DNA of 64,000 nucleotides from Melioribacteraceae bacterium (GTDB lineage Bacteria > Bacteroidota > Ignavibacteria > Ignavibacteriales > Melioribacteraceae): NCBI GenBank assembly GCA_030584085.1, contig CP129490.1, positions 3,009,511 through 3,073,510 on the forward strand. The letters run 5' to 3'. Shown in pieces: positions 1 through 64,000 of the stretch. A model generated the notes under the pieces. The model made no database searches, was not told the DNA's origin, and saw only the letters and a list, made by a program, of their open reading frames with translations. Position 1 is the stretch's first letter. The number at the start of each line of letters is the position of its first letter. The translations under genes were made by a program, and so were the position numbers.

Positions 1-1013
1 AAATCCCAGAATGCTGGTTGATCTGAATTCCAACGGGGGTTTTCTCCCGTAACATCGGTCGGCATTAGCATTGTGTTATATAGACAAGAATAAAAAAGAG
101 TTTTCTGTTCCTCTGTTCCCCCGGTTACTTGAATTTTATTTAATTCTTTAAGCCAAATTGATTGGGCTTTAGCTTTGGCTTCATCAAATGATAAATCAAT
201 TACCTCATTCAAATTTTTCTTTGCTTGTTCAAGACTTAAAAATGAAATTGCAACTTTTAACTCTATCTCATTGATGCTAAATTTTATAAATGCACCGATA
301 CTGTCACCGTAACTTACATTCACGTTTTCATAAATTGTCTCGTCACGCCATACACCAAACTGTTTAATTGATTTTGAGGTTTGTGCTGCGAAATAAACTG
401 TGTAAGGCACCGTCGGTCCTATTCCACCTTTGTATGTTCCGTAACCTTCAATATTATTTTTGTCGATTATTTTAATGTAAGAGTGAATGTTTTCACCCGG
501 GCTGAATTCAACAACATTTACTACTCGAGAAAGGTCAAATAGAAGTGTAAGTGAATTTTCATCTAACGAAGTGTATCTGTGAAATCCAACTTTATGTAAA
601 GCAGTTAATTCCGATTTAATATTCCATCTATTCAATTCAACTGTATAATATCCAGCAGTTCCAAATTCTTTAGCTTTTTTGGAAGAATAATTTTTTATAA
701 CAGGATCACCAGTTTGGGGAATGACCATAATGTTTCCGTATTTTCCAGCACCGCCTGTGCCACTAACGTGTGTATGACTAAATCCTAATATCGGTGCATC
801 AGGAACATAACCTGATGTATTTTGAGGTAACGGTGTATCGGGACCCAGTTTAACCATTCCATGCGGAGTACAGGCACCAATAAAAGTAGCGCCTCCACCA
901 TCTTCTGTCCCGATAGTTGTATCTACATATTTTAGAACGTCAATTTCTTCACTAACAAACCCAGGGGCAGTTATAAAAAGTATAAGTAGATATTGGAATA
1001 AATTCTTTCTCAA
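1..1013 (-). CDS. GH92 family glycoside hydrolase (alpha-mannosidase family), N-terminal part only
   Basis: The gene runs off the left edge, so about 337 N-terminal residues are visible. I read it from a TTG at 1013: an in-frame TAA lies two codons upstream, and the TTG gives a good signal peptide (RKNLFQYLLLILFITAPGF). The mature start has the GH92 hallmark: YVDTTIGTEDGGG, then a Pro-His-Gly-Met (TPHGMVKLGPDT) segment and GFSHTHVSGTG. GH92 enzymes are calcium-dependent exo-alpha-mannosidases in known cases; whether this one cuts mannosides is inference from family. It is the last visible gene of the sugar-uptake locus, 23 bp after the PorV-like gene, and it is probably exported to the periplasm or beyond. 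The catalytic C-terminal half is not in the window. Confidence 0.85.
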   Translation of the reverse strand, partial: MRKNLFQYLLILFITAPGFVSEEIDVLKYVDTTIGTEDGGGATFIGACTPHGMVKLGPDTPLPQNTSGYVPDAPILGFSHTHVSGTGGAGKYGNIMVIPQTGDPVIKNYSSKKAKEFGTAGYYTVELNRWNIKSELTALHKVGFHRYTSLDENSLTLLFDLSRVVNVVEFSPGENIHSYIKIIDKNNIEGYGTYKGGIGPTVPYTVYFAAQTSKSIKQFGVWRDETIYENVNVSYGDSIGAFIKFSINEIELKVAISFLSLEQAKKNLNEVIDLSFDEAKAKAQSIWLKELNKIQVTGGTEEQKTLFYSCLYNTMLMPTDVTGENPRWNSDQPAFWD

Positions 1014-1036
1014 GTTTTATGATTAATTTTTTGATT

Positions 1037-2020
1037 TTAGAATTCCATTGATACTGTTACTCTATGTGGTGATTCCAAATAATCATATTGCACATAGGCG
1101 TAATCAATGTTTAGTTTTGCAAATCCCGCATCATAATTAAACCCTACACCTAAACTTAAATTTCCTTCTTCATAATTAAGTCTATAACCAGTTCTTAGTG
1201 CAATCATATTAAAAGCAGTATACTCTAACCCAAGATGTAATCTTTCCGCATAATCATTTGTGTGTATCGCATCCATGTTGAGTGTAATTTTATGTTCATC
1301 AAAATTTCCTCCAAGGAATAAATCTTCACCACCCATCAAATCAATTGCTAAACCGATTCTATAGACGATGGGTAATTCATATGATTGTTGTTCTTCTTCT
1401 TTTGTTTCCAACCATCTAGCCTGGCTTGAAAAATTTTGAGCACTCATTGCAAGCCTAATTCCTTTCCAACCGGTATCATAAAAACTGCCTACATCAAAAG
1501 CCCAGAGATCACTATAATAGGTATGGAGATCTTCACGAACATATTTTAAGTTAACACCAATTGAGAGACGGTCGGTAAATTTTCTGGCAAAACCCACTCC
1601 GAAGAGGAGATCACTTCCGGTAAAAAAGTTTCCCGTTCTTGTATCGATATTACCGGATTGACTGGTAGTGTAGGCCATTGGAATATCTCCGTAATCCATG
1701 GTAATATAACTTGCCGTAAGTGTTCCGATATCGCCAAGAGTAATACCCACAGCGCCACTCATAATGTTAAGATCTGCAATCCATGTTGTATATGTGAAAG
1801 AAGCTTGAACACCATTTATCCCAGTTACAGCTGCTGGGTTCCAGAAGATGGAGTTAACATCTTGCACACTCGCAATGCTAGCCTCTCCCATTCCGGCTTG
1901 ACGAGCACCGATACCAATTTTTAAGAATTGCATAGCTGTTCTGCCGGCTTTATTAAATTCAGCATTAATACTGAGCGATGCCGACAATAAAATGATTATG
2001 CTAATAATTAATTTTTTCAA
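1037..2020 (-). CDS. PorV/PorQ-type outer-membrane beta-barrel protein
   Basis: This 327-residue protein has a signal peptide (residues 1-20) and a N-terminal pattern AGRTAMQFLKIGIGARQAGMG followed by NSIFWNPAA, which marks the PorV/PorQ branch of FadL-like barrels used with T9SS and with TonB receptors. The C-terminus ends in aromatic VTVSMEF, as expected for an outer-membrane strand. The start is TTG at 2020, preceded by a good Shine-Dalgarno (GGAGGA about 9 nt away). It lies between the T9SS-type protein gene and the GH92 gene in one minus-strand series. It might shuttle or anchor secreted cargo at the surface; a specific T9SS role is inference, since locus-specific PorV paralogues are common in this group. 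Confidence 0.8.
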   Translation of the reverse strand: MKKLIISIIILLSASLSINAEFNKAGRTAMQFLKIGIGARQAGMGEASIASVQDVNSIFWNPAAVTGINGVQASFTYTTWIADLNIMSGAVGITLGDIGTLTASYITMDYGDIPMAYTTSQSGNIDTRTGNFFTGSDLLFGVGFARKFTDRLSIGVNLKYVREDLHTYYSDLWAFDVGSFYDTGWKGIRLAMSAQNFSSQARWLETKEEEQQSYELPIVYRIGLAIDLMGGEDLFLGGNFDEHKITLNMDAIHTNDYAERLHLGLEYTAFNMIALRTGYRLNYEEGNLSLGVGFNYDAGFAKLNIDYAYVQYDYLESPHRVTVSMEF

Positions 2021-2068
2021 TTTTCTATTCCTCCAGACAATTTTCTTAAGTTAACCATCTAAATAAGA

Positions 2069-4252
2069 TCATCGTATTATCATTAGTTTACCATTTGTCT
2101 TATCACCAGATGAATTCTCTGTTCTTGATTGTACTACATATATATACAAACCTGGTGCAACTAACAGACCGGAATCCGAACGTTGATCCCATACAGCACT
2201 TCCGCTTAAGTTGCCTTGATCATCAGGCTGATGTTCAATAGTTTTAACTAAATCACCAGCAACACTAAATATTTTTATTGTTGCTCTTTCCGGCAGGTTT
2301 CTGAATTCAATTTTTCTAGGTGTTGGTTCACCAAAACTATGGTTAGGATCCCCTTCTATGTATGGATTTGGAGCAACAAAAACATCCCAACCTTCTTCAG
2401 CTAAATTTATAGGTCCCGGTTTTGCTGCTGTTAGTGGTGTTCTATTTTTATCGGAACTTATTAACTCTGGTAAATTGTTTACAATGGTACCATTTGCGGA
2501 AGTCCATGTTCTCGGTGTTAGGTTGTAAGCTTGAACATAATAATAGAACTCAAAACCAAATTGTAAACCTTTATCTTCGTATTCATAAAAGCCAGATTCT
2601 TCATTAAAGTAGTCAGCAAATTCAGCTCTGGGAATATCAGCTACCAGTTCCCAAATTCCACGTTTATCTATTCCTCTATAAACTCTGTATCCATCCAGAT
2701 CCGTAACACCATCATAAAAAATATTTCCTGCGCCATCGGTAAATTGGACTTCTTCAGCAAGTTTATCCCACTTAATTGCAATTATTGCAGTATCTGATCC
2801 TCTTGAAGCATTCGCTGCAAAACAAGTTGGGGCCGGAGGTGAATCAGGTACATCGGCAGCAAGATCGATACCATTAACGCGTGCACCTATTCCCCATTTG
2901 ATTGCATTTCGCGCAGCTTCAGCATTTCTTCTAATGTCCGCAATAGTGCTATCAGGATATTTACCATCAGGATCGCCTTTAATTACATCCCATAGATCCA
3001 TAACTCCAGCAACTTCAGCTACAATTATTCTAACTGAATCGCCCGGGGCTAATGTATAAGGTCCAAAAGAACTCGTGTACCAGTTATATAATCTGCCGCT
3101 ATTATTTGGTCGTTTGTCATGTCTCGCAAATTGATAAATTTCTTCAGCACTAAAGCTGGTCAATCCGAAGCCTTCAAAGTCGACTGTCTTACCGTTAAAT
3201 TTATCTCCTTCATCACTATATATATTAAAGTGAGTAGGGTCAGCTTCGAAAGGATCGGCACTTGCACCGGTGGGAGGAGTTCTATACAAGAAAACAAATC
3301 CAAATGCTGAAGGATCTTGAAGTTCAGGTTGCCATTCCGGTCTTACTCGCAATAAATCTCTCCAATTACTTTTTTGACCATGCTGAACCCAAGGCGGGGG
3401 TTCTTTACCACCATTGTAGTCTCGGCTATAATAAAGAAGTCCTTTCCCGTCAATATCATCATTTTCAACAGCATAATAATCTGTGTATCCACCGCCCGGA
3501 TGCCAACCAAATCCACCGGCTGGTGCGGTTGAAGAAAGAAAATCAGAATCATAATAGAAATTTAAATTTCCCTTTGTAGAAACTTGAATACCGCTGTGGA
3601 AAACAATCCAAACTTCATTGAGGGTTTGAACTAAATCATCAACTCGGTTGACAGCGGGTAACGCCATCTTACCTTCGTTCTTATAAACATAATCATAGAT
3701 AATAAAATCATCATAACCGGGAAAGCTCCATGCCATAGATCTTTGTTTAACAGTTACACCTGTTCCGGTATGAAATTTTGTATAATTAACTTCTTCCGGA
3801 AATAGTGGATCGTAACCGACTTCTTCGACAAAATTTTCCGTTCTAGTAAACGGAGGAATATTAGTTTGAACATTCATTGCTCCTGTTGCAAGCGATGAAT
3901 GATAAATTAAGAAATCCTTCCGTTCAGGTGTAAATGCCGGAGCAACTAACGTTTGAGCATCCTTTGCTATAATCCATGGACCGGATCGAAAATTATGAAA
4001 GTTTGCATCAGTGATAAATCCATTTGCTTGAAATTCATCATTAGGAAAAGTGTATCCGGAGAAACCGGGATAAAACCCGATTCCGGTTACTTGAAGATAA
4101 TCCCACGCGCCAGGATCACCAATAAATCCGTAGTTATAAATAGTTTCCCATAATTTTCCGCGTGTGTGTGTGTTTGATATTTCTTGCGCAAATATAGAAC
4201 CCGTTAAAAGAACTATACTAAGTGCAATTAAAAATATTTTGAATTTTTTCAT
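2069..4252 (-). CDS. Secreted protein with T9SS/FlgD-like C-terminal domain
   Basis: The protein has 727 residues, with a signal peptide (1-22), a large central region I cannot assign to an enzyme family, a fibronectin III-like stretch around residues 480-600, and a C-terminal domain starting near VAPNPYIEGD that contains KIFSVAGDLVKTIE and ends in GKLMIIR. That ending is the T9SS type A/FlgD-like sorting module, although the usual NYPNPFNP signature is replaced by APNPY. It is 26 bp downstream of the TonB receptor gene, an arrangement in which SusD-like or surface-lipoprotein partners are often found; here there is no lipobox. A role as the surface partner of the receptor is inference. Confidence 0.65.
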   Translation of the reverse strand: MKKFKIFLIALSIVLLTGSIFAQEISNTHTRGKLWETIYNYGFIGDPGAWDYLQVTGIGFYPGFSGYTFPNDEFQANGFITDANFHNFRSGPWIIAKDAQTLVAPAFTPERKDFLIYHSSLATGAMNVQTNIPPFTRTENFVEEVGYDPLFPEEVNYTKFHTGTGVTVKQRSMAWSFPGYDDFIIYDYVYKNEGKMALPAVNRVDDLVQTLNEVWIVFHSGIQVSTKGNLNFYYDSDFLSSTAPAGGFGWHPGGGYTDYYAVENDDIDGKGLLYYSRDYNGGKEPPPWVQHGQKSNWRDLLRVRPEWQPELQDPSAFGFVFLYRTPPTGASADPFEADPTHFNIYSDEGDKFNGKTVDFEGFGLTSFSAEEIYQFARHDKRPNNSGRLYNWYTSSFGPYTLAPGDSVRIIVAEVAGVMDLWDVIKGDPDGKYPDSTIADIRRNAEAARNAIKWGIGARVNGIDLAADVPDSPPAPTCFAANASRGSDTAIIAIKWDKLAEEVQFTDGAGNIFYDGVTDLDGYRVYRGIDKRGIWELVADIPRAEFADYFNEESGFYEYEDKGLQFGFEFYYYVQAYNLTPRTWTSANGTIVNNLPELISSDKNRTPLTAAKPGPINLAEEGWDVFVAPNPYIEGDPNHSFGEPTPRKIEFRNLPERATIKIFSVAGDLVKTIEHQPDDQGNLSGSAVWDQRSDSGLLVAPGLYIYVVQSRTENSSGDKTNGKLMIIR

Positions 4253-4278
4253 GTTTTTATCACTTCTTTTTTATCAAA

Positions 4279-7167
4279 TTATAATTGTATAGCGAACCCA
4301 AATGTTATAGTTCTGGGTAGATTTCTGTACTTGATTACATCCGGGAATGGAGCATTGTTTGTTTTTGTTTCCGGATATGTAGCAAACCGCGAATTAATAA
4401 ATTCAACACGATCTTCAGGTGATGCTGATTTTACAGCATCAACATTTGTCCATGTATCATTAAATAAATTTCTTACTTCAATAAAAAGTGCCGGTTTAAT
4501 GAAACCAAAATCGAATTCTTTACGTAATCGGAAATCTGCATTTTTATCAGCGGTTCTTATAAATTGCGTACCAGCTTCCGAAAAGACATGACTTGCAATT
4601 CTGTCATGCGGATAATACACTTGGTAATCCAACGCAATTTGAACGTTTGATAAAATTCCACCTAAAAACGGAAAATCAGAAGGTGTAGCTATTGTAAATC
4701 CAAATTTTAAACGAGCCGGATCGTAGAGAATAAAATCACCGACATCCATTATTCTGCTAACTTGAATATTTGATTCCGGTGGCGCAAGTACATCGGGATC
4801 ACCCGAGCGTCCGGCTATACCTGTACTCCATGAATAGTTAAGATATCCTCCCCACCATCCCGACAAAGGTTTTCGGAGAGATACTTCAATACCTTTTGCA
4901 TCACCATAATTCCCGTTACCGGTTGTGATATACCTCCCGCCAGAGCGTGTAATAACCGTTACTGATCGGATTGTGTTTGTAATGTCTTTATAATAAGCTG
5001 TAATATCTGCTACAATTCCGCCGATGTTATGCTCAATTCCCAATTCATATGCAACAGTCTTTCTTGGTTTAAGATCTCTATTACCAAGATTATAAGGTGC
5101 GGGATATAGTTGATCTGAATTCGCTATGTAAGTATTTAATATACCGCTTACTTGTAAATTTGCTGCATCACCACCAGTTCCTTCACCGTAATTACCAAAA
5201 GCTGCACGTTGGAAAAAGTGTCCGTATGAGAAATGAAGTACAGTGTTTTCAGATATAGGGTGAGAGATCCCTAAACGTGGTGAGAACTGTCCAAAAGTTT
5301 CTGTTTCAATTGTAACCGGGTTTGGATCCCTTCCTTCTTTTGATGCAGCGTAAACATCCAGTGGATCATAAATATCTACAAATTTTCTGTCATTAGGATT
5401 ATAAAAGTCATATCTAAACCCAAGGTTGATGATAAGTCCTTCAAACTCGAGTTTACTTTGGGCATAGAAATTTCCTTCGTACGGATTATAAACTTTTTCT
5501 TCGATTGCATTAAATGCTTTTGCTTCTTGAAAGCGATCAAGTGTATAATAAGTAAAATCCGCACCAGCTTTTAATTGCCAGCTTTTATTTATTTGACTAG
5601 TGTAATCGGTGGAAAATGTCCAGTCAATATTTTTATCTTCTCCGCGATAGTAATAACCTGTTGTATGTAATCCAACTAGATTACTAAATCCACCCGGAAC
5701 AGGATTTCCATTTTCATCATAAGCTCTAAGTCTATCAAACTCAGGAATTCCTTGTTCCCATCCTAGTTCATCACCCGGGAATGTACTTGTACTTCTGTAT
5801 CTGTTTACTCTTGTTAATCTCAATTCATAGAATGTACTAGGACTTAAAACGTGTGTAACTTGAAAAGTTTGTCCATCAATATTGCTTTCAGGATAACCAT
5901 CAAAATCATAGTAAGCGTACTTATTTTCCAAGCCATGTCCGGAAACCCAATCTCCTCTCATATATTCCATTCCGGGATTGGTATTTGACTGACCAAAAAA
6001 TCCAGAAAACATAAATTTAAAATCTTTACTGAATCGATAGGTAAGTTTTGCGGTAGCATCCAACCAAGTACCAAGTTTTCTGTAGCTATTGCCTGTAATT
6101 GGCGGTTGTTGTCTAAACTTTCCTGAAACAAAGAAATAAAAATTATCTAACGGCATCGGTCCACCGATAGAAATTTCTGTCTGATAGCTGCTTCTTTCTG
6201 TATAATCTGTTAATGGTTGATGTGTTGCCATATAGTTCGCAAAAGCTTCTTCCGGTGTCCATTCACTATTAGGATCATTTCCCGGTATTCCTTTGAGATC
6301 AACCCATTGATCAGGGTTATCAATCCACCATTGCAAGTGACGAGCGTGTGTATTTTCCCAATAACGTTCGGTTGAATAATCATAAAAAGCTGTACCCCAA
6401 TGCCTTAAACCTGGAGGAGTCCATCTACCTTCCGCATAAACTTGGACTTTTTCGGTACCGTCTTTAGTAACAATATTAAAAACACCCGAACGAGCTTCAC
6501 CATATTCGGCATTAAATCCACCGGTAATAATTTCAAGTTCTTGGATTGAAGTAAGATTGATATTTGTGTAAGGTTCAAAATCGAGTGGATTGCGTGCACG
6601 AATACCATCAATTAAAAATGCAACTTGATCGAGGCTACCTCTTCTAACCACAAGCTCGCCGGCAGCGTCTTGATCAATACCGGGAAGAGTATTTAAGATT
6701 TGTGATAGTTGTTCAGCCGGTCTAGATGCAATTTCTCTTGCATTAACAAAATGCCTCGTTGATGTTTGATCTTTTTCTACCAAAGGACGATCGGCAATAA
6801 CAACAATATCATCCCCGACTTCAAAGACGGTAGGTTCAAGTTCAAAATCAATAGTAGTTGTGTGATTAATGCTTACTTGGATTCCCTGCATTACAACGGG
6901 CTTATAACCAACCATAGTAGCGCGCAAGTCATAAACACCGGGTGGAACATTTAGAATAAAATATTCACCCTCCATGTCTGTTGCCGAACCAAATTGATGA
7001 TCTACAATTACAACGTTTACACCCGGTAACGGAGTACCCGATTCCGAATCAATAATTTTACCGGAAATTTTTCCAGCAGCAGCATAAACCGGTAAAACAA
7101 AAAGATTGGAGATGGTTAACAGCAGAGTTACCAAAAACATTTTCTTTATAGTATTTTTATTATTCAT
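4279..7167 (-). CDS. TonB-dependent outer-membrane receptor
   Basis: 962 residues. After a signal peptide comes a carboxypeptidase-regulatory-like beta-sandwich (about 33-110, GKIIDSESGTPLPGVNV), then a plug domain (about 130-245, with RPAEQLSQILNTLPGID and GGFNAEYGEARSGV), and a long barrel ending in the aromatic TITFGFAIQL. The architecture is that of SusC-like/CarboxypepD_reg-TonB receptors that import substrates across the outer membrane using TonB energy. The neighbouring ABC importer and GH92 gene suggest an oligosaccharide substrate. No SusD homologue is next to it; a T9SS-type secreted protein and a PorV-like barrel follow instead. The substrate itself cannot be read from sequence. 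Confidence 0.88.
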   Translation of the reverse strand: MNNKNTIKKMFLVTLLLTISNLFVLPVYAAAGKISGKIIDSESGTPLPGVNVVIVDHQFGSATDMEGEYFILNVPPGVYDLRATMVGYKPVVMQGIQVSINHTTTIDFELEPTVFEVGDDIVVIADRPLVEKDQTSTRHFVNAREIASRPAEQLSQILNTLPGIDQDAAGELVVRRGSLDQVAFLIDGIRARNPLDFEPYTNINLTSIQELEIITGGFNAEYGEARSGVFNIVTKDGTEKVQVYAEGRWTPPGLRHWGTAFYDYSTERYWENTHARHLQWWIDNPDQWVDLKGIPGNDPNSEWTPEEAFANYMATHQPLTDYTERSSYQTEISIGGPMPLDNFYFFVSGKFRQQPPITGNSYRKLGTWLDATAKLTYRFSKDFKFMFSGFFGQSNTNPGMEYMRGDWVSGHGLENKYAYYDFDGYPESNIDGQTFQVTHVLSPSTFYELRLTRVNRYRSTSTFPGDELGWEQGIPEFDRLRAYDENGNPVPGGFSNLVGLHTTGYYYRGEDKNIDWTFSTDYTSQINKSWQLKAGADFTYYTLDRFQEAKAFNAIEEKVYNPYEGNFYAQSKLEFEGLIINLGFRYDFYNPNDRKFVDIYDPLDVYAASKEGRDPNPVTIETETFGQFSPRLGISHPISENTVLHFSYGHFFQRAAFGNYGEGTGGDAANLQVSGILNTYIANSDQLYPAPYNLGNRDLKPRKTVAYELGIEHNIGGIVADITAYYKDITNTIRSVTVITRSGGRYITTGNGNYGDAKGIEVSLRKPLSGWWGGYLNYSWSTGIAGRSGDPDVLAPPESNIQVSRIMDVGDFILYDPARLKFGFTIATPSDFPFLGGILSNVQIALDYQVYYPHDRIASHVFSEAGTQFIRTADKNADFRLRKEFDFGFIKPALFIEVRNLFNDTWTNVDAVKSASPEDRVEFINSRFATYPETKTNNAPFPDVIKYRNLPRTITFGFAIQL

Positions 7168-7210
7168 TGCAGCATCCCTAAATAATATTTTGTTTAATAC
7201 AGCATCAAAA

Positions 7211-8164
7211 TCAATCCATTACAACGACAGCTTTAATAAAACCATCAGGTTTATTTTTTGCCGCCATAAATGCATCTTCTATTTCATTCAATTTATATAC
7301 ATGTGTAACTAAAGGTTTCATGTTAATTTTTTTTGTATTTACCATATCCATCCCTCGTCGAGACCCATCAAGTATCGTATCCATATTTCTAAAGTGCCCG
7401 TTTATAATATCCCAAGCCATCCAATTCCAATAACCAAGATCATTTATAATTCTTTTACCGGGATGGTAGCCGAAGATTACAACTTTGCCTTCCATTCTTG
7501 TGATTTGTGGAACCATATCAAGAGTAGCTTGAACACCACCGACTTCAAAGGAAACATCTACACCTTGATCGTTAGTCAATTTTTTTATTTCAGCAGGCAC
7601 ATCTTCCTTCAAAGGATTTAAGACAACATCAGCACCAAGTTCTTTAGCAACTGTCAAAATTTCATCGCGTACATCAATTGCTACTATTTTTGAAACGCCT
7701 TGATGTTTCAATTGTTGTAACAATATTAATCCCATGAATCCAGTTCCAACTAGTGCAACAGTATCGGCAATTTGGATATTAGTTTTGATAAGAGCATTTG
7801 TCGTACAAGAAATTGGTTCAGCCAAAGCTTCTTCAAATGAAACAAAGTCCTCAATAGGAAATACTTGATTTTCTTTTACCGTAACTTCTTCGGCAAATCC
7901 TTTACCGAAAATCCACAAAGCAACTCGGTCACCTTCTTTAAACTTTTTAATTTTTTTACCGACAGATTTTACAATTCCTGCTGCTTCGTGCCCAATAAAT
8001 CTAGGATAATCTAATCCATCAATTTTATGTTCCCATTGATGCAATTCCGAATGGCATACACCGCATGCTTTAATTGAGATGATTAATTCATCGTCTTCAT
8101 ACTTTGGAGATTCAATTTCTTCAATTCGCCAATCGTGTGGTCCGTATAATAAAGCCGCTTTCAT
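7211..8164 (-). CDS. Zinc-type medium-chain alcohol/polyol dehydrogenase
   Basis: 317 residues with the MDR layout: GroES-like N-terminal domain with the zinc cysteine in CGVCHSELHQWEH and the GHEAAG motif, then a Rossmann domain (LVGTGFMGLILLQQL, about 140-165). The segment that usually carries the four structural-zinc cysteines is missing (it reads GDRVALWIFGKGFAEEV), so it belongs to the shorter class lacking the structural zinc. It probably oxidises or reduces a sugar or polyol with NAD(P). The gene lies between the CBM9-like gene and the receptor gene, which supports a catabolic role, but the substrate is unknown. It is separated from its upstream neighbour by a strong hairpin (8198-8222). 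Confidence 0.8.
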   Translation of the reverse strand: MKAALLYGPHDWRIEEIESPKYEDDELIISIKACGVCHSELHQWEHKIDGLDYPRFIGHEAAGIVKSVGKKIKKFKEGDRVALWIFGKGFAEEVTVKENQVFPIEDFVSFEEALAEPISCTTNALIKTNIQIADTVALVGTGFMGLILLQQLKHQGVSKIVAIDVRDEILTVAKELGADVVLNPLKEDVPAEIKKLTNDQGVDVSFEVGGVQATLDMVPQITRMEGKVVIFGYHPGKRIINDLGYWNWMAWDIINGHFRNMDTILDGSRRGMDMVNTKKINMKPLVTHVYKLNEIEDAFMAAKNKPDGFIKAVVVMD

Positions 8165-8197
8165 TTTTAACCTTCATATCAAAATTTTCAAAAACAT

Positions 8198-8222
8198 CGG
8201 CACAGCTTTTTCAGCTGTGCCG
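8198..8222 (-). terminator. Hairpin between CBM9-like gene and dehydrogenase gene
   Basis: A perfect 10-bp stem (CGGCACAGCT with its complement) closes a 5-nt loop. Read on the minus strand it is followed by ATGTTTTTG, a short T run. It sits 15 bp after the stop of the CBM9-like gene and 33 bp before the next start, so it can act as a partial terminator that lowers expression of the downstream receptor genes, or as an mRNA 3' stabiliser. Confidence 0.65.
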
Positions 8223-8236
8223 AATAACAATCATTA

Positions 8237-10186
8237 TTACTTGAGAAGCATCATTTTCTTTGTTTGAACGAGATTATCTGCTCTCAATTCATAGAAATAA
8301 ATACCGCTTGCCAAACTGGAAGCATTCCATTGAACAGTATGCTCGCCCATTTGAACAAATTTGTTATCAACTAAGTTTGCTACCAGCTGACCAAGAATAT
8401 TATATACTCTTAGTGATACTTGTGTAGCTTTAGGAGTTCTAAATTTAATTGTAGTTGATGGGTTAAACGGGTTTGGATAGTTTTGCAATAATTGGAAATC
8501 ATTAACTAATTCTTCGCGTCCACCATCATCACCAACACTTGAAATTGTAGAAACAAAATTCAACATTGCCCAATAATCTGCATTAGCTAAATTTGTAAAT
8601 CCTGGATCACCATTACCTAGAGGATCGCCCCAAGGATCGTTAGGAATATGAGGCTGCCATGTATAATATTGGTATGCATCTTCAAATTCATTGAATGCAG
8701 TTTCTGAACCGTTACTTCCACCAAGATTGAATGCTACTGAGGATTGGCTTGCAACATGGGGATTATAAATTGCCATTTCAACTGTCATTACTCCAGTTGC
8801 AAAATCAAGTGTAACTGCTGATCGACTGTAATCGTTTGCATCAAATACTCTTACAGTATCACCTTCAAATCTTTGATATTGATCCGGGATCCAAGATTCA
8901 TTACCATTGTTAAGAGTAACATCTTCACCAAGAATTAAATAATGATAAGGACCATCGGGAGCAGCGTAAATATTACCGTCATACCATCCCATCATATCAT
9001 TACCAATTCTGCTAGAAAGTGATACAAAAAGTTGATCGCCTTGCCATTGACCAGGGAAGAAGAGTCCGGTTGAATCGTTTACAAACTCGTCAATGTGGAT
9101 ATATGCATAAAGTGTATCCTTTGACCAAAGTAATTTTGCATAGTACTCATCAAACTCTGGTTCAACTAAAGATTCACGATAGTATTTGTTTGCCCAAATA
9201 TTATAACCTGTTCCGGAAATTAAATTAATATGAGCTGCATCACCCCATGCACCTTCATCAGCTACACCATCAATAATAACGGCACCAGAATCTGCCATCG
9301 GCACATCCATTGTTTGACGAATGATATCATCATCACCCGGTTCAAAATATAGAACTGCCCAATAGTCTGCATTTGCAAGGTTAGTAAAACCAGGATCGCC
9401 ATTACCTAGTGGATCGCCCCAAGGATCATTAGGAATATGAGGCTGCCATGTATAATATTGGTATGCATCTTCAAACTCGTCAAATGCAGTTTGTGATCCA
9501 TTACTACCACCTATGTTAAAGCCTATCTTACCTTGAGCATTAACGTTTGGATTATAGATAGCCATTTCCACAGCCCAAATACCTTCTTCTTCATTTATAA
9601 CTACAGCTGATCTGCTGATATCATTTGCATCAAATGATCTAACAGTATCACCTTCAAAACGTTGATATCTATCAGGAATCCATGATTCATTGCCCATGTT
9701 TAGGGTTACATCCTCACCTATAATTAAAAAATGATAAGGTCCATCGGGAGCGGCATAAACATTACCGTCATACCAACCCATCATGTTATCAGCCAACCTA
9801 TTGGATAAAGAAACGAAGAGTTGATCACCTTGCCATTGACCAGGGAAGAAGAGTCCAGTTGAATCATTAACAAATTCATCAATTACAACAAACACATATA
9901 ATGTGTCTTTACTCCATAACATGCGAGCAAAAAGTTGATCGAATTCAGGCTCTGCCAGAGATTCTCTGTAATACTTGTTTGCCCAGATATTGTAACCCGT
10001 ACCAGTCACAAGATCTGCTCTAGCAGCATTTGTCCACTCGGGTTCATCCATAAGACCGTCAATAGTAATTGCCCCGGAATCTGCTTTTGGAACTGTTACC
10101 ATTTCACGTACAATTTCTTGTGCACTTACAGAAATAGTAAGAATCAATAAAAGAAGCCAAACAACATGTAGTTTTAGTTTGACCAT
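8237..10186 (-). CDS. T9SS-sorted protein with two CBM9-like domains
   Basis: 649 residues: signal peptide (1-22), two nearly identical tandem units (about 29-287 and 292-550, period 263 residues) and a type A T9SS sorting domain from LLQNYPNPFNPSTTIKF to the end (KKMMLLK). Each unit starts like a DOMON/CBM9 sugar-binding module (ADSGAITIDGLMDEPEW, SKDTLYVFVVIDEF). It is thus probably exported by T9SS and surface-attached or released, binding a glycan for the nearby GH92 and TonB receptor. No catalytic domain is evident. A strong Shine-Dalgarno (AAGGAGGATG) precedes the ATG at 10186. Binding specificity is unknown. Confidence 0.75.
   Translation of the reverse strand: MVKLKLHVVWLLLLILTISVSAQEIVREMVTVPKADSGAITIDGLMDEPEWTNAARADLVTGTGYNIWANKYYRESLAEPEFDQLFARMLWSKDTLYVFVVIDEFVNDSTGLFFPGQWQGDQLFVSLSNRLADNMMGWYDGNVYAAPDGPYHFLIIGEDVTLNMGNESWIPDRYQRFEGDTVRSFDANDISRSAVVINEEEGIWAVEMAIYNPNVNAQGKIGFNIGGSNGSQTAFDEFEDAYQYYTWQPHIPNDPWGDPLGNGDPGFTNLANADYWAVLYFEPGDDDIIRQTMDVPMADSGAVIIDGVADEGAWGDAAHINLISGTGYNIWANKYYRESLVEPEFDEYYAKLLWSKDTLYAYIHIDEFVNDSTGLFFPGQWQGDQLFVSLSSRIGNDMMGWYDGNIYAAPDGPYHYLILGEDVTLNNGNESWIPDQYQRFEGDTVRVFDANDYSRSAVTLDFATGVMTVEMAIYNPHVASQSSVAFNLGGSNGSETAFNEFEDAYQYYTWQPHIPNDPWGDPLGNGDPGFTNLANADYWAMLNFVSTISSVGDDGGREELVNDFQLLQNYPNPFNPSTTIKFRTPKATQVSLRVYNILGQLVANLVDNKFVQMGEHTVQWNASSLASGIYFYELRADNLVQTKKMMLLK
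8537..9313 (-). repeat. Downstream copy of 789-bp tandem duplication in CBM9-like gene
   Basis: This segment encodes the second CBM9-like unit. The block around 8622 (GGATCGCCCCAAGGATC) recurs at 9411, an offset of 789 bp, and the similarity extends over the whole unit at DNA level, which points to a fairly recent internal duplication. Confidence 0.8.
9326..10102 (-). repeat. Upstream copy of 789-bp tandem duplication in CBM9-like gene
   Basis: This segment encodes the first CBM9-like unit; shared peptide landmarks with the other copy are YNIWANKYYRES and TGLFFPGQWQGDQLFVSLS. Differences are concentrated around the strand following SKDTLY (YVFVVIDEF against YAYIHIDEF). Confidence 0.8.
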
Positions 10187-10220
10187 ATGACATCCTCCTT
10201 TTTGTTAAAGCGATTAATTT

Positions 10221-10240
10221 TGTAGTTTTTTTGAACTACA
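10221..10240 (-). terminator. Short A/T-rich hairpin after FadL-like gene
   Basis: TGTAGTT and AACTACA form a 7-bp stem with a 6-nt loop, just after the stop of the FadL-like gene and before the CBM9-like gene. The stem is weak and the tail (AAAATTAAT) is not a clear T tract, so it may be an intercistronic processing signal and not a true terminator. Confidence 0.35.
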
Positions 10241-10245
10241 GTTTT

Positions 10246-11544
10246 CTAAAACTGATATTTCATATTCATACTTGGTACAAATGCATTTCCGTTATAATTC
10301 CCCGGATAAAAGAAATTCGAATTTTGATCAACCGTTCTTTCAATACCTGCCGCGTATGCAATGGCTAAATCCATGTATAGTTCTTCAAACCAAAAGCCCA
10401 CACCAAATGATAGCCAATGCTGATCGACCGCAGGATATAACATATTATATGTTGCTTCCGAAAAATGTGTTTGACTGTATCTATAACCAAATCTTAGAGT
10501 TACACTGCTGCTTGGGAAATATTCCAACCCAACTCCGAGGTTAAATGAGTTTTCATATTGTAATTGGAATTGCCCTGCTTTGTAACCAGAAATAGAATCA
10601 ACAGAAGAGAATCGATTATTCCATATTTCATTACCGAAGGAATAATTTTGTACAGATTGTGTTCCGCTCCACAAACTATAAAGAGCGTCAACGTTAAGTT
10701 TAAGATTATCACTTAGATTGTATAAAACACCAAGGCCAAACACCCACGGCAGTTCAAAATCAGTTGAAAGTGACGTTTTAGAAACCGTTGAATCTAAATC
10801 TGCCAACATTCTACTTTGTGCATCTCCTTCAAGTGAGGCACTGATTGTACTTTTTACATAAGCTCCTATTCGCAAATCAGTTGTTAAATCTGCTTGAATG
10901 CCGAGTGTGCCGCCAAACGTCCAAGCATCTGCACTATAGTCAACTTGATAACCACCTAAGCCAGCAACTGTTGCTTCCCAGTTCGGATCACCTTGATAAA
11001 AACCGGCTTTGTGTTTAATGTTAAGAATATTTACAGAAGCGCCTACGGAAATATTTCCGAAAGAAACAGCAGCCGATGGATTAATAGATGTAATTGAAAA
11101 ATCATTAAAGTGATCGAATGCTAAGACTGCAGAGTTGGAATCACCTTGGAAGAATTTTGCGAAAGGCCAGTTAACTCTGTATTGAACTGCATTGTTGTAA
11201 TCAACAGCAACCGTTACATCATCTGTTATTTTCCAGAAAGCACCAATGTTAAATCCTATATCATCATCTCTGAACGATCTAAAAAGGGTTTCATTAGTAT
11301 TCACATAATCTTGCTGCCCTAATCTTCCGAAAACAGAAAATTCAATAGCTCTTCCGTTTAATTGTGAAAGTCCTGCGGGATTAGTAGAAAGGCTTGAAAT
11401 TCCATCACTGCCAGCAGCATAAATTCCGTTTAATGACATCGACTTCGAACTAGAAACCGGGAAGAATGACGGAATGCCTGCAGTGATAGTTGTTCCAATT
11501 AGAAAAAGTAGCGTAATAAATATTTTGAATTTCTTAGAATTCAT
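10246..11544 (-). CDS. FadL/OmpP1-type outer-membrane transporter-like protein
   Basis: I place the start at the ATG at 11544 because GGAG lies 6 nt upstream; the frame opens four codons earlier at 11556. The protein has about 432 residues with a signal peptide ending near TTITAG, an N-terminal segment SLNGIYAAGSDGISSLSTNPAGLSQLNG (glycine/asparagine-proline motif typical of the FadL hatch; shown here only as landmarks) and a C-terminus MNMKYQF typical of a barrel. FadL-type barrels admit hydrophobic or small substrates across the outer membrane. Its place between a lipoprotein and a CBM9-like gene suggests a part in uptake of the locus substrate, which is inference. Confidence 0.75.
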   Translation of the reverse strand: MNSKKFKIFITLLFLIGTTITAGIPSFFPVSSSKSMSLNGIYAAGSDGISSLSTNPAGLSQLNGRAIEFSVFGRLGQQDYVNTNETLFRSFRDDDIGFNIGAFWKITDDVTVAVDYNNAVQYRVNWPFAKFFQGDSNSAVLAFDHFNDFSITSINPSAAVSFGNISVGASVNILNIKHKAGFYQGDPNWEATVAGLGGYQVDYSADAWTFGGTLGIQADLTTDLRIGAYVKSTISASLEGDAQSRMLADLDSTVSKTSLSTDFELPWVFGLGVLYNLSDNLKLNVDALYSLWSGTQSVQNYSFGNEIWNNRFSSVDSISGYKAGQFQLQYENSFNLGVGLEYFPSSSVTLRFGYRYSQTHFSEATYNMLYPAVDQHWLSFGVGFWFEELYMDLAIAYAAGIERTVDQNSNFFYPGNYNGNAFVPSMNMKYQF

Positions 11545-11570
11545 AATTAACTCCAAGTTTCGTAAACTTT

Positions 11571-12524
11571 TTATCTTACATTAAATGTTGCGTATGCATA
11601 TCCCTGTTCAAAACGAAGTCTGCCTTCGCCTCCCCAAAGATTATTTGCTATCCATATGTAGTAAGTTTTATTTCTTTCAAGTCCGGTTTGATCAAATGGT
11701 ACAAATGCGAATGTACCAGCAAGAGAATCCCCAACATTTAAAGGAGCTGAGATTACGTTCTCTTTACCATAAACAGTTGAGCCATTATCCAATGATTCGG
11801 AATAAACTTCCCAGACAGTTCCGCCTGGAGAGTATTGATTACCTTCCGCAATACCAATAACTGAAATCAATGAATCAGTAACACCCGATTGTGTTATTGT
11901 CCATTCGATTATTGGTCTGTTACTTCTGGTTTCTTTAACAGAGATTACACCTAATTGACCGAAAGTACTTAATCCTTCTATATTGATAAATACATCGAGT
12001 CGTTGAGCAAAAGAAGTAAAAATTGTTGATGAGATGTAAACTGAATCTTGTCCGGAAATTATTTGTCCTTCTTCAAGACCCGGATCAGCGACAAAAGCTT
12101 TTCCGACTTCCGAAGAGACCTGATCCCACGCATTTTGTTTCATAACAAAGAAATGATAATCTTCATCTTCGTTTAGGCTGTCTAAAACAGTACCACCAAA
12201 TTGAGTGGTTAAATCTTGAGCACCTGATGGAAGTTCACCAAACTTAACCGGAAATTTTAGATTATTTCCTTCGGTGGAGATTAGCCAAACGAGCGAAGTA
12301 TCCAGTGCGGCTTTAGTACCACGGTTAACCCCTAAGATTGAAGCATACCCTCCTACCCAAGTAATTTTTGGATTAAATGATTCAGCTTCAATTACAATGT
12401 TCGACATTGCCGGAGAACCGACATACGGCGCCAATCCGGAATCATCTTCAGAACAAGTAATAAAAGAGATTGAAATAATCACCAAAATAAAAAGTGTTGC
12501 GAATTGTTTAATGAAATTTTTCAT
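11571..12524 (-). CDS. Predicted lipoprotein of unknown function
   Basis: 317 residues with a lipoprotein signal (hydrophobic LFILVIISISF followed by the lipobox ITCS, Cys at residue 24). The rest looks like beta-sandwich modules: EAESFNPKITWVGG and a second half with ISVKETRSNRPIIEWTIT, reminiscent of fibronectin III folds but not assignable by eye. It sits between the GWxTD gene and the FadL-like gene, all in one direction, so it may be a surface-facing sugar-binding or scaffolding lipoprotein of the uptake locus. No catalytic motif is visible. I cannot name a family. Confidence 0.6.
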   Translation of the reverse strand: MKNFIKQFATLFILVIISISFITCSEDDSGLAPYVGSPAMSNIVIEAESFNPKITWVGGYASILGVNRGTKAALDTSLVWLISTEGNNLKFPVKFGELPSGAQDLTTQFGGTVLDSLNEDEDYHFFVMKQNAWDQVSSEVGKAFVADPGLEEGQIISGQDSVYISSTIFTSFAQRLDVFINIEGLSTFGQLGVISVKETRSNRPIIEWTITQSGVTDSLISVIGIAEGNQYSPGGTVWEVYSESLDNGSTVYGKENVISAPLNVGDSLAGTFAFVPFDQTGLERNKTYYIWIANNLWGGEGRLRFEQGYAYATFNVR

Positions 12525-12559
12525 TTCTTACTTCTCGTCTTTTTTGAGAAAGATTGTTA

Positions 12560-13909
12560 TTACATTCTATTTAATTCTTCTTTCCAATAAGGATTATTTA
12601 TTTCGTCTTCCTTAGTTGAATGAAGAAGTGTATACCTGCCATCGCTTCTTAAATCTCCAAAAACATATATATAATTTCTGCGTGCTTGGTATTCCCAAAT
12701 TTCATAAGGTGAAGTTGATTGTTGAGAGGCAAATCTCTGTATGTTATCTGGCATACCATATTTAATTAAGATTTTACCGCGATCAGTTTTCCAACCGTCA
12801 ATTCCGCCCCAACTGAAATTCTTATTAGCATATTGATACCGCTGAACTACTCTATTGAATAATTCATTTTCATCGGTAAAAGGATGTGGGTCGTTTTGAC
12901 GCCAAAATTCTATTAGATATTTAGCTTTTGCGGTCAAATTTAGATTTTCATATGTCTGATAGTTTCTTTCGGTTGAAATCAAACGGATAATCTCACCAAA
13001 CATGTCAGCTTGCTCTCTGGTTAAAAGAGGTTCTTTTTTAAGATAGTCTAATTGAATTACTTCGAACTCTCTGCTTGATTCAGCAACTACAGTCTCATTA
13101 TGGCTAAGCTTTACAACCAGAGTATAAATACCGGACGCAACAACAGAAACGTTTAAACCGTTTGGGACACCGACTGTTACGCCCGATAATTTAATGGTCT
13201 TTCCTTCGAAAGACCTTAGGGAGGTACCGTTTTTTTCAAGAATTTCATATGATATTTGGAATTCTTTTTCTAAATCATCATCTGCACCGTAAATTTCATA
13301 ATAGAAGTAAAGAATAGGATTAAGCAAGCCATATCTTCTTGATGGGTTCGGAATAACGGAAACCGATCCTTTATCAAAAATTCCAGCTCCGTCAGCATCA
13401 GGAATAAATTCCGATGCAAATTCAATTTCACTTATAAATATTTTTCTATCTGAATTAAGTGCGGCACTAAACTCTCTTCTAGCTGTTCCTAGCTTTCCGG
13501 TAATGTTATCTTTAACTTCTAATTCTAAATAATATTTGCCTGCATCCAGATTTCGTGACCATTGATCATGGACAATTGATGTCTCAATTAATTCAGAATC
13601 AAGACCGACATGTACTTCTGTATTCCAGCTTTCTTTATTAATGATTTCTCTTTGTGAATTTTTAATTACAGAACTTATAGTAAGATCAGCGTACATCGAA
13701 TTATTTTTAGGTGCTAATTTGAGTTGATCCGTATAAATCACAAGGTAAAATTCTTGATAAATTTTACCCTGATTAAAAAATGATGCATCATCAACATAAA
13801 ACTGAATATCACCGCCGCTATTTGTAGGTAAATCTTGCTGTGCTGCACAAATTAGCGCAATCGTTTGCGTAATTATTAAAAGTAAACCATATTTAGTGAT
13901 TTTTTTCAC
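12560..13909 (-). CDS. GWxTD domain-containing secreted protein
   Basis: A long open frame begins inside the permease gene, but the sensible start is a GTG at 13909, 2 bp after the permease stop; it gives a signal peptide (KKITKYGLLLIITQTIALICAAQ) and a 449-residue protein. The C-terminal region carries the signature GGIDGWKTDRGKILIKYGMPD (about residues 385-405) that names the GWxTD family, widespread in Bacteroidota-related phyla and of unknown biochemical function. The middle part looks like beta-sandwich. It follows the sugar ABC permeases directly, so it may act in the periplasm on the same substrate. A LacI-operator-like sequence lies inside the signal peptide codons (13855-13870). Confidence 0.75.
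   Translation of the reverse strand: MKKITKYGLLLIITQTIALICAAQQDLPTNSGGDIQFYVDDASFFNQGKIYQEFYLVIYTDQLKLAPKNNSMYADLTISSVIKNSQREIINKESWNTEVHVGLDSELIETSIVHDQWSRNLDAGKYYLELEVKDNITGKLGTARREFSAALNSDRKIFISEIEFASEFIPDADGAGIFDKGSVSVIPNPSRRYGLLNPILYFYYEIYGADDDLEKEFQISYEILEKNGTSLRSFEGKTIKLSGVTVGVPNGLNVSVVASGIYTLVVKLSHNETVVAESSREFEVIQLDYLKKEPLLTREQADMFGEIIRLISTERNYQTYENLNLTAKAKYLIEFWRQNDPHPFTDENELFNRVVQRYQYANKNFSWGGIDGWKTDRGKILIKYGMPDNIQRFASQQSTSPYEIWEYQARRNYIYVFGDLRSDGRYTLLHSTKEDEINNPYWKEELNRM
13855..13870 (-). promoter_or_regulatory. Intragenic LacI-operator-like sequence
   Basis: On the minus strand it reads ACGCAAACGATTGCGC, almost a perfect dyad around a central CG, which is the typical form of LacI/PurR-family operators. 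Twelve bases (AAACGATTGCGC) are identical to the site in front of the binding-protein gene. It lies within the first codons of the GWxTD gene, so it may be a real internal operator or chance codon use. Confidence 0.4.
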
Positions 13910-13911
13910 TT

Positions 13912-14748
13912 TTACTCTTTCAACCCACTTAAAGTGATACCCTGTATAAAGTATTTTTGCGCAAAAAAGAAGACAATTAGTATTGGTAATACTGCAGTTA
14001 CTGAACCAGCCATCAATAAATCCCACTGGGTCAGATACCTGTCACGGAAGATTGCTAATCCGAGTTGTACGGTCTGCATATCTTCGGAATTTAGAACTAT
14101 CAATGCCCATATAAAATCGTTGAAGACACCCATAAAAGTAAAAATTGCAAGTGTAGCGAGTGCAGGTTTTGCTAACGGTACAATAATTTTCCATAACACT
14201 TGTAATTTAGTTGCTCCATCTATAAATGCGGCTTCTTCTAGTTCTTTTGGAATTGTGATAAAAAATTGTCTTAATAAAAATGTACCAAAAGCCGAAGCCA
14301 ATCCGGGAACAATTAATGCGTAATAAGTATCAATCCAACCTAACCAATAGAGCACTAGAAATGATGGAATCATAGTTACGTTGTAAGGAATCATCATTGT
14401 TCCCAAGAATAAATAGAATAAAATATTTCTTCCCGGGAATTGCATTCTTGCAAAAGCAAACGCTGCCATTGAGCAAGTAATTAATTGTCCGAGTGTAACC
14501 GTAAACGCAACAAATAGACTATTAAAATAGTATCTGCCAAAAGGAGCTGCTTCGAATGCTAACTTGTAATTCTCGAATTTAAATTCTGAGGGGAAAAACT
14601 GCGGAGGATACACAAAAATTTCACTCATATCTTTAAGTGAAGTGAGTATCATCCAAATGAATGGCACAAGTGTAACAAAAGCCAATGCATAGATCACTAT
14701 ATGCTTTATAATTGATTTCGATAATTTTAATATCTTCAATTGATTCAT
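13912..14748 (-). CDS. Sugar ABC transporter permease, MalG/CUT1 type
   Basis: I start it at the ATG at 14748, which overlaps the stop of the upstream permease (TGATG); the frame also opens one codon earlier with TTG. The protein has 278 residues and six predicted membrane helices. The cytoplasmic loop that docks on the ATPase is clear: EEAAFIDGATKLQVLWKIIVP, the EAA motif of CUT1 permeases. It pairs with the MalF-like permease and the binding lipoprotein. No ATPase gene is encoded in this locus, so the importer must share one from elsewhere. Confidence 0.9.
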   Translation of the reverse strand: MNQLKILKLSKSIIKHIVIYALAFVTLVPFIWMILTSLKDMSEIFVYPPQFFPSEFKFENYKLAFEAAPFGRYYFNSLFVAFTVTLGQLITCSMAAFAFARMQFPGRNILFYLFLGTMMIPYNVTMIPSFLVLYWLGWIDTYYALIVPGLASAFGTFLLRQFFITIPKELEEAAFIDGATKLQVLWKIIVPLAKPALATLAIFTFMGVFNDFIWALIVLNSEDMQTVQLGLAIFRDRYLTQWDLLMAGSVTAVLPILIVFFFAQKYFIQGITLSGLKE

Positions 14749-15677
14749 CAAAACGCTCCGTGAACACGGTTTTTCATATATCTAACTTGAAGCATTGTTA
14801 ATGCTATTAACACAATAAATAATATATATGCCGCGGCTGATGCGTATCCCATTTCAAAATATTTGAATGCGTATTCGTAGACAAAGAATACAAACACTTT
14901 CGTGCTTCCAAGCGGTCCGCCCGATGTAAGAACATAAACCAAATCAAATACTTGAAATGAGCTGATCATAGACATAATCATAATAAAGAATGTGGTTGGC
15001 GCAAGCATAGGTAAAGTTATTTTCCAAAATTTATCCCACTTACCGGCACCATCTATATCTGCAGCTTCATAATAAGTTTCAGGAATACCCTGTAAACCGG
15101 CAGAAAATAGAACCATGTTTATACCGAAAGTTTTCCAAACTCCCATAATAATTAATGCAAACATTGCGGCAGTTTCATCATTTAACCAATTGATTGAATC
15201 GATACCAAAAAAACTAATTCCATAATTTAACAAGCCATAGTTCGGATCATAAATCCATCGCCAAATAACTGCTGCTGCAACAGGGGAAATAATTACAGGT
15301 GCAAAAAATGCTGTTCGTAAAAATTTCTTTCCCTTTATATGTTTATTTAATGCCATTGCGACCAATAGGGCTACAATCATATTTAAGGGAACGGTTCCAA
15401 ATGTGAAAACAGCGGTGTTTTTAAGCACGCTCCAAAATTCTTGGCTATCGAACATTCTTTTGTAATTCTCTAATCCGACAAATGTCGCTTCATTACTGAA
15501 CATATTCCATTCGTGAAAACTGAGGTAGAATGAAAAGATAACAGGGAATAAAATAAATGTTATAAAAATCACGAGCGTCGGAGATAGAAATAGAATTGCT
15601 CCTAACGTATCATCCTTTCTTTTCCAAGGTAATCTTGATTGCTTTTTTGCTTTAATATCAGTGGAAGAATTTTTCAT
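14748..15677 (-). CDS. Sugar ABC transporter permease, MalF/CUT1 type
   Basis: 309 residues, six predicted helices, starting after a basic cytoplasmic N-terminus (KAKKQSRLPWKRKDD). It has the EAA loop YYEAADIDGAGKWDKFWKITLP typical of MalF/UgpA-like permeases, with LGSTKVFVFFVYEYAF near the end. It lacks the large periplasmic domain of E. coli MalF, so it is the short, UgpA-like form. It forms the heterodimeric channel with the downstream MalG-like protein and is 11 bp from the binding-protein gene upstream. Substrate is unknown; the locus context suggests a mannose-containing or other oligosaccharide. Confidence 0.9.
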   Translation of the reverse strand: MKNSSTDIKAKKQSRLPWKRKDDTLGAILFLSPTLVIFITFILFPVIFSFYLSFHEWNMFSNEATFVGLENYKRMFDSQEFWSVLKNTAVFTFGTVPLNMIVALLVAMALNKHIKGKKFLRTAFFAPVIISPVAAAVIWRWIYDPNYGLLNYGISFFGIDSINWLNDETAAMFALIIMGVWKTFGINMVLFSAGLQGIPETYYEAADIDGAGKWDKFWKITLPMLAPTTFFIMIMSMISSFQVFDLVYVLTSGGPLGSTKVFVFFVYEYAFKYFEMGYASAAAYILFIVLIALTMLQVRYMKNRVHGAF

Positions 15678-15688
15678 TACCCGTCAAA

Positions 15689-17050
15689 TTAGTTTTTATG
15701 TTTTGCGTTAGCTGCATCCAATACTTTATTAGAAAGTTCTGCTCCTTCATTAAGGGCTTTGCGTACATCTTGTTTACCAACAGTTGCTTTCTCAATTGCA
15801 TCAGCCATGTGTCTCATAATTTCCATTCCGCCGTAATCGATAGGTCTTTCGGCCTGACCATATTCCATCTCATCAACAAATACTTTGAAGTTTGGATTTT
15901 CTTCCAAATATTTCTGAAATTCCGGGACTTCCAACACGGCTCTTCTAATTGGAAGATATCCTGAAGTCATTGCCCATTTTGCTTGAACTTCCGGTTCAAT
16001 AATCCATTTAAGAAACGCCCAAGCTTCATCTGGATTTTCACTTTGTTTAAAGATCGCCAGATATTCACCTCCGACTATTGTTGCTCTTTTTTCCGGTCCG
16101 GCAGGAAGAGGAGCAAATCCCCAATCCATATTTTTCAATATTTCATTATAACGAGGTAAATTCCAAGGTCCATCCATCGCCATTGCTAAATTCTTTGAAG
16201 CAAATGCCACATCATAATCAGGTGTAAAAACATCGAGTCTTAACTTCTGGTAAATATCTTTCCATAGTTGGAGAGCTTGGACTCCTGCTTCTTCATGGTA
16301 CATAACATGAGTTTGCTCCAAATCAATTTTATATCCGCCCGCTTGCCATAAGAAAGGATGAAATTGCCAAACCATCCACGAACTTAATGGTCCCGCTGCA
16401 GGGAATACAGGTAAGAATAAACCGACTTGTTCAAATTTTCCGTCGCCATTTTTGTCAAAAGTCAGTTTCTCAGCATACTCTTGCAATTCCTCCCAATTTT
16501 TAGGTGGATGATTTGGATCTAGGCCAGCTGCTCGAAACATATCTTTATTATATAGCAGTGCTAAATTTGTTGCTTCCATTGGTATAGTATAAAGAGTTCC
16601 TCTCCATGAAGCATACTGAAGCAAAGCCGGATAAATATCTTCCAAAGTTCCCTCTTCCAGACCGTTCTCCCCGTCTATGAAATGATCCATTTTATAGATA
16701 GCGTTGGCTTCAACCAAATCTTCAATAAAATGGGCATGAAGCCAAGAAATATCCGGTGCGGTTTTACTTTGAATAGAAGTAATCAGTTTTTGCACCAGTG
16801 CGTCACCCGTTGGGATGTACTGTGCTTTTACTTTGATATTTGGATGAGTTGATTCAAAATCTGCAATGAGTGCATTAAGTGCCGGGACTGTTGATGAAAC
16901 AAAACTATGCCAAAAAACAATTTCTTTAGTTTCTCCATCAGTACCGCTACTGCCTTCACCACAACTTGAGAATAATAAAGACAAACCAATTAGAATTACA
17001 ATAAACTTAACTACATTTTTCAATTTGACTCTCGCTAATTTATTTACCAT
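15689..17050 (-). CDS. Sugar ABC transporter substrate-binding lipoprotein
   Basis: 453 residues with a lipoprotein signal (LSLLFSSC, Cys near residue 30) and a family 1 extracellular solute-binding fold: EIVFWHSF near the start, VKAQYIPTGDALVQKL, KTAPDISWLHA, and the domain-crossing AMAMDGPWNLPRYNEIL. It captures the sugar in the periplasm and hands it to the two permeases. The ATG at 17050 gives a long N-terminal segment; a TTG at 17023 would give a more usual signal peptide. An operator-like sequence lies 7-27 nt upstream of the ATG, so it would overlap the ribosome site unless the later start or a very short leader is used. Confidence 0.9.
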   Translation of the reverse strand: MVNKLARVKLKNVVKFIVILIGLSLLFSSCGEGSSGTDGETKEIVFWHSFVSSTVPALNALIADFESTHPNIKVKAQYIPTGDALVQKLITSIQSKTAPDISWLHAHFIEDLVEANAIYKMDHFIDGENGLEEGTLEDIYPALLQYASWRGTLYTIPMEATNLALLYNKDMFRAAGLDPNHPPKNWEELQEYAEKLTFDKNGDGKFEQVGLFLPVFPAAGPLSSWMVWQFHPFLWQAGGYKIDLEQTHVMYHEEAGVQALQLWKDIYQKLRLDVFTPDYDVAFASKNLAMAMDGPWNLPRYNEILKNMDWGFAPLPAGPEKRATIVGGEYLAIFKQSENPDEAWAFLKWIIEPEVQAKWAMTSGYLPIRRAVLEVPEFQKYLEENPNFKVFVDEMEYGQAERPIDYGGMEIMRHMADAIEKATVGKQDVRKALNEGAELSNKVLDAANAKHKN

Positions 17051-17056
17051 TAAAAT

Positions 17057-17077
17057 TTGTACAAACGATTGCGCAAA
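17057..17077 (-). promoter_or_regulatory. Putative LacI-family operator before the binding-protein gene
   Basis: On the plus strand the core is TTGTACAAACGATTGCGC (17057-17074). It matches the site in the regulator's own leader at 14 of 18 positions and contains overlapping palindromes (TTTGTACAAA, TTGCGCAA). It lies in the 43-bp gap between the regulator stop and the binding-protein start, as expected for repression of the transport operon. Confidence 0.6.
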
Positions 17078-17093
17078 TTTGCATATTTTTTTA

Positions 17094-18149
17094 CTAATAA
17101 CCGCTGTAAACGGCAGAAAACTCGGATTCGTTTGAACGTAAATTGTAAACCGATTTACGCAATATTAATTTGGGATCGAGCACAAGCCGTTCTTTTTTAT
17201 TTGTACCACGTGACTTTATATCGTCAATTAATAATTTTACAGCTACTTGTCCCATTAAGTCTCGGGGCTGCCTAACCGATGTTAATGGCGCAACTAAAAA
17301 TGGTGCATAATCTATTTCATCAAATGCAACCAACGAGACATCTTTAGGAATTGTTTTATTTTCTTCTGATATAGCCTGAAGTGTACCAAGTGTAATAAGA
17401 TCACTTGTCGTAAAAATTGCAGTTGGTGGTTCTTCCAATCTTAATAATAATTTAGTTTCTATATATCCGTTTTCTTTTCTAAAATCATTTCCCACAATAA
17501 GTTTTTCATCTAGTGGAATTTGATGATCTTTGAGTGCATTTATATATCCGGAAACTCTGGCATTATTAGTAGATGTATTTTGCAACCCTTGAATAATAGC
17601 GATACGCGTATGACCGTTATCTATCAAGTGTTTAACGGCTTGGTATGCCCCTTTATAGTTATCAACGACCACTGCATTTGTTTTGATATCATCAAATATT
17701 CTATCAAGCAATACAAAAGGTTTGTTTAATGTTAATAGTTCGTAAATATGATCTTGCTTTGTTCCAACCGGCAAAATTATATAACCATCAACTCCTTTTC
17801 GTCTTAGTAATTCAATTTGTTCAATTTCTAAATCAATATCTTCGTCAGTATTGCAAAGTATTAAACTATAGCCTGCTTCATATGAATGTCTTTGTATAAG
17901 ATGACTAACGTAAGCAAAGAATGGATTTGAGATATCCGGAACCACCAAACCAATAGTGTGTGATCGCTTCAATCTTAATCCACGCGCTAATTCATTTGGT
18001 CGGTAGTTTAGATTGTGGGCTGTTTCAAGAATTAATTTTTCGGTTTCTTCGGCAATGCGGTATTGTTTGCTCTTATTGTTCAATACTCGTGAAACAGTTG
18101 AGACTGAACAATTAGTTTTTTCGGCGATATCTTTAAGTGTAATTGCCAA
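17094..18149 (-). CDS. LacI-family transcriptional regulator
   Basis: I place the start at a TTG at 18149, giving LAITLKDIAEKTNCSVSTVS, the canonical LacI N-terminus (351 residues). A longer frame opens at 18227, but that TTG is part of the -35 box of an excellent promoter, so it cannot be translated. Residues 3-50 form the helix-turn-helix with hinge helix (YRPNELARGLR); residues about 60-330 are the sugar-binding periplasmic-binding-protein-like domain (SHTIGLVVPDISNPFFAYV; PTAIFTTSDLITLGTLQAI). It probably represses the downstream uptake operon and itself until a sugar binds. Operator-like sites lie in its leader and before the binding-protein gene. Confidence 0.88.
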   Translation of the reverse strand: MAITLKDIAEKTNCSVSTVSRVLNNKSKQYRIAEETEKLILETAHNLNYRPNELARGLRLKRSHTIGLVVPDISNPFFAYVSHLIQRHSYEAGYSLILCNTDEDIDLEIEQIELLRRKGVDGYIILPVGTKQDHIYELLTLNKPFVLLDRIFDDIKTNAVVVDNYKGAYQAVKHLIDNGHTRIAIIQGLQNTSTNNARVSGYINALKDHQIPLDEKLIVGNDFRKENGYIETKLLLRLEEPPTAIFTTSDLITLGTLQAISEENKTIPKDVSLVAFDEIDYAPFLVAPLTSVRQPRDLMGQVAVKLLIDDIKSRGTNKKERLVLDPKLILRKSVYNLRSNESEFSAVYSGY

Positions 18150-18172
18150 TTTATTGGGGTTTTTTATATTTT

Positions 18173-18190
18173 TTGCACAAACCTTTGTGC
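18173..18190 (-). promoter_or_regulatory. Putative LacI-family operator in the regulator leader
   Basis: TTGCACAAACCTTTGTGC on the plus strand contains a perfect 7-bp inverted repeat with a 2-bp centre (GCACAAA-CC-TTTGTGC, 18175-18190). It lies just downstream of the expected transcription start of the lacI-type gene, a classical position for autorepression. Confidence 0.65.
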
Positions 18191-18198
18191 TGGATTGC

Positions 18199-18227
18199 AA
18201 TATATTACAATCAGATTTTCTTGTCAA
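18199..18227 (-). promoter_or_regulatory. Sigma70-type promoter of the LacI-family gene
   Basis: Minus strand: -35 TTGACA at 18227-18222, a 17-bp spacer, and -10 TATATT at 18204-18199. Transcription should start near 18192, leaving a leader of about 43 nt before the TTG start at 18149. Confidence 0.7.
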
Positions 18228-18279
18228 GTTAAATCGGCACTTAGAAACACTTTTAAAACTTTTTTAGGAAGGAGATTAA

Positions 18280-19092
18280 ATGAAAATTATATTCACAAAA
18301 TCGAAATGGGAAATGTGGAATGATCCTTTGATTCATTTCATCAATAGAGTTGCTGAGGATAAATTTGATGGTACTGAACTCTATTTTGATTCCGTAAAAG
18401 ATGACCCCAAAGTGATTAAGGATTTACATGAGTCAAACGGATTATTTTTAATTGGACAAATATTAACCGACGGCAAAACAATTTCCGACCATATTGAAAG
18501 CTTTAAACGACAAGCCGAGTTTGCACTAGAAGCCGGTTCGAAGTTGGTTAATGTTCATGCTGGTAGAGATTACTTCTCTTTTGATGAAAATTTACTGCTT
18601 ATTGATAAAATCAATAAATTCAGTAAACAATGCGGAGTTGAATTTTTAATTGAAACACACCGCGCCAGGTTAACATATTCATTAATCGATACAACTAATT
18701 ATCTTGAAGCTTCATCCGGATTAAAACTTACTGCCGACTTTTCACACTGGATGGTTGTTCATGAATCAGACTTGAGTAATCAATCCGAGAATCTACAAAA
18801 GGCAATTGATAGAAGCTTTCACATTCATGCCCGTGTTGGATATGAAGAGGGCCCTCAAGTAACTAATCCTTCCGCCCCGGAATGGAAATCACATTTAGAT
18901 AATCATCTTTCAATTTGGCAAAGGATTATAGATAAAAGAAAGACAGAGGGAAAAGAATTTATTACTATAACTCCCGAATTCGGTCCGCCGAATTATATGC
19001 ACACTCTTCCCTTTTCCAATGAACCTATAAGTGATGCTTGGGAAACAAACATTAAGATGAGAGAGATACTCAATTCAAGGCTTGAGATTTAA
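18280..19092 (+). CDS. TIM-barrel sugar isomerase/epimerase-like protein
   Basis: 270 residues of the xylose-isomerase-like TIM-barrel superfamily (AP endonuclease 2 type). Visible elements include KFDGTELYFD near strand 1-2, VNVHAGRDYF, the metal-ligand region VEFLIETHRARLTYS, LTADFSHWMVV, FHIHARVGYEEG and ITITPEFGPPNYM; Glu, Asp, His and Glu in these strands are the expected metal ligands. The start ATG has a strong GGAAGGAG site. It is transcribed divergently from the LacI-family gene, which suggests it is part of the same regulon and acts on a sugar or sugar acid derived from the imported substrate. The exact reaction cannot be told from sequence. Confidence 0.75.
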   Translation: MKIIFTKSKWEMWNDPLIHFINRVAEDKFDGTELYFDSVKDDPKVIKDLHESNGLFLIGQILTDGKTISDHIESFKRQAEFALEAGSKLVNVHAGRDYFSFDENLLLIDKINKFSKQCGVEFLIETHRARLTYSLIDTTNYLEASSGLKLTADFSHWMVVHESDLSNQSENLQKAIDRSFHIHARVGYEEGPQVTNPSAPEWKSHLDNHLSIWQRIIDKRKTEGKEFITITPEFGPPNYMHTLPFSNEPISDAWETNIKMREILNSRLEI

Positions 19093-19117
19093 CTTCTGCT
19101 AAGTTAAAATTCTCAAG
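19081..19117 (+). terminator. Stable hairpin over the 3' end of the isomerase-like gene
   Basis: The sequence from 19081 to 19095 pairs with 19101-19117 (CTTGAGA...AACTT with its complement, two-base bulge, CTGCT loop). The stop codon lies inside the left arm. There is no T tract after it, so it is more likely an mRNA 3' end or stability element than an intrinsic terminator. The rest of 19118-19296 shows only a small AGAGATTATCTCC inverted repeat and no gene. Confidence 0.45.
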
Positions 19118-19301
19118 AGTCAACAGCATTATTAGGGAGATAATCTCTATAATGAATCAATCACAAAGCTCATGTTCCAAAAGATGAGTCTTTGTTTATA
19201 TGAGATCGGATTAATTTTTCTTTATTAGCAATTTCAAAAACAAAAAGTGGAACAAAAAAAACTTCAGTTTCTACTTCAGCATAAAATATCCTAAAAACAC
19301 A

Positions 19302-19334
19302 AAACCCTCGCAAGTCTTTAACTTACAAGGGTTT
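19302..19334 (-). terminator. Intrinsic terminator of tRNA-Lys
   Basis: On the minus strand, just after the tRNA, AAACCCTTGTAAG pairs with CTTGCGAGGGTTT (two G-U wobbles) across a 7-nt loop, followed by TGTGTTTTT. This is a good rho-independent terminator. Confidence 0.75.
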
Positions 19335-19342
19335 AACTACTG

Positions 19343-19414
19343 TGAGCGCGGGTGGTCTCGAACCACCGACCCTCTGCTTAAAAGGCAGATGCTCTACCAC
19401 TGAGCTACGCGCCC
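19343..19414 (-). tRNA. tRNA-Lys (anticodon UUU)
   Basis: Minus strand, 72 nt without encoded CCA. The acceptor arm GGGCGCG pairs with CGCGCTC (one G-U), the D arm is GCTCAGTGGTAGAGC, the anticodon stem-loop is TCTGC-CTTTTAA-GCAGA with anticodon TTT, and the T arm is GGTGGTTCGAGACCACC with the conserved TTCGA. It stands alone with its own terminator. The stretch between it and the response-regulator start at 19583 shows nothing else I can name. Confidence 0.97.
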
Positions 19415-19582
19415 AAACCGTCAAAATTTGAGCCTTAAAGATACACTTCTCATTTTATAATTTCAACAATTCTCTATCTTTAATTTTATTTTGTGTTTAT
19501 CTCTTACCGGTAATTTTTACATTTTGTTGGAAATTTGCTTATTATAGATGGATTCACAATTATTTTTTTCCAAAAAGAGCAA

Positions 19583-20932
19583 ATGAACGAAAAAGCCAAA
19601 ATATTAATTGCCGATGATGATGAAATTCTTGCTTATCTATTAAAAGAAGAACTTGTAAACGAAAACTTTCATGTAGATATTGTTCTTGACGGAAAATTTG
19701 CAATTGAGAATCTAAAGCAAAAGAGCTACGACTTACTGCTATTAGATTTAGAAATGAAGGAAGTAAACGGAGAAGAAGTTCTGAAGTTCGCTAATGAATT
19801 TCATCCTACAGTACAGGTGATTGTATTAACTGCGAAATCTGAAATGCGTTCGGCAATTGATTGTATTAGAATGGGTGCTTATGATTACATCACCAAGCCT
19901 TATGACTTTGATGCACTTATTGTTGTTATTGACCGCGCTTTAAAACACAAAGAACTTCTCGTACAAAATAAAATTCTTTCTTCGAAATTAAGCAGTGCTC
20001 TACCCCATAAAATAGTTGGTGAAAGCAATACATTAAAACTCACCCTAGAACATGCGCAAAAAGCTTCATTGGCTGATTCAAATATTTTGCTTGAAGGTGA
20101 GACCGGAACAGGGAAAGAATTGTTCGCCGAATTTATTCACAAAAATTCTAACAGGAAAGATAAACCTTTTGTTGCTATAAACTGTGCATCTCTTCCTGAT
20201 CAATTAATTGAAAGTGAATTATTTGGTCATGAAAAAGGAGCATTTACCGATGCAAAAGCTTCTAAACAAGGACTAGTTGAAATTGCGGACGGCGGCACGT
20301 TATTTTTAGATGAAATTGGAGAAATGAGTTTAACTCTTCAACCAAAATTATTACGTTTTCTTGAAAAAGGTGAGTTTAGAAGAATCGGTGGTGTTAGTAA
20401 TCTAAAATCTGATGTAAAAGTAATCGGCGCAACAAACAAAAACTTGATGGAAGAAGCCGAAAAAGGTTCTTTCAGAAGAGATCTTTTATTTAGATTAAAC
20501 GTGATTACTCTTACTATACCTCCTCTTCGCGAACGTGAGGATGATGTTATTGTATTAGCAAACTATTTCCTTAAATCTAAATCATCTTTACGATCTCCCA
20601 AAAGATTATCTCCGGAAGCTGAGCATGAGTTGAAGTATTATAAATACCCGGGTAATGTAAGAGAACTTGAACACATAATTGAAAGAGCTATCATTTTTTC
20701 CGATGGTGATTTAATTGAAGTTAAAGATTTGAATCTCCCTAAGAGCGATTATTCTGAAGTTAACAGTTTCTCGGAAAATCTAGAACAAATTTTATCTCTC
20801 GAAGAACTTGAGAAAATACATATTCACAAAGTGCTTAATAAGTTGAACTGGAACAGAGAAAATTCCGCACGAGCTTTGGGAGTTAGTCAAAAAACTCTTT
20901 ACACAAAAATTAAAAAGTATGATTTGAAGTAA
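19583..20932 (+). CDS. Sigma54-dependent response regulator, NtrC family
   Basis: 449 residues from the ATG at 19583 (the frame opens 16 codons earlier, but MNEKAKILIADDDE is the normal receiver start). Receiver domain 5-118 with acidic pocket Asp11-13, phosphorylation site Asp55 and the conserved Lys in ITKPYDF. AAA+ domain with Walker A GETGTGKE, sigma54-contact loop GAFTDA in place of the usual GAFTGA, and the R-finger region LREREDDV. C-terminal Fis-type HTH (NRENSARALGVSQKTLYTKIKK). It should activate RpoN-dependent promoters when phosphorylated by the kinase encoded 1 bp downstream. Its targets are unknown. Confidence 0.92.
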   Translation: MNEKAKILIADDDEILAYLLKEELVNENFHVDIVLDGKFAIENLKQKSYDLLLLDLEMKEVNGEEVLKFANEFHPTVQVIVLTAKSEMRSAIDCIRMGAYDYITKPYDFDALIVVIDRALKHKELLVQNKILSSKLSSALPHKIVGESNTLKLTLEHAQKASLADSNILLEGETGTGKELFAEFIHKNSNRKDKPFVAINCASLPDQLIESELFGHEKGAFTDAKASKQGLVEIADGGTLFLDEIGEMSLTLQPKLLRFLEKGEFRRIGGVSNLKSDVKVIGATNKNLMEEAEKGSFRRDLLFRLNVITLTIPPLREREDDVIVLANYFLKSKSSLRSPKRLSPEAEHELKYYKYPGNVRELEHIIERAIIFSDGDLIEVKDLNLPKSDYSEVNSFSENLEQILSLEELEKIHIHKVLNKLNWNRENSARALGVSQKTLYTKIKKYDLK

Positions 20933-20933
20933 C

Positions 20934-21959
20934 ATGACGAACGATACTTTTAAGAATTCAGCCCACGATTTAAATAATATTTTGACAAGTATTATCAATG
21001 AAATCGAATTATTAAAGCAATTATCTAACCCAACAGAAGAAACAAAAAAACTAATTTCCCGACTTGAAAATTCCGCCAAACGTGCATCGGATATTGTACA
21101 TGCACATCTTCAACCAAATGAGAAAAGTAGCTCATCAATAAGCAAAATAAATATTGTTAATTCTCTCAACGAAATTTTTGAAAGCTTTTCGTTCGATGAA
21201 AAGAGTAAATTACAAACCAACTTCCACGAAATACAAGAAGCGATTTTCCTGTTAATTGACGAAACCGATTTCTTTAGGATAATTTATAATATTATCAAGA
21301 ATGCTTTGGAAGCTTCTGATGTCAATCAAAAAGTTTTTATAAATCTATGTTATCCGTTATCGAGTGATCGAAAAAAAGTATCGATCGAAATAATCGATTT
21401 TGGTGAGGGCATTGCTGAAGAAAACATCTCAAAAATATTCGACCCAAAATTTTCTACAAAATCAAAATTACATGAATCCGGTTACGGTTTAGCTATTGTG
21501 AAAGAGAAAATTGAAAAATACAATGGTTCGATTTCAGTGAAAAGCAAAAATGGCGAAACAAAGTTTACTGTTACATTTCCGGTGTTTGATGAGGTGCTGA
21601 ATAAATCGAAACGTATTCTGTTGGCGGAAGATGATGTTTCGGTAAGTGAGGTTTTAGCTGATTTACTTAAGTCAAATGGCTACAACGTTGATATTGCGGA
21701 TAATGGAGTAAAAGTAATCAAATTTATTGAGCAGAATAATTTTGACTTACTTATAATTGATAAAAAGATGCCGGAGATGGATGGTCTTGAGTGTGTAAAA
21801 AAAATAAGGGATACTAATAAATCAATCCCGATAATACTTGCTTCCGGTTCAAATGTCGATTCTGTAAATCAAGAGATTGAGAGTCTAGGTATAAATAAGT
21901 TTATTAGAAAACCTTATAATTTCTCTGAGATTTTGGCGGCATTACAAAAATTTGATTAA
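20934..21959 (+). CDS. Soluble hybrid histidine kinase with C-terminal receiver
   Basis: 341 residues, no membrane segment and no sensor domain. The phospho-acceptor is His11 in AHDLNNILTSI; the ATPase domain follows with N box IIKNALEAS, G1 DFGEGIAEE, and G2 GYGLAIVKEKIE. A receiver domain begins near RILLAEDDVSVSEV with phospho-Asp in LLIIDKKMPEMDG. Such short HDLNN kinases get their signal from partner proteins. Separated by one base from the NtrC-type gene, it is the obvious partner: His to own receiver, or to the NtrC receiver. The stop is followed by a strong bidirectional terminator. Confidence 0.88.
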   Translation: MTNDTFKNSAHDLNNILTSIINEIELLKQLSNPTEETKKLISRLENSAKRASDIVHAHLQPNEKSSSSISKINIVNSLNEIFESFSFDEKSKLQTNFHEIQEAIFLLIDETDFFRIIYNIIKNALEASDVNQKVFINLCYPLSSDRKKVSIEIIDFGEGIAEENISKIFDPKFSTKSKLHESGYGLAIVKEKIEKYNGSISVKSKNGETKFTVTFPVFDEVLNKSKRILLAEDDVSVSEVLADLLKSNGYNVDIADNGVKVIKFIEQNNFDLLIIDKKMPEMDGLECVKKIRDTNKSIPIILASGSNVDSVNQEIESLGINKFIRKPYNFSEILAALQKFD

Positions 21960-21973
21960 CAGTTTTAGTATAA

Positions 21974-22002
21974 AAAAAGGCTGACACTTGGTCAGCCTTT
22001 TT
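21974..22002. terminator. Bidirectional terminator between convergent genes
   Basis: A 12-bp stem (AAAAAGGCTGAC with complement) with loop ACTTG is flanked by A and T runs, so it can stop transcription from both sides: the kinase gene and the foldase gene that ends at 22007. Confidence 0.9.
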
Positions 22003-22006
22003 AATT

Positions 22007-24091
22007 TTATCTATAAAAGAGATGCCGGTTATCGACAATATCAGCATCCTCTCGTACCTTTTCAATCCAGTTTGCAAAAAATTGTTGTCTTTTTTGTTGT
22101 AGTAAATTATCTCTTATTGTTTTCTTTTGAGTTTCAAAATTATTCTCGTCGAATTCTGTTCTATTAGCAATTCTTATGAGATAAGCACCACGTGTACCTT
22201 CTATTGGTTCCGATATTTCTTTTATTGGACCTTCTAAGCAGTAGGAGATAAAAGTAAAATCTCTTCCAATACCAGGTATATTTCCCTTAGCTGTTAGATC
22301 TCTAACAACATCAAATCTGGCAAGCGGATTGATTTCTGAAACTCCGGTTAAAGTACCGGCATCTTTAACTTGCTCATAAACCGTTTGCATCATTTCTTTC
22401 GCTTTAGCACGTTTCTTTTCAAGCTTAACAGCTGATGTTAATTGTGCTTCAAGTTCTTCAAAGGGTTTGAATCCAGCTTTTGTAGCTTCCGAAATTTTTG
22501 CAACTACATAACCAGCTGGAACACGGTAGACATCACTGATCGTACCAAGACTATTATCGAATGCAAATCTTACAAGAGCACTTGAAGCTCCGATTCCGGG
22601 AATAAATTGAGTGTTATCGCTGAAAGGAGTGGTTTCTATTACATTGTATCCCATCAATTCAGCTTCAGATTCAAAACTGTTTTCTTTTGATAAATAAGAA
22701 AAATCATTAGCGTTTTCAAACAATCTATCAAGCGTAGTTCCGGAAGGTTGTATTGCGTTAACAATCTTTTCAACTATGTATTGCTCGTTTGATTTATCGC
22801 TGACTTTAATAATATGATATCCGAATTGAGTTTTTACAGGTTTTTGAACGACACCGACTTGGCCACCAAAAACTGCCTGCTCAAACTCAGGTACCATTTG
22901 GCCTTTAGAGAACCAGCCAAGTTCACCACCTCTAGCGCCACTACCCGGATCTTCTGAAATCTCGATTGCAGTTTTTGCAAAATCCGCATCCTTTACTAAT
23001 GCGTTATAAACCGAATCTGCCTTTGCTTTCACTTGATCATTATCACCGGCAACAAGAATATGGGAAGCTCTTGCAAATTCGTTAGCTCCTCTTACTTTAT
23101 CTGTTAATCTGTAAACAACATATCCTTCTGTTGTTACAACCGGGCCGATGATATCGCCGGATTTTGAATTTCGTAATATTTCAACAGCTTCAGGATGAAT
23201 CTTGTCGACGCTTAAAGTATCTTTTGAATAAGGTAGATCGGAGTAAATATTTACAAATGATCTGAATGAAGCAGTATCGTTTTTAATATCACTTACAATC
23301 GCTTCTAAATTTTTTCTGATGCTAACCGAATCGTCCAGCGATGCATTTCTTTCAAACAGAACATATTTCAGTTTACGCTGAGCTTCAACTTTATAGTCAG
23401 ATTTATGGTTCTCATAATATTCTCTTAAATCTTTTTCAGTAAATGAAATTAAAGAATCAGGTAAACGTGATCCGTCTATAAAAGCGTATTCTGCTGAAAA
23501 CTTAAAATTCTGTTCAATGAATTTTCTTTTTACTTCACCTTCGCTTACAAAAACTGAATTGGACAAATAATTTTTCAATTTGTCTTGTATCATTTGTGCA
23601 CGAACAGTTTCTTCAGCTTGAACTAATATTTCCGCATTTCTCGGATCAAACAATGCATTCTCGTAAGCTTCTCTATTAAATACACCGTTTGTATCAATAA
23701 AACTTTGTCTTAAGAATGCCGGAGGATTTGGACCCAGTATCGCATCTTTAACTTCTTCATCGGTAACAACGATACCAAATTCATCAATTTTTTCCTCTAC
23801 TAATAATTGATTTACAATCATACTCCAAACTTGATCTCGAAGAGCATCCATTTGGCTTTCATCAATATCTTGTCCAGTTTGTGCTTGTTGTTGGGTTCTT
23901 ACGTTTTCAAGGTAATTGGAAAATTGTTGATAAGTAACTTCTCTTCCGTTAACATAACCTATGTTGTTTGATCTCTGTCCCATTATTGTTGTTAATTGCG
24001 AATCGGATAAAACCATAAATAGAACGAAAAGACCACCTACCGTAATAATGAACCACGGAGCCAAACTTCTCATCTTGGCCATCATGCCCAT
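22007..24091 (-). CDS. PpiD/SurA-like peptidyl-prolyl isomerase foldase
   Basis: 694 residues with a single N-terminal membrane anchor (about 13-30, PWFIITVGGLFVLFMV) and then a periplasmic part: a SurA-type N-terminal chaperone region (YVNGREVTYQQFSNYLE), a parvulin domain (about 343-440, ARASHILV and GGELGWFSKGQMVPEFEQAV, ending QFGYHIIKV), and a further C-terminal region with a second, weaker parvulin-like part. This is the PpiD layout: an inner-membrane-anchored helper for folding of exported proteins. Three ATGs cluster at the start (residues 1, 3, 4 and again 7); I kept the first. It is a single gene with a 280-bp upstream region holding no other gene. Confidence 0.85.
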   Translation of the reverse strand: MGMMAKMRSLAPWFIITVGGLFVLFMVLSDSQLTTIMGQRSNNIGYVNGREVTYQQFSNYLENVRTQQQAQTGQDIDESQMDALRDQVWSMIVNQLLVEEKIDEFGIVVTDEEVKDAILGPNPPAFLRQSFIDTNGVFNREAYENALFDPRNAEILVQAEETVRAQMIQDKLKNYLSNSVFVSEGEVKRKFIEQNFKFSAEYAFIDGSRLPDSLISFTEKDLREYYENHKSDYKVEAQRKLKYVLFERNASLDDSVSIRKNLEAIVSDIKNDTASFRSFVNIYSDLPYSKDTLSVDKIHPEAVEILRNSKSGDIIGPVVTTEGYVVYRLTDKVRGANEFARASHILVAGDNDQVKAKADSVYNALVKDADFAKTAIEISEDPGSGARGGELGWFSKGQMVPEFEQAVFGGQVGVVQKPVKTQFGYHIIKVSDKSNEQYIVEKIVNAIQPSGTTLDRLFENANDFSYLSKENSFESEAELMGYNVIETTPFSDNTQFIPGIGASSALVRFAFDNSLGTISDVYRVPAGYVVAKISEATKAGFKPFEELEAQLTSAVKLEKKRAKAKEMMQTVYEQVKDAGTLTGVSEINPLARFDVVRDLTAKGNIPGIGRDFTFISYCLEGPIKEISEPIEGTRGAYLIRIANRTEFDENNFETQKKTIRDNLLQQKRQQFFANWIEKVREDADIVDNRHLFYR

Positions 24092-24371
24092 AATCTACTA
24101 CTCCTTGTTTTGCGATTAAAAAGATTCAGACTTTAAATTTAGATAGGCTGAAGCTGAAAAGCAAAGATTTTTTGATGGCATTTGATATATCCTTTCTAAC
24201 TGACTACCAATAATCTTCCAAAATCACAAAATATTCTTAAGACTTAAATTAGCTTTGCTAACTACTAAAATTGTTCTTAATCCGGTGCAAAATTTTCGGT
24301 TTTGTTTGCAAAAATATATCCGCTTCACTAACTTGCACCAATTCAAAACTCAAAACAAATCAAAAATAAAA

Positions 24372-24584
24372 ATGCCGTCTTTTTTTAACTCGTGGTTACC
24401 GTTTATATACCTTTATGCTGTTGGTGGAATCTTCTTTGTAGTGGGAATGATTATCATTACTAAAAGTGGTGCACTTAATTTAAAAATTAAGCGTCATAAA
24501 AAATGGTTCTACATAAGTCTTGGCGGATATTTTTATTTCTTATTTCTTCATGCATTTCTAATCATAGCGGCACTATACTTTTAA
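24372..24584 (+). CDS. Small two-helix membrane protein next to symporter
   Basis: 70 residues from the ATG at 24372; the open frame extends further upstream, but the extra part is unlike protein-coding sequence and the paralogue starts at the same point. Two membrane segments (about 8-28 and 46-68) flank a basic loop (LKIKRHKKWFY). It is similar over its whole length to the protein at 27424-27639 (SFFN-WLPFIYLY-VGGIFF). It stops 3 bp before the SSS symporter, so the two are surely co-translated. Small partners of SSS symporters are known in other families; a role as a symporter subunit is inference. Confidence 0.75.
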   Translation: MPSFFNSWLPFIYLYAVGGIFFVVGMIIITKSGALNLKIKRHKKWFYISLGGYFYFLFLHAFLIIAALYF

Positions 24585-24587
24585 TTT

Positions 24588-26735
24588 ATGGAAACAGCAC
24601 CGGGCAAACTTCAGACATTTCACAATATCGGTTCTTCAACTGATTGGGTGGTAATGGTTGTTTACTTTCTTCTGATTATGTTATTTGGTACATATTTCGG
24701 AAGATACAATAGAAGCACAAAAGATTTCTTCTTCGGAGGAAGACGTTTCAAATGGTGGTTAATTGCTTTTTCAATTGTAGCTACAGGCGTCGGCAGTCAT
24801 AGCTTCATAAAATATTCTGCTAAAGGTTTTGAGAACGGTCTATCTTCAACAATGACTTATATAAACGATTGGTTTTTTATTCCGTTTTTCTTATTCGGCT
24901 GGCTCCCCATAATCGTTTATACAAAAATTCGATCCATCCCTGAGTATTTTGAAAAACGATTCAGTCCTTCAGCTAGATTTTTAGCTACAATACTTCTTCT
25001 ATTATATATGATCGGTTATATAAGTATTGGTTTTTTAACTCTTGGAAAAGCAATACTTCCTATGCTGCCTCCGGCATTCGAAGTTTGGGGAATGAACTTC
25101 GAAATAACGTTGATGGGTGCTGTAATAGTAATAGCAATTATTACAGGCATCTATATTACATTCGGCGGTCAGACTGCCGTTATTTTTACCGATTTACTCC
25201 AGGGATTTATCTTACTCTTTGCCGGTTTTTTCCTCTTCGTGCTTGGCTTAGATTATGTCGGTGGATTTGACGTCTTCTGGAGTCTGTTACCAACCGAATG
25301 GAAATTACCGTTAGCAAATTTTAATGATCCTTCCAGTTTCAATTTCGTTGGCATTTTTTGGCAGGATGGCATTGCCGGTTCGGTCGGATTCCTGTTTATG
25401 AATATGGGTCTGATAATGAGATTCATGGCAACTAAAAGTGTTGATGAAGGAAGAAAAGCCGCTACTTTTAATATTTTATTTATGTTACCTCTTTCAGCAA
25501 TTGTTGTAGGTAACGCCGGCTGGATTGGGAAAGCTATCTCGGTTGCCGATCCTATGACGGTTCCACCAAATACAGAACCCGATCAGATTTTTGTAGTAGT
25601 AGCGAATATTGTCGCAATACCCGGTGTGTTTGGTTTTATTATGGCTGCGCTTACTGCGGCATTAATGTCAACCGTTGATACATTAATTAATGCTACTGCC
25701 GCAATTTATATCAATGATGTACATCGTCCGTTTAAGAAATGGATTAAGGCAAAAATTCTTACAGATAAAGAAACCGATAAAAAAGAATTATTTGCTGCTA
25801 GAACTTCTTCAGTTGTTATAACAACCTTAGGCGTTGTTGGTGTATTAGCTTTTAAAAATTTCCCAACTGTTTATGAAGCACACGGATTTTTCCATTCTAC
25901 TTTAACACCTCCACTAGTCGTTGCTATTTTCTTGGGAATATTCTGGAAGAGATTTACACCCGCTGCTGTGATATCAACATTTCTCGGCGGTGTTGCTTTG
26001 ATGATCTTAGGTGCAAAATATCCGGGAGTATTAATCGCTCCTTTTGATCACGGAATTGAAATGGATCCGGCACATCCATATTCATACATACGGGCTTTGT
26101 ATAATTTGTTTGTTTGTGCTGCGGTCGCAGTTATAATTACGTTAACAACAGCTCAACAAAAAAGTTTTATTAAGAAGATCAAGCAATCAGGTAATCAAAA
26201 AAATATTATGATTGGAATAACTTTGTTCTCAATAATGTTATTCCTTGTTGTTTCATTTGCTAAACCATTATTTGGAGTTGAGACAACTGATACACCACTA
26301 ATTATGTTAATGTTATTTGTTACTCTCCTAATGACTTATTTGATTTCATTATCTGTTACTTATTACGTAAAATATGACCCTTACAATAACACCGAAGGTT
26401 TGACTGTTTGGTCTATCGCTAAAGCAAAAGAATGGTTTAAGGGTAGTAAGATTAACGATGAAGAAGGTGAAATTGTTAAGGTAAGCTGGAAATTAAAAGA
26501 CGGTGATGATGATATTGTAAATCTTTCTAAAAATGATATGAGTAAAATGAAAGCCAATATCGGTGATTTAGTATACTTATGCGATGCACGCGGTTATATG
26601 GGTGGTCTAAAATCCGTGCACTCGGTCATTGGCGAACCACACGATGAAGACGGAATTGTTTACATTAACAATGAACATAAGTTAAATGGACAATTTGATG
26701 AAGGCAAAAAATTAGAAGCAGAAAAAGAAATGTAG
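24588..26735 (+). CDS. Sodium:solute symporter (SSS family) with C-terminal cytosolic extension
   Basis: 715 residues. The SSS core has about 13 membrane helices: FFFGGRRFKWWLIAFSIVAT (TM2 region with the family's GGR pattern), EYFEKRFSPSARFLATILLL, a GGQTAVIFTDLLQGFI segment that is the family signature, and AALTAALMSTVDTLINATAA with the sodium-site serine/threonine. After residue 600 come one or two more helices and a polar tail (about 635-715, with ISKMK..IGDLVYLCDARGYMGGL) that looks like a folded cytosolic domain. The substrate is unknown. The small two-helix protein is encoded 3 bp upstream and a strong terminator follows. Confidence 0.88.
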   Translation: METAPGKLQTFHNIGSSTDWVVMVVYFLLIMLFGTYFGRYNRSTKDFFFGGRRFKWWLIAFSIVATGVGSHSFIKYSAKGFENGLSSTMTYINDWFFIPFFLFGWLPIIVYTKIRSIPEYFEKRFSPSARFLATILLLLYMIGYISIGFLTLGKAILPMLPPAFEVWGMNFEITLMGAVIVIAIITGIYITFGGQTAVIFTDLLQGFILLFAGFFLFVLGLDYVGGFDVFWSLLPTEWKLPLANFNDPSSFNFVGIFWQDGIAGSVGFLFMNMGLIMRFMATKSVDEGRKAATFNILFMLPLSAIVVGNAGWIGKAISVADPMTVPPNTEPDQIFVVVANIVAIPGVFGFIMAALTAALMSTVDTLINATAAIYINDVHRPFKKWIKAKILTDKETDKKELFAARTSSVVITTLGVVGVLAFKNFPTVYEAHGFFHSTLTPPLVVAIFLGIFWKRFTPAAVISTFLGGVALMILGAKYPGVLIAPFDHGIEMDPAHPYSYIRALYNLFVCAAVAVIITLTTAQQKSFIKKIKQSGNQKNIMIGITLFSIMLFLVVSFAKPLFGVETTDTPLIMLMLFVTLLMTYLISLSVTYYVKYDPYNNTEGLTVWSIAKAKEWFKGSKINDEEGEIVKVSWKLKDGDDDIVNLSKNDMSKMKANIGDLVYLCDARGYMGGLKSVHSVIGEPHDEDGIVYINNEHKLNGQFDEGKKLEAEKEM

Positions 26736-26755
26736 TTACTTATATTTTCCAAATA

Positions 26756-26786
26756 AAAACCCAACTTCTTGAAGAAGTTGGGTTTT
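26756..26786. terminator. Intrinsic terminator after the symporter
   Basis: A 15-bp inverted repeat (AAAACCCAACTTCTT with its complement around one G) followed by a run of T. It lies between convergent genes (symporter and def) and works on both strands. Confidence 0.9.
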
Positions 26787-26804
26787 TTTATTATACACTA
26801 ATTT

Positions 26805-27344
26805 TTATTTCTTCGATATAATCTGTTGATATTCTCGTTCCGTAACTAAATCATTTGAAGATTCCATTCTATCCAGAAATACAATTCCTTCAAGATGATC
26901 AAATTCATGTTGAAAAATTCTCGCTACAAAATCATCAAATTGTTTTTTTACTTTCTCCCCGTTTTCATTTAAATACTCTGCAATAATTGATTTTGAGCGC
27001 GGGACTAATCCTCTTAATCCCGGAATACTTAAACAACCTTCCCAATCAGTTACGATTTCTTCTGAGGAACTCAAAATTTTAGGATTGATAATTGCTTCCG
27101 GCTGCATATCAGGTGCATTTGGATACCTAGTATTTGGTTTGGACGCAATTATAAATATACTTTTTGATTCATTTACCTGAGGGGCTGCTAAACCGACTCC
27201 GCTCACTTTTCCAACTGTAAATTTCATATTTCCAATCAAAGATTTTTCGAAATCTTCAATTTTATTAATATCGTTTGTTTTCATCCTTAAAATTGGATTT
27301 CCCAATTCAGTAATTTGCAAAAGTTCGCTCAATTTGTTTCTCAT
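26805..27344 (-). CDS. def: Peptide deformylase
   Basis: 179 residues with the three deformylase motifs in order: GVGLAAPQ, EGCLS and QHEFDHLEG, whose Cys and two His bind the catalytic metal and whose Glu is the general base. It removes the N-formyl group from new proteins. The spacing and the length fit bacterial type I/II forms. It is transcribed away from the small membrane protein at 27424 and towards the symporter terminator. Confidence 0.95.
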   Translation of the reverse strand: MRNKLSELLQITELGNPILRMKTNDINKIEDFEKSLIGNMKFTVGKVSGVGLAAPQVNESKSIFIIASKPNTRYPNAPDMQPEAIINPKILSSSEEIVTDWEGCLSIPGLRGLVPRSKSIIAEYLNENGEKVKKQFDDFVARIFQHEFDHLEGIVFLDRMESSNDLVTEREYQQIISKK

Positions 27345-27423
27345 TTATAGTTAGTAAAATAATTCTCTTGCAGATCATGAAACGCTTAGTTAGATTTTCT
27401 CGCTAATTTTTTTGGAAAAGTTC

Positions 27424-27639
27424 ATGTCAAATTCATTCTTTAATGTTTGGCTTCCCTTCATCTATCTCTATGGTGTCGGCGGTATTTTTTTCACAATTGG
27501 TATGGTCTTGGTTAAAAAAGCCGGCGGTTATAATCCCGCAAAGAGAAGACACAGATACTGGTGGAAAGTTACTATTTTTGGATTTTTCTATTTCGTTGTG
27601 CTTCATTTTGTTTGGATTTTATTAGCACTTAACACATAG
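27424..27639 (+). CDS. Small two-helix membrane protein, paralogue of the symporter-linked one
   Basis: 71 residues starting at the ATG at 27424 (a TTG at 27412 would add four residues). It aligns end to end with the 24372-24584 protein: SFFNVWLPFIYLYGVGGIFF, two membrane helices, and a basic loop (AKRRHRYWWK). Unlike its paralogue, it is not next to a symporter: it lies alone between divergent def and convergent coaD, ending 1 bp before the coaD stop. Function unknown; it may serve a second SSS symporter elsewhere on the chromosome. Confidence 0.7.
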   Translation: MSNSFFNVWLPFIYLYGVGGIFFTIGMVLVKKAGGYNPAKRRHRYWWKVTIFGFFYFVVLHFVWILLALNT

Positions 27640-27640
27640 A

Positions 27641-28120
27641 TCAATAATTAAATTTTTCACGAAGTTTTTTCTCAACAAATGGTGTAACAAAATCGCTTAC
27701 ATCACTTTTGAACTGTGCCAAGTTTCTTATAATTGTGGAATTAAGATATGTATATTTTTCGTGCGGCATAAGAAAAATAGTTCTTAAGTTATCATTTAAT
27801 TTTCTATTCATTAAAGCCATCTGAAATTCATATTCAAAATCACTTACCGCGCGTAACCCTCTAATAATTCCAACAGCATTTACTGCCCTGGCATGATCAA
27901 CTACTAGTCCGTCAAAAGAATCAATATCAACTCTTTCAAATCCTTTCAAGCTTTCTTCAAGCATCTCAACTCTTTCAGATGTACTAAACAAACATGTCTT
28001 CGATGGATTTTGTGCGACTGTAACTATGACTTTATCGAATAGTTCAACAGCACGCTTTACAATATCTATGTGACCGTTTGTAACAGGATCAAAAGTACCA
28101 GGATAAACTACTATCTTCAT
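27641..28120 (-). CDS. coaD: Phosphopantetheine adenylyltransferase
   Basis: 159 residues from the ATG at 28120, where the protein begins MKIVVYPGTFDPVTNGHIDI, the nucleotidyltransferase motif with the TxGH-type His (NGH). A longer frame adds 14 codons upstream but would place extra residues before the beta-strand that begins every CoaD. Later motifs: RGLRAVSDFEYEFQMALMN and the C-terminal FVTPFVEKKLREKF. It makes dephospho-CoA from 4'-phosphopantetheine and ATP. GGAAG lies at ribosome-binding distance. Confidence 0.95.
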   Translation of the reverse strand: MKIVVYPGTFDPVTNGHIDIVKRAVELFDKVIVTVAQNPSKTCLFSTSERVEMLEESLKGFERVDIDSFDGLVVDHARAVNAVGIIRGLRAVSDFEYEFQMALMNRKLNDNLRTIFLMPHEKYTYLNSTIIRNLAQFKSDVSDFVTPFVEKKLREKFNY

Positions 28121-28231
28121 ATCAATTCTTCCTTTGTTTACTTGAAAATATAAGGAAATCATTTAGTTTTCAAAAATTATCTTAGTGTGAATTAATTGTT
28201 ATTTTTAGTCTGATATTTTTATGAGGAGTTT

Positions 28232-29437
28232 ATGAAACGGATTTTATTCATTTTCTTGATTGGATTAAGCGTCCAAGCACAAGATTTTTTTATAAATTCA
28301 AGCGAGGAGCTTCAATCCTTTTTTAAGAGTAGTATTGATTCAGCAATTGTGATACTTGCTCCGGGAATTTATGATCTTCAACCAATTCAAATAATTGATT
28401 CAACTTGTGGAAATTGCCAAAACCCTGATACACTTATTAATGCGATCGCAGGACTAATATTACGAGGTAAATCCATAAAATTAATAGGCGATGAAAACTA
28501 TAAGACTATTATTAAAACAAACTCCGGTTATGGGATTTATGTGTTAAATTCAGGAAGTGTTGAATTAAAAAATTTAGTTATAACAGGTGGTGAAAGAGAT
28601 ACAAGCGGTATGGCAACCGATGCGGCCATTGTTATCAAAAATAGTCGTGCTGTTATTGAAAACAATATCATAAAAGATAACATAGGTGATTCTTCACAAG
28701 TTGTGAGAAATGTCGTGGGGATAATGGGAATATGCGGAAGAGAAAATTCACAGCTTGTGATCAGAAACAATAAGATTATTAGAAATTCATGGGATGGAAT
28801 AACTCTTTATAGAAATTCAGAAGCGGTAATTGAAAACAATATTGTCGATGGTGTTGAGAAGGCAACTTCAAAAATTGCAGGAGGTGGAAGAGGTGTAGCT
28901 ATCGGAATTACATGGAATGCCAAGGCTACTGTAAAATCAAACCTTCTAAAAAGATACTGGAAAGGGTTAGGAATTTTTGTCGATGCCGAAGTTGAAGCTG
29001 AGTTGAATATAATTGAAGATATGCTGACATGGGGAATCGCTTATTGGGATGCTGGAATCGGTAACCCGATTGGGTTTATTAATAATAATATTATCTATAA
29101 CACCGGTGCATGCGGTTCTTCAATTTCAAGAGAAACCGGAGGAGAAATTACCGGTCACTACAAAAACAACATACTTGTTTTAACCGGACAAAACCCCAAA
29201 TACGATTCGCCGGATTATTATTGTTATCAATGTGCACTTGCAATTCATTCTCAACCAGAATCATTTCATATATCAGATAATATCTTTTATAACAACAGAA
29301 CCGCAACGGATGATTTACCGAATTATGATTTAAGCAAAGATGAGTTTGTCAATGAATTTTCAATTTGGGAAAGTAATTTTACAAACAAGTTTTTTAAAAT
29401 ATCGGATTTTTACAATTACTTAATCACGTTGAAATAA
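28232..29437 (+). CDS. Secreted right-handed beta-helix protein
   Basis: 401 residues with a signal peptide (1-17) and Pfam-like parallel beta-helix (NosD/pectate-lyase-like) rungs through about 70-330: VELKNLVITGG, RAVIENNIIKDN, SQLVIRNNKIIRNSWDG, AVIENNIVDGV, and so on with repeated Asn at the turn position. There is an N-terminal SS-bridged-looking CGNC segment (about residue 62). No T9SS sorting domain is present, so it probably stays periplasmic or is released. It could be a polysaccharide lyase or a structural protein; I see no catalytic set that would decide. Confidence 0.6.
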   Translation: MKRILFIFLIGLSVQAQDFFINSSEELQSFFKSSIDSAIVILAPGIYDLQPIQIIDSTCGNCQNPDTLINAIAGLILRGKSIKLIGDENYKTIIKTNSGYGIYVLNSGSVELKNLVITGGERDTSGMATDAAIVIKNSRAVIENNIIKDNIGDSSQVVRNVVGIMGICGRENSQLVIRNNKIIRNSWDGITLYRNSEAVIENNIVDGVEKATSKIAGGGRGVAIGITWNAKATVKSNLLKRYWKGLGIFVDAEVEAELNIIEDMLTWGIAYWDAGIGNPIGFINNNIIYNTGACGSSISRETGGEITGHYKNNILVLTGQNPKYDSPDYYCYQCALAIHSQPESFHISDNIFYNNRTATDDLPNYDLSKDEFVNEFSIWESNFTNKFFKISDFYNYLITLK

Positions 29438-29460
29438 TATTTTGAATAGAGTTGGAATAT

Positions 29461-30885
29461 TTAATCAACAGCTATTCCTGCACCATACTCTTCAATTTCC
29501 AACAGCTTTTCAACTTGCAGAGTTTGCGTATTTATTATTCCGATTGTACCGTGATTAGATTCCCCGTTGACTGTATATGCCGGTACAAAACTTCCTGACG
29601 TGTTTCTGCTGGAAACATATAAATAACTATCATCAGGTGATAATTCACAACCATGTAATTGCGTAAATCCGGGATGAGTTATTTGAGAAGTTCTAACCCA
29701 ATCATTTCCTTCGTAAGCGATTATATTAACGGTATTCGTCATCATTGAAGGAACGTAAATCCTTGAACCGTCTTGCGAAATTGCTATATGCATAGGCATC
29801 ATTCCAACCATGATTTCTTTTACAACAGTCAACTGCTCTGTATCTAAAATAACCAATTTGCCCGATGCTCTTCCTGATATATACAAATATTTTCCGTCGG
29901 GGGATATTTCTATTTCCATCGGTTCATGATTTTCTGATTGACTTAACAAAACATCTTGTTGAAATGAATCGGACTCTGTATCAATTATACTAATTCTATT
30001 AGCAGTTAGGTTTGCAACATAAAGAATTTTGTCATCCGGCGATAATGATATTGCATGAGGAATTCCGCTAACAGGTAAAAGGATTTCATTGCTGAGAGAC
30101 ATTGAAGATAAATCAATCACATAAATCGAATTAAATAAACCTGGTGCCGTAGATGATCTCGATACATAAGCCTTTGAACCGGTTGAATTAATCATTATCA
30201 TCCCGGGAAATTCAAGTTGCTCAACTTGCCCTATTATTTCACCGGTATGTTTATCAAATTTTACAAAACGTCCGGCAGTAATGTAAGTTACATAAAAATA
30301 ATTCCCATAGACTTTAATCATATGCGGTGCATCGTTCAATTCAGAAAAATCCGTTTCATAAACTCGTGAAACTACTTTCTCATCACCATCAATAACAGAG
30401 ATTGCATCGCTTCTTTGATTACAAACAAAAACTCTATAACTTGGATTAGAAAAAGGTACAGCTCCAAACTCATCTTTTGCACCATCATCTATCCAGTTTT
30501 TAATTGTAACAACCTCTTCTTGCGAAAGTGCGGCTCGTTGAAAGGGCATTTGCACTGATGCGTTTCCCGATATCATTTGGTATAACAAACTTCTTTTTGA
30601 ATTGAAGGGAACGATTACATCTCCGCCATATAAACCGCCCGAGTTAAGGGGACGCGCAGAGCTTCCATTCATTAAATTAGAGTGAGAAGTAATACTCAGC
30701 CCGTTTTCGGGATTATTTGAATCGTGACAACCTGAAGTGGCACAATTATCAGAAAATATCTGTGCAACTTCTGTTGATTCAAATCCATTTTTGTTGGATT
30801 CATCAGGTTGAACAATTTTATCATCAGAACATGAGATAAGAAAAAGTAAGAATAAAGTTACTCCGCTTAGAAATATTTTTCTCAT
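29461..30885 (-). CDS. Lipoprotein with CX4CH cytochrome-like motif and YncE-type beta-propeller
   Basis: 474 residues. Lipoprotein signal with lipobox LISC (Cys near residue 19). Residues about 45-140 form a cytochrome-c-like domain with CATSGCH (a C-x4-CH version of the haem site) and a distal Met in ASVQMPF, as in the cytochrome domains seen in Planctomycetes and related groups. From about 145 to the end it is a seven-bladed YVTN/YncE-type propeller with repeated landmarks such as AISVIDGDEKV, AHAISLSPDDKILYVANL and MEIEISPDGKYLYISG. It is probably a surface or periplasmic lipoprotein; whether haem is attached is open. It follows the LVIVD-repeat gene by 4 bp. Confidence 0.7.
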   Translation of the reverse strand: MRKIFLSGVTLFLLFLISCSDDKIVQPDESNKNGFESTEVAQIFSDNCATSGCHDSNNPENGLSITSHSNLMNGSSARPLNSGGLYGGDVIVPFNSKRSLLYQMISGNASVQMPFQRAALSQEEVVTIKNWIDDGAKDEFGAVPFSNPSYRVFVCNQRSDAISVIDGDEKVVSRVYETDFSELNDAPHMIKVYGNYFYVTYITAGRFVKFDKHTGEIIGQVEQLEFPGMIMINSTGSKAYVSRSSTAPGLFNSIYVIDLSSMSLSNEILLPVSGIPHAISLSPDDKILYVANLTANRISIIDTESDSFQQDVLLSQSENHEPMEIEISPDGKYLYISGRASGKLVILDTEQLTVVKEIMVGMMPMHIAISQDGSRIYVPSMMTNTVNIIAYEGNDWVRTSQITHPGFTQLHGCELSPDDSYLYVSSRNTSGSFVPAYTVNGESNHGTIGIINTQTLQVEKLLEIEEYGAGIAVD

Positions 30886-30889
30886 GAGT

Positions 30890-32842
30890 TTATTTTACCA
30901 ATAACATTTTTATCGATTTAGAAAATTTACCAGCTACTACATGTGCAATGTAAAACCCGGAACTAAGCTCGCGTGCATCAAAATTAACTTCATATTTTCC
31001 GCTGTTTTGGTATGAATCCACAAGGGTAGAAACTAATTCTCCTAACGAATTGAATACTTTTAATTGTACGTTTTCAGATGCCGGAATTGAATACGAAATT
31101 GTTGTCGATGGATTAAAAGGATTGGGATAATTTTGCACCAAATCATAACTCAGAGTCAAATCATCATCGAGATCAGAAGTTAAATCGACACTAATAATCC
31201 ATTTATTTGAAACAGACTTATATCCATTAGTAACAACCAAATCAAGTGTATCAGTTCTGGCAGCAAACACGAAAGTCGTTCCGTAAGTATAACTATCCAA
31301 ATTACTTTTCTTTTGTCCGTTTAAAAACCATTCATAAGATATATCAAGCTGTGTAGTATCAACAGCTTCGACTGTAAATTCAATTTTATCACCTTTTACA
31401 ATAGTAGTATCAGAAAAAACCGGTGACAAAGAAACTATTACAGGTGTACCGGCAAAAATTGTCCTATAACTGTAAAACGTTTCAGGTGGAACAGAGCCGG
31501 CCGGGGTTCCACCGCCACCACTTGGAGAAGTAACAACTTTTCCCCCGTCATCGGCAACCGCATAATAATATTCAACTGTTGTTAAATGCTGCTGCGATGG
31601 GATTGTAAAATTGAATTCATTGTTGTCGGTTAATTCTCCATCAATTCTATTCCAATTTCCGGTTGCACTGTTTATTATGGTACGATAATAAACATATGCT
31701 TCTACGATTGTTCCGTTATCCATTACTTCTAGTCCGAGATCAACATTTTCTTCAACTAAGATTTCATTTGTCGCATTTACCGGAGATAAAAAAGGAGCCG
31801 GGTTTTCAACGGGAGTAAAGGAAAAAACATATAAGCCGGTTTGCATATCGGAAATAATAATATTTCCGGAAGGAAGAAATGGATAACAACCCCATGCCCC
31901 GTTAAAACCTGATTCGGAGGGACTTGTATCATATTGTCCGACTACTAACGGATTTGTCGGGTCCGAAACATCCAAGACAACATAACCATCAGCATAATAA
32001 GAGATGTGAGCATAATCGCCTTTTACAAAGATATTATGTACCGGTGTTGTATTTGAGAGTTTGAATTCATCAACGACTAAATCCCAGTTATTCCTGTCCT
32101 CAATATTCCATATTGTTATATCTCGCTGATTGAATTCTTCTGCAGCAATAAAATATTTTTTGTCCTCCGTCGCCCAACCGCTATGAGCATAAATTCCGGG
32201 TAATGCAATACTGGATGAAATCTTTTTTGGATTTGATTTGTCGGATATATCAACTAAATCATATGTATCTTCGGCACAAGCAACAACCGTATCGCCCCAA
32301 GCGTAAACATCGTGTACATAACCACTTTCTAAATAGTATGCTGTTCTTTCAGGATTTTCCGGATCGGTTAAATCTAGGATATGCATACCTCCGCCGTTAT
32401 TAGTCCCGATTACCAAAGCATATTTATCAACAATAAAAATATTGTGGGCACGTTCAAAGAATTCATTAGTAGTTTTTACTAAACTTACCGAATTAGGCAA
32501 CCCGGAAAGATCAACTATCTGTAATCCGTTATCACCGGAAGTTCCTTCGGTAACAATATATGCATAATGACTATACGTTTTAAGATCTCGCCAACTGGAC
32601 GGCGGTCCGGCAATGAAAGCCACTTCGTCAGGGACGTTAGGATCAGTCACATCAATTATACTTGTCCCTCCACCGGCACCTAGTAAAGCATATTCACGAC
32701 CATCTGCAGCATAACCCCAGATATCATTATATCCTTGTGAAGCTCTGGGATTTATTGAACCTAATAATTCAATCCCCTCTTGAGCGTTTATCGAAATAAA
32801 TAGAAAAATATTCAGTGTAATCACTGAAATGATTCTGTTCAT
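30890..32842 (-). CDS. T9SS-sorted LVIVD-repeat (choice-of-anchor B) propeller protein
   Basis: 650 residues: signal peptide (1-20), LVIVD-type propeller repeats to about residue 350 (TSIIDVTDPNVPDEVAFI, LQIVDLSGLPNSVSLV, MHILDLTDPENPERTAYY, YVVLDVSDPTNPLVVGQY), an Ig/PKD-like middle part, and a type A T9SS sorting domain starting at LVQNYPNPFNPSTTISYS and ending IKMLLVK. The repeat family is known from cell-surface proteins of unknown function. A good Shine-Dalgarno (GGAGAATTT) precedes the ATG. Likely on the surface or released; partner unknown, perhaps the propeller protein encoded next. Confidence 0.75.
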   Translation of the reverse strand: MNRIISVITLNIFLFISINAQEGIELLGSINPRASQGYNDIWGYAADGREYALLGAGGGTSIIDVTDPNVPDEVAFIAGPPSSWRDLKTYSHYAYIVTEGTSGDNGLQIVDLSGLPNSVSLVKTTNEFFERAHNIFIVDKYALVIGTNNGGGMHILDLTDPENPERTAYYLESGYVHDVYAWGDTVVACAEDTYDLVDISDKSNPKKISSSIALPGIYAHSGWATEDKKYFIAAEEFNQRDITIWNIEDRNNWDLVVDEFKLSNTTPVHNIFVKGDYAHISYYADGYVVLDVSDPTNPLVVGQYDTSPSESGFNGAWGCYPFLPSGNIIISDMQTGLYVFSFTPVENPAPFLSPVNATNEILVEENVDLGLEVMDNGTIVEAYVYYRTIINSATGNWNRIDGELTDNNEFNFTIPSQQHLTTVEYYYAVADDGGKVVTSPSGGGGTPAGSVPPETFYSYRTIFAGTPVIVSLSPVFSDTTIVKGDKIEFTVEAVDTTQLDISYEWFLNGQKKSNLDSYTYGTTFVFAARTDTLDLVVTNGYKSVSNKWIISVDLTSDLDDDLTLSYDLVQNYPNPFNPSTTISYSIPASENVQLKVFNSLGELVSTLVDSYQNSGKYEVNFDARELSSGFYIAHVVAGKFSKSIKMLLVK

Positions 32843-32860
32843 AAATTCTCCTTAAAAAGT

Positions 32861-34954
32861 TTACTTCAGAAATAAAACGGGGTGGTTTTCTATCTTGCTT
32901 TCTGTCTGCACCGAAACAATGTAAACACTTGAAGATAACCCTAAACTAGACTTATTTGTGTTCCATACAAATTTGTTTGTTTCCCCTGTCGAAGTCCCTT
33001 GGTATAATAATGAGACTTCTTCTCCTAATATATTAAATATCTTTAAAGAAAAATAGATATTATTTGGGATACTCACTTCAATTTGTATTGAACTATTAAA
33101 TGGATTAGGATATGATTTTATCGAAATGTTAAGCTGATTCTTAAGCTGATCTCTTTGAACAGACGAAACAATTGAATTTCTGTAGAAATATAACCAGCCT
33201 TTCATATTACCAATAATTAGATCATCGTCTCCATCGTTATCTAAATCACCAAACATAATATTGGGTTCACGACCAAAATTTTTATTAAGAAAGTTATTGT
33301 CGATTAGAACAAAATTTGGGGTAATGTTATTATCATTTTCATAGAGGAATATATAACCGCTGTCAATTCCGACAAAAAGTTCATTGATACCATCATTATC
33401 ATAATCGTAAAGAAATGGATTTGTATAATTTCCGGGTTTCCCTAAATCAAAATAACTTTCATCGAGTTGGAAAGAATAGTTTGCCGGACTTCCAATATTT
33501 CTATAGAGCAGAACTTCACCTTTAAAATTGCCTATAATTAAATCAAGATCACCGTCATTATCAACATCAAATAATCTCGGACGAATATAAACACCACCAT
33601 TTATGTTTTGGTTATTTTGATTTTTTAAAACACCTCTGTTTTCAAAATTAGGGTTCACTTTTGTCCCCGTATTTTCGAGGTATAAAATATCATTAAACGT
33701 ATTTCCTACAAGAAGATCAAAGTCACCGTCATTATCAAGATCTCCGAATGTCGGAGATAATGAAAGTTCACTGTTAATACCAAAGTAATTTGAATCAACT
33801 AAGACAAAGGAGGGATCATTGGCGGTTCCTGTATTTTCTAGAAAATAGATTGATCCATCAAAAATATCTTCACTGCCGATGAATAAATCAAGATCGCCGT
33901 CATTATCAATGTCGATTAATTCCGGAATACTTCTCGAACCGACATCGAGGAGGTTTAAATAATTATCTGTGATAAACTCAAATTGATTGCCACCGTTATT
34001 TTTTCTAAACGAAATTGAACGCTTAATAGAAGGATCATTCCATAATACCGAAGAAAACAGATCGAGATCACCGTCGTGATCGATATCAATAAATCTAGGC
34101 ATGTTAAATCCTTCGGTTGAGATACTGTCGGAGTTAATTGGGTATGAACTTGATTCAATAACCATTTGTGGTTCATTTGGAGTGCCGGTGTTACGGATGA
34201 AGTATAAACTGGAATTAAATAAATCGCCCCAAAATAAATCTAATGTTTCGTTGTTCTCTATATCAACAAATTCAATGGAACTTGAGCCATGCCGATTTTG
34301 ATTCTGCATTTTACCTAAACCGACTCTAAGATTTTGCCATTCGCCATCTAAACTATCGAAAACAAATTCTTCGGGGCTTCCGATATTCTTATAAAAATTT
34401 GCCGTGCCGCTTGTGTTTCCACAAATTAGATCAAAATCACCATCGTTATCAATATCAACAAATGCCGGATTAGATCCGGATTCGACATTCAAATCCTGAC
34501 CAAGAAAATTTCTTACGGTATCAATTTTCAATTCAAAGTTTGATGAGAACTTACTACCGTTGTTTTCAAAATATTTAACCTTGCTTCCGCGCTGACCAGT
34601 AAAGAAATCGTAATCCGAATCGTTATCTATATCGACAAAGAAAAACCAATCGTAAACGGCTAATCCAATTGGAATTTTTTCCGATAATGTAAAAACCGGA
34701 TTGAACTTATTACCCGTATTTTCGAAGAAGACAAAACTTCCTTCACTACTTAGGATAAACAAATCATAATCGTCATCGGCATCAATATCAACGAATTGAA
34801 ATTCGGGATTATTTAATCCGCCGCTGAAAATATTATTAAACAATCCATGTTTGTGACTTACTTCAAACGGATTGATCTCTCTAACATAATTTGATGATTG
34901 TGAAAAAATTACAGAGGTGAGGAAAAGAAATAAAATTATAAATTTATTTTTCAT
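32861..34954 (-). CDS. T9SS-sorted VCBS/FG-GAP repeat protein
   Basis: 697 residues: signal peptide (1-19), then many calcium-binding repeats of the form DIDNDGDFDLICGN, DLDNDGDFDLLVGNT and DVDNDGDLDLIIGN, each followed by a strand containing an aromatic Y-x-E/R-N; they form a seven-bladed-propeller-like FG-GAP/VCBS structure. The C-terminus is a T9SS sorting domain (IKSYPNPFNSSIQIEVS ... LFLK). It starts inside the last codons of rsmD (11-bp overlap). Probably a surface-exposed adhesin-like or scaffold protein; function unknown. Confidence 0.72.
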   Translation of the reverse strand: MKNKFIILFLFLTSVIFSQSSNYVREINPFEVSHKHGLFNNIFSGGLNNPEFQFVDIDADDDYDLFILSSEGSFVFFENTGNKFNPVFTLSEKIPIGLAVYDWFFFVDIDNDSDYDFFTGQRGSKVKYFENNGSKFSSNFELKIDTVRNFLGQDLNVESGSNPAFVDIDNDGDFDLICGNTSGTANFYKNIGSPEEFVFDSLDGEWQNLRVGLGKMQNQNRHGSSSIEFVDIENNETLDLFWGDLFNSSLYFIRNTGTPNEPQMVIESSSYPINSDSISTEGFNMPRFIDIDHDGDLDLFSSVLWNDPSIKRSISFRKNNGGNQFEFITDNYLNLLDVGSRSIPELIDIDNDGDLDLFIGSEDIFDGSIYFLENTGTANDPSFVLVDSNYFGINSELSLSPTFGDLDNDGDFDLLVGNTFNDILYLENTGTKVNPNFENRGVLKNQNNQNINGGVYIRPRLFDVDNDGDLDLIIGNFKGEVLLYRNIGSPANYSFQLDESYFDLGKPGNYTNPFLYDYDNDGINELFVGIDSGYIFLYENDNNITPNFVLIDNNFLNKNFGREPNIMFGDLDNDGDDDLIIGNMKGWLYFYRNSIVSSVQRDQLKNQLNISIKSYPNPFNSSIQIEVSIPNNIYFSLKIFNILGEEVSLLYQGTSTGETNKFVWNTNKSSLGLSSSVYIVSVQTESKIENHPVLFLK

Positions 34955-35489
34955 ACCAATAAATCAGACTGTCGCCAATTTTCTTAATCGGTTCAATGCC
35001 AAAACCGGCAACATCTTTTTTTTCTGTTTGAATTGATCGCTCAATAATAAAAATTCCGTTTTCATTAATAAAATCGTTTGCAATAATATTTTTAAAAACA
35101 TCATGTATATCGTATTCAAAAAACGGTGGATCGGCAAAAATTAAATCATACTTTTCATATTCGGTTTGTGCAGAAAATTTTACCGCACTTTTCCTAAAAA
35201 TCTTACAAGAATTTTCTTCATCTAAACTTTTTATATTGCCGCTTAATACTTTATATACAGAAAAATTCAATTCAACAAAATGGATTTCCTTTGCTCCTCT
35301 GCTCAATGCTTCTAATCCTAATGAACCGGAGCCTGCATAGATATCCAGCACTTTTACATCTGTAAAATCAAATCTACTTTGAAGCATATTAAAAATAGAT
35401 TCTTTTACCATGTCGGTTGTAGGACGTGTAAATTTTGGGTTCGGTGCCTTTACAGCACGACTTTTATATTTACCTGCAATAATGCGCAT
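34944..35489 (-). CDS. rsmD: 16S rRNA (guanine966-N2)-methyltransferase
   Basis: 181 residues with N-terminal MRIIAGKYKSRAVKAP and RPTTDMVKESIFNML, SAM-binding DIYAGSGSLGLEALSRGA, and the catalytic DPPF. These are the hallmarks of RsmD, which methylates G966 of 16S rRNA. It overlaps the stop of the PilM-like gene by one base (TAATG) and itself overlaps the following VCBS gene, so the three are translated in sequence. Confidence 0.92.
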   Translation of the reverse strand: MRIIAGKYKSRAVKAPNPKFTRPTTDMVKESIFNMLQSRFDFTDVKVLDIYAGSGSLGLEALSRGAKEIHFVELNFSVYKVLSGNIKSLDEENSCKIFRKSAVKFSAQTEYEKYDLIFADPPFFEYDIHDVFKNIIANDFINENGIFIIERSIQTEKKDVAGFGIEPIKKIGDSLIYWYEK

Positions 35490-36409
35490 TAAAAAAGTCT
35501 CAGTGCCACACCTACAGCCGAAGTAAATTCGTTTGTGTTTTCTTGAATGTTAATTGAAGAGGAAAAAGTTTCACTTGTCTTGATAACAGCAAATGGATCA
35601 AGAATTTTAAAGTTCAGATCAAACATTTTATTGAGTGAATCAATATCTGCTTTTTTAATTGTTGATCCGGTAATAAATGAGAATAAAAATCCGCTTAAGC
35701 CTGATCTATGTCCAACCAGCTCATTTATTTTTGTTTTGACATCCGCCAAATAAGTATCGTGTTGCACACTTTCCTTTTTAATCAAAGATGTAGGAATAAA
35801 ATCATCCAAAATCATGAATGAATAATCATGAGACGATTTGAAAACACTCAAACCGGATAATCCCTTGATAGCTTTAATAAACCTCAGCAAATTATTAGAT
35901 GCTGTATGCGAATAATCTACAAACTTAAGGTCTAGTTTATTTTCTTTACAAAACTCTATCAGTGAATTAAAATAATTTCTGTGTAAAGCTAAAACTGCTG
36001 TTTGGTTATAGCCGGATTCATCTACTTTCTTCAGTTCAATATTCTGAAGAATATAATCACCAGAATTTAATGACGGTTTAATTTTGCTGAGTTCCCATTT
36101 TAAATGATCGATAAGATCTCTTTTCAAGAGAGTAGTATCAAATGGTACATGGAAAATTTGGAAAAATTCAGGATCTAAACTGAATGAAACATTTTTTGAT
36201 GAAATAGAAATTCTAGAAAGGATTTGCTGAAAAGATTTATGGAGAACATTGAAAAAGTTTTTGGCTATGAATTTTGGTAATAAATCTTCTTCAAAGTTTT
36301 CTTCGTCAATGTTCTCCAGAAAAAATTCATTCTCTGTATAAACTAACTCAACTAATCTAATTTTATTAATACTAACCGAAATACCAACATGGTTTTCAAA
36401 CAAAGGCAT
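35489..36409 (-). CDS. PilM-like actin-fold protein (pilus/secretion system)
   Basis: 306 residues. The N-terminal strand pattern GISVSINKIRLVELV and the C-terminal SAVGVALRLF match the PilM/GspL-cytoplasmic actin-like fold; between them lie NVSFSLDPEFFQIFHVPFD and LIDHLKWELSKIKPS, the region where PilM proteins bind the PilN peptide. Actual ATP-binding residues are degenerate. It lies next to a pilin-like gene, upstream, and rsmD, downstream, but no PilN/PilO genes are here; those-like genes appear at 61989-64000. I infer a role in a type IV pilus/type II secretion-like complex; similarity is weak by eye. Confidence 0.6.
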   Translation of the reverse strand: MPLFENHVGISVSINKIRLVELVYTENEFFLENIDEENFEEDLLPKFIAKNFFNVLHKSFQQILSRISISSKNVSFSLDPEFFQIFHVPFDTTLLKRDLIDHLKWELSKIKPSLNSGDYILQNIELKKVDESGYNQTAVLALHRNYFNSLIEFCKENKLDLKFVDYSHTASNNLLRFIKAIKGLSGLSVFKSSHDYSFMILDDFIPTSLIKKESVQHDTYLADVKTKINELVGHRSGLSGFLFSFITGSTIKKADIDSLNKMFDLNFKILDPFAVIKTSETFSSSINIQENTNEFTSAVGVALRLF

Positions 36410-36416
36410 TACATTA

Positions 36417-36977
36417 CTATTCCCAAGATGGGGTATTAATTAATGCATCACTGGTTAAATCACCAATTTTACCATAACCATAAGGATCTTCAAGCAAATA
36501 GCGTTTACCAATTTCAGTTAACGTATCAACACGAACAATATTTCCTCTTCTATTGACTACAGTATCTAGTATAACAGATGTATCAACTTTTAGAGTATAA
36601 TACTTGTGTGGCGATCTTGGAGACCAGTAAAGTGATTCGGCCGTAAATTCACCGTGGCTTAGTGCTTTGAACGGATATTTTGATCTTCCTGTAAGAGAAT
36701 CAACTTGTCCTTCTAACTTAGTAACCATTGTATCATTTTGAATGAAATTTACTAGGTTTTGTAAATCATCGGTAAAATTACCATTTTTTTCTCTCCACAA
36801 AATCTGAGCTTCACGAATATTTAACATTCGAGTGCGGGATTCAGTTTTGTAATAATTTTCTTGTTCAATAACTTGTGTAGGGCCAATAATGGCAACCTGA
36901 ATTAACACATAAACCAATGCAAGAATAATAACGTATAAAATCGCATGCACATACCAAGGTTCAGATTTAGAACTCAT
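36417..36977 (-). CDS. Pilin-like (pseudopilin-like) single-pass membrane protein
   Basis: 186 residues. A short polar leader (SSKSEPWYVH) is followed by one hydrophobic helix (12-34) that runs on as an amphipathic helix (RTRMLNIREAQILWREKNGNF) and then a small globular domain with a PPxxG-like ending LEDPYGYGKIG. This is the shape of type IV pilins/pseudopilins, including the R-x3-L-R-x-A-Q segment, but there is no clear G/F prepilin-peptidase site. It may be a non-cleaved relative. Its neighbours are a ComEA-like gene and a PilM-like gene, consistent with a pilus or competence function. Confidence 0.5.
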   Translation of the reverse strand: MSSKSEPWYVHAILYVIILALVYVLIQVAIIGPTQVIEQENYYKTESRTRMLNIREAQILWREKNGNFTDDLQNLVNFIQNDTMVTKLEGQVDSLTGRSKYPFKALSHGEFTAESLYWSPRSPHKYYTLKVDTSVILDTVVNRRGNIVRVDTLTEIGKRYLLEDPYGYGKIGDLTSDALINTPSWE

Positions 36978-37004
36978 TTTTCCTCCGGCGGATTAAAATT
37001 ACTG

Positions 37005-37483
37005 TTACTTAGCAACGTATATATATTTTTTAATTCCTTCAAACTTAACTTCGCCGATACCTCTTACTTCAAGCAGTTCTTCAATAAATCCGAAACCACC
37101 TTTGAGATTTCTGAGCTCAACTATTTTTTCGGCGGTTTTAATTCCAATGCCAGGTAATTTTATGAAAAGCTCAATATCGGCAGTATTAATGTTTATGCTT
37201 TTTTCAAGAAGCTCTTTCTTTTCGCCGTTGCTTCTTTTAGATTTATCGACACTAAAATCCAAAAGTTCCTGCTTAGAATCAACTCTTTTTTCCACATTTT
37301 TGAGCATTATTCCTGCTGAATCGAATAAATTATCTTGCTCAGTGTGATCGAACGTAATTAATTCTTTGCTTTCAGGTTCATATTTCAAATAATTGAGAAA
37401 AGCTCCCAAAAGTAAAGCGATCACTAAAAACAGAATTACTTTGAATTCCGTGTTAGTAAATCCGATCTTTTTTCCGAATTCAT
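37005..37483 (-). CDS. ComEA-like helix-hairpin-helix membrane protein, 5' end disrupted
   Basis: Residues at the C-terminus form a tandem helix-hairpin-helix: SININTADIELFIKLPGIGIKTAEKIVELRN and LEVRGIGEVKFEGIKKYI (landmarks), like ComEA, which binds DNA during uptake. The intact frame has its first regular start at GTG 37424, which would cut the membrane helix in half. The frame stays open upstream with coding-like sequence (KKIGFTNTEFKVILFLV) but has no ATG/GTG/TTG in that stretch. An ATG at 37483 in another frame would join it if the six-base A run at 37468-37473 (on the minus strand) had one more A. An ATC at 37493 with an AGAAAGGA upstream is the alternative. The coordinates given are those of the joined version. 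Confidence 0.6.
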
Positions 37484-37509
37484 TAAATCTGATGTTAAAA
37501 TTCCTTTCT

Positions 37510-38631
37510 TTAGTTGGGAACTTTAATATTCGGCATCTCCTGAAGTTCTTTTAATAATTCTTTCTCTTTCGAATTTATTTTTTTCGGAATATGAATGTTC
37601 ACTCTGACTAATTGATCACCGGCACCATGACTATTGAGATGTTGAATTCCTTTTTCTCTCATTTTCAAAAACTTGCCGGACTCAATGCCAGATTCAATTT
37701 TTAATTTTGCTCTGCCGTTTAATGTTGGAACTTCGACTTCGGTTCCCATTACTGCTTCCGGATAACTTATAAATAAATCATAAATTACATTATCGCCGTC
37801 GCGTTCAAAAAATTCATGTTCAAGTTCTTTGAAGATAACAATTACATCCCCAGCTGGACCGCCATTTTTACCGGCATTCCCTTCTCCGCGTAATGACATG
37901 TAACTATTATCCGTAACTCCGGCCGGAACATTTATTCTAATTGTTGATTCATCGTAATTTCTGCCTTCGCCCGAACAAGTACCACATCTTTTGGAAATTA
38001 CTTTTCCTGTTCCGTTACAATTGTTACATGCGGCAATATTTACAAACTGCCCGAATACAGAACGCGAAACTTGTCGAATCTCGCCTGAACCATTACAAAC
38101 AGAACATGTTTGAAAAGAGTTTGAATCTTCAGCTCCGGAACCATTACATGTATTACACTTAATATACTTTTTTATTTTTATTTTTTTTGTAGTACCGGAG
38201 GCAATTTCCTCCAATGTCAATTTTAAGGTAACTTTTAAATCTGTGCCGGGTGTACCTGATGTTCTTTGTCTCGATCTTGAAGATGTTCTTCCACCACCGA
38301 AGAAATCATCAAAAATAGATGATCCGCCGAAAGCACCACCAAATATATCGGAGAAATGACTGAAGATATCATTAACATCAGAAAAACCATGAAAATCTTG
38401 TCCGCCTCTCATTCCACTATGGCCAAACCTATCATACCTTTGCCGTTTCTCGTCATTGCTTAAGACTTCATAAGCTTCAGCAGCTTCTTTAAATTTTTCC
38501 TCAGCTTCTTTATCATCCGGATTTCTGTCTGGATGATATTTTAATGCTAGTTTTCTATATGATTTTTTAATCTCGTCGGTACTAGCATTTTTATTAATAC
38601 CGAGTATTTCATAATAATCTCTCTTACTCAT
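37510..38631 (-). CDS. dnaJ: Co-chaperone DnaJ
   Basis: 373 residues: J domain (1-70) with HPD in [10 protein letters not shown], a G/F-rich linker ([13 protein letters not shown]), four CxxCxGxG zinc repeats ([32 protein letters not shown]) and the C-terminal substrate-binding domains. It passes unfolded proteins to DnaK and stimulates its ATPase. It is third in an hrcA-grpE-dnaJ set, 2 bp after grpE. dnaK is not in the window. Confidence 0.97.
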
Positions 38632-38633
38632 TC

Positions 38634-39269
38634 TTATCCTTTATCATTTTCGGGTTGCTGCTGTTCATCAGATTTTGACGAGGCTTGACTAACTATAACT
38701 TTACTATGCCTAATCACTTTATCTTTATACATATAACCCGGTTCAATTTCTTCCAACACTATATGTGAAGGAACTCCTTCGACTTCTTTCTGCATTAGTG
38801 CTTCATGAAAGTTAAAATCAAATTCTTTTCCTTTTGCATCAATTTTTTCAACACCTATCTCTTTTAATATGCGTGTAAATTTTTCGTTTACAAGTTCAAT
38901 TCCTTTTTTAAGCGAATCAATATTTTTTGAATCAGCATGTTCGAGCGATCTTCGAAGATCATCGTACACAGGAAGCATTTTAGTAATAACAGCTTCACCT
39001 GCATACTTAATAAAATTTGCCGATTCAATTTCGGTTCTTCTTTTATAGTTTTCAAACTCAGCGGCTTTTCGTAAAAGTTGATCTCTTAATTGTTCATTTT
39101 CTTTAGAGAGTGATTCTATTTTTGCGTTCATTTCGATAACTTGTTGAACATCGTCTTCATTTACTTCTTGTCGTTGAACATCATCGCGTTCAATCTCTAT
39201 TTTTGTATCGTCTTGTTTCATTTCATCCTTTTTTAATTTTTCATCAGATTTTTTCTTATTGTTTGACAT
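38634..39269 (-). CDS. grpE: Nucleotide exchange factor GrpE
   Basis: 211 residues with a charged, disordered N-terminus (about 1-45), a long coiled coil ([28 protein letters not shown]), the dimer region, and the C-terminal beta domain with [29 protein letters not shown]. It releases ADP from DnaK. It is 2 bp upstream of dnaJ and 15 bp downstream of hrcA. Confidence 0.95.
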
Positions 39270-39284
39270 AATTTATTACCTCAA

Positions 39285-40328
39285 CTATTTTTTTAATTCT
39301 TCTGAAAGCAGCTCTCCGATGTAAACTACGGCTGCGACAATTTTTGAATACTCCATTCTTTTTGGACCAATAATTCCAAGTGTTCCGGTTGCTTCGCCAA
39401 CTTTATATTCTTTAGTAACAAAACTATAATCGGAAAATTTAGTGTGGATATTTTCCGAACCGATTGTAATTGAAACATTATCGACACTGCCGGTTCTTTT
39501 TGAATCCATTAAATGAATAATTATATCCTTATCCTCTATTAATTCAATAACACCTTGCAAATGTTCGTGATTTTCGAACTCCGGATGATTCAAAATGTTT
39601 TTTGTTCCGGCTAAAAATGATTTGTCCTCAATTTTATTATCGGCAAAAATTTGATCGACCGAATCAATGAATACTCTTATTAAAGGTTTGCTTTCTTCGT
39701 GTTTGTAATCTTTTATTCTTTCATTCAAAGTATTTCTGATTTCAGAAAATTTTAATCCGCTTAATCTCTCGTTCAGGAATCTTTCAGTTAATTGTAAATT
39801 CTCTTGCTTAATATCAATTGTTAATTCAAGTGTAATTGTTTTAACCAAACCGGACTCTACAGAAACTACCACGAGAATTCTTTTAGATGATAACTGAACT
39901 ATTTGAATCTTTTGTAATATTGCTTGATCAAATTTCGGGTAGGTTACTAAAGCAAGTTGATTTGTTAAGTTACTTAAAATTACAGAAGTAAGTTTGAGTA
40001 AATCCTCAGTCTCACCTTTAATTGATTCCAATCCTTGCGTGATCAAATCTTTTTGAGATAAATCTAAAATTGGTGGATCCATCAACGAATCAACATAAAA
40101 CCTATAACCTTTATCGGTCGGAATTCTTCCGGCAGAAGTATGTGGATGATTCAAGAAACCGGATTCTTCCAAATCGGACATAATATTTCTAATACTAGCC
40201 GGTGAAAGACCAATATCATATCTTTTAGCAATATTACGCGATCCGACCGGATTGGCAGTTAAAATGAACTGCTGAATCACATATCGTAAAATTGCTTTTT
40301 CGCGATCTGTTAATTCGTAAGTTTCCAT
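39285..40328 (-). CDS. hrcA: Heat-inducible transcription repressor HrcA
   Basis: 347 residues: N-terminal winged helix (AILRYVIQQFI, GLSPASIRNIMSDLEESGFL, HTSAGRIPTDKGYRFYVD) followed by the GAF-like dimerisation domain and C-terminal GTLGIIGPKRMEYSKIVAAV. HrcA represses heat-shock genes by binding CIRCE inverted repeats. I see no CIRCE element (TTAGCACTC-N9-GAGTGCTAA) in 40329-40520, so regulation of this operon may run through another site or factor. The 192 bp between hrcA and purM must hold divergent promoters; I cannot point to them with confidence. Confidence 0.95.
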   Translation of the reverse strand: METYELTDREKAILRYVIQQFILTANPVGSRNIAKRYDIGLSPASIRNIMSDLEESGFLNHPHTSAGRIPTDKGYRFYVDSLMDPPILDLSQKDLITQGLESIKGETEDLLKLTSVILSNLTNQLALVTYPKFDQAILQKIQIVQLSSKRILVVVSVESGLVKTITLELTIDIKQENLQLTERFLNERLSGLKFSEIRNTLNERIKDYKHEESKPLIRVFIDSVDQIFADNKIEDKSFLAGTKNILNHPEFENHEHLQGVIELIEDKDIIIHLMDSKRTGSVDNVSITIGSENIHTKFSDYSFVTKEYKVGEATGTLGIIGPKRMEYSKIVAAVVYIGELLSEELKK

Positions 40329-40520
40329 TTAGTTTATAGTTATCATCACACAAAAGTGAACCGCAAATTTATGAAAAATAGTTTAATTTTTCATCATTTC
40401 AATAGGCTCTAACATAATATGATTAAATGATTTACTGTCGCTTTACAACAAATCTCCATAAAAAGTTTCACTTTACCTAAACAGGCTTTATCTTTGTTAA
40501 TTAAACTAAATGGAGTAGGT

Positions 40521-41513
40521 GTGGCAGCAGATTATAAATCATCCGGTGTAAACATTCAAGCCGGCGATGAAACGGTTTCTAGGATTAAGGATTATGCGAA
40601 ATCAACTTTTAACAAAAATGTATTAACCGGCATCGGTCATTTTGGTGCGTTCTTTGAATTTGATAAAAAGGAATATGAAAATCCCGTTCTTGTTTCTAGT
40701 GTCGACGGTGTTGGCACTAAGTTGAAAGTTGCATTTATGATGGATAAGCATGATACGATTGGGCAAGATTTGGTAAATCATTGTATAAACGATATTGCCG
40801 TTTGCGGTGCAAAGCCTTTATACTTTATGGATTATCTCGCTTTCGGAAAATTATTTCCCGATAAAGCAGAGCAAATTATTAAAGGATTTTCAATTGCGTG
40901 CAAAGAAAATAATGTCGCATTAATCGGCGGCGAAACTGCTGAAATGCCGGGACTATACGATGAACACGAATATGATGTTTCCGGAACAATTGTCGGCGTA
41001 GTTGAGAAATCTGAAATAATTGACGGAACTAAAGTAAAAGAAGGAAATATTCTTTTAGGTTTTAAATCGAATGGACTTCACACAAATGGATATTCGTTAG
41101 CGCGTAATGTTCTTTTTAGTAAGTATTCCGTGACTGATAAAGTTGACGAACTTGAATTTTCGATCGGTGAAGAACTTTTACGAATTCATAAATCCTATCT
41201 CGAATTGATTACAAAAATTAAAAGTAAGGTCAATGCTTTTTCACACATCACCGGTGGCGGGATTATCGGGAACACAAAAAGAGTCGTTCCGGAAAATTTA
41301 AAAATTAAAATCGATTGGTCAGCTTGGGAAATGCCTGCAATCTTTAAATTGATTTCAAAAGTTGGTGATGTTTCCGATGATGAAATGAGAGAAGTTTTTA
41401 ACCTCGGCATTGGTTTAATTGCAGTTGTAGATAAATCCAAAGTGGATAATGTTATAAATCTTTGTAGAGACATTAATGAAGAACCGATAATTATTGGTTC
41501 GATTCAAACTTAA
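40521..41513 (+). CDS. purM: Phosphoribosylformylglycinamidine cyclo-ligase (AIR synthetase)
   Basis: 330 residues from a GTG at 40521, chosen because GGAG lies 5 nt upstream and the product then begins AADYKSSGVNIQAGDE as in other PurM proteins; a TTG at 40494 would add nine residues. Motifs: SVDGVGTKLKVA, HCINDIAVCGAKPLYFMDYLA, GGETAEMPG, and the C-terminal HITGGGIIGNTKRVVP. It closes the imidazole ring of AIR in purine synthesis, using ATP. It is the only pur gene here and leads a plus-strand series of four genes. Confidence 0.95.
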   Translation: MAADYKSSGVNIQAGDETVSRIKDYAKSTFNKNVLTGIGHFGAFFEFDKKEYENPVLVSSVDGVGTKLKVAFMMDKHDTIGQDLVNHCINDIAVCGAKPLYFMDYLAFGKLFPDKAEQIIKGFSIACKENNVALIGGETAEMPGLYDEHEYDVSGTIVGVVEKSEIIDGTKVKEGNILLGFKSNGLHTNGYSLARNVLFSKYSVTDKVDELEFSIGEELLRIHKSYLELITKIKSKVNAFSHITGGGIIGNTKRVVPENLKIKIDWSAWEMPAIFKLISKVGDVSDDEMREVFNLGIGLIAVVDKSKVDNVINLCRDINEEPIIIGSIQT

Positions 41514-41536
41514 TTTTTATATAAAAATGGAAAACT

Positions 41537-42895
41537 ATGTACGTTGACACTCATGCTCATCTTTTCTTTCCGAATTTTAACGATGAATTAGATCAAGTTA
41601 TTGAACGAGCTCGCAACGCTGGTGTCGGAGCAATTCTAGTCCCCGGCACTGATATTCCGACTTCAATGCAAGCAATTAAACTTGCCGATCAATATGAAAA
41701 TATCTTTGTGGGTGTTGGAGTTCATCCACATGAAACAAAGGAATGGACGGATGAATTACTAGTACAAATTGAAAAAATTAGCAAACATCCAAAAGTAGTT
41801 GCAATAGGTGAAATCGGATTGGATTATTATTACGATTTTTCACCGCGAGAAATTCAACTGAAGGCTTTTCGTTCTCAAATTGAATTAGCAATTAAATTAG
41901 ATCTGCCGATAATTGTCCACAACAGAGAATCGAATGATGACTTAATGAAAATTATAAGAGAATATGCCGATACTTCATTACGAGCACAGTTTCATTGTTT
42001 TGCAGGCTCCGCAGATGATGCAAAAGAATTAATCGGTATGAATCACTTCATTTCGTTTCCCGGAAATGTTACATTCAAAAAAGCCGATGACATAAGAAAT
42101 ATTTTGAAGTCAATTCCCCCTGAGCATTTATTGCTGGAAACCGATGCACCGTTTATGACACCAGTTCCATATAGAGGGAAGCGAAACGAACCCTCCAACA
42201 TTCCTCTAATCGCCGAAACAATTTGCGAAGTTCATAATATATCTTCAGATGAACTTGCAAAAATTACATCTTATAATGCTTACAAACTTTTCGGAATCGG
42301 AAAGAATAGTAATCTGGTTTATACATACCAGATCGGTAATTCATTGTATATAAATGTTACAAACAGGTGCGATTCTGATTGTGTCTTCTGTAAAAGAAAA
42401 ACTACCGCTGAAGTACAAGGTTACAAATTGAAAATGAAAAAAAGCGAAGAACCTCAGGCTTCCGTTTACATTGAGGAAATCGGAGATCCGACAAAATATG
42501 ATGAAATTGTTTTTTGCGGTTATGGTGAACCAACCATTAGATGGGATGTTGTGAAGGAAGTTGCTAAGTATGTAAAAGAAAACGGCGGCAAAACAAGAAT
42601 GAATACTAACGGACACGGTAATGTTATAAATCAACGCGATATTACACCTGAGCTAAAAGGATTGATTGATACTGTATCAGTCAGCTTAAATTCTGTTTAC
42701 CCGGAGCAATATGCAGAACTGATGCGGGTTAAGCCTGATATGCATTCCAAAATGATTGAATTTGCAAAACTTGCAAAACAATATTCTAAAGTTGTTATGT
42801 CGGTAGTTGGTATTGACGAAGTGGACAAAGAGAAAGCTAGAAAATTAGTAACCGAAGAAATCGGGGCTGAATTCAGAGAACGAGCATATTTTTAA
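41537..42895 (+). CDS. TatD-family hydrolase fused to TatD-associated radical SAM domain
   Basis: 452 residues. The first 255 are a full TatD metal-dependent nuclease: MYVDTHAHLFFPNFN, GVGVHPHETKEW, IGEIGLDYYYDFS, IIVHNRES, HCFAGSADDA, and LLETDAPFMTP, with the His, Glu, His and Asp metal ligands present. From about residue 265 a compact radical SAM domain follows: NVTNRCDSDCVFCKR (Cx3Cx2C cluster), CGYGEPTIRW, MNTNGHGNV. TatD-linked radical SAM proteins are known as neighbours or fusions of TatD; the reaction of the radical SAM half is unknown. The stop overlaps the dacB start by one base (TAATG). Confidence 0.88.
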   Translation: MYVDTHAHLFFPNFNDELDQVIERARNAGVGAILVPGTDIPTSMQAIKLADQYENIFVGVGVHPHETKEWTDELLVQIEKISKHPKVVAIGEIGLDYYYDFSPREIQLKAFRSQIELAIKLDLPIIVHNRESNDDLMKIIREYADTSLRAQFHCFAGSADDAKELIGMNHFISFPGNVTFKKADDIRNILKSIPPEHLLLETDAPFMTPVPYRGKRNEPSNIPLIAETICEVHNISSDELAKITSYNAYKLFGIGKNSNLVYTYQIGNSLYINVTNRCDSDCVFCKRKTTAEVQGYKLKMKKSEEPQASVYIEEIGDPTKYDEIVFCGYGEPTIRWDVVKEVAKYVKENGGKTRMNTNGHGNVINQRDITPELKGLIDTVSVSLNSVYPEQYAELMRVKPDMHSKMIEFAKLAKQYSKVVMSVVGIDEVDKEKARKLVTEEIGAEFRERAYF

Positions 42896-44310
42896 TGAAG
42901 AATATTGCTTTAATATTTGTAGCGGTTTATATAATAATTCCATCGCAAGTTCATTCTCAAAATTTATCAACACAAATCGATTTTTTGCTTCAGGATAGTT
43001 TACTTACTGTTTCTCAAATTGCTATTGATGTATATGATCTGCAAACCGAAAAATATCTCTACAGAAAAAATGAAAAATTAGTTTTGCGTCCCGCCTCAAA
43101 TATGAAATTATTAACAACTTCCGCAGCCTTATTTTATCTTGGTGAAGATGCTGATTTCGAAACTTCATTTTATACAAACGGGAAAGTTGTTGACTCCGTA
43201 TTAATTGGAGATATTATTGTTAAGGGCGGTTTTGATCCGCTTTTTACTTTGAAAGATTTTGACACGATTATTAAAAAATTTAAAATAAGCGGTGTTAGAA
43301 AAGTTGAAGGAAATATTTATGCTGATGTTTCCGAAATGGATTCACTTTACTTTGGAAAAGGATGGATGTGGGATGATAATCCACATTCGTTTAATCCATA
43401 TCTTTCTCCCTTAAACATAAATAAGAATTACGTTACTATATATTTTTCACCCTCACAGATTGATTCAATTGCGAAAGTCTCGCTTTATCCCGAATCAAAT
43501 TTTTACACGTTTGAGAATTCACTAGTTACAACAATAGAAGATACTTCTAATATAACAGTAACCAGAGATTGGCTAAATCATTCAAACCGAATTATAATTA
43601 AAGGTGATATTTCGCATAACAAAGGTGTTGATTCAGCAAAGGTTAATATCATAGATCCGCATTTATTCTTTATTCAAATATTCGGCGAGCAATTGAATGG
43701 GAATGGAATTGAATTCAATGGATATTCGACAATCAAAAAAATCACCGATGACTTCGATACACTGTACGTTAATAGAAGAAATATAATTGAAGTTATAAAT
43801 GATGTAAACAAAGAAAGTGATAATCTGGGTGCTGAAATGTTAATTAGAAAATTGAGTTCAAAGTTTTTCTCCGGATCAGCTTCAGCAGAAAAAGGATTAA
43901 GAATGATTGACAGCCTAGTTACGGTAATCGGTTATAATCCTAAAACATTTGTGTTTGCTGATGGTTCCGGATTGTCACACTACAATTTGATTTCAGCTCA
44001 ATTAATAGTTGACTTGCTTAAGTATCTATATAAAAAACAATCGGCAGTCTACAATGTAATTTATGAATCACTTCCGATTGCCGGAGTTGACGGAACATTA
44101 AAAAATAGAATGCGGCAATTTAATTTATCTAAGAATATTCGTGCTAAAACCGGAACTATTAGCGGTGTAAGTACAGTTTCCGGTTATGCAAAAGCTGCCA
44201 ATAACCATATGTTGGCTTTTTCAATTTTTGTACAGAATTATTCCGGTTCAGCAAGAAAAGCAAGAAGAATTCAAGATGAGATTTGTAAAATATTAGCGAG
44301 TTATAAATGA
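42895..44310 (+). CDS. dacB: D-alanyl-D-alanine carboxypeptidase/endopeptidase, PBP4 (S13) family
   Basis: 471 residues with a signal peptide (1-21), the catalytic SxxK in RPASNMKLLTTSAAL (near residue 70), the DGSGLSHYNLIS motif and the KTGT motif in IRAKTGTISGVSTVSGYA. These are the three active-site motifs of penicillin-binding protein 4. It trims or cuts peptidoglycan cross-links in the periplasm. It is translationally coupled to the TatD fusion gene upstream and to prmA downstream (ATGA overlap). Confidence 0.93.
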   Translation: MKNIALIFVAVYIIIPSQVHSQNLSTQIDFLLQDSLLTVSQIAIDVYDLQTEKYLYRKNEKLVLRPASNMKLLTTSAALFYLGEDADFETSFYTNGKVVDSVLIGDIIVKGGFDPLFTLKDFDTIIKKFKISGVRKVEGNIYADVSEMDSLYFGKGWMWDDNPHSFNPYLSPLNINKNYVTIYFSPSQIDSIAKVSLYPESNFYTFENSLVTTIEDTSNITVTRDWLNHSNRIIIKGDISHNKGVDSAKVNIIDPHLFFIQIFGEQLNGNGIEFNGYSTIKKITDDFDTLYVNRRNIIEVINDVNKESDNLGAEMLIRKLSSKFFSGSASAEKGLRMIDSLVTVIGYNPKTFVFADGSGLSHYNLISAQLIVDLLKYLYKKQSAVYNVIYESLPIAGVDGTLKNRMRQFNLSKNIRAKTGTISGVSTVSGYAKAANNHMLAFSIFVQNYSGSARKARRIQDEICKILASYK

Positions 44311-45158
44311 GAAAGCATAAAGTATTTGTAATAGCTGCACTTCCTTTCAATATTGATTTAATCTCGGGTCAATTATGGAATCTTGATATTGAGGGAATTA
44401 CAGAAAACGAAATGAACTTGATTGTATATTCTTCACCAAAATCTTCAGTCTCAATAAATGAAATAGAAGATGAGTTAAAAAAATTAAAACAAGAAAACTT
44501 AATTGAAACCTACGAGGTTGAAGAAAATGAAATAGAAGAAATTAATTGGAATGAAGAATGGGAGAAGAAATTTAGTCCGATTCATGTAACCGATAGAATT
44601 ATAATAAAACCATCATTCAAGCCGATTGAAAGTTCTCAGGACAAACTAATCATCACAATTGATCCTAAGATGTCATTCGGAACAGGCGAACATGAAACAA
44701 CTAAATTAGTTCTTCAACTGATGGAAAAAGTCTACGATAATCATACTAAAGTTCTAGATGTTGGAAGTGGAACAGCAGTTTTAGCAATAGCAGCCGCTAA
44801 GTTTGGAGCAGAAAATGTTATTGCAATTGACAATGATGAGTGGTGTTTAGAAAATGGTTTAGAAAATGTTCAGCTTAATTTAGTAGAGGATAAAGTCAAA
44901 GTTCAGCTCGGCGAGATCGATTCTGTTGACGATAAAGATTTTGACTTAATATTGGCTAACATCAATAAACATATTTTAGTAGATATAGCAGAAAAGATTT
45001 CGGATAAAATTAAAGATAATGGAGATTTGATACTTTCGGGTTTGCTAAATATAGACGAAGATGATATTAAAGAAGTTTATGCAAAGAAGGGCTTCCAATT
45101 CATCTCACTTAAAAGAATGAACGAATGGATAGCCCTCCATTTTAACAAAAGAATTTAA
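44307..45158 (+). CDS. prmA: Ribosomal protein L11 methyltransferase
   Basis: 283 residues: a substrate-recognition N-terminal domain, the linker WNEEWEKKFSPIHVTDRI, then a SAM-dependent methyltransferase core with MSFGTGEHETTKL, VLDVGSGTAVLAIAAAKFGA, and DLILANINKHILVDI. These motifs define PrmA, which trimethylates L11. It starts within the dacB stop codon (ATGA). Confidence 0.93.
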   Translation: MRKHKVFVIAALPFNIDLISGQLWNLDIEGITENEMNLIVYSSPKSSVSINEIEDELKKLKQENLIETYEVEENEIEEINWNEEWEKKFSPIHVTDRIIIKPSFKPIESSQDKLIITIDPKMSFGTGEHETTKLVLQLMEKVYDNHTKVLDVGSGTAVLAIAAAKFGAENVIAIDNDEWCLENGLENVQLNLVEDKVKVQLGEIDSVDDKDFDLILANINKHILVDIAEKISDKIKDNGDLILSGLLNIDEDDIKEVYAKKGFQFISLKRMNEWIALHFNKRI

Positions 45159-45164
45159 AACAGT

Positions 45165-45587
45165 TTAATTCAGTTTTTCTAAAAGTGTTGATAACTGTCT
45201 TTGCTCGGATTCATTTAGAACACTTGTAAGTTCAGCCATCTGTGCTGCATAAGCAGGTAAGATACCATTAATTTTTTCTCTTCCCTTTTCTGTAAGTTCA
45301 GCGTTGATTACTCGTCTATCTTCTTTAGAGTGAACGCGTAATACTAAATCTTCTTTTTCAAGATTATCTACTACACATGTAATATTAGCTCCGGTAACCA
45401 TTAATTCTTCACTGATTCGCTTTAGAGGAAGGGGTCCTCTGCGAGCAAGAACTTCAAGAACATTGAACTGTGGTGCAGTTAATTTTTCTTGAGACATTTG
45501 TTTCATCTGATCTTTACGAACTTTGTCATACGCCTTGGAAAGCTTTGTCCAAAGATCAAGTGCTAAATCGGTTTTTGCTTGGTCCAT
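45165..45587 (-). CDS. MarR-family transcriptional regulator
   Basis: 140 residues, all-helical with a winged helix: LTAPQFNVLEVLARRGPLPLKRISEELMVTGANITCVVDNLE (landmarks of the DNA-binding helices) and a wing with RVHSKEDRRVINAELTEKG, the DxR pattern of MarR proteins. A good Shine-Dalgarno (AGAGGAG) precedes the ATG. It is transcribed convergently to prmA, after the YgjP-type peptidase gene in the same direction (24 bp). Its ligand and targets are unknown. Confidence 0.9.
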   Translation of the reverse strand: MDQAKTDLALDLWTKLSKAYDKVRKDQMKQMSQEKLTAPQFNVLEVLARRGPLPLKRISEELMVTGANITCVVDNLEKEDLVLRVHSKEDRRVINAELTEKGREKINGILPAYAAQMAELTSVLNESEQRQLSTLLEKLN

Positions 45588-45611
45588 TCTAACTCCTCTC
45601 TGATAGAATTA

Positions 45612-46271
45612 TTAATTGGATGATAAAGTTTTTTTGTAATTCTGATAATCTGGTAAAACACTTCTTACTAAACTCCAAAATGCTTTAGAATGATTCATTT
45701 CTTTTAAATGACAGAGTTCATGGATAATAACATAGTCGATAACATTAATGTCAAACTGCATTAATCTATAACTGAACGATAGATTCTTTTTTGAAGAACA
45801 GCTTCCCCAGCGTGATCTTAATCTTTTAACTTTCACACTGTTAAAGACAAAGCCATACTTATCAGCAAGTTGATGAACTCTTTGCGGAATAAATAGTTTT
45901 GCTTTCTCAAAGAGCCATTGATCATAAAGTTGTTCAACTTTAATTTCTTGACTTGTTGATTTTATCAACTCATTATCAAACCAGTAAATAGAGAACAGAT
46001 TATCTTTTTTATCCGTAATACTACGGATATTAATTCGACTACCTAAATATCTGAATTTATTCTTATTAAATGCAAGTTTTGATATTTTTTTTTCTATCCA
46101 TTCTAATTGTTCATCTAAAAAATTTAACGCCTTTTCAATAGAACTTCTAAGGGGAACTATTAGATTTATTTCACCTGTTTTATGGATGCGTAATTGTATA
46201 TGTTTTGCTTGCTTACTTTTTTTTATTACTATGTTGTAACTTTTATTATTTACATCGACTTGTTTTATCAT
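45612..46271 (-). CDS. YgjP-type (M48/SprT-like) zinc metallopeptidase
   Basis: 219 residues of the YgjP/DUF45 family: N-terminal IVIKKSKQAKHIQLRI, the middle WGSCSSKKNLSFSYRLMQF, and the zinc site HELCHLKEMNHSKAFW. The HExxH helix and a later Glu/His would hold zinc. These are soluble predicted proteases whose substrates are unknown. Divergent from menF across an 88-bp gap. Confidence 0.88.
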   Translation of the reverse strand: MIKQVDVNNKSYNIVIKKSKQAKHIQLRIHKTGEINLIVPLRSSIEKALNFLDEQLEWIEKKISKLAFNKNKFRYLGSRINIRSITDKKDNLFSIYWFDNELIKSTSQEIKVEQLYDQWLFEKAKLFIPQRVHQLADKYGFVFNSVKVKRLRSRWGSCSSKKNLSFSYRLMQFDINVIDYVIIHELCHLKEMNHSKAFWSLVRSVLPDYQNYKKTLSSN

Positions 46272-46359
46272 GTTAGTTCATCTTATTCTATTAATGTAAT
46301 CAAGCTTTATAACTACAATTTATTTTTTTATTTTAACGTCTAATTTAAATAAAGTATTT

Positions 46360-47784
46360 GTGTTGACTCCAAAAATTGAAAATCTCTTTCAGTTCATAGA
46401 CGGAATTAAATCCGATAAAGTTAATGAAACAAACCGAATAAAATTGATTTCATTTGCTTACGATTATCCTAAAATTAATTTTCATCAAATTATTAATAAT
46501 CTAAATTCGGGTAGCCATTCTTTTTTTTATTGGGAAAAACCTGATGAGGATTACACAATACTAGGTATTGATTCTCTTGATGAAGTTCAAACATACGGTG
46601 AAAATAGAACTGAACTCAGTCGCACACAAATTGAGAAATGGATAAATAATTATTTCACGAATTTTACTTCTCTTAATATTTCATCGGTACCTGTGTTTAT
46701 GGGTGGAATGAAATTTTCTCCCGAGGGGAATTCCACGGAATCAATATGGAAAGATTTTGCAGATTCTGACTGGTTTATTCCTAAGTTGGTACTTCTTAAA
46801 CAAAATAAAAAATATTTTATTGTACTAAATTTTACCTATCAAAACCTACCGGAAATTGAACTAGCGAACTTATTTAAATCCAGAATGAAATTATTTGAGT
46901 CATTGCAGGTAGAGAATCAGATTTTTGAACCGGAATCTGTTGATGAATCAAATCTTTATGACAAAAATGAACGCGAAAATTGGATTGATAAAGTTCATTC
47001 TGCACTAAATCAGATTTCAAGCGGTACATACAAAAAAATTGTTTTATCAAGAAGAGTTTCTTTAAACATATCCGGTAAACCAATTCTATCAGAGAAATTA
47101 CATAAACTATCCGAAGAATATCCAAGATGTTATATTTTTGCTTACGGTAAAAATGAATCAATATTTTTTGGTGCTTCACCGGAGAAGCTTGCAAAAATTT
47201 CAAACGGATGGGTTGAAGCTGATGCTCTTGCGGGTTCAACTCCGCGTGGGCAAAATCAAAGCGACGATGAAAGACTAGCCGAAGAATTGTTACTTAGTAA
47301 GAAAAACTTAAACGAGCAGTATGCGGTTGTTGATTTTATTACAAATTCATTCGCAGAGTTTTCTGATGAAATTGTCTATGATGAAAAACCAATAATTAGA
47401 AAACTTTCCAACATTCAACACTTATGGACACCAATCAAAGCTAAACTAAAACCTGGTCATACAATTTTTTCAATTTTGAAAGAGATTCATCCAACACCTG
47501 CTATATGCGGCGTGCCTTGGTCTGGTGCATTAAATTTTATTAGAACCACAGAAGGTTATAATCGTGGTTTATACGCCGGAATAATCGGCTGGTTCAATTT
47601 TGAAGAGCAAGGTGAATTTGCCGTTGCTATAAGATCGGGACTTTTAAAGAACAACAAACTTTTTGCATTTGCCGGTTGTGGTATTGTTGAAGGTTCTGAT
47701 CCAGAGTTAGAATTTGAAGAAACTGAATTAAAATTAAAACCGATCTTATCTTTGTTTCCGCATGAAAATGTCCCACAATCTTAA
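46360..47784 (+). CDS. menF: Isochorismate synthase (menaquinone type)
   Basis: 474 residues; start GTG at 46360 or TTG directly after it. Chorismate-binding fold with IVLSRRVSL, EADALAGSTPRGQ, LSNIQHLW, HPTPAICGVPWSGAL and YAGIIGWF, ending with GCGIVEGSDPELEFEETELK. It converts chorismate to isochorismate, the first step of menaquinone synthesis. MenF and EntC/DhbC cannot be separated by sequence alone; the men operon settles it. Its end overlaps the start of menD. Confidence 0.93.
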   Translation: MLTPKIENLFQFIDGIKSDKVNETNRIKLISFAYDYPKINFHQIINNLNSGSHSFFYWEKPDEDYTILGIDSLDEVQTYGENRTELSRTQIEKWINNYFTNFTSLNISSVPVFMGGMKFSPEGNSTESIWKDFADSDWFIPKLVLLKQNKKYFIVLNFTYQNLPEIELANLFKSRMKLFESLQVENQIFEPESVDESNLYDKNERENWIDKVHSALNQISSGTYKKIVLSRRVSLNISGKPILSEKLHKLSEEYPRCYIFAYGKNESIFFGASPEKLAKISNGWVEADALAGSTPRGQNQSDDERLAEELLLSKKNLNEQYAVVDFITNSFAEFSDEIVYDEKPIIRKLSNIQHLWTPIKAKLKPGHTIFSILKEIHPTPAICGVPWSGALNFIRTTEGYNRGLYAGIIGWFNFEEQGEFAVAIRSGLLKNNKLFAFAGCGIVEGSDPELEFEETELKLKPILSLFPHENVPQS

Positions 47785-49519
47785 CTACATCTGGTCAAAG
47801 TTTATAGTTGATCAATTTGTTCAATTTGGAGTAAAGCATGTTTGTATTTCTCCTGGATCAAGGAATACACCACTAACTACCGCTTTTGCCGAGAACAAAA
47901 GAATTAAAAAATATGTTAATATTGATGAACGATCATCCGCTTTTTTTGCTCTTGGAATTGCCAAAGCTGTAAATCAACCCGTTGCCTTGTTAACAACATC
48001 GGGAACTGCAACAGCAAACTTATATCCTGCAATTATTGAAGCTTATCTCCAAAGAATCCCACTTATTATTTGTACTGCTGATAGACCGGCACAATTAAGA
48101 AATACAGGAGCAAATCAAACAATAAATCAGAATAACCTTTACGGAAATCATATTCGTTTATTTAAAGATATTGCATTGCCGAATATCAAATTAAGCGCAT
48201 TCATTTCAATACATAAAAATATTAGCAAAGCATTCGAAATTGCTTTACATGAAAATTGTGGTCCGGTTCATTTCAATTTTCAATTCGATAAACCGTTAGA
48301 AAAATCTACTTATGATTGTGTCATCCCAAGTGAATTACTTAAGAGCATTAGTGAATTAAGTACATCGTTTACCGTCGACACAAGAAAGTATTCAGCAAAA
48401 AATAAAATCCTGAAAGATGTTGTTTCGAAAATAAATAGATCGGGAAAAGGATTAATATTAGTCGGGTGGGATAATTACTCAAAGGATTTTATAAAAGAAA
48501 TTATTAAGCTTTCAGACAAAACCGGTTACCCAATATTATGTGACGGTGCTAGCGGAATTTTTCTAAAGAGTAATCACAAAAATTTAATTGTCAATCATCC
48601 AGCATTCTTGCGCTCTTCAAAATTTGTTGAAAAATATTCACCGAAAGTAGTTATTCAATTTGGTAACGCACCAACATCAAACGCAATGTTGGATTTCTTA
48701 AAGAATTTAAAATCATATAAAGTTGCAGTAAATTCTTTTGGGGATAGAAAAGATTCAGGCGTTAATTTTGCGTATACAATAACATCTGATCCGATTCTAT
48801 TCTGCAGTGAGATTTATAAAAAGATAGATCAAAATAAGAGTCGGACATATTTAAATTCCATTATTGAAATTGATAATAGAATTGAAAAAATGAAAAATAG
48901 TTTTCTACGAGCCACAAAAGTTTATGAAGAAGTAAATATCCTTGAACAAGTATTTGAATCACTTCCTAAATACTCAAATGTATTTGTTTCAAATAGTCTG
49001 CCAATCCGTGATTTAGAGTTTTTCAAGAGTAAATCAAATAAAAATATTAACTTGTTTGTAAATCGTGGTGCGAGCGGAATAGATGGAATAACTTCCACTG
49101 CAGCTGGAATTTCTGTCGCTTCCAAACGACCTACTGTTTTAATTACGGGCGATCTCTCTTTCTTTCATGATACGAATGGATTACATATAATTAAGAAGTA
49201 TAAAATACCACTGACAATTATATTGATTAACAATGGCGGCGGTGCAATTTTCGGTATGCTTCCCGTGGTTAAAGAAAAATCAATTTTTGACGAGTATTTT
49301 TTTACACCTCTTAATTTAGAATTTTCGCAACTTGCTAAAACATATCAAGCTAAGTATTATTCAATAAAGTCATTTGATTCGTTGACTAAGAAATTAAAAG
49401 TTAGTTTGACGAACAGAGATTTCAGTTTGTTGGAAATTAAAACAGATTATCGAAAAGCAATTGAACTAAGAAAGAAATATTTTCGAGATGTAATTCAACT
49501 TGTCGAAAAAGATTTATGA
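47762..49519 (+). CDS. menD: 2-succinyl-5-enolpyruvyl-6-hydroxy-3-cyclohexene-1-carboxylate synthase
   Basis: 585 residues (the second ATG at 47768 would remove two). ThDP-enzyme motifs: ISPGSRNTPLTTAF near the start, DERSSAFFALGIAKA, GDLSFFHDTNGL and INNGGGAIFG for the ThDP/metal site. It adds succinic semialdehyde-ThDP to isochorismate. The start lies inside the menF coding end (23-bp overlap) and its stop overlaps the menH start (ATGA), so translation is coupled throughout. Confidence 0.95.
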   Translation: MKMSHNLNYIWSKFIVDQFVQFGVKHVCISPGSRNTPLTTAFAENKRIKKYVNIDERSSAFFALGIAKAVNQPVALLTTSGTATANLYPAIIEAYLQRIPLIICTADRPAQLRNTGANQTINQNNLYGNHIRLFKDIALPNIKLSAFISIHKNISKAFEIALHENCGPVHFNFQFDKPLEKSTYDCVIPSELLKSISELSTSFTVDTRKYSAKNKILKDVVSKINRSGKGLILVGWDNYSKDFIKEIIKLSDKTGYPILCDGASGIFLKSNHKNLIVNHPAFLRSSKFVEKYSPKVVIQFGNAPTSNAMLDFLKNLKSYKVAVNSFGDRKDSGVNFAYTITSDPILFCSEIYKKIDQNKSRTYLNSIIEIDNRIEKMKNSFLRATKVYEEVNILEQVFESLPKYSNVFVSNSLPIRDLEFFKSKSNKNINLFVNRGASGIDGITSTAAGISVASKRPTVLITGDLSFFHDTNGLHIIKKYKIPLTIILINNGGGAIFGMLPVVKEKSIFDEYFFTPLNLEFSQLAKTYQAKYYSIKSFDSLTKKLKVSLTNRDFSLLEIKTDYRKAIELRKKYFRDVIQLVEKDL

Positions 49520-50340
49520 AAATTCCTTTCAAAAATTATCATCTTTTTGTTGATGCAACATATTATAATACCAATAAACCCACCATTCTTTTTATCCATG
49601 GATTTTCCGGTTCGTCATTAGACTGGAAAGAAATAATTCCTCAAATAGATGAAAATTTTTCTTGCATTGCTCTTGATTTAATTGGTCACGGTCAATCTTC
49701 TGCACCAAATGATATTGTTGAATATGAACAATTAACATTAGTAAATCATCTCAAGGAAATTTTAGACCTGTTAAGTATCAACAAAGCAATACTTTGCGGA
49801 TATTCCATGGGGGGACGTTTAAGCTTATCATTTGCGGAAGATTACAGAGAGAGAGTACATGGATTAATTTTAGAATCAACTTCACCCGGTATCCAAGAGG
49901 ATAATCAGCGAAATGAAAGATTACATAGCGATAAGCTTCTTGCTGAAAATATTCACAAAAATGGAATTGAATGGTTCGTAGATTACTGGATGAACTTACC
50001 AATATTTAGTTCTCAAAAACAATTATCCACATCTATACTCAATCGGATAAAGATAAGTAAATTGAATAATAATCCAGCCGGTTTGGCAAATTCATTGCTT
50101 GGGTTCAGTCAAGGTAAAATGAAACCTTGTTGGGAAAGTTTGACCACTTTTACTTTTCCCATTCAATTAATTGTCGGCGAAAGTGATAAAAAGTATTGCT
50201 TAATAAATGATCAAATGAATCAACAGCTTCAAAACTCAACATACTCTATAGTTGAAAACACCGGACATAATATCCATTTAGAAAAACCTTCCGATTTTGT
50301 TATTTTAGTCAATCGCTTTTTGAGAACTAATTTTCTATAA
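49516..50340 (+). CDS. menH: SHCHC synthase, alpha/beta hydrolase MenH
   Basis: 274 residues, alpha/beta-hydrolase fold: FIHGFSGSSLDWKEI (oxyanion), nucleophile in LCGYSMGGRLSLSFA, and catalytic His in ENTGHNIHLEKP. MenH removes pyruvate from the MenD product to give 2-succinyl-6-hydroxycyclohexadiene carboxylate. By sequence alone it could be any small hydrolase; the location directly after menD supports MenH. Stop of menD overlaps its start. Confidence 0.88.
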   Translation: MKIPFKNYHLFVDATYYNTNKPTILFIHGFSGSSLDWKEIIPQIDENFSCIALDLIGHGQSSAPNDIVEYEQLTLVNHLKEILDLLSINKAILCGYSMGGRLSLSFAEDYRERVHGLILESTSPGIQEDNQRNERLHSDKLLAENIHKNGIEWFVDYWMNLPIFSSQKQLSTSILNRIKISKLNNNPAGLANSLLGFSQGKMKPCWESLTTFTFPIQLIVGESDKKYCLINDQMNQQLQNSTYSIVENTGHNIHLEKPSDFVILVNRFLRTNFL

Positions 50341-50370
50341 ATTTTTGTTTACTAACTAAAAGGTTTTACA

Positions 50371-51204
50371 ATGAGCTTTAATTGGAAAAAAGTTAAAGAC
50401 TATTCGGATATTGTTTATGAAAAGCTGGACGGGATTGCAAAGATTACAATTAATCGTCCGGATAAACGCAATGCATTTCGCCCCGAGACAGTTTTGGAAA
50501 TGCATGAAGCATTTTTAGATGCAAGAGAAGATCCCGAAGTTGGTGTTGTATTATTAACAGGAGCCGGGCCGGCAAAGGATGGAAAGTATGCTTTTTGTTC
50601 CGGTGGTGATCAAAGCATTCGTGGTGATAAAGGATATGTTGGTGGTGACGGAATTCCTAGATTAAATATTCTTGATGTTCAAAAAGTTATTAGAAGTATG
50701 CCGAAACCCGTAATAGCATTAGTTGCCGGTTATGCAATCGGTGGAGGACATGTTCTACATGTTGTTTGTGATTTAACTATTGCGGCTGATAATGCAATCT
50801 TTGGCCAGACCGGTCCCAAAGTTGGTAGTTTTGATGGAGGTTTCGGATCAAGTTATTTGGCAAGTATTGTCGGACAAAAGAAAGCACGAGAAATTTGGTA
50901 TTTATGCCGTCAATATAACGCTGAAGAAGCAGAAAAAATGGGACTGGTAAACAAGGTTGTTCCGGTAGAAAAACTTGAAGAAGAAGGTGTTCAGTGGGCT
51001 AAAGAAATTCTCGAAAAGAGTCCGTTAGCAATAAGATGTTTAAAATCTGCATTCAATGCTGATCTTGATGGACAACAAGGAATTCAAGAACTTGCGGGTA
51101 ACGCAACATTACTTTATTACATGAGTGACGAAGCACAAGAAGGCAGAAACGCTTACAATGAAAAACGTAAACCGGATTTTTCTAAATTTCCAAGAGTTCC
51201 ATAA
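50371..51204 (+). CDS. menB: 1,4-dihydroxy-2-naphthoyl-CoA synthase
   Basis: 277 residues of the crotonase fold with MenB-specific landmarks: [50 protein letters not shown] and a C-terminal [19 protein letters not shown]. It closes the second ring of the naphthoquinone from o-succinylbenzoyl-CoA. Separated from menH by 30 bp and from menA by 42 bp. Confidence 0.96.
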
Positions 51205-51246
51205 AATTTTCTAGATACTTTTTTAAGTAATTGCTAAAAACTATTT

Positions 51247-52143
51247 GTGTTAGAAAGTACAAATCAAATATCGAAAATTGAAAGCTGGCTCCTTGCAAGT
51301 CGACCCAAAACTTTACCGGCTGCTGTGATGCCGGTTTTTGTAGGGACTTCCATAGCTATTCACGACGGATTATTCAATCCTATTGCTGCAATAGTTGCAT
51401 TACTGTGTTCTCTCTTAATTCAAATTGGGACTAACTTTGTTAATGATTTACATGATTATTTAAAAGGCAGCGATAAAAAAGATAGACTAGGTCCTATTCG
51501 AGTTCTTGTATCAGGTCTAATTTCCGAAAACGAAATGCGAATTGGAATAGCAGTCGTTTTTAGTACCGCGTTCATACTTGGAATGTATCTCGTTTATCTA
51601 GCCGGTTGGTTTATTTTTATTATTGGTGTGTTATCATTAATAGCTGGTTATGCTTATACTGCGGGTCCGTATCCTTTAGCTTACAATGGTCTCGGTGACA
51701 TTTTCGTATTTATATTTTTTGGGTTTGTTGGTACAATCGGAACATACTATGTTCAAGCTCAGGAAATAACGATGTTAGTTTTCTGGTCTTCAATTCCTGT
51801 CGGTGCACTCATAACAAACATCCTTGTTGTAAATAATTATAGAGATTTGGAAGAAGATAAAATAGCGGGAAAAAATACTTTAGCGGTAAAATTTGGCGGT
51901 ACTTTTGCAAAGATGCAATATTTAATTTTCATGATTCTTTCTTACTCAATTTTGTTCTTGGTTTACTTCACTTATAAGCAGAGCATTTATGTATTTCTTC
52001 CTCTTTTGACCTTACCCATTGCAATAAAATTGGTTTCAATGATCTTTAAGCTTTCGGGGAAAGATCTAAATTCTACTTTAGCACTCACAGCTAAACTTTC
52101 TGCGGTTTACGGAATACTGTTTGCCGTAGGAATACTTTTATGA
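51247..52143 (+). CDS. menA: 1,4-dihydroxy-2-naphthoate polyprenyltransferase
   Basis: 298 residues starting with GTG at 51247. A UbiA-type prenyltransferase with about eight or nine membrane helices; NDLHDYLKGSDKKDRLGP carries the first Asp-rich motif, and NYRDLEEDKIAGKNTLAV the second. ASRPKTLPAAVMPV near the start is typical of MenA. It attaches the isoprenoid chain to DHNA in the inner membrane. Stop overlaps menC start (ATGA). Confidence 0.94.
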   Translation: MLESTNQISKIESWLLASRPKTLPAAVMPVFVGTSIAIHDGLFNPIAAIVALLCSLLIQIGTNFVNDLHDYLKGSDKKDRLGPIRVLVSGLISENEMRIGIAVVFSTAFILGMYLVYLAGWFIFIIGVLSLIAGYAYTAGPYPLAYNGLGDIFVFIFFGFVGTIGTYYVQAQEITMLVFWSSIPVGALITNILVVNNYRDLEEDKIAGKNTLAVKFGGTFAKMQYLIFMILSYSILFLVYFTYKQSIYVFLPLLTLPIAIKLVSMIFKLSGKDLNSTLALTAKLSAVYGILFAVGILL

Positions 52144-53195
52144 AACTGACTTCGTTCAAATATTTTTCGCATACGCTTCGATTCAAAGATAAATTTATTA
52201 ATTCAAGAGAAAAGTTTAACGAGAGAAAAGTATTCATTTTAGAATGTAAAGATAGCGACGGTAATAAATTCTTTGGAGAAGCTGCTCCCCTTCCGAATTA
52301 CAGCACCGAAACATTTATTGAAGTCGAAAATGAATTAAAAAAAATAGACTCAATTTTTCCAATGAAAATTGGTTTCAAATTTGAAAACATTCTTGATCAA
52401 ATTAAAAACATTTCTTTAATGCCATCAGTTCAATATGCAATGGAACAAATTTTCTTGTCTGCCTATTTCAAAAGAAATTTTGAGTTAAGCCACTTTCCAG
52501 TATTAGCAAATAACATAAATGTAAATGGCTTACTTGGTATAGAAGATATTGAATCATCCAAAGCAAAAATTCAAAAGTTCATCGAAGATGGGTTTGGTAC
52601 AATAAAACTCAAAGTTGGGAAGGAAAATATTGACCAATTATTAACATTATTAGAGTGGACTGAATATAATTATAATAATTCGCTGAAGTTTAGAATCGAT
52701 CCCAATGGCGCATGGACAAAGGATGAAACCAGTAGTCATTGCAATTTATTAAAATCTTTTCCTATCGAATATGTTGAGCAGCCGGTTCAAGATAAATATG
52801 ATCTCTGCGATTTAAGTTATAATTGTTCTATTCCACTAGCAGCAGATGAATCTTTTAGAAGTTTAAAAGATGCTAAAGAATTAATGAATAACTCCGACTT
52901 AAAATTTCTAATTGTTAAACCGATGTTGTTTGGCGGATTTTCACAAATATTAGAATTACAAAAACTTATTGAAGGCACAAATATTAAGATTATAATTTCT
53001 TCGTCATTTGAAAGCAATATAGGTAGAAGGCATTTAGTTTTATGTTCTGGATTAGTAAATAATAATCTAGCACAGGGTCTAAACACTTCTGAACTATTTA
53101 CTAACCAACCAGTAGATGATGCGTTTCCGGTCAGTAGAGGCAAAGTTCATTTCTCAATTGATAAATATATTTCGGAAATAGAAATTAATTCATAA
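52140..53195 (+). CDS. menC: o-succinylbenzoate synthase
   Basis: 351 residues of the enolase superfamily. Catalytic Lys pair in TIKLKVGKE and IVKPMLFGG, metal ligands in FRIDPNGAW, VEQPV and AADESFR. It dehydrates SHCHC to o-succinylbenzoate. Sequence identity within this branch is low, but the position between menA and menE is decisive. It overlaps both neighbours (ATGA and TAATG). Confidence 0.92.
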   Translation: MKLTSFKYFSHTLRFKDKFINSREKFNERKVFILECKDSDGNKFFGEAAPLPNYSTETFIEVENELKKIDSIFPMKIGFKFENILDQIKNISLMPSVQYAMEQIFLSAYFKRNFELSHFPVLANNINVNGLLGIEDIESSKAKIQKFIEDGFGTIKLKVGKENIDQLLTLLEWTEYNYNNSLKFRIDPNGAWTKDETSSHCNLLKSFPIEYVEQPVQDKYDLCDLSYNCSIPLAADESFRSLKDAKELMNNSDLKFLIVKPMLFGGFSQILELQKLIEGTNIKIIISSSFESNIGRRHLVLCSGLVNNNLAQGLNTSELFTNQPVDDAFPVSRGKVHFSIDKYISEIEINS

Positions 53196-54553
53196 TGTTA
53201 ACTGTTTCATTACATAGCAATTGGTTATTAGAGCAAGTTAAAATGAATCCTAATAATTATGCTCTACTATCAAATGACAAAATATTGACCTACAATGAAT
53301 TGCATGAAAAAGTACAGTTTGTATCTTCGCAATTGAGAAGTACAATTCAGAAAGGTGATATCGTTGGTATAAATGCGAATCATTCCCCGAGTTTTGTAAT
53401 TAATACACTTGCAGTTTGGAATCTTGGTGGAATTGTTTTTCCGATTAATCCAAATCTACCGGATGAAGAAAGAGAACAACAAATCAGTTTTATAAATTGT
53501 AAAAACATTGCAGAAGTTGTTACAACACGAGAAAACCAAATTCGTGATGAAATTTATACTGTTGATAATAGTGCTCTTATTCTCTTTACTTCAGGTTCGA
53601 CAAACAATCCCAAAGCTGTAATGCATACTTTCAGAAGTTTATACTCAAGTGCAGAAAGTATTGACTCAAAAATTTTATTTGAATCAAATGAACTTTGGTT
53701 GGCTTCTCTTCCATTCTTCAGAATTGGTGGTTTTCAAATGATATTGAGAAGCCTCTTATCAGGTGGTACTTTATGTATCCCTAATTCGGTGAGATCGGAG
53801 AACCTAATTGAGTCTATAAAGTTTTATAAACCGCAATACATGTCGTTCGTTAATGCAACACTAAAAAGATTTATTGAGAGTGATATAGATTTTCAAGACA
53901 GTATAAAAGCTGTCTTTGCCGGAGGTGGACCGATTGAGTCTGATTTTTTAATTAGAGCATATGATAAAAAGCTCCCTGTATATAAAGTTTATGGTTCAAC
54001 AGAAACCGGATCCATGATTTCCATGTTTGAGCCTACTGATAGAATTGAAAAGTTAAATTCCGCCGGAAAACCGTTACCTAATGTTAAAGTAAAAATTCAT
54101 GATGGTGAGGTTCTAGTTAAGTCACCTTCGCTATTTAGTGGTTACTATAAAAATCATTATCTCAATAACGATCGACTAAAAGACAAGTGGTTCAATACCG
54201 GTGATATTGGTTTTATCGACAAGGATGGGTTTCTATTTATTGAAGGAAGAATCGATAATTTTATTATATCCGGTGGTGAAAAAATCGATCCCCGCGAAAT
54301 TGAAACTGAGTTATTAAAATTTGATCTAATTAATGAAGCCGTTGTTTTTGGTGTTGATGATAAAAAGTGGGGAGAAAAAGTTTGTGCTGTTATTACATCA
54401 AGCGAGGAAATTCAAATAGAAAAAATAATTGAAGACTTAAAAGCTAGATTAACTGCTTATAAAATACCAAAAGCGATCAAACAAATAGATCAAATACCTG
54501 TCGATGAAATGGGTAAAATTAATTTGTCAGGAATAAAAAAATTATTTCAATAA
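53195..54553 (+). CDS. menE: o-succinylbenzoate-CoA ligase
   Basis: 452 residues, AMP-forming ligase: phosphate loop LILFTSGSTNNPKAVMH, YKVYGSTETGSM, NTGDIGFIDKDGFLF, and GRIDNFIISGGEKIDPREIE, with the catalytic Lys near the C-terminus (DEMGKINLSG). It forms o-succinylbenzoyl-CoA for MenB. It closes the men operon and ends 5 bp before the stop of the convergent thioesterase gene. Confidence 0.94.
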   Translation: MLTVSLHSNWLLEQVKMNPNNYALLSNDKILTYNELHEKVQFVSSQLRSTIQKGDIVGINANHSPSFVINTLAVWNLGGIVFPINPNLPDEEREQQISFINCKNIAEVVTTRENQIRDEIYTVDNSALILFTSGSTNNPKAVMHTFRSLYSSAESIDSKILFESNELWLASLPFFRIGGFQMILRSLLSGGTLCIPNSVRSENLIESIKFYKPQYMSFVNATLKRFIESDIDFQDSIKAVFAGGGPIESDFLIRAYDKKLPVYKVYGSTETGSMISMFEPTDRIEKLNSAGKPLPNVKVKIHDGEVLVKSPSLFSGYYKNHYLNNDRLKDKWFNTGDIGFIDKDGFLFIEGRIDNFIISGGEKIDPREIETELLKFDLINEAVVFGVDDKKWGEKVCAVITSSEEIQIEKIIEDLKARLTAYKIPKAIKQIDQIPVDEMGKINLSGIKKLFQ

Positions 54554-54558
54554 ATTCC

Positions 54559-54978
54559 TCAACTATCTTTTGGTAGGTGTACTGACAAACCATTCATAAG
54601 ATCGCCGGGCAAGTTAGTTTTTGAAAACTTTTTTTTATCAACACAAACGTGAGCGGTTTTAGCTTCAGCAAAAAGTATTTGATTTACTTCGAATGTATAA
54701 TACAATTCAAAAGAGCTCTGTTTTAATTTTTGTACTGTTATTGTGATGTCAATTTCATCAAATGCTTTTAAGGGTTTGTGATAATCGGCTTCGCAATGAA
54801 TAATCGGTAAAACAATCTCATTATCAAAAAAATAATTTCTATTGGGCGAAACCTCAGCTAGAAATTTTTCATATGAAGTATGAGCAAGTTTTAATAAGCT
54901 TGCGAAAAATATAATCCCTGCCGGATCACAATCATAAAAATTTAGACGCTCTTTTGTGTGAAACATTCTCGGTCTCAT
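54559..54978 (-). CDS. Hotdog-fold acyl-CoA thioesterase, possible DHNA-CoA thioesterase
   Basis: 139 residues, 4-hydroxybenzoyl-CoA thioesterase type: NFYDCDPAGIIFFASLLKLAHTSYE holds the catalytic Asp (YDCDPAG), followed by the hotdog sheet. MenB produces DHNA-CoA and MenA needs free DHNA, so a thioesterase is required, and no other candidate is in the operon. The convergent position against menE and the family fit make this the likely one, but general acyl-CoA thioesterase function cannot be excluded. Confidence 0.7.
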   Translation of the reverse strand: MRPRMFHTKERLNFYDCDPAGIIFFASLLKLAHTSYEKFLAEVSPNRNYFFDNEIVLPIIHCEADYHKPLKAFDEIDITITVQKLKQSSFELYYTFEVNQILFAEAKTAHVCVDKKKFSKTNLPGDLMNGLSVHLPKDS

Positions 54979-55081
54979 TTTGTTTATATATTGTTAATTA
55001 TAAAACAAAGATAAAATAATTTTTACATTCAATTTGTTCAATCAATTCATTAGCTTTGTGATTCTCAAATTGACTCGGTCT

Positions 55082-56386
55082 ATGAAAATACATTCACTTT
55101 TTATTATACTTTTTTTGATGGCAATCCTTACCAATTCGGCCCAAGAGGTTAAACGAACTTATTATCCCAACGGCAAGCTCGAGACGCAAGGAACCTATTT
55201 TGACGGCCAAAGGCACGGAACTTACAAGGAATACTACAATACCGGTCAACTTTGGAAGGAATGGTATTTTGAATTTGGCAAGGAAGAAGGTGAATCCAGA
55301 TGGTATTTTCCCGACGGTACGTTGAGTATGATCTGGAATTATAAAAACGGAATGCTGCAAGGCATTTCAAAATGGTATTACGAAACTGGTGAGTTATGGG
55401 CTGAGCCAAACTATACCGATAATCAACTTAACGGATTTACAAGAACCTATTATAAAAGCGGTGCTCTTCAAGCAATTTGGAATTACAAGAACAATGAGCT
55501 AAATGGCCTCTCTAAAATATTTTTTGAATCCGGTCCCGTCGAAGTCGAAAGAAATTATGTTGATGGAAAGCTTGAAGGGATAAGCAAGGTGTACTACGAT
55601 TTTGGTGTTGTAGCTTTAGAAGCAAATTATAAAAATGATTTGCTTGAAGGGATATCATATATCTACTATCCGGATGGCTCAATCAAAGTAATAGATACTT
55701 ACAAAAGCGGACAAATTGTAAAACGTGAACGATACGATATTGTTGGCAAATTTGATAAAGTCGAGGAAAATTTTAACGAATATTATGAAGAAGGAACATT
55801 AAAGGCCGAAGTAAAATTCAAAGAAGGTGTTCGAGACGGAGTAAATAAATATTACCATAATAATGGTTACCTCGAATCAATCTTAAATTTTGAAAACGGA
55901 AAGCTTGATTCAATAAACACCTACTTTCATCCGAATGGGAATATCTCGAAGGTTATAAACTATATAAATGGATTAAAAAACGGTAAGGCAAAAGTATATA
56001 ATGATGAAGGAGTTTTAGTCGGTGAATATAATTATACGAATGATGAACTAAGCGGTTCTGCTGTTACTTACTATGAATCGGGTGAACTTCTTTCAGAAAA
56101 TTTTTACAAAAATGATTTTCTTGAAGGAACTGTAAAATATTATTATAGAACCGGTGAGCTTTTTGCAGAGGAAAATTACTCAAAAGGAATACGCAACGGA
56201 ATTTTTAAGACTTATCATAAAAACGGTGAAGTTGCAGAGTTTGCAATTTATAAAAATAATCGGCTTGAGGGAACGGCTTTCTCTTATTTTAACGATGGCA
56301 AACTCAGAAGAAAGGCAGAGTTTAATTACGGTAGGCTTATCCGTGACGAGGTATTGGATCAAACCGGTAAACAGATTTTACAGTAA
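55082..56386 (+). CDS. Secreted MORN/YwqK-repeat protein
   Basis: 434 residues from the ATG at 55082, which gives a signal peptide (MKIHSLFIILFLMAILTNSA); the frame opens 16 codons before. Nearly the whole mature protein is made of about 16 repeats of roughly 23 residues with the pattern YY-x-x-G-x-L-x-x-E-x-x-Y-x-x-G-x-x-x-G (YYPNGKLETQGTYFDGQRHG, KYYYRTGELFAEENYSKGIRNG). These MORN_2-type repeats form beta-hairpins. The family is named after a B. subtilis antitoxin, but with a signal peptide and no toxin gene nearby this one is more likely a periplasmic or surface scaffold. Single gene, convergent with the next one. Confidence 0.75.
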   Translation: MKIHSLFIILFLMAILTNSAQEVKRTYYPNGKLETQGTYFDGQRHGTYKEYYNTGQLWKEWYFEFGKEEGESRWYFPDGTLSMIWNYKNGMLQGISKWYYETGELWAEPNYTDNQLNGFTRTYYKSGALQAIWNYKNNELNGLSKIFFESGPVEVERNYVDGKLEGISKVYYDFGVVALEANYKNDLLEGISYIYYPDGSIKVIDTYKSGQIVKRERYDIVGKFDKVEENFNEYYEEGTLKAEVKFKEGVRDGVNKYYHNNGYLESILNFENGKLDSINTYFHPNGNISKVINYINGLKNGKAKVYNDEGVLVGEYNYTNDELSGSAVTYYESGELLSENFYKNDFLEGTVKYYYRTGELFAEENYSKGIRNGIFKTYHKNGEVAEFAIYKNNRLEGTAFSYFNDGKLRRKAEFNYGRLIRDEVLDQTGKQILQ

Positions 56387-56406
56387 CGCTAATCATTTGG
56401 ATTCTA

Positions 56407-57468
56407 TTAAGATATCTTCATTTCAACAATCTTTTCAATTACAAACTGATTCATAAATTCATATCCGAAGACGAGTGAAGGTGTTTGAGTTCCTTTATTT
56501 ACTTTATCATTCAATACACTCTCAACAGCTTCAGCCGCACCTCTTCCGGTAATTTCATAGCCATCAATAAAACGATATGCTTCAAAAAGTTTTTCACCCT
56601 TATTGTTTGTTACTTCTCCCCAGACAATCATTGAGGATTTCTGTCTTTCATAATCTGTCGGCCCGTCCGTTCTTTTTGATAACTGTTTCATTAAAAAATC
56701 CTTAACCGAATTAAGACCAATCAGATTTTTACCTGCCGCAAGTAATCTTCTCGCAATGTAAAGCGATTTTGACAAACCAAGATATACTTCTATGTTCGGA
56801 ATTCCCGTAGAATAATAAGCAGAACTTACATCACCCCAAGGAATAGCGACTCCCTCGAAATCAATTTTATCATTCTTTATTTCATATGTCAGATCAGTCA
56901 GGGGAATAGAAATAATTTTACCATCTTTTCTGATTTTTCCATCTTCATTAATCATCTCTAAAGTTGTTAGATATGTACCACGCGATATCTTAGTATTTAT
57001 TCCTTCAAATCCAAGTTTAAGAGAAATAGCATCATTCATACTTTGTTTAAGCTTTTTTGCAATACAATCGGTTGGAATCACGTCAAACCCAACAGCAGGT
57101 AAAATTGTAATATTATTCTCGATCGCTGGTTGATTATTTTTCCACGCAAATTCAATCGCCGGGATTTCACCTGTTATATCGATGTAATTTGTTTGTGTTG
57201 CTAAACATGCCTCGATAAATTTATCAGCAGTAAATTTATATGGGCCGGCACAATTCAATACCGTGTGAAAATCTTTAATCTTTTCTGTGAGATTGTTCTT
57301 GCCTTCCAACCCAAATGCCATATAATCACAATCAAAATCATTCGCTGCTTTACGAAGTTTGTATTCATCTCTTCCCGCTAGAACAGGCTCGATATTTTTC
57401 TTTTTAAGATTTTCTATAATCAACCTTGCAGAATATCCGTATGCACCATATACAATAAGCTTGTTCAT
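56407..57468 (-). CDS. Saccharopine-dehydrogenase-like (trans-enoyl-reductase family) NAD(P) protein
   Basis: 353 residues: Rossmann start IVYGAYGYSARLIIENL (a GxxGxxG-like loop), then LNCAGPYKFTADKFIEACLATQTNYIDITGE and LPAVGFDVIPTDCIAKKL, which are typical of the saccharopine dehydrogenase NADP-binding family including mycobacterial trans-acting enoyl reductases. The substrate is unknown. It follows the signalling operon by 16 bp in the same direction and may be only loosely linked to it. Confidence 0.8.
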   Translation of the reverse strand: MNKLIVYGAYGYSARLIIENLKKKNIEPVLAGRDEYKLRKAANDFDCDYMAFGLEGKNNLTEKIKDFHTVLNCAGPYKFTADKFIEACLATQTNYIDITGEIPAIEFAWKNNQPAIENNITILPAVGFDVIPTDCIAKKLKQSMNDAISLKLGFEGINTKISRGTYLTTLEMINEDGKIRKDGKIISIPLTDLTYEIKNDKIDFEGVAIPWGDVSSAYYSTGIPNIEVYLGLSKSLYIARRLLAAGKNLIGLNSVKDFLMKQLSKRTDGPTDYERQKSSMIVWGEVTNNKGEKLFEAYRFIDGYEITGRGAAEAVESVLNDKVNKGTQTPSLVFGYEFMNQFVIEKIVEMKIS

Positions 57469-57484
57469 AATATTTAACTCACAT

Positions 57485-58162
57485 TTAGGATTTTTTAGTA
57501 AGGCTCGTGTTTATATCAATCATTTTTAAGTTATTGATATAATCTGTAAAGATAGGTTTTTTAATTGATGTTAGTTTTTCAAGGACTGCAATAATTTCTT
57601 TTGTTGCAGATTCAATAAATTTAACACGTTTCTCGATTGCTTCCATATTAAGTTCAGGTTTAGAGAGTTCTCTCCTGATTGCCGTTGTGCTTAGGTTAAT
57701 TAATGTGAGTGGTTGCTTTATTTCGTGGTTGGCGGTTAGAACTGTTGCTGCAAAAGTGTTTACTTTCTCAATATCAATCAAGAATTTATTTGTTTCGGAA
57801 AACCTAAGTGCTGCTTTAATTCTAGCCAGAAGTTCTGCCCTATTGAAAGGCTTTTTAATATAGTCAAATGCACCGGCTTGCAAGCCCTCTTCCAAATCTT
57901 CTGTACCGGTTAAAGCAGTAAGTAGGATAACCGGAATGTGTTTCGTTAAATCATCCTTTGTAATTGATCTACAAACATCAAATCCTGAAACTCCGGGCAT
58001 CATTACATCAAGTAAAATTAGATCTGGCAATTCTTCACGAATTTTTTCTAAACCATTTTTACCATCGTAAGCAGTTATAATTTCGAACCCGGCTTTTTCT
58101 AGTCTGTCTTGAAGTATAAAAACATTTTCCGGGTGATCATCAATTACACAAATTTTACTCAT
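57485..58162 (-). CDS. Response regulator with an orphan DHp (histidine phosphotransfer) domain
   Basis: 225 residues. Residues 1-122 are a receiver (ICVIDDHPEN, phospho-Asp in LILLDVMMPGVSGFD, Lys in YIKKPF). A helical pair follows with an H box reading LTANHEIKQPLTLINL (His near 145) that matches the dimerisation/phosphotransfer domain of histidine kinases, but there is no ATPase domain: the protein ends about 60 residues later. It may accept phosphate on Asp and His, or act as a kinase inhibitor or scaffold. Encoded 4 bp downstream of the large hybrid kinase. Confidence 0.75.
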   Translation of the reverse strand: MSKICVIDDHPENVFILQDRLEKAGFEIITAYDGKNGLEKIREELPDLILLDVMMPGVSGFDVCRSITKDDLTKHIPVILLTALTGTEDLEEGLQAGAFDYIKKPFNRAELLARIKAALRFSETNKFLIDIEKVNTFAATVLTANHEIKQPLTLINLSTTAIRRELSKPELNMEAIEKRVKFIESATKEIIAVLEKLTSIKKPIFTDYINNLKMIDINTSLTKKS

Positions 58163-58166
58163 TAAT

Positions 58167-61100
58167 TTATATCCTGTTCACAAACAATTTATTAAGTTTA
58201 GAAGTTATTGCTAATATATCAATTGGTTTTGTAATTATATCGTCAAATCCGCTTTTATCAATAATATCTTTATCATCCAGCATTGCGTATGCAGTTAATG
58301 CAACAACCGGAATATTTTTGTATTCATTATGTTTACGAATTTCTTTTAATGTTTCAAATCCATCCATTTTGGGCATCATAATATCAAGTAGAATTAAGTC
58401 CGGAACTTCATGTTTCAAAGTAAGAATACATTCGACTCCGTTTTTTGCAAACAAAGGATTATAACCCAAGCTCTGAACAATTTCACCAACAGTAAATAGA
58501 GTATCTTTATCATCATCGACTATCAGCACTTTTACATTATTTATGGTATTAACCTCAATTTCCTTTTGAACCGATGGAATTGTTTCGTCAATTAACAGTT
58601 TTGCTTTTGCTAACTCATTTTCAGCAATTTTTAATCTATCGCGTATAATTTTCAAAACATCAATGACATGGTGTTTTCTATTTAATGTGTATTTGTTAAG
58701 CTGGTTTACAATTTCCCTTGTCTCACTCTCGTTATTAAATACCAACACAAATTGTATTTTTCTTGTAGATCTTTCGTGCTTAATTATATCAATTATCTCA
58801 ATTGATTTTCTATCTAACTCAAGAAATACAAAGTCAGGTTGAGAACCATCAAAACTTCCACTTACATTATTAATAAAATTATTTTGGCTAATCGATTTAA
58901 CATTTTGAACATTGGCAATAGTTTGCTTTAATTCATCATCTTTTAGCAATGAGATAATTTTCGGCAATTTATTGTCTGTTTCCAACGAAAGTTTTTTGAT
59001 ATACCGTTCTGAACTATATTTTAATTGGTCATAATTGATATAATCATAAACCGCTAATCCATAGCCATAATTTTTCTCGTTGAAAGTCGAGACCATAATT
59101 ACTTTAACATTTTTTACTTCGTTGGAGGATTTAATACTTTTTAATATTTCCCAACCTTGGTTGTTATTGTAGTTCTGATTGATAATTACTGTTGAAATGT
59201 AATTTTGTTTTATATAAGAGATTAACGAAGATTTATCATCATACTCAATAATTTGAAAATCATTAAGCAATAAATAATCACCTATAAGTTTTTTGTCGGT
59301 TTTGTTTTCTTCTAAAATCAGACTACGTTTAGTAAGTTGGATATCACTTTCATTTAATTGATATGACTCATAATCACTTTGAATTATATTTGGCAATAGA
59401 ACAGTAAATTTCGAACCAACTCCAACTTCACTTTCTAAGGAAAATTTTCCATTTAGTAATTCAGCAAAACGTTTGCAAATTGAAAGTCCGAGTCCGGTTC
59501 CATCATGCTGTCGCGAAATAGAGCCATCAGCTTGTCTAAATTCTTCAAAAATAATTTTGCTGTCGTTTTCATCAATGCCAATACCGGTATCGGAAACTTC
59601 AATTTTTAATGAATGCATTGATTCAATAGATATAAATAATTTGATAACGCCTTCATCAGTAAATTTAATTGCGTTGTTGAGCAGATTAATTAAAATTTGC
59701 TCTAGTTTGCTTTTATCTGTAAATAAAATTACTGAACTTTTTTTCGGAACTTCACAGATGTAATTAAGTCCCTTTTCTATCACAAGTGGCTGAACAAAAC
59801 TATTTAGATCTTCTATGAATTGATGCAGCTCAAATTTTTCATTTTTTATTATCGTTTTACCGGCTTCGGCTTTTGAAAATTCCAGAATATTATTAATCAG
59901 ATTAAGTAGTTTCTTGCCGTTTCGAATTATTACATTCAGTCTATTCTTATGTGTATCAATTAATAATTCGTCTTTACTTATAAGATCTGATAAACCAATA
60001 ATTGAATTAAGCGGTGTTTTCAATTCATGTGTGATATTAGTTAAAAATTGGGATTTAAGTTTGGTTGATTCGAGAGCTTTAATTCTTTCTAAGTTTAATT
60101 CATCTGCCTTTATTTTTAATTCATGATGAAGTTCTCTTAATTCCTTATTCTGATTTTCATATTCGATATTCAGTTTTTTCAGATTTTCTACCAACTCTTC
60201 TAATCTTTCAACAGCAGCACCGTTGATTATACCGATTGCCAATTGCTCACGAATGTTTATAAGATAGGATTTAATTTCCTTCTCCGGAATTTCCTCAGAA
60301 GCTAATTCAATAACGGCTACAACGTCATTTCCATAAATTATCGGAATGATTAATGTGTATTTAATCCTTATTTCGGCAATACCTGTTTTAATAACCGGAA
60401 GATTCTTTTTGAATTTGAACTCTATTATATCTTTTTGATCAATTGCGTTTCTATAATAATCGAAGTTGTTATTCGATTCGCTGACACCAATGCTTATTCC
60501 ATGGGATGCAATTTTCCTTAATCGGTCTTTGCCCTCAACTAAATACAATACTCCGAAAGAAATACCGGTGGCTTTAACAATTTTTTGAATGGCAGCATCG
60601 GCAATTTCATGCAATTTGGGTTGTTGATTTAATAACGTGATAAACTCAGTATATTCCTTTTCTGCTTCTTTCTGTGCTTTCAGTTCATCTAACATTTTAT
60701 TGAAAGCAATTCCGAGTTTACCAAGTTCATCTTTGCTATCAACCGGAACACGGTGATCAAGATTACCTTGACCAATTATTTCAGCGGCATAACTCAGATT
60801 AGATATTTGAACTCGCAGTTTCGAAGTAAATAACAATACTAGAATCAAAGCCAATGCAATTCCGGAAGTTGTAATAATGATTGCAATTAAACCAGTGTTT
60901 GAACGAAATTCTTGAACTTCTTTTGGAGGATTATAAATTATAAATCCAAGTTTATAATCCTTTGCCAATAAACTGCTTGGCACATAGAGAGTAGCGTAAA
61001 AATCGTATGACTCATAATTGCCGGAATAAATATCGAATCTATTTTTATATTTTAAATATTCAATTGCATCAAGTAGAGCGGGAAGATAAACTTGATTAAC

Positions 61101-61625
61101 TCCCGATTTAGTCATTTCAACGGGAGTGTTATTAACAACTAAAGATATATTAGCTCTAATTTTTTCGGATATTTCGTTTAAGAGTTTCTCTGTAATTACT
61201 TTCCCATAATAGTATGTGTTTTCTTCTCTAACATCATACTTTAAAATAATGTTAGGGTTATCACTTAGAAATTGCATAAGCGTCAAGTTTTTACTTCTTA
61301 CATTAAGATTCTTACTTCCACTAAAGGAATTAAAATCAATTTGGGAATCATTTATCAACGTAAATATAAAATCAAGATGAGGGCTTTCATTTTCAATGCG
61401 GTAATTTGGTTGTTGTGATCTTACAATTCTGTTAAAACTGTTTTCAATTTCTTCTACAGTTAATTGAAAATTGAAAATGAAATCGTTTGTTGAATTAAGA
61501 ATACTTTGGTTTTGCTGAGTTGTAATAATTTTATTGGTAAGTGAAAAATATACAATTGTTGATGAGACGGTTATAATAACAACAATTGTAAATGTTAGTA
61601 ATAATAATCTGGCATTAATTTTCAT
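58167..61625 (-). CDS. Large membrane-bound hybrid histidine kinase
   Basis: 1152 residues. Helix 1 (about 7-29), a periplasmic sensor of about 210 residues, helix 2 (about 243-266), HAMP (to about 320, ISNLSYAAEIIGQGNLDHRV), a GAF domain (about 330-470), coiled coil, HisKA with ITHELKTPLNSIIGLSD, HATPase with LLNNAIKFTDEG, DTGIGID and HDGTGLGLSICKR, then two poorly conserved receiver-like segments (about 765-1010, acid pocket missing), and a complete receiver (about 1030-1150, VLIVDDDKDTLF, DLILLDIMMPKMDGF, ITKPID). It autophosphorylates in response to a periplasmic signal and can relay to its own receiver, to the single-domain regulator upstream (4-bp overlap) or the REC-DHp protein downstream. 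Confidence 0.88.
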   Translation of the reverse strand: MKINARLLLLTFTIVVIITVSSTIVYFSLTNKIITTQQNQSILNSTNDFIFNFQLTVEEIENSFNRIVRSQQPNYRIENESPHLDFIFTLINDSQIDFNSFSGSKNLNVRSKNLTLMQFLSDNPNIILKYDVREENTYYYGKVITEKLLNEISEKIRANISLVVNNTPVEMTKSGVNQVYLPALLDAIEYLKYKNRFDIYSGNYESYDFYATLYVPSSLLAKDYKLGFIIYNPPKEVQEFRSNTGLIAIIITTSGIALALILVLLFTSKLRVQISNLSYAAEIIGQGNLDHRVPVDSKDELGKLGIAFNKMLDELKAQKEAEKEYTEFITLLNQQPKLHEIADAAIQKIVKATGISFGVLYLVEGKDRLRKIASHGISIGVSESNNNFDYYRNAIDQKDIIEFKFKKNLPVIKTGIAEIRIKYTLIIPIIYGNDVVAVIELASEEIPEKEIKSYLINIREQLAIGIINGAAVERLEELVENLKKLNIEYENQNKELRELHHELKIKADELNLERIKALESTKLKSQFLTNITHELKTPLNSIIGLSDLISKDELLIDTHKNRLNVIIRNGKKLLNLINNILEFSKAEAGKTIIKNEKFELHQFIEDLNSFVQPLVIEKGLNYICEVPKKSSVILFTDKSKLEQILINLLNNAIKFTDEGVIKLFISIESMHSLKIEVSDTGIGIDENDSKIIFEEFRQADGSISRQHDGTGLGLSICKRFAELLNGKFSLESEVGVGSKFTVLLPNIIQSDYESYQLNESDIQLTKRSLILEENKTDKKLIGDYLLLNDFQIIEYDDKSSLISYIKQNYISTVIINQNYNNNQGWEILKSIKSSNEVKNVKVIMVSTFNEKNYGYGLAVYDYINYDQLKYSSERYIKKLSLETDNKLPKIISLLKDDELKQTIANVQNVKSISQNNFINNVSGSFDGSQPDFVFLELDRKSIEIIDIIKHERSTRKIQFVLVFNNESETREIVNQLNKYTLNRKHHVIDVLKIIRDRLKIAENELAKAKLLIDETIPSVQKEIEVNTINNVKVLIVDDDKDTLFTVGEIVQSLGYNPLFAKNGVECILTLKHEVPDLILLDIMMPKMDGFETLKEIRKHNEYKNIPVVALTAYAMLDDKDIIDKSGFDDIITKPIDILAITSKLNKLFVNRI

Positions 61626-61987
61626 TGCGTTCTTTGAAGTACTTTTCTGATTGTAATAATAAGATCGTCAAGATCATATGGTTTACTTACAAAATCAGAA
61701 GCACCCAATTTCGCTGAATCAATCGCACTTTTAACATCAGCATATGCCGTTAAAACAATTACCTTTACGTTCATCCCGTATTCCCTCAACTTATTGAGAA
61801 CGTAAAACCCGTCTTTCTCGGGCATTTTTAGATCAAGAAGAACTAGATCAACTTTATTTGCGGAGAGAAATTTAATTGCAGATTCGGCACTATTTTCAGT
61901 ACTAACATTATAGCCGATTTCTTTCAATTCATCGGAAAGAGCTTCGCAAAGATTTATGTCATCATCTACTATTAATAGAGACTCCAC
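61622..61987 (-). CDS. Single-domain response regulator
   Basis: 121 residues: only a receiver, with LLIVDDDINLCEAL, phospho-Asp in VDLVLLDLKMPEKDGF, Thr in VIVLTAY and Lys in DFVSKPYDLDDL. It resembles NtrC/AtoC-type receivers but has no output domain. It begins one base after the secretin stop and its end overlaps the hybrid kinase start by 4 bp, so it is probably a phosphorelay partner of that kinase, and may act through protein contacts. Confidence 0.92.
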   Translation of the reverse strand: MESLLIVDDDINLCEALSDELKEIGYNVSTENSAESAIKFLSANKVDLVLLDLKMPEKDGFYVLNKLREYGMNVKVIVLTAYADVKSAIDSAKLGASDFVSKPYDLDDLIITIRKVLQRTQ

Positions 61988-61988
61988 G

Positions 61989-63251
61989 TCAATCCTCGTC
62001 TTCGTCCTTTTTAGTTTTATACTGTTCTAATGATTTTTGTGCTTCGGTTCGAAAATCTTCCATAACTTCTCTTCCCTCCTTTTTCTCGGCAAGTCTCTCT
62101 TTTAATGTAGGAAGAATTTTCGCTTCTAATAGAATTATAGTTTCATTTTTTGTGTATTCTGTTTCATCATACCCAAAAATGTATCTTAAACCAAAAAACC
62201 ACCATGGCAAATCTTTCAATAATGGAATACCTCTTCTAACAAAGGATTCTGCGTTAACAATTAATCCACCTATTGCTGTTTTTTCTCCGTCAAGCATTAA
62301 AACTTCTGTGGAAGCGTTTGTTTTATTTATAATTGTAGAAAGTTCTGTGATTGTCGGAGCTGTGCTTCGTTCAGCATTAATTTTTAATAAAATATAGTTT
62401 ACACCTTCTTCATCGTATATGTAAGGAGTTATTTGCAAAATTGTTCCGGTTGGAACAAATACATCAATTACGTTGCCGGCAAAATCTCTTTGTTTGATGG
62501 AAATATCTTGGCCGATCTGAATTTTTCCCACATTTCCATCACGTACGGTTATTGAAGGTCTAGCAATAATTTCGCCCAAGTTTTCTTCTTCAAAAAATTT
62601 AAATACCCCTTCTGCGGTTCCGTCAAACTCGCCCATTGTGTATTCGGATTCCCAGTTCGTTGTAAAGTCCGGTGGAGATTGTTGCTGCTGCGTTGAACTT
62701 CCCCCGGTAGCTCCTCCTGTTGAAGTAGATGATTGGTCTTCTAGAAATGATTTAAAGTTTGCTCCTATGTTTAATCCACTTCTGGAAAGTAAAAATTGCC
62801 AATTTATTCCGCGTGATCTCATTTCCGTAATATTAGCTTCAAAAAATATTGCTGAAATTTTCACTTCGCGAGAGTCAACGGCAGCATATGTATCAGCCGA
62901 TCTTTCAATTTGTGAATCATCTTTTTTCTTGATAATTATTACTTCGGGCTTTTCTTCATAAGTGAGATTATTGTATTGAACAATTATTTTAAAAGCTTGT
63001 TTGAAATGCATGTTCTCAATCTTAATTCCAATCGGATCTGTAAATCCTGCAGTAGAGACTATTCTTTGACCGGTCGATTTTTCGCTAACCTTGTTGAGAA
63101 CTTCTATTGCTTGTTCGAATGGTATTTCTTCAGAAAGTGTAACAAGTTCAGCAGGGTTTTTATAATCACTCAACATTTTCTCAAGATCTTTTTGCCCTAA
63201 AATTGGGACTGACCAGATCATCATCAACAGTATTATAATTAACTTTTTCAT
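61989..63251 (-). CDS. Secretin (GspD/PilQ family)
   Basis: 420 residues, short for the family. Signal peptide (1-19), one N-domain (about 40-105, EKSTGQRIVSTAGFTDPIGIKIENMHFKQAFKIIVQ), a second small N-domain with VKISAIFFEANITEM, and the secretin barrel domain (about 210-400) with IIARPSITVRDGNVGKIQIGQ, and TEVLMLDGEKTAIGGLIVN followed by RRGIPLLKDLPWWFFGLRYIFG, the signature of this family. It forms the outer-membrane gate of a type II secretion/type IV pilus-like machine. It begins one base after the PilO-like gene and is followed by regulators. Confidence 0.85.
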   Translation of the reverse strand: MKKLIIILLMMIWSVPILGQKDLEKMLSDYKNPAELVTLSEEIPFEQAIEVLNKVSEKSTGQRIVSTAGFTDPIGIKIENMHFKQAFKIIVQYNNLTYEEKPEVIIIKKKDDSQIERSADTYAAVDSREVKISAIFFEANITEMRSRGINWQFLLSRSGLNIGANFKSFLEDQSSTSTGGATGGSSTQQQQSPPDFTTNWESEYTMGEFDGTAEGVFKFFEEENLGEIIARPSITVRDGNVGKIQIGQDISIKQRDFAGNVIDVFVPTGTILQITPYIYDEEGVNYILLKINAERSTAPTITELSTIINKTNASTEVLMLDGEKTAIGGLIVNAESFVRRGIPLLKDLPWWFFGLRYIFGYDETEYTKNETIILLEAKILPTLKERLAEKKEGREVMEDFRTEAQKSLEQYKTKKDEDED

Positions 63252-63252
63252 T

Positions 63253-64000
63253 TTATTTACTCACGTTTTTTTCTACTAAACTTAAACTGACTTTCTCAAT
63301 TATGCCGCCTTTGTTCAAAATAAAATGTACTTGACTATTTTGATAATCGATTTCCGTCAAGTAACCTAGATAAACTTCGTCACCTTCCCAAAGTAAATAA
63401 GTGTTTCCTTTTGCATCTGCTACAAATGCACCTTCAGGTATTAATGCAAGAAGTTGTCCGGTTTGAACATCAAGTAAATTATTGACATTCGGCGGTATTT
63501 CATTTCTTATAAGCGGATAGAATACATCATACAATGGATTTGCCGTCAATCGATTCTCTCTAAGAGTTGATGAAGCAAACCTGTCATTATCCGAAAAATA
63601 AACCGAAGCATCAAATTTGAACGAGACTAAGTAATGTGCAAATCCTTCTTGATCAACATTTACAAAATTGGAAACTGCTACATTCGATACTTTCTTAAGC
63701 TCTTTACTTTGCTCTATTGCATAAATCAGTTTATACAAATCATTGAATGTAGCTGTGCCTTCTACTGCATAAATAAATTTCTTAAAATGTGTTTCACTTT
63801 CTACACTTTTATAAGAAATATTCACAAATGATTGAGGAGAAAATCCGAAACTAACGTTATTCACGAAATCGAAAAATCTGGATTGTCTCAATACAACCGG
63901 GACATTATATTTTCTTAATGAAAGTATTGAATCGAGCTCTGCAGCTCTAGCTTGTAAAGTTAGTAGTTGATCTATCAGATCATCTGTGTTGTACGCATTT
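63253..64000 (-). CDS. PilO-like protein, 5' end outside the window
   Basis: The frame is open to the right edge, so this is the C-terminal part (about 248 residues visible). A first in-frame start at 63891 exists (TTG) but the reading frame continues upstream with coding-like sequence LIDQLLTLQARAAELDSILSL, a coiled coil as in PilO, which points to a longer protein. The core has a ferredoxin-like pattern (THFKKFIYAVEGTATFNDLYKLIYAIEQ), then a Pro/Asn-rich region and a small beta domain. PilO/GspM proteins connect inner-membrane components to the secretin; here the secretin gene follows after one base. The family assignment is tentative. Confidence 0.5.
   Translation of the reverse strand, partial: NAYNTDDLIDQLLTLQARAAELDSILSLRKYNVPVVLRQSRFFDFVNNVSFGFSPQSFVNISYKSVESETHFKKFIYAVEGTATFNDLYKLIYAIEQSKELKKVSNVAVSNFVNVDQEGFAHYLVSFKFDASVYFSDNDRFASSTLRENRLTANPLYDVFYPLIRNEIPPNVNNLLDVQTGQLLALIPEGAFVADAKGNTYLLWEGDEVYLGYLTEIDYQNSQVHFILNKGGIIEKVSLSLVEKNVSK

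Follow-up and report, generated by a model that had tools for sequence, protein, structure and literature searches.

The sugar gene cluster and its regulator

The stretch of DNA analysed, here called the window, is 64,000 nucleotides long and comes from a Melioribacteraceae bacterium of the order Ignavibacteriales. It lies at G000:C1:3009511-3073510 of the genome labelled G000; the other G and L labels used below denote the genomes of relatives and fetched loci. The left part of the window is occupied by a run of genes on the minus strand, headed by a LacI-family regulator and the components of a sugar ABC transporter. The features discussed are given in window coordinates unless marked otherwise.

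18227-18199, minus strand: predicted sigma-70 promoter of the regulator gene, TTGACA (18227-18222), 17-nucleotide spacer, TATATT (18204-18199)
18173-18192: candidate operator O1, CAGCACAAAGGTTTGTGCAA on the regulator strand, at about +1 to +20 of the predicted regulator transcript
17094-18149, minus strand: LacI-family regulator, 351 amino acids (Pfam LacI PF00356, 2.3e-13; Peripla_BP_1 PF00532, 1.2e-36; both above cut-off)
17057-17076: candidate operator O2, TTGTACAAACGATTGCGCAA, between the regulator stop and the binding-protein start
15689-17050, minus strand: extracellular solute-binding protein of the sugar ABC transporter; judging from relatives, the true start may be a TTG at about 17023
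14748-15677, minus strand: ABC transporter permease 1
13912-14751, minus strand: ABC transporter permease 2
13853-13872: candidate operator O3, TAGCGCAATCGTTTGCGTAA, inside the signal-peptide codons of the GWxTD gene
12560-13909, minus strand: GWxTD-domain protein with signal peptide, the gene that carries O3
1037-12524, minus strand: further co-directional cluster genes, conserved
G000:C1:3000284-3000300, about 9.2 kb to the left of the window: candidate operator O4, about 83 nucleotides into a DUF6259 gene

The regulator has an N-terminal LacI helix-turn-helix and a C-terminal domain resembling periplasmic binding proteins. Its TTG start was set by alignment with relatives, and the open frame extends to 18227. 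An identical protein is found in the record of Ignavibacteriales bacterium isolate SURF_28 (L039), while matches among plasmid sequences were all below 60% identity. Beyond the GWxTD gene, the run encodes a conserved 317-residue protein (11571-12524, minus strand) that matched nothing in Pfam or NCBIfam at the limits applied, a FadL-like channel, a T9SS-tailed protein, a zinc alcohol dehydrogenase-like protein, a TonB receptor, a 727-residue protein and a PorV/PorQ-like protein. It continues to the left of the window with GH92, GH106, ribokinase, D-ribose pyranase, an aldo-keto reductase, a 485-residue protein, a ureidoglycolate-lyase-like protein, DUF6259, a GFO/IDH/MocA oxidoreductase, a sugar-isomerase-like protein, GH42 and an MFS protein. 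Regulator and MFS gene included, the cluster measures about 35 kb and holds about 23 genes (L097, G000:C1:2993000-3010600, together with window positions 1037-18149).

The order of these genes is nearly kept in three families of the order, with the exception of GH92, and the first part is also present in a KSB1 record. G040 is without several of the left-hand genes at their place. The GH92 alpha-mannosidase-like gene (window 1-1013, L097:15335-17524; TIGR01180 above cut-off) stands between the PorV/PorQ-like and GH106 genes. On the other side of the regulator is a divergent xylose-isomerase-like TIM-barrel gene (18280-19092, plus strand), whose start comes 98 bp after the centre of O1; in the stretches that were fetched, it adjoins the regulator only in the window's genus. 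Further on, at about 19340-19420, there is a minus-strand sequence that by eye resembles a tRNA gene.

The operator motif and its conservation

A sequence-only reading of this DNA proposed a matched pair of LacI-type operators, one in the leader of the regulator gene and the other before the binding-protein gene. Both 18-mers are present, at 18173-18190 and 17057-17074, and they agree at 14 of 18 positions, as had been said; the perfect 7-bp inverted repeat ascribed to the first is likewise there, GCACAAA-CC-TTTGTGC. The full motif is a palindrome of 20 rather than 18 bp, with the consensus TTGCACAAACGTTTGTGCAA. For these predicted sites, an even palindrome of 20 bp fits the LacI-family expectation of 16-22 bp, usually with a central CG. 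Most sites do have CG at the centre; in the window's genome O1 and O4 have GG/CC instead, as does O1 in several relatives.

A pattern covering O1 and O2 has two matches in the 3,742,376-base genome and none for the reversed control. With up to three mismatches the window holds eight matches against 0.87 expected, a number reached in none of 100 shuffles. For a symmetric 20-position matrix, the best upstream site was taken from each of 11 loci in relatives, excluding the window. The three highest scores it gives in the window are at 18173 (28.0), 17057 (23.8) and 13853 (22.4), after which the fourth drops to 9.4. None of 40 simulated 64-kb sequences exceeded a score of 19.8. The earlier reading had also pointed to a weaker dyad, GTAAACCGATTTAC, near the end of the regulator gene. 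It is present at 17145-17158 but is not a copy of the motif: it scores -15.1 with the matrix and is lost in G001 and G002, two congeneric genomes. A second dyad, GATTGTAATATATTGCAATC, symmetric at 9 of 10 positions and lying over the -10 region, is lost in the same two genomes and was taken as chance.

Among 164 genomes of the order, 27 have a match to the regulator at E 1e-85 or better. Twelve of these, previously unused and none of the window's species, served as a new test set. O1 (score at least 12) precedes the regulator gene in 10 of the 12, the weakest scoring 13.2, and is absent at that score in G132 and G093. Where the next gene encodes the binding protein, O2 is present in three of five new loci (G103, G087, G090) and missing in two (G110, G115); none of the seven new loci without a binding-protein gene has it. 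In the first set, O2 occurs in 9 of 12 loci, window included, with scores of 15.1-23.8, each unreached in 500 shuffles; it is missing in G036, G038 and G040. Because the matrix was trained on upstream sites only, these hits between the regulator and binding-protein genes are independent of it. The upstream sites of the first-set relatives had themselves trained the matrix; their scores are therefore circular and were not counted. The conspecific G151, which repeats the window's two sites, was also left out of the counts.

O1 scores below 13 in the KSB1 locus L044 and in G052, G021 and G027. At L044 the best score in the roughly 190 bases before the regulator gene is 12.4, which was counted as a miss. 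Five more distant loci of the earlier set, which lack the binding-protein gene, have no site of at least 13 behind the regulator; two of them (G053, G035) have such a site before it. The comparative evidence thus backs the proposal that the sites serve the adjoining LacI-type regulator, and argues that the O1/O2 pair is real and functional. The two mirrored sequences are very probably docking sites of a sugar-sensing repressor, O1 being almost certainly, and O2 with high likelihood, an operator. The word pair needs amending, however: both members stand as candidate operators, but in their own genome they belong to a set of four.

The remaining two sites are within coding sequence. O3 sits about 47 nucleotides into the GWxTD reading frame. 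The same gene has the site at its start in G001, G002 and G005 as well, so that 4 of 12 loci including the window have it, and it was not found in the other eight examined. Of 60,000 synonymous encodings, as many as 19 match its score in the window, 66 in G005 and 1536 in G002. O3 is therefore not accounted for by the encoded peptide, and lies strongly above synonymous expectation in two of the three genomes tested. It is probably an operator.

O4 was found by a sequence model, R1, from whose training rows it was absent. As O1, O2 and O3 of the window were in those rows, O4 is the only new site from the own-genome search. It has the same 16-bp core as O1, GCACAAAGGTTTGTGC. Six of 10 genomes carry the site at +80 to +83 of the gene (G000, G005, G025, G002, G033 and, weakly at 13.7, G039), and it is missing in G022, G036, G038 and G040. 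It overlies a TKVC-like peptide common to its carriers, and the peptide is different where the site is missing, which leaves room for a coding coincidence. Synonymous encodings matching its score number 37 to 986 of 40,000, with 657 in the window's genome. O4, too, is more likely than not an operator.

It may be, then, that O3 and O4 are accidents of coding and that O1 and O2 are the only operators. The peptide under O4 and the synonymous counts just given speak for this. Signal peptides of this lineage can also mimic the motif: in G023 (L137:831-850) the signal-peptide codons for SQTFAQ resemble an operator, a possible source of false hits that calls for caution over O3. Against it, the two sites lie in this very cluster, and among the candidates scored no place elsewhere in the genome is below E 3. 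In two of three genomes, moreover, synonymous encodings seldom reach the score of O3, and O4 keeps its place at +80 to +83 in six. Coincidence at both sites is considered unlikely, if still worth bearing in mind.

Promoters and the proposed mode of repression

The predicted promoter of the regulator gene matches the sigma-70 consensus at 11 of 12 positions, and none of 300 local shuffles was as good. It is the best promoter in 16900-18330, a region whose six promoter-like places are not above the number in shuffles (7.2). Transcription generally starts about 7 nucleotides after the -10 box; O1 would thus span about +1 to +20. An exact TTGACA accompanies 14 of 16 O1-type sites, with one such upstream site in each of 14 genomes tested, and 7 of 10 promoter-side sites in the new genome set. 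The O1 promoter rows leave out, by choice, G021, G027 and L044 as well as the second upstream site in each of G039 and G053. The mean promoter scores (of 12) and those of local dinucleotide shuffles are as follows.

O1: 9.94 against 7.91 (16 sites)
O2: 8.11 against 7.85 (9 sites)
O3: 7.33 against 7.64 (3 sites)
O4: 7.33 against 7.53 (6 sites)

These scores come from a scan for the sigma-70-type consensus, which Bacteroidota-type promoters may escape. A strong promoter of that type precedes O1 only; none is recognisable before O2, O3 or O4. Taken singly, the O1 promoters of G040, G033, G038 and G052 are not distinct from their own shuffles (34-76 of 300 as good). Against a first background of 2100 random places, mostly coding, with a mean of 7.5, O2 had seemed slightly elevated at 8.1, all nine sites scoring 8 or 9; the local-shuffle control removes this excess. 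The earlier statement that both sites are placed for repression accordingly holds for O1, but O2 has upstream promoter scores equal to those of shuffled sequence. In G036 and G038, which lack O2, there are two perfect palindromes before the regulator, 239 and 229 bp apart. The distal one bears the promoter and the second has no TTGACA, so that the second candidate operator of this group is in the leader before the regulator gene instead.

The centre of O2 is 16 bp before the annotated binding-protein start and about 43 bp before the TTG aligned with relatives. For a site behind the regulator stop codon and with no recognisable promoter, the simplest role would be to halt polymerase arriving from the regulator gene. 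The position of most sites away from visible promoters suggests, more generally, that elongation is halted rather than initiation blocked. The reading favoured here, with reasonable though incomplete confidence, is that an autoregulated LacI-type repressor runs the cluster of about 35 kb by an initiation block at O1 and elongation blocks at O2-O4; we infer that the one regulator would bind all four. In the absence of inducing sugar, O1 would be occupied by a repressor dimer that covers the transcription start of the regulator promoter and blocks initiation. Repressor on O2 would halt polymerase that had escaped from O1 or started elsewhere; bound near the beginnings of two downstream genes, at O3 and O4, it would probably act in the same way. 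This would allow some low-level transcription of the regulator gene with the structural genes kept off. The chance that O2-O4 act as such roadblocks is put at about even. That they form a conserved, promoterless and partly intragenic series at the regulator/transporter, transporter/outer-membrane and enzyme-module borders, added to an initiation operator, is a more tentative proposal. If it is true, the clearance of repressor by inducer would set expression stepwise along the cluster.

The main rival to roadblocks is DNA looping or cooperative binding, by which O2-O4 would raise the occupancy of O1, much as lacO2 and lacO3 raise that of lacO1 through looping. It has in its favour the presence of several sites in one locus and the spacing between O1 and O2, which is 1116 bp in the window and ranges over 1074-1155 bp in seven relatives. 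In G039 and G053, moreover, a second site lies upstream of the promoter, giving pairs around it 115 and 128 bp apart that fit looping better than a roadblock. E. coli LacI has a C-terminal leucine-heptad tetramerisation helix, but by eye none is obvious in the C-terminus of this regulator or in those of its orthologues, whose tails are short and variable, and O3 and O4 are separated by about 23 kb. Looping is on balance rather unlikely. So, too, is the suggestion that O2-O4 are ordinary operators of internal promoters, perhaps of Bacteroidota type, missed by the consensus scan. All three sites are near the 5' ends of genes and the scan was limited to the sigma-70 type, yet the same scan detects the O1 promoter in most relatives and gives O2-O4 scores like those of shuffled sequence, which makes this an improbable account. 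That the sites belong to one of the two further LacI-family matches in the genome, or are chance palindromes, is very improbable, given that site and regulator gene travel together across relatives and that shuffles exclude a chance pair.

Roadblocks of this sort would not be without parallel. In E. coli, bound lac O3 truncates the lacI transcript, and lacZYA has a promoter of its own. Here, by contrast, O2 comes after the regulator stop codon and a second promoter is not recognisable. What the two have in common is an operator placed where the repressor gene ends, so that polymerase transcribing that gene meets it; Lac repressor on O3 is described as a roadblock that stops polymerase (PMC3711431). 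A roadblock site for PurR inside E. coli purB is mentioned in the LacI survey, and appears as a cited title in PMC4132739 (PMC4052901; PMC4132739). That system also joins a LacI-family protein to an intragenic site and a roadblock, the last only proposed for the present cluster; it has one site in one gene, whereas O3 and O4 are in two genes of one cluster.

Related systems, possible inducer and extent of the regulon

In a large survey of the LacI family, the regulons are described as local ones for sugars, 72% of the regulators as autoregulated, and the sites as even palindromes, mostly with a central CG, of which fewer than 1% are in coding regions (Ravcheev et al. 2014, PMC4052901). By that description, the present system shares the even palindrome, autoregulation and a local regulon for one pathway; it differs in that two of its four sites are intragenic and that O1 and O4 have GG/CC at the centre (PMC4052901). 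The MalR operators of Streptococcus pneumoniae, CGCAAACGTTTGCG, have the inner CAAACG/CGTTTG core in common with this motif; the outer half-site, GCACAAAC here, is different, as are the phylum and the locus (PMC4451989).

The regulon is new, of a known kind, and its layout of sites is uncommon. A literature search found nothing joining Melioribacter with LacI. Papers on Ignavibacteria and ribokinase dealt, to go by the openings of their abstracts, with other lineages only, and among papers containing any of five palindrome strings none has the 16-letter core of O1 or that of the consensus. The analysis yields an operator motif and a regulon, both open to test, for a regulator whose lineage is not among the phyla named in the survey consulted (PMC4052901). 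It also places a transporter, outer-membrane proteins and glycosidases of unassigned substrate under one proposed control circuit. If the promoterless sites are roadblocks, they would be a natural, conserved case in which low self-expression of a repressor is separated from that of the genes behind it.

The sequence-only reading had suggested mannose oligomers as relieving sugars. This finds no support in the relatives: GH92 has no match in any of the eight stretches that cover its place (the stretch of G002 does not cover it), whereas genes for ribokinase and D-ribose pyranase are both present in all 10 genomes whose stretch was fetched. In the cluster these two enzymes pass their cut-offs (TIGR02152, 366.6 against 299.65; NF008761, 151 against 93), so that ribose, or a saccharide containing it, is a better guess for the inducer than mannose. 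The best PDB match of the regulator is 9ny7, a ribose operon repressor, at 183.2 bits, with CcpA at 180.8 and PurR at 178.9, and its best NCBIfam model is lactose_RbsR at 258.8, with the PurR model at 246.8. Membership of RbsR is not claimed, because CcpA and PurR are almost equal and the scores are below the RbsR equivalog cut-offs (258.8 against 382 for NF047341; 235 against 531 for NF007743). The system resembles that of RbsR in these best matches and in the RbsK and RbsD genes of the cluster; its transporter, consisting of a solute-binding protein and two permeases, is different.

The motif had also been offered as a means of finding the rest of the regulon. It is usable for this, but in its own genome the scan adds sites in the same cluster and none clearly elsewhere. 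The model search gave four sites at E 0.11 or less, all in the cluster, with the next at 3.8 (150 of 2457 first-look candidates scored). Over the whole genome, matches with up to three mismatches number 10 against nine for the reversed control, showing no enrichment outside the cluster, and the three places outside it all carry three mismatches. A regulon extending beyond the cluster was rejected on these counts and on the E value of the fifth-best place. With no further match below E 3 among the candidates scored, this looks like a local, autoregulated LacI-type regulon: a candidate operator stands before the regulator gene itself, and the few targets belong to one pathway.

In relatives with a close orthologue of the regulator, model matches at E below 0.1 occur in 11 of 11 genomes and mostly inside the cluster, a result that is partly circular because those genomes supplied most of the training rows. 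Operator-like matches with no adjoining cluster gene to explain them were seen at G039:C71:15910-15926 and G053:C179:51994-52012. Of 22 relatives without a close orthologue, nine have a match at E of 1 or less and two at E below 0.1: the strongest match of G023 is in signal-peptide codons, and that of G056 is near the end of an NtrC-like gene.
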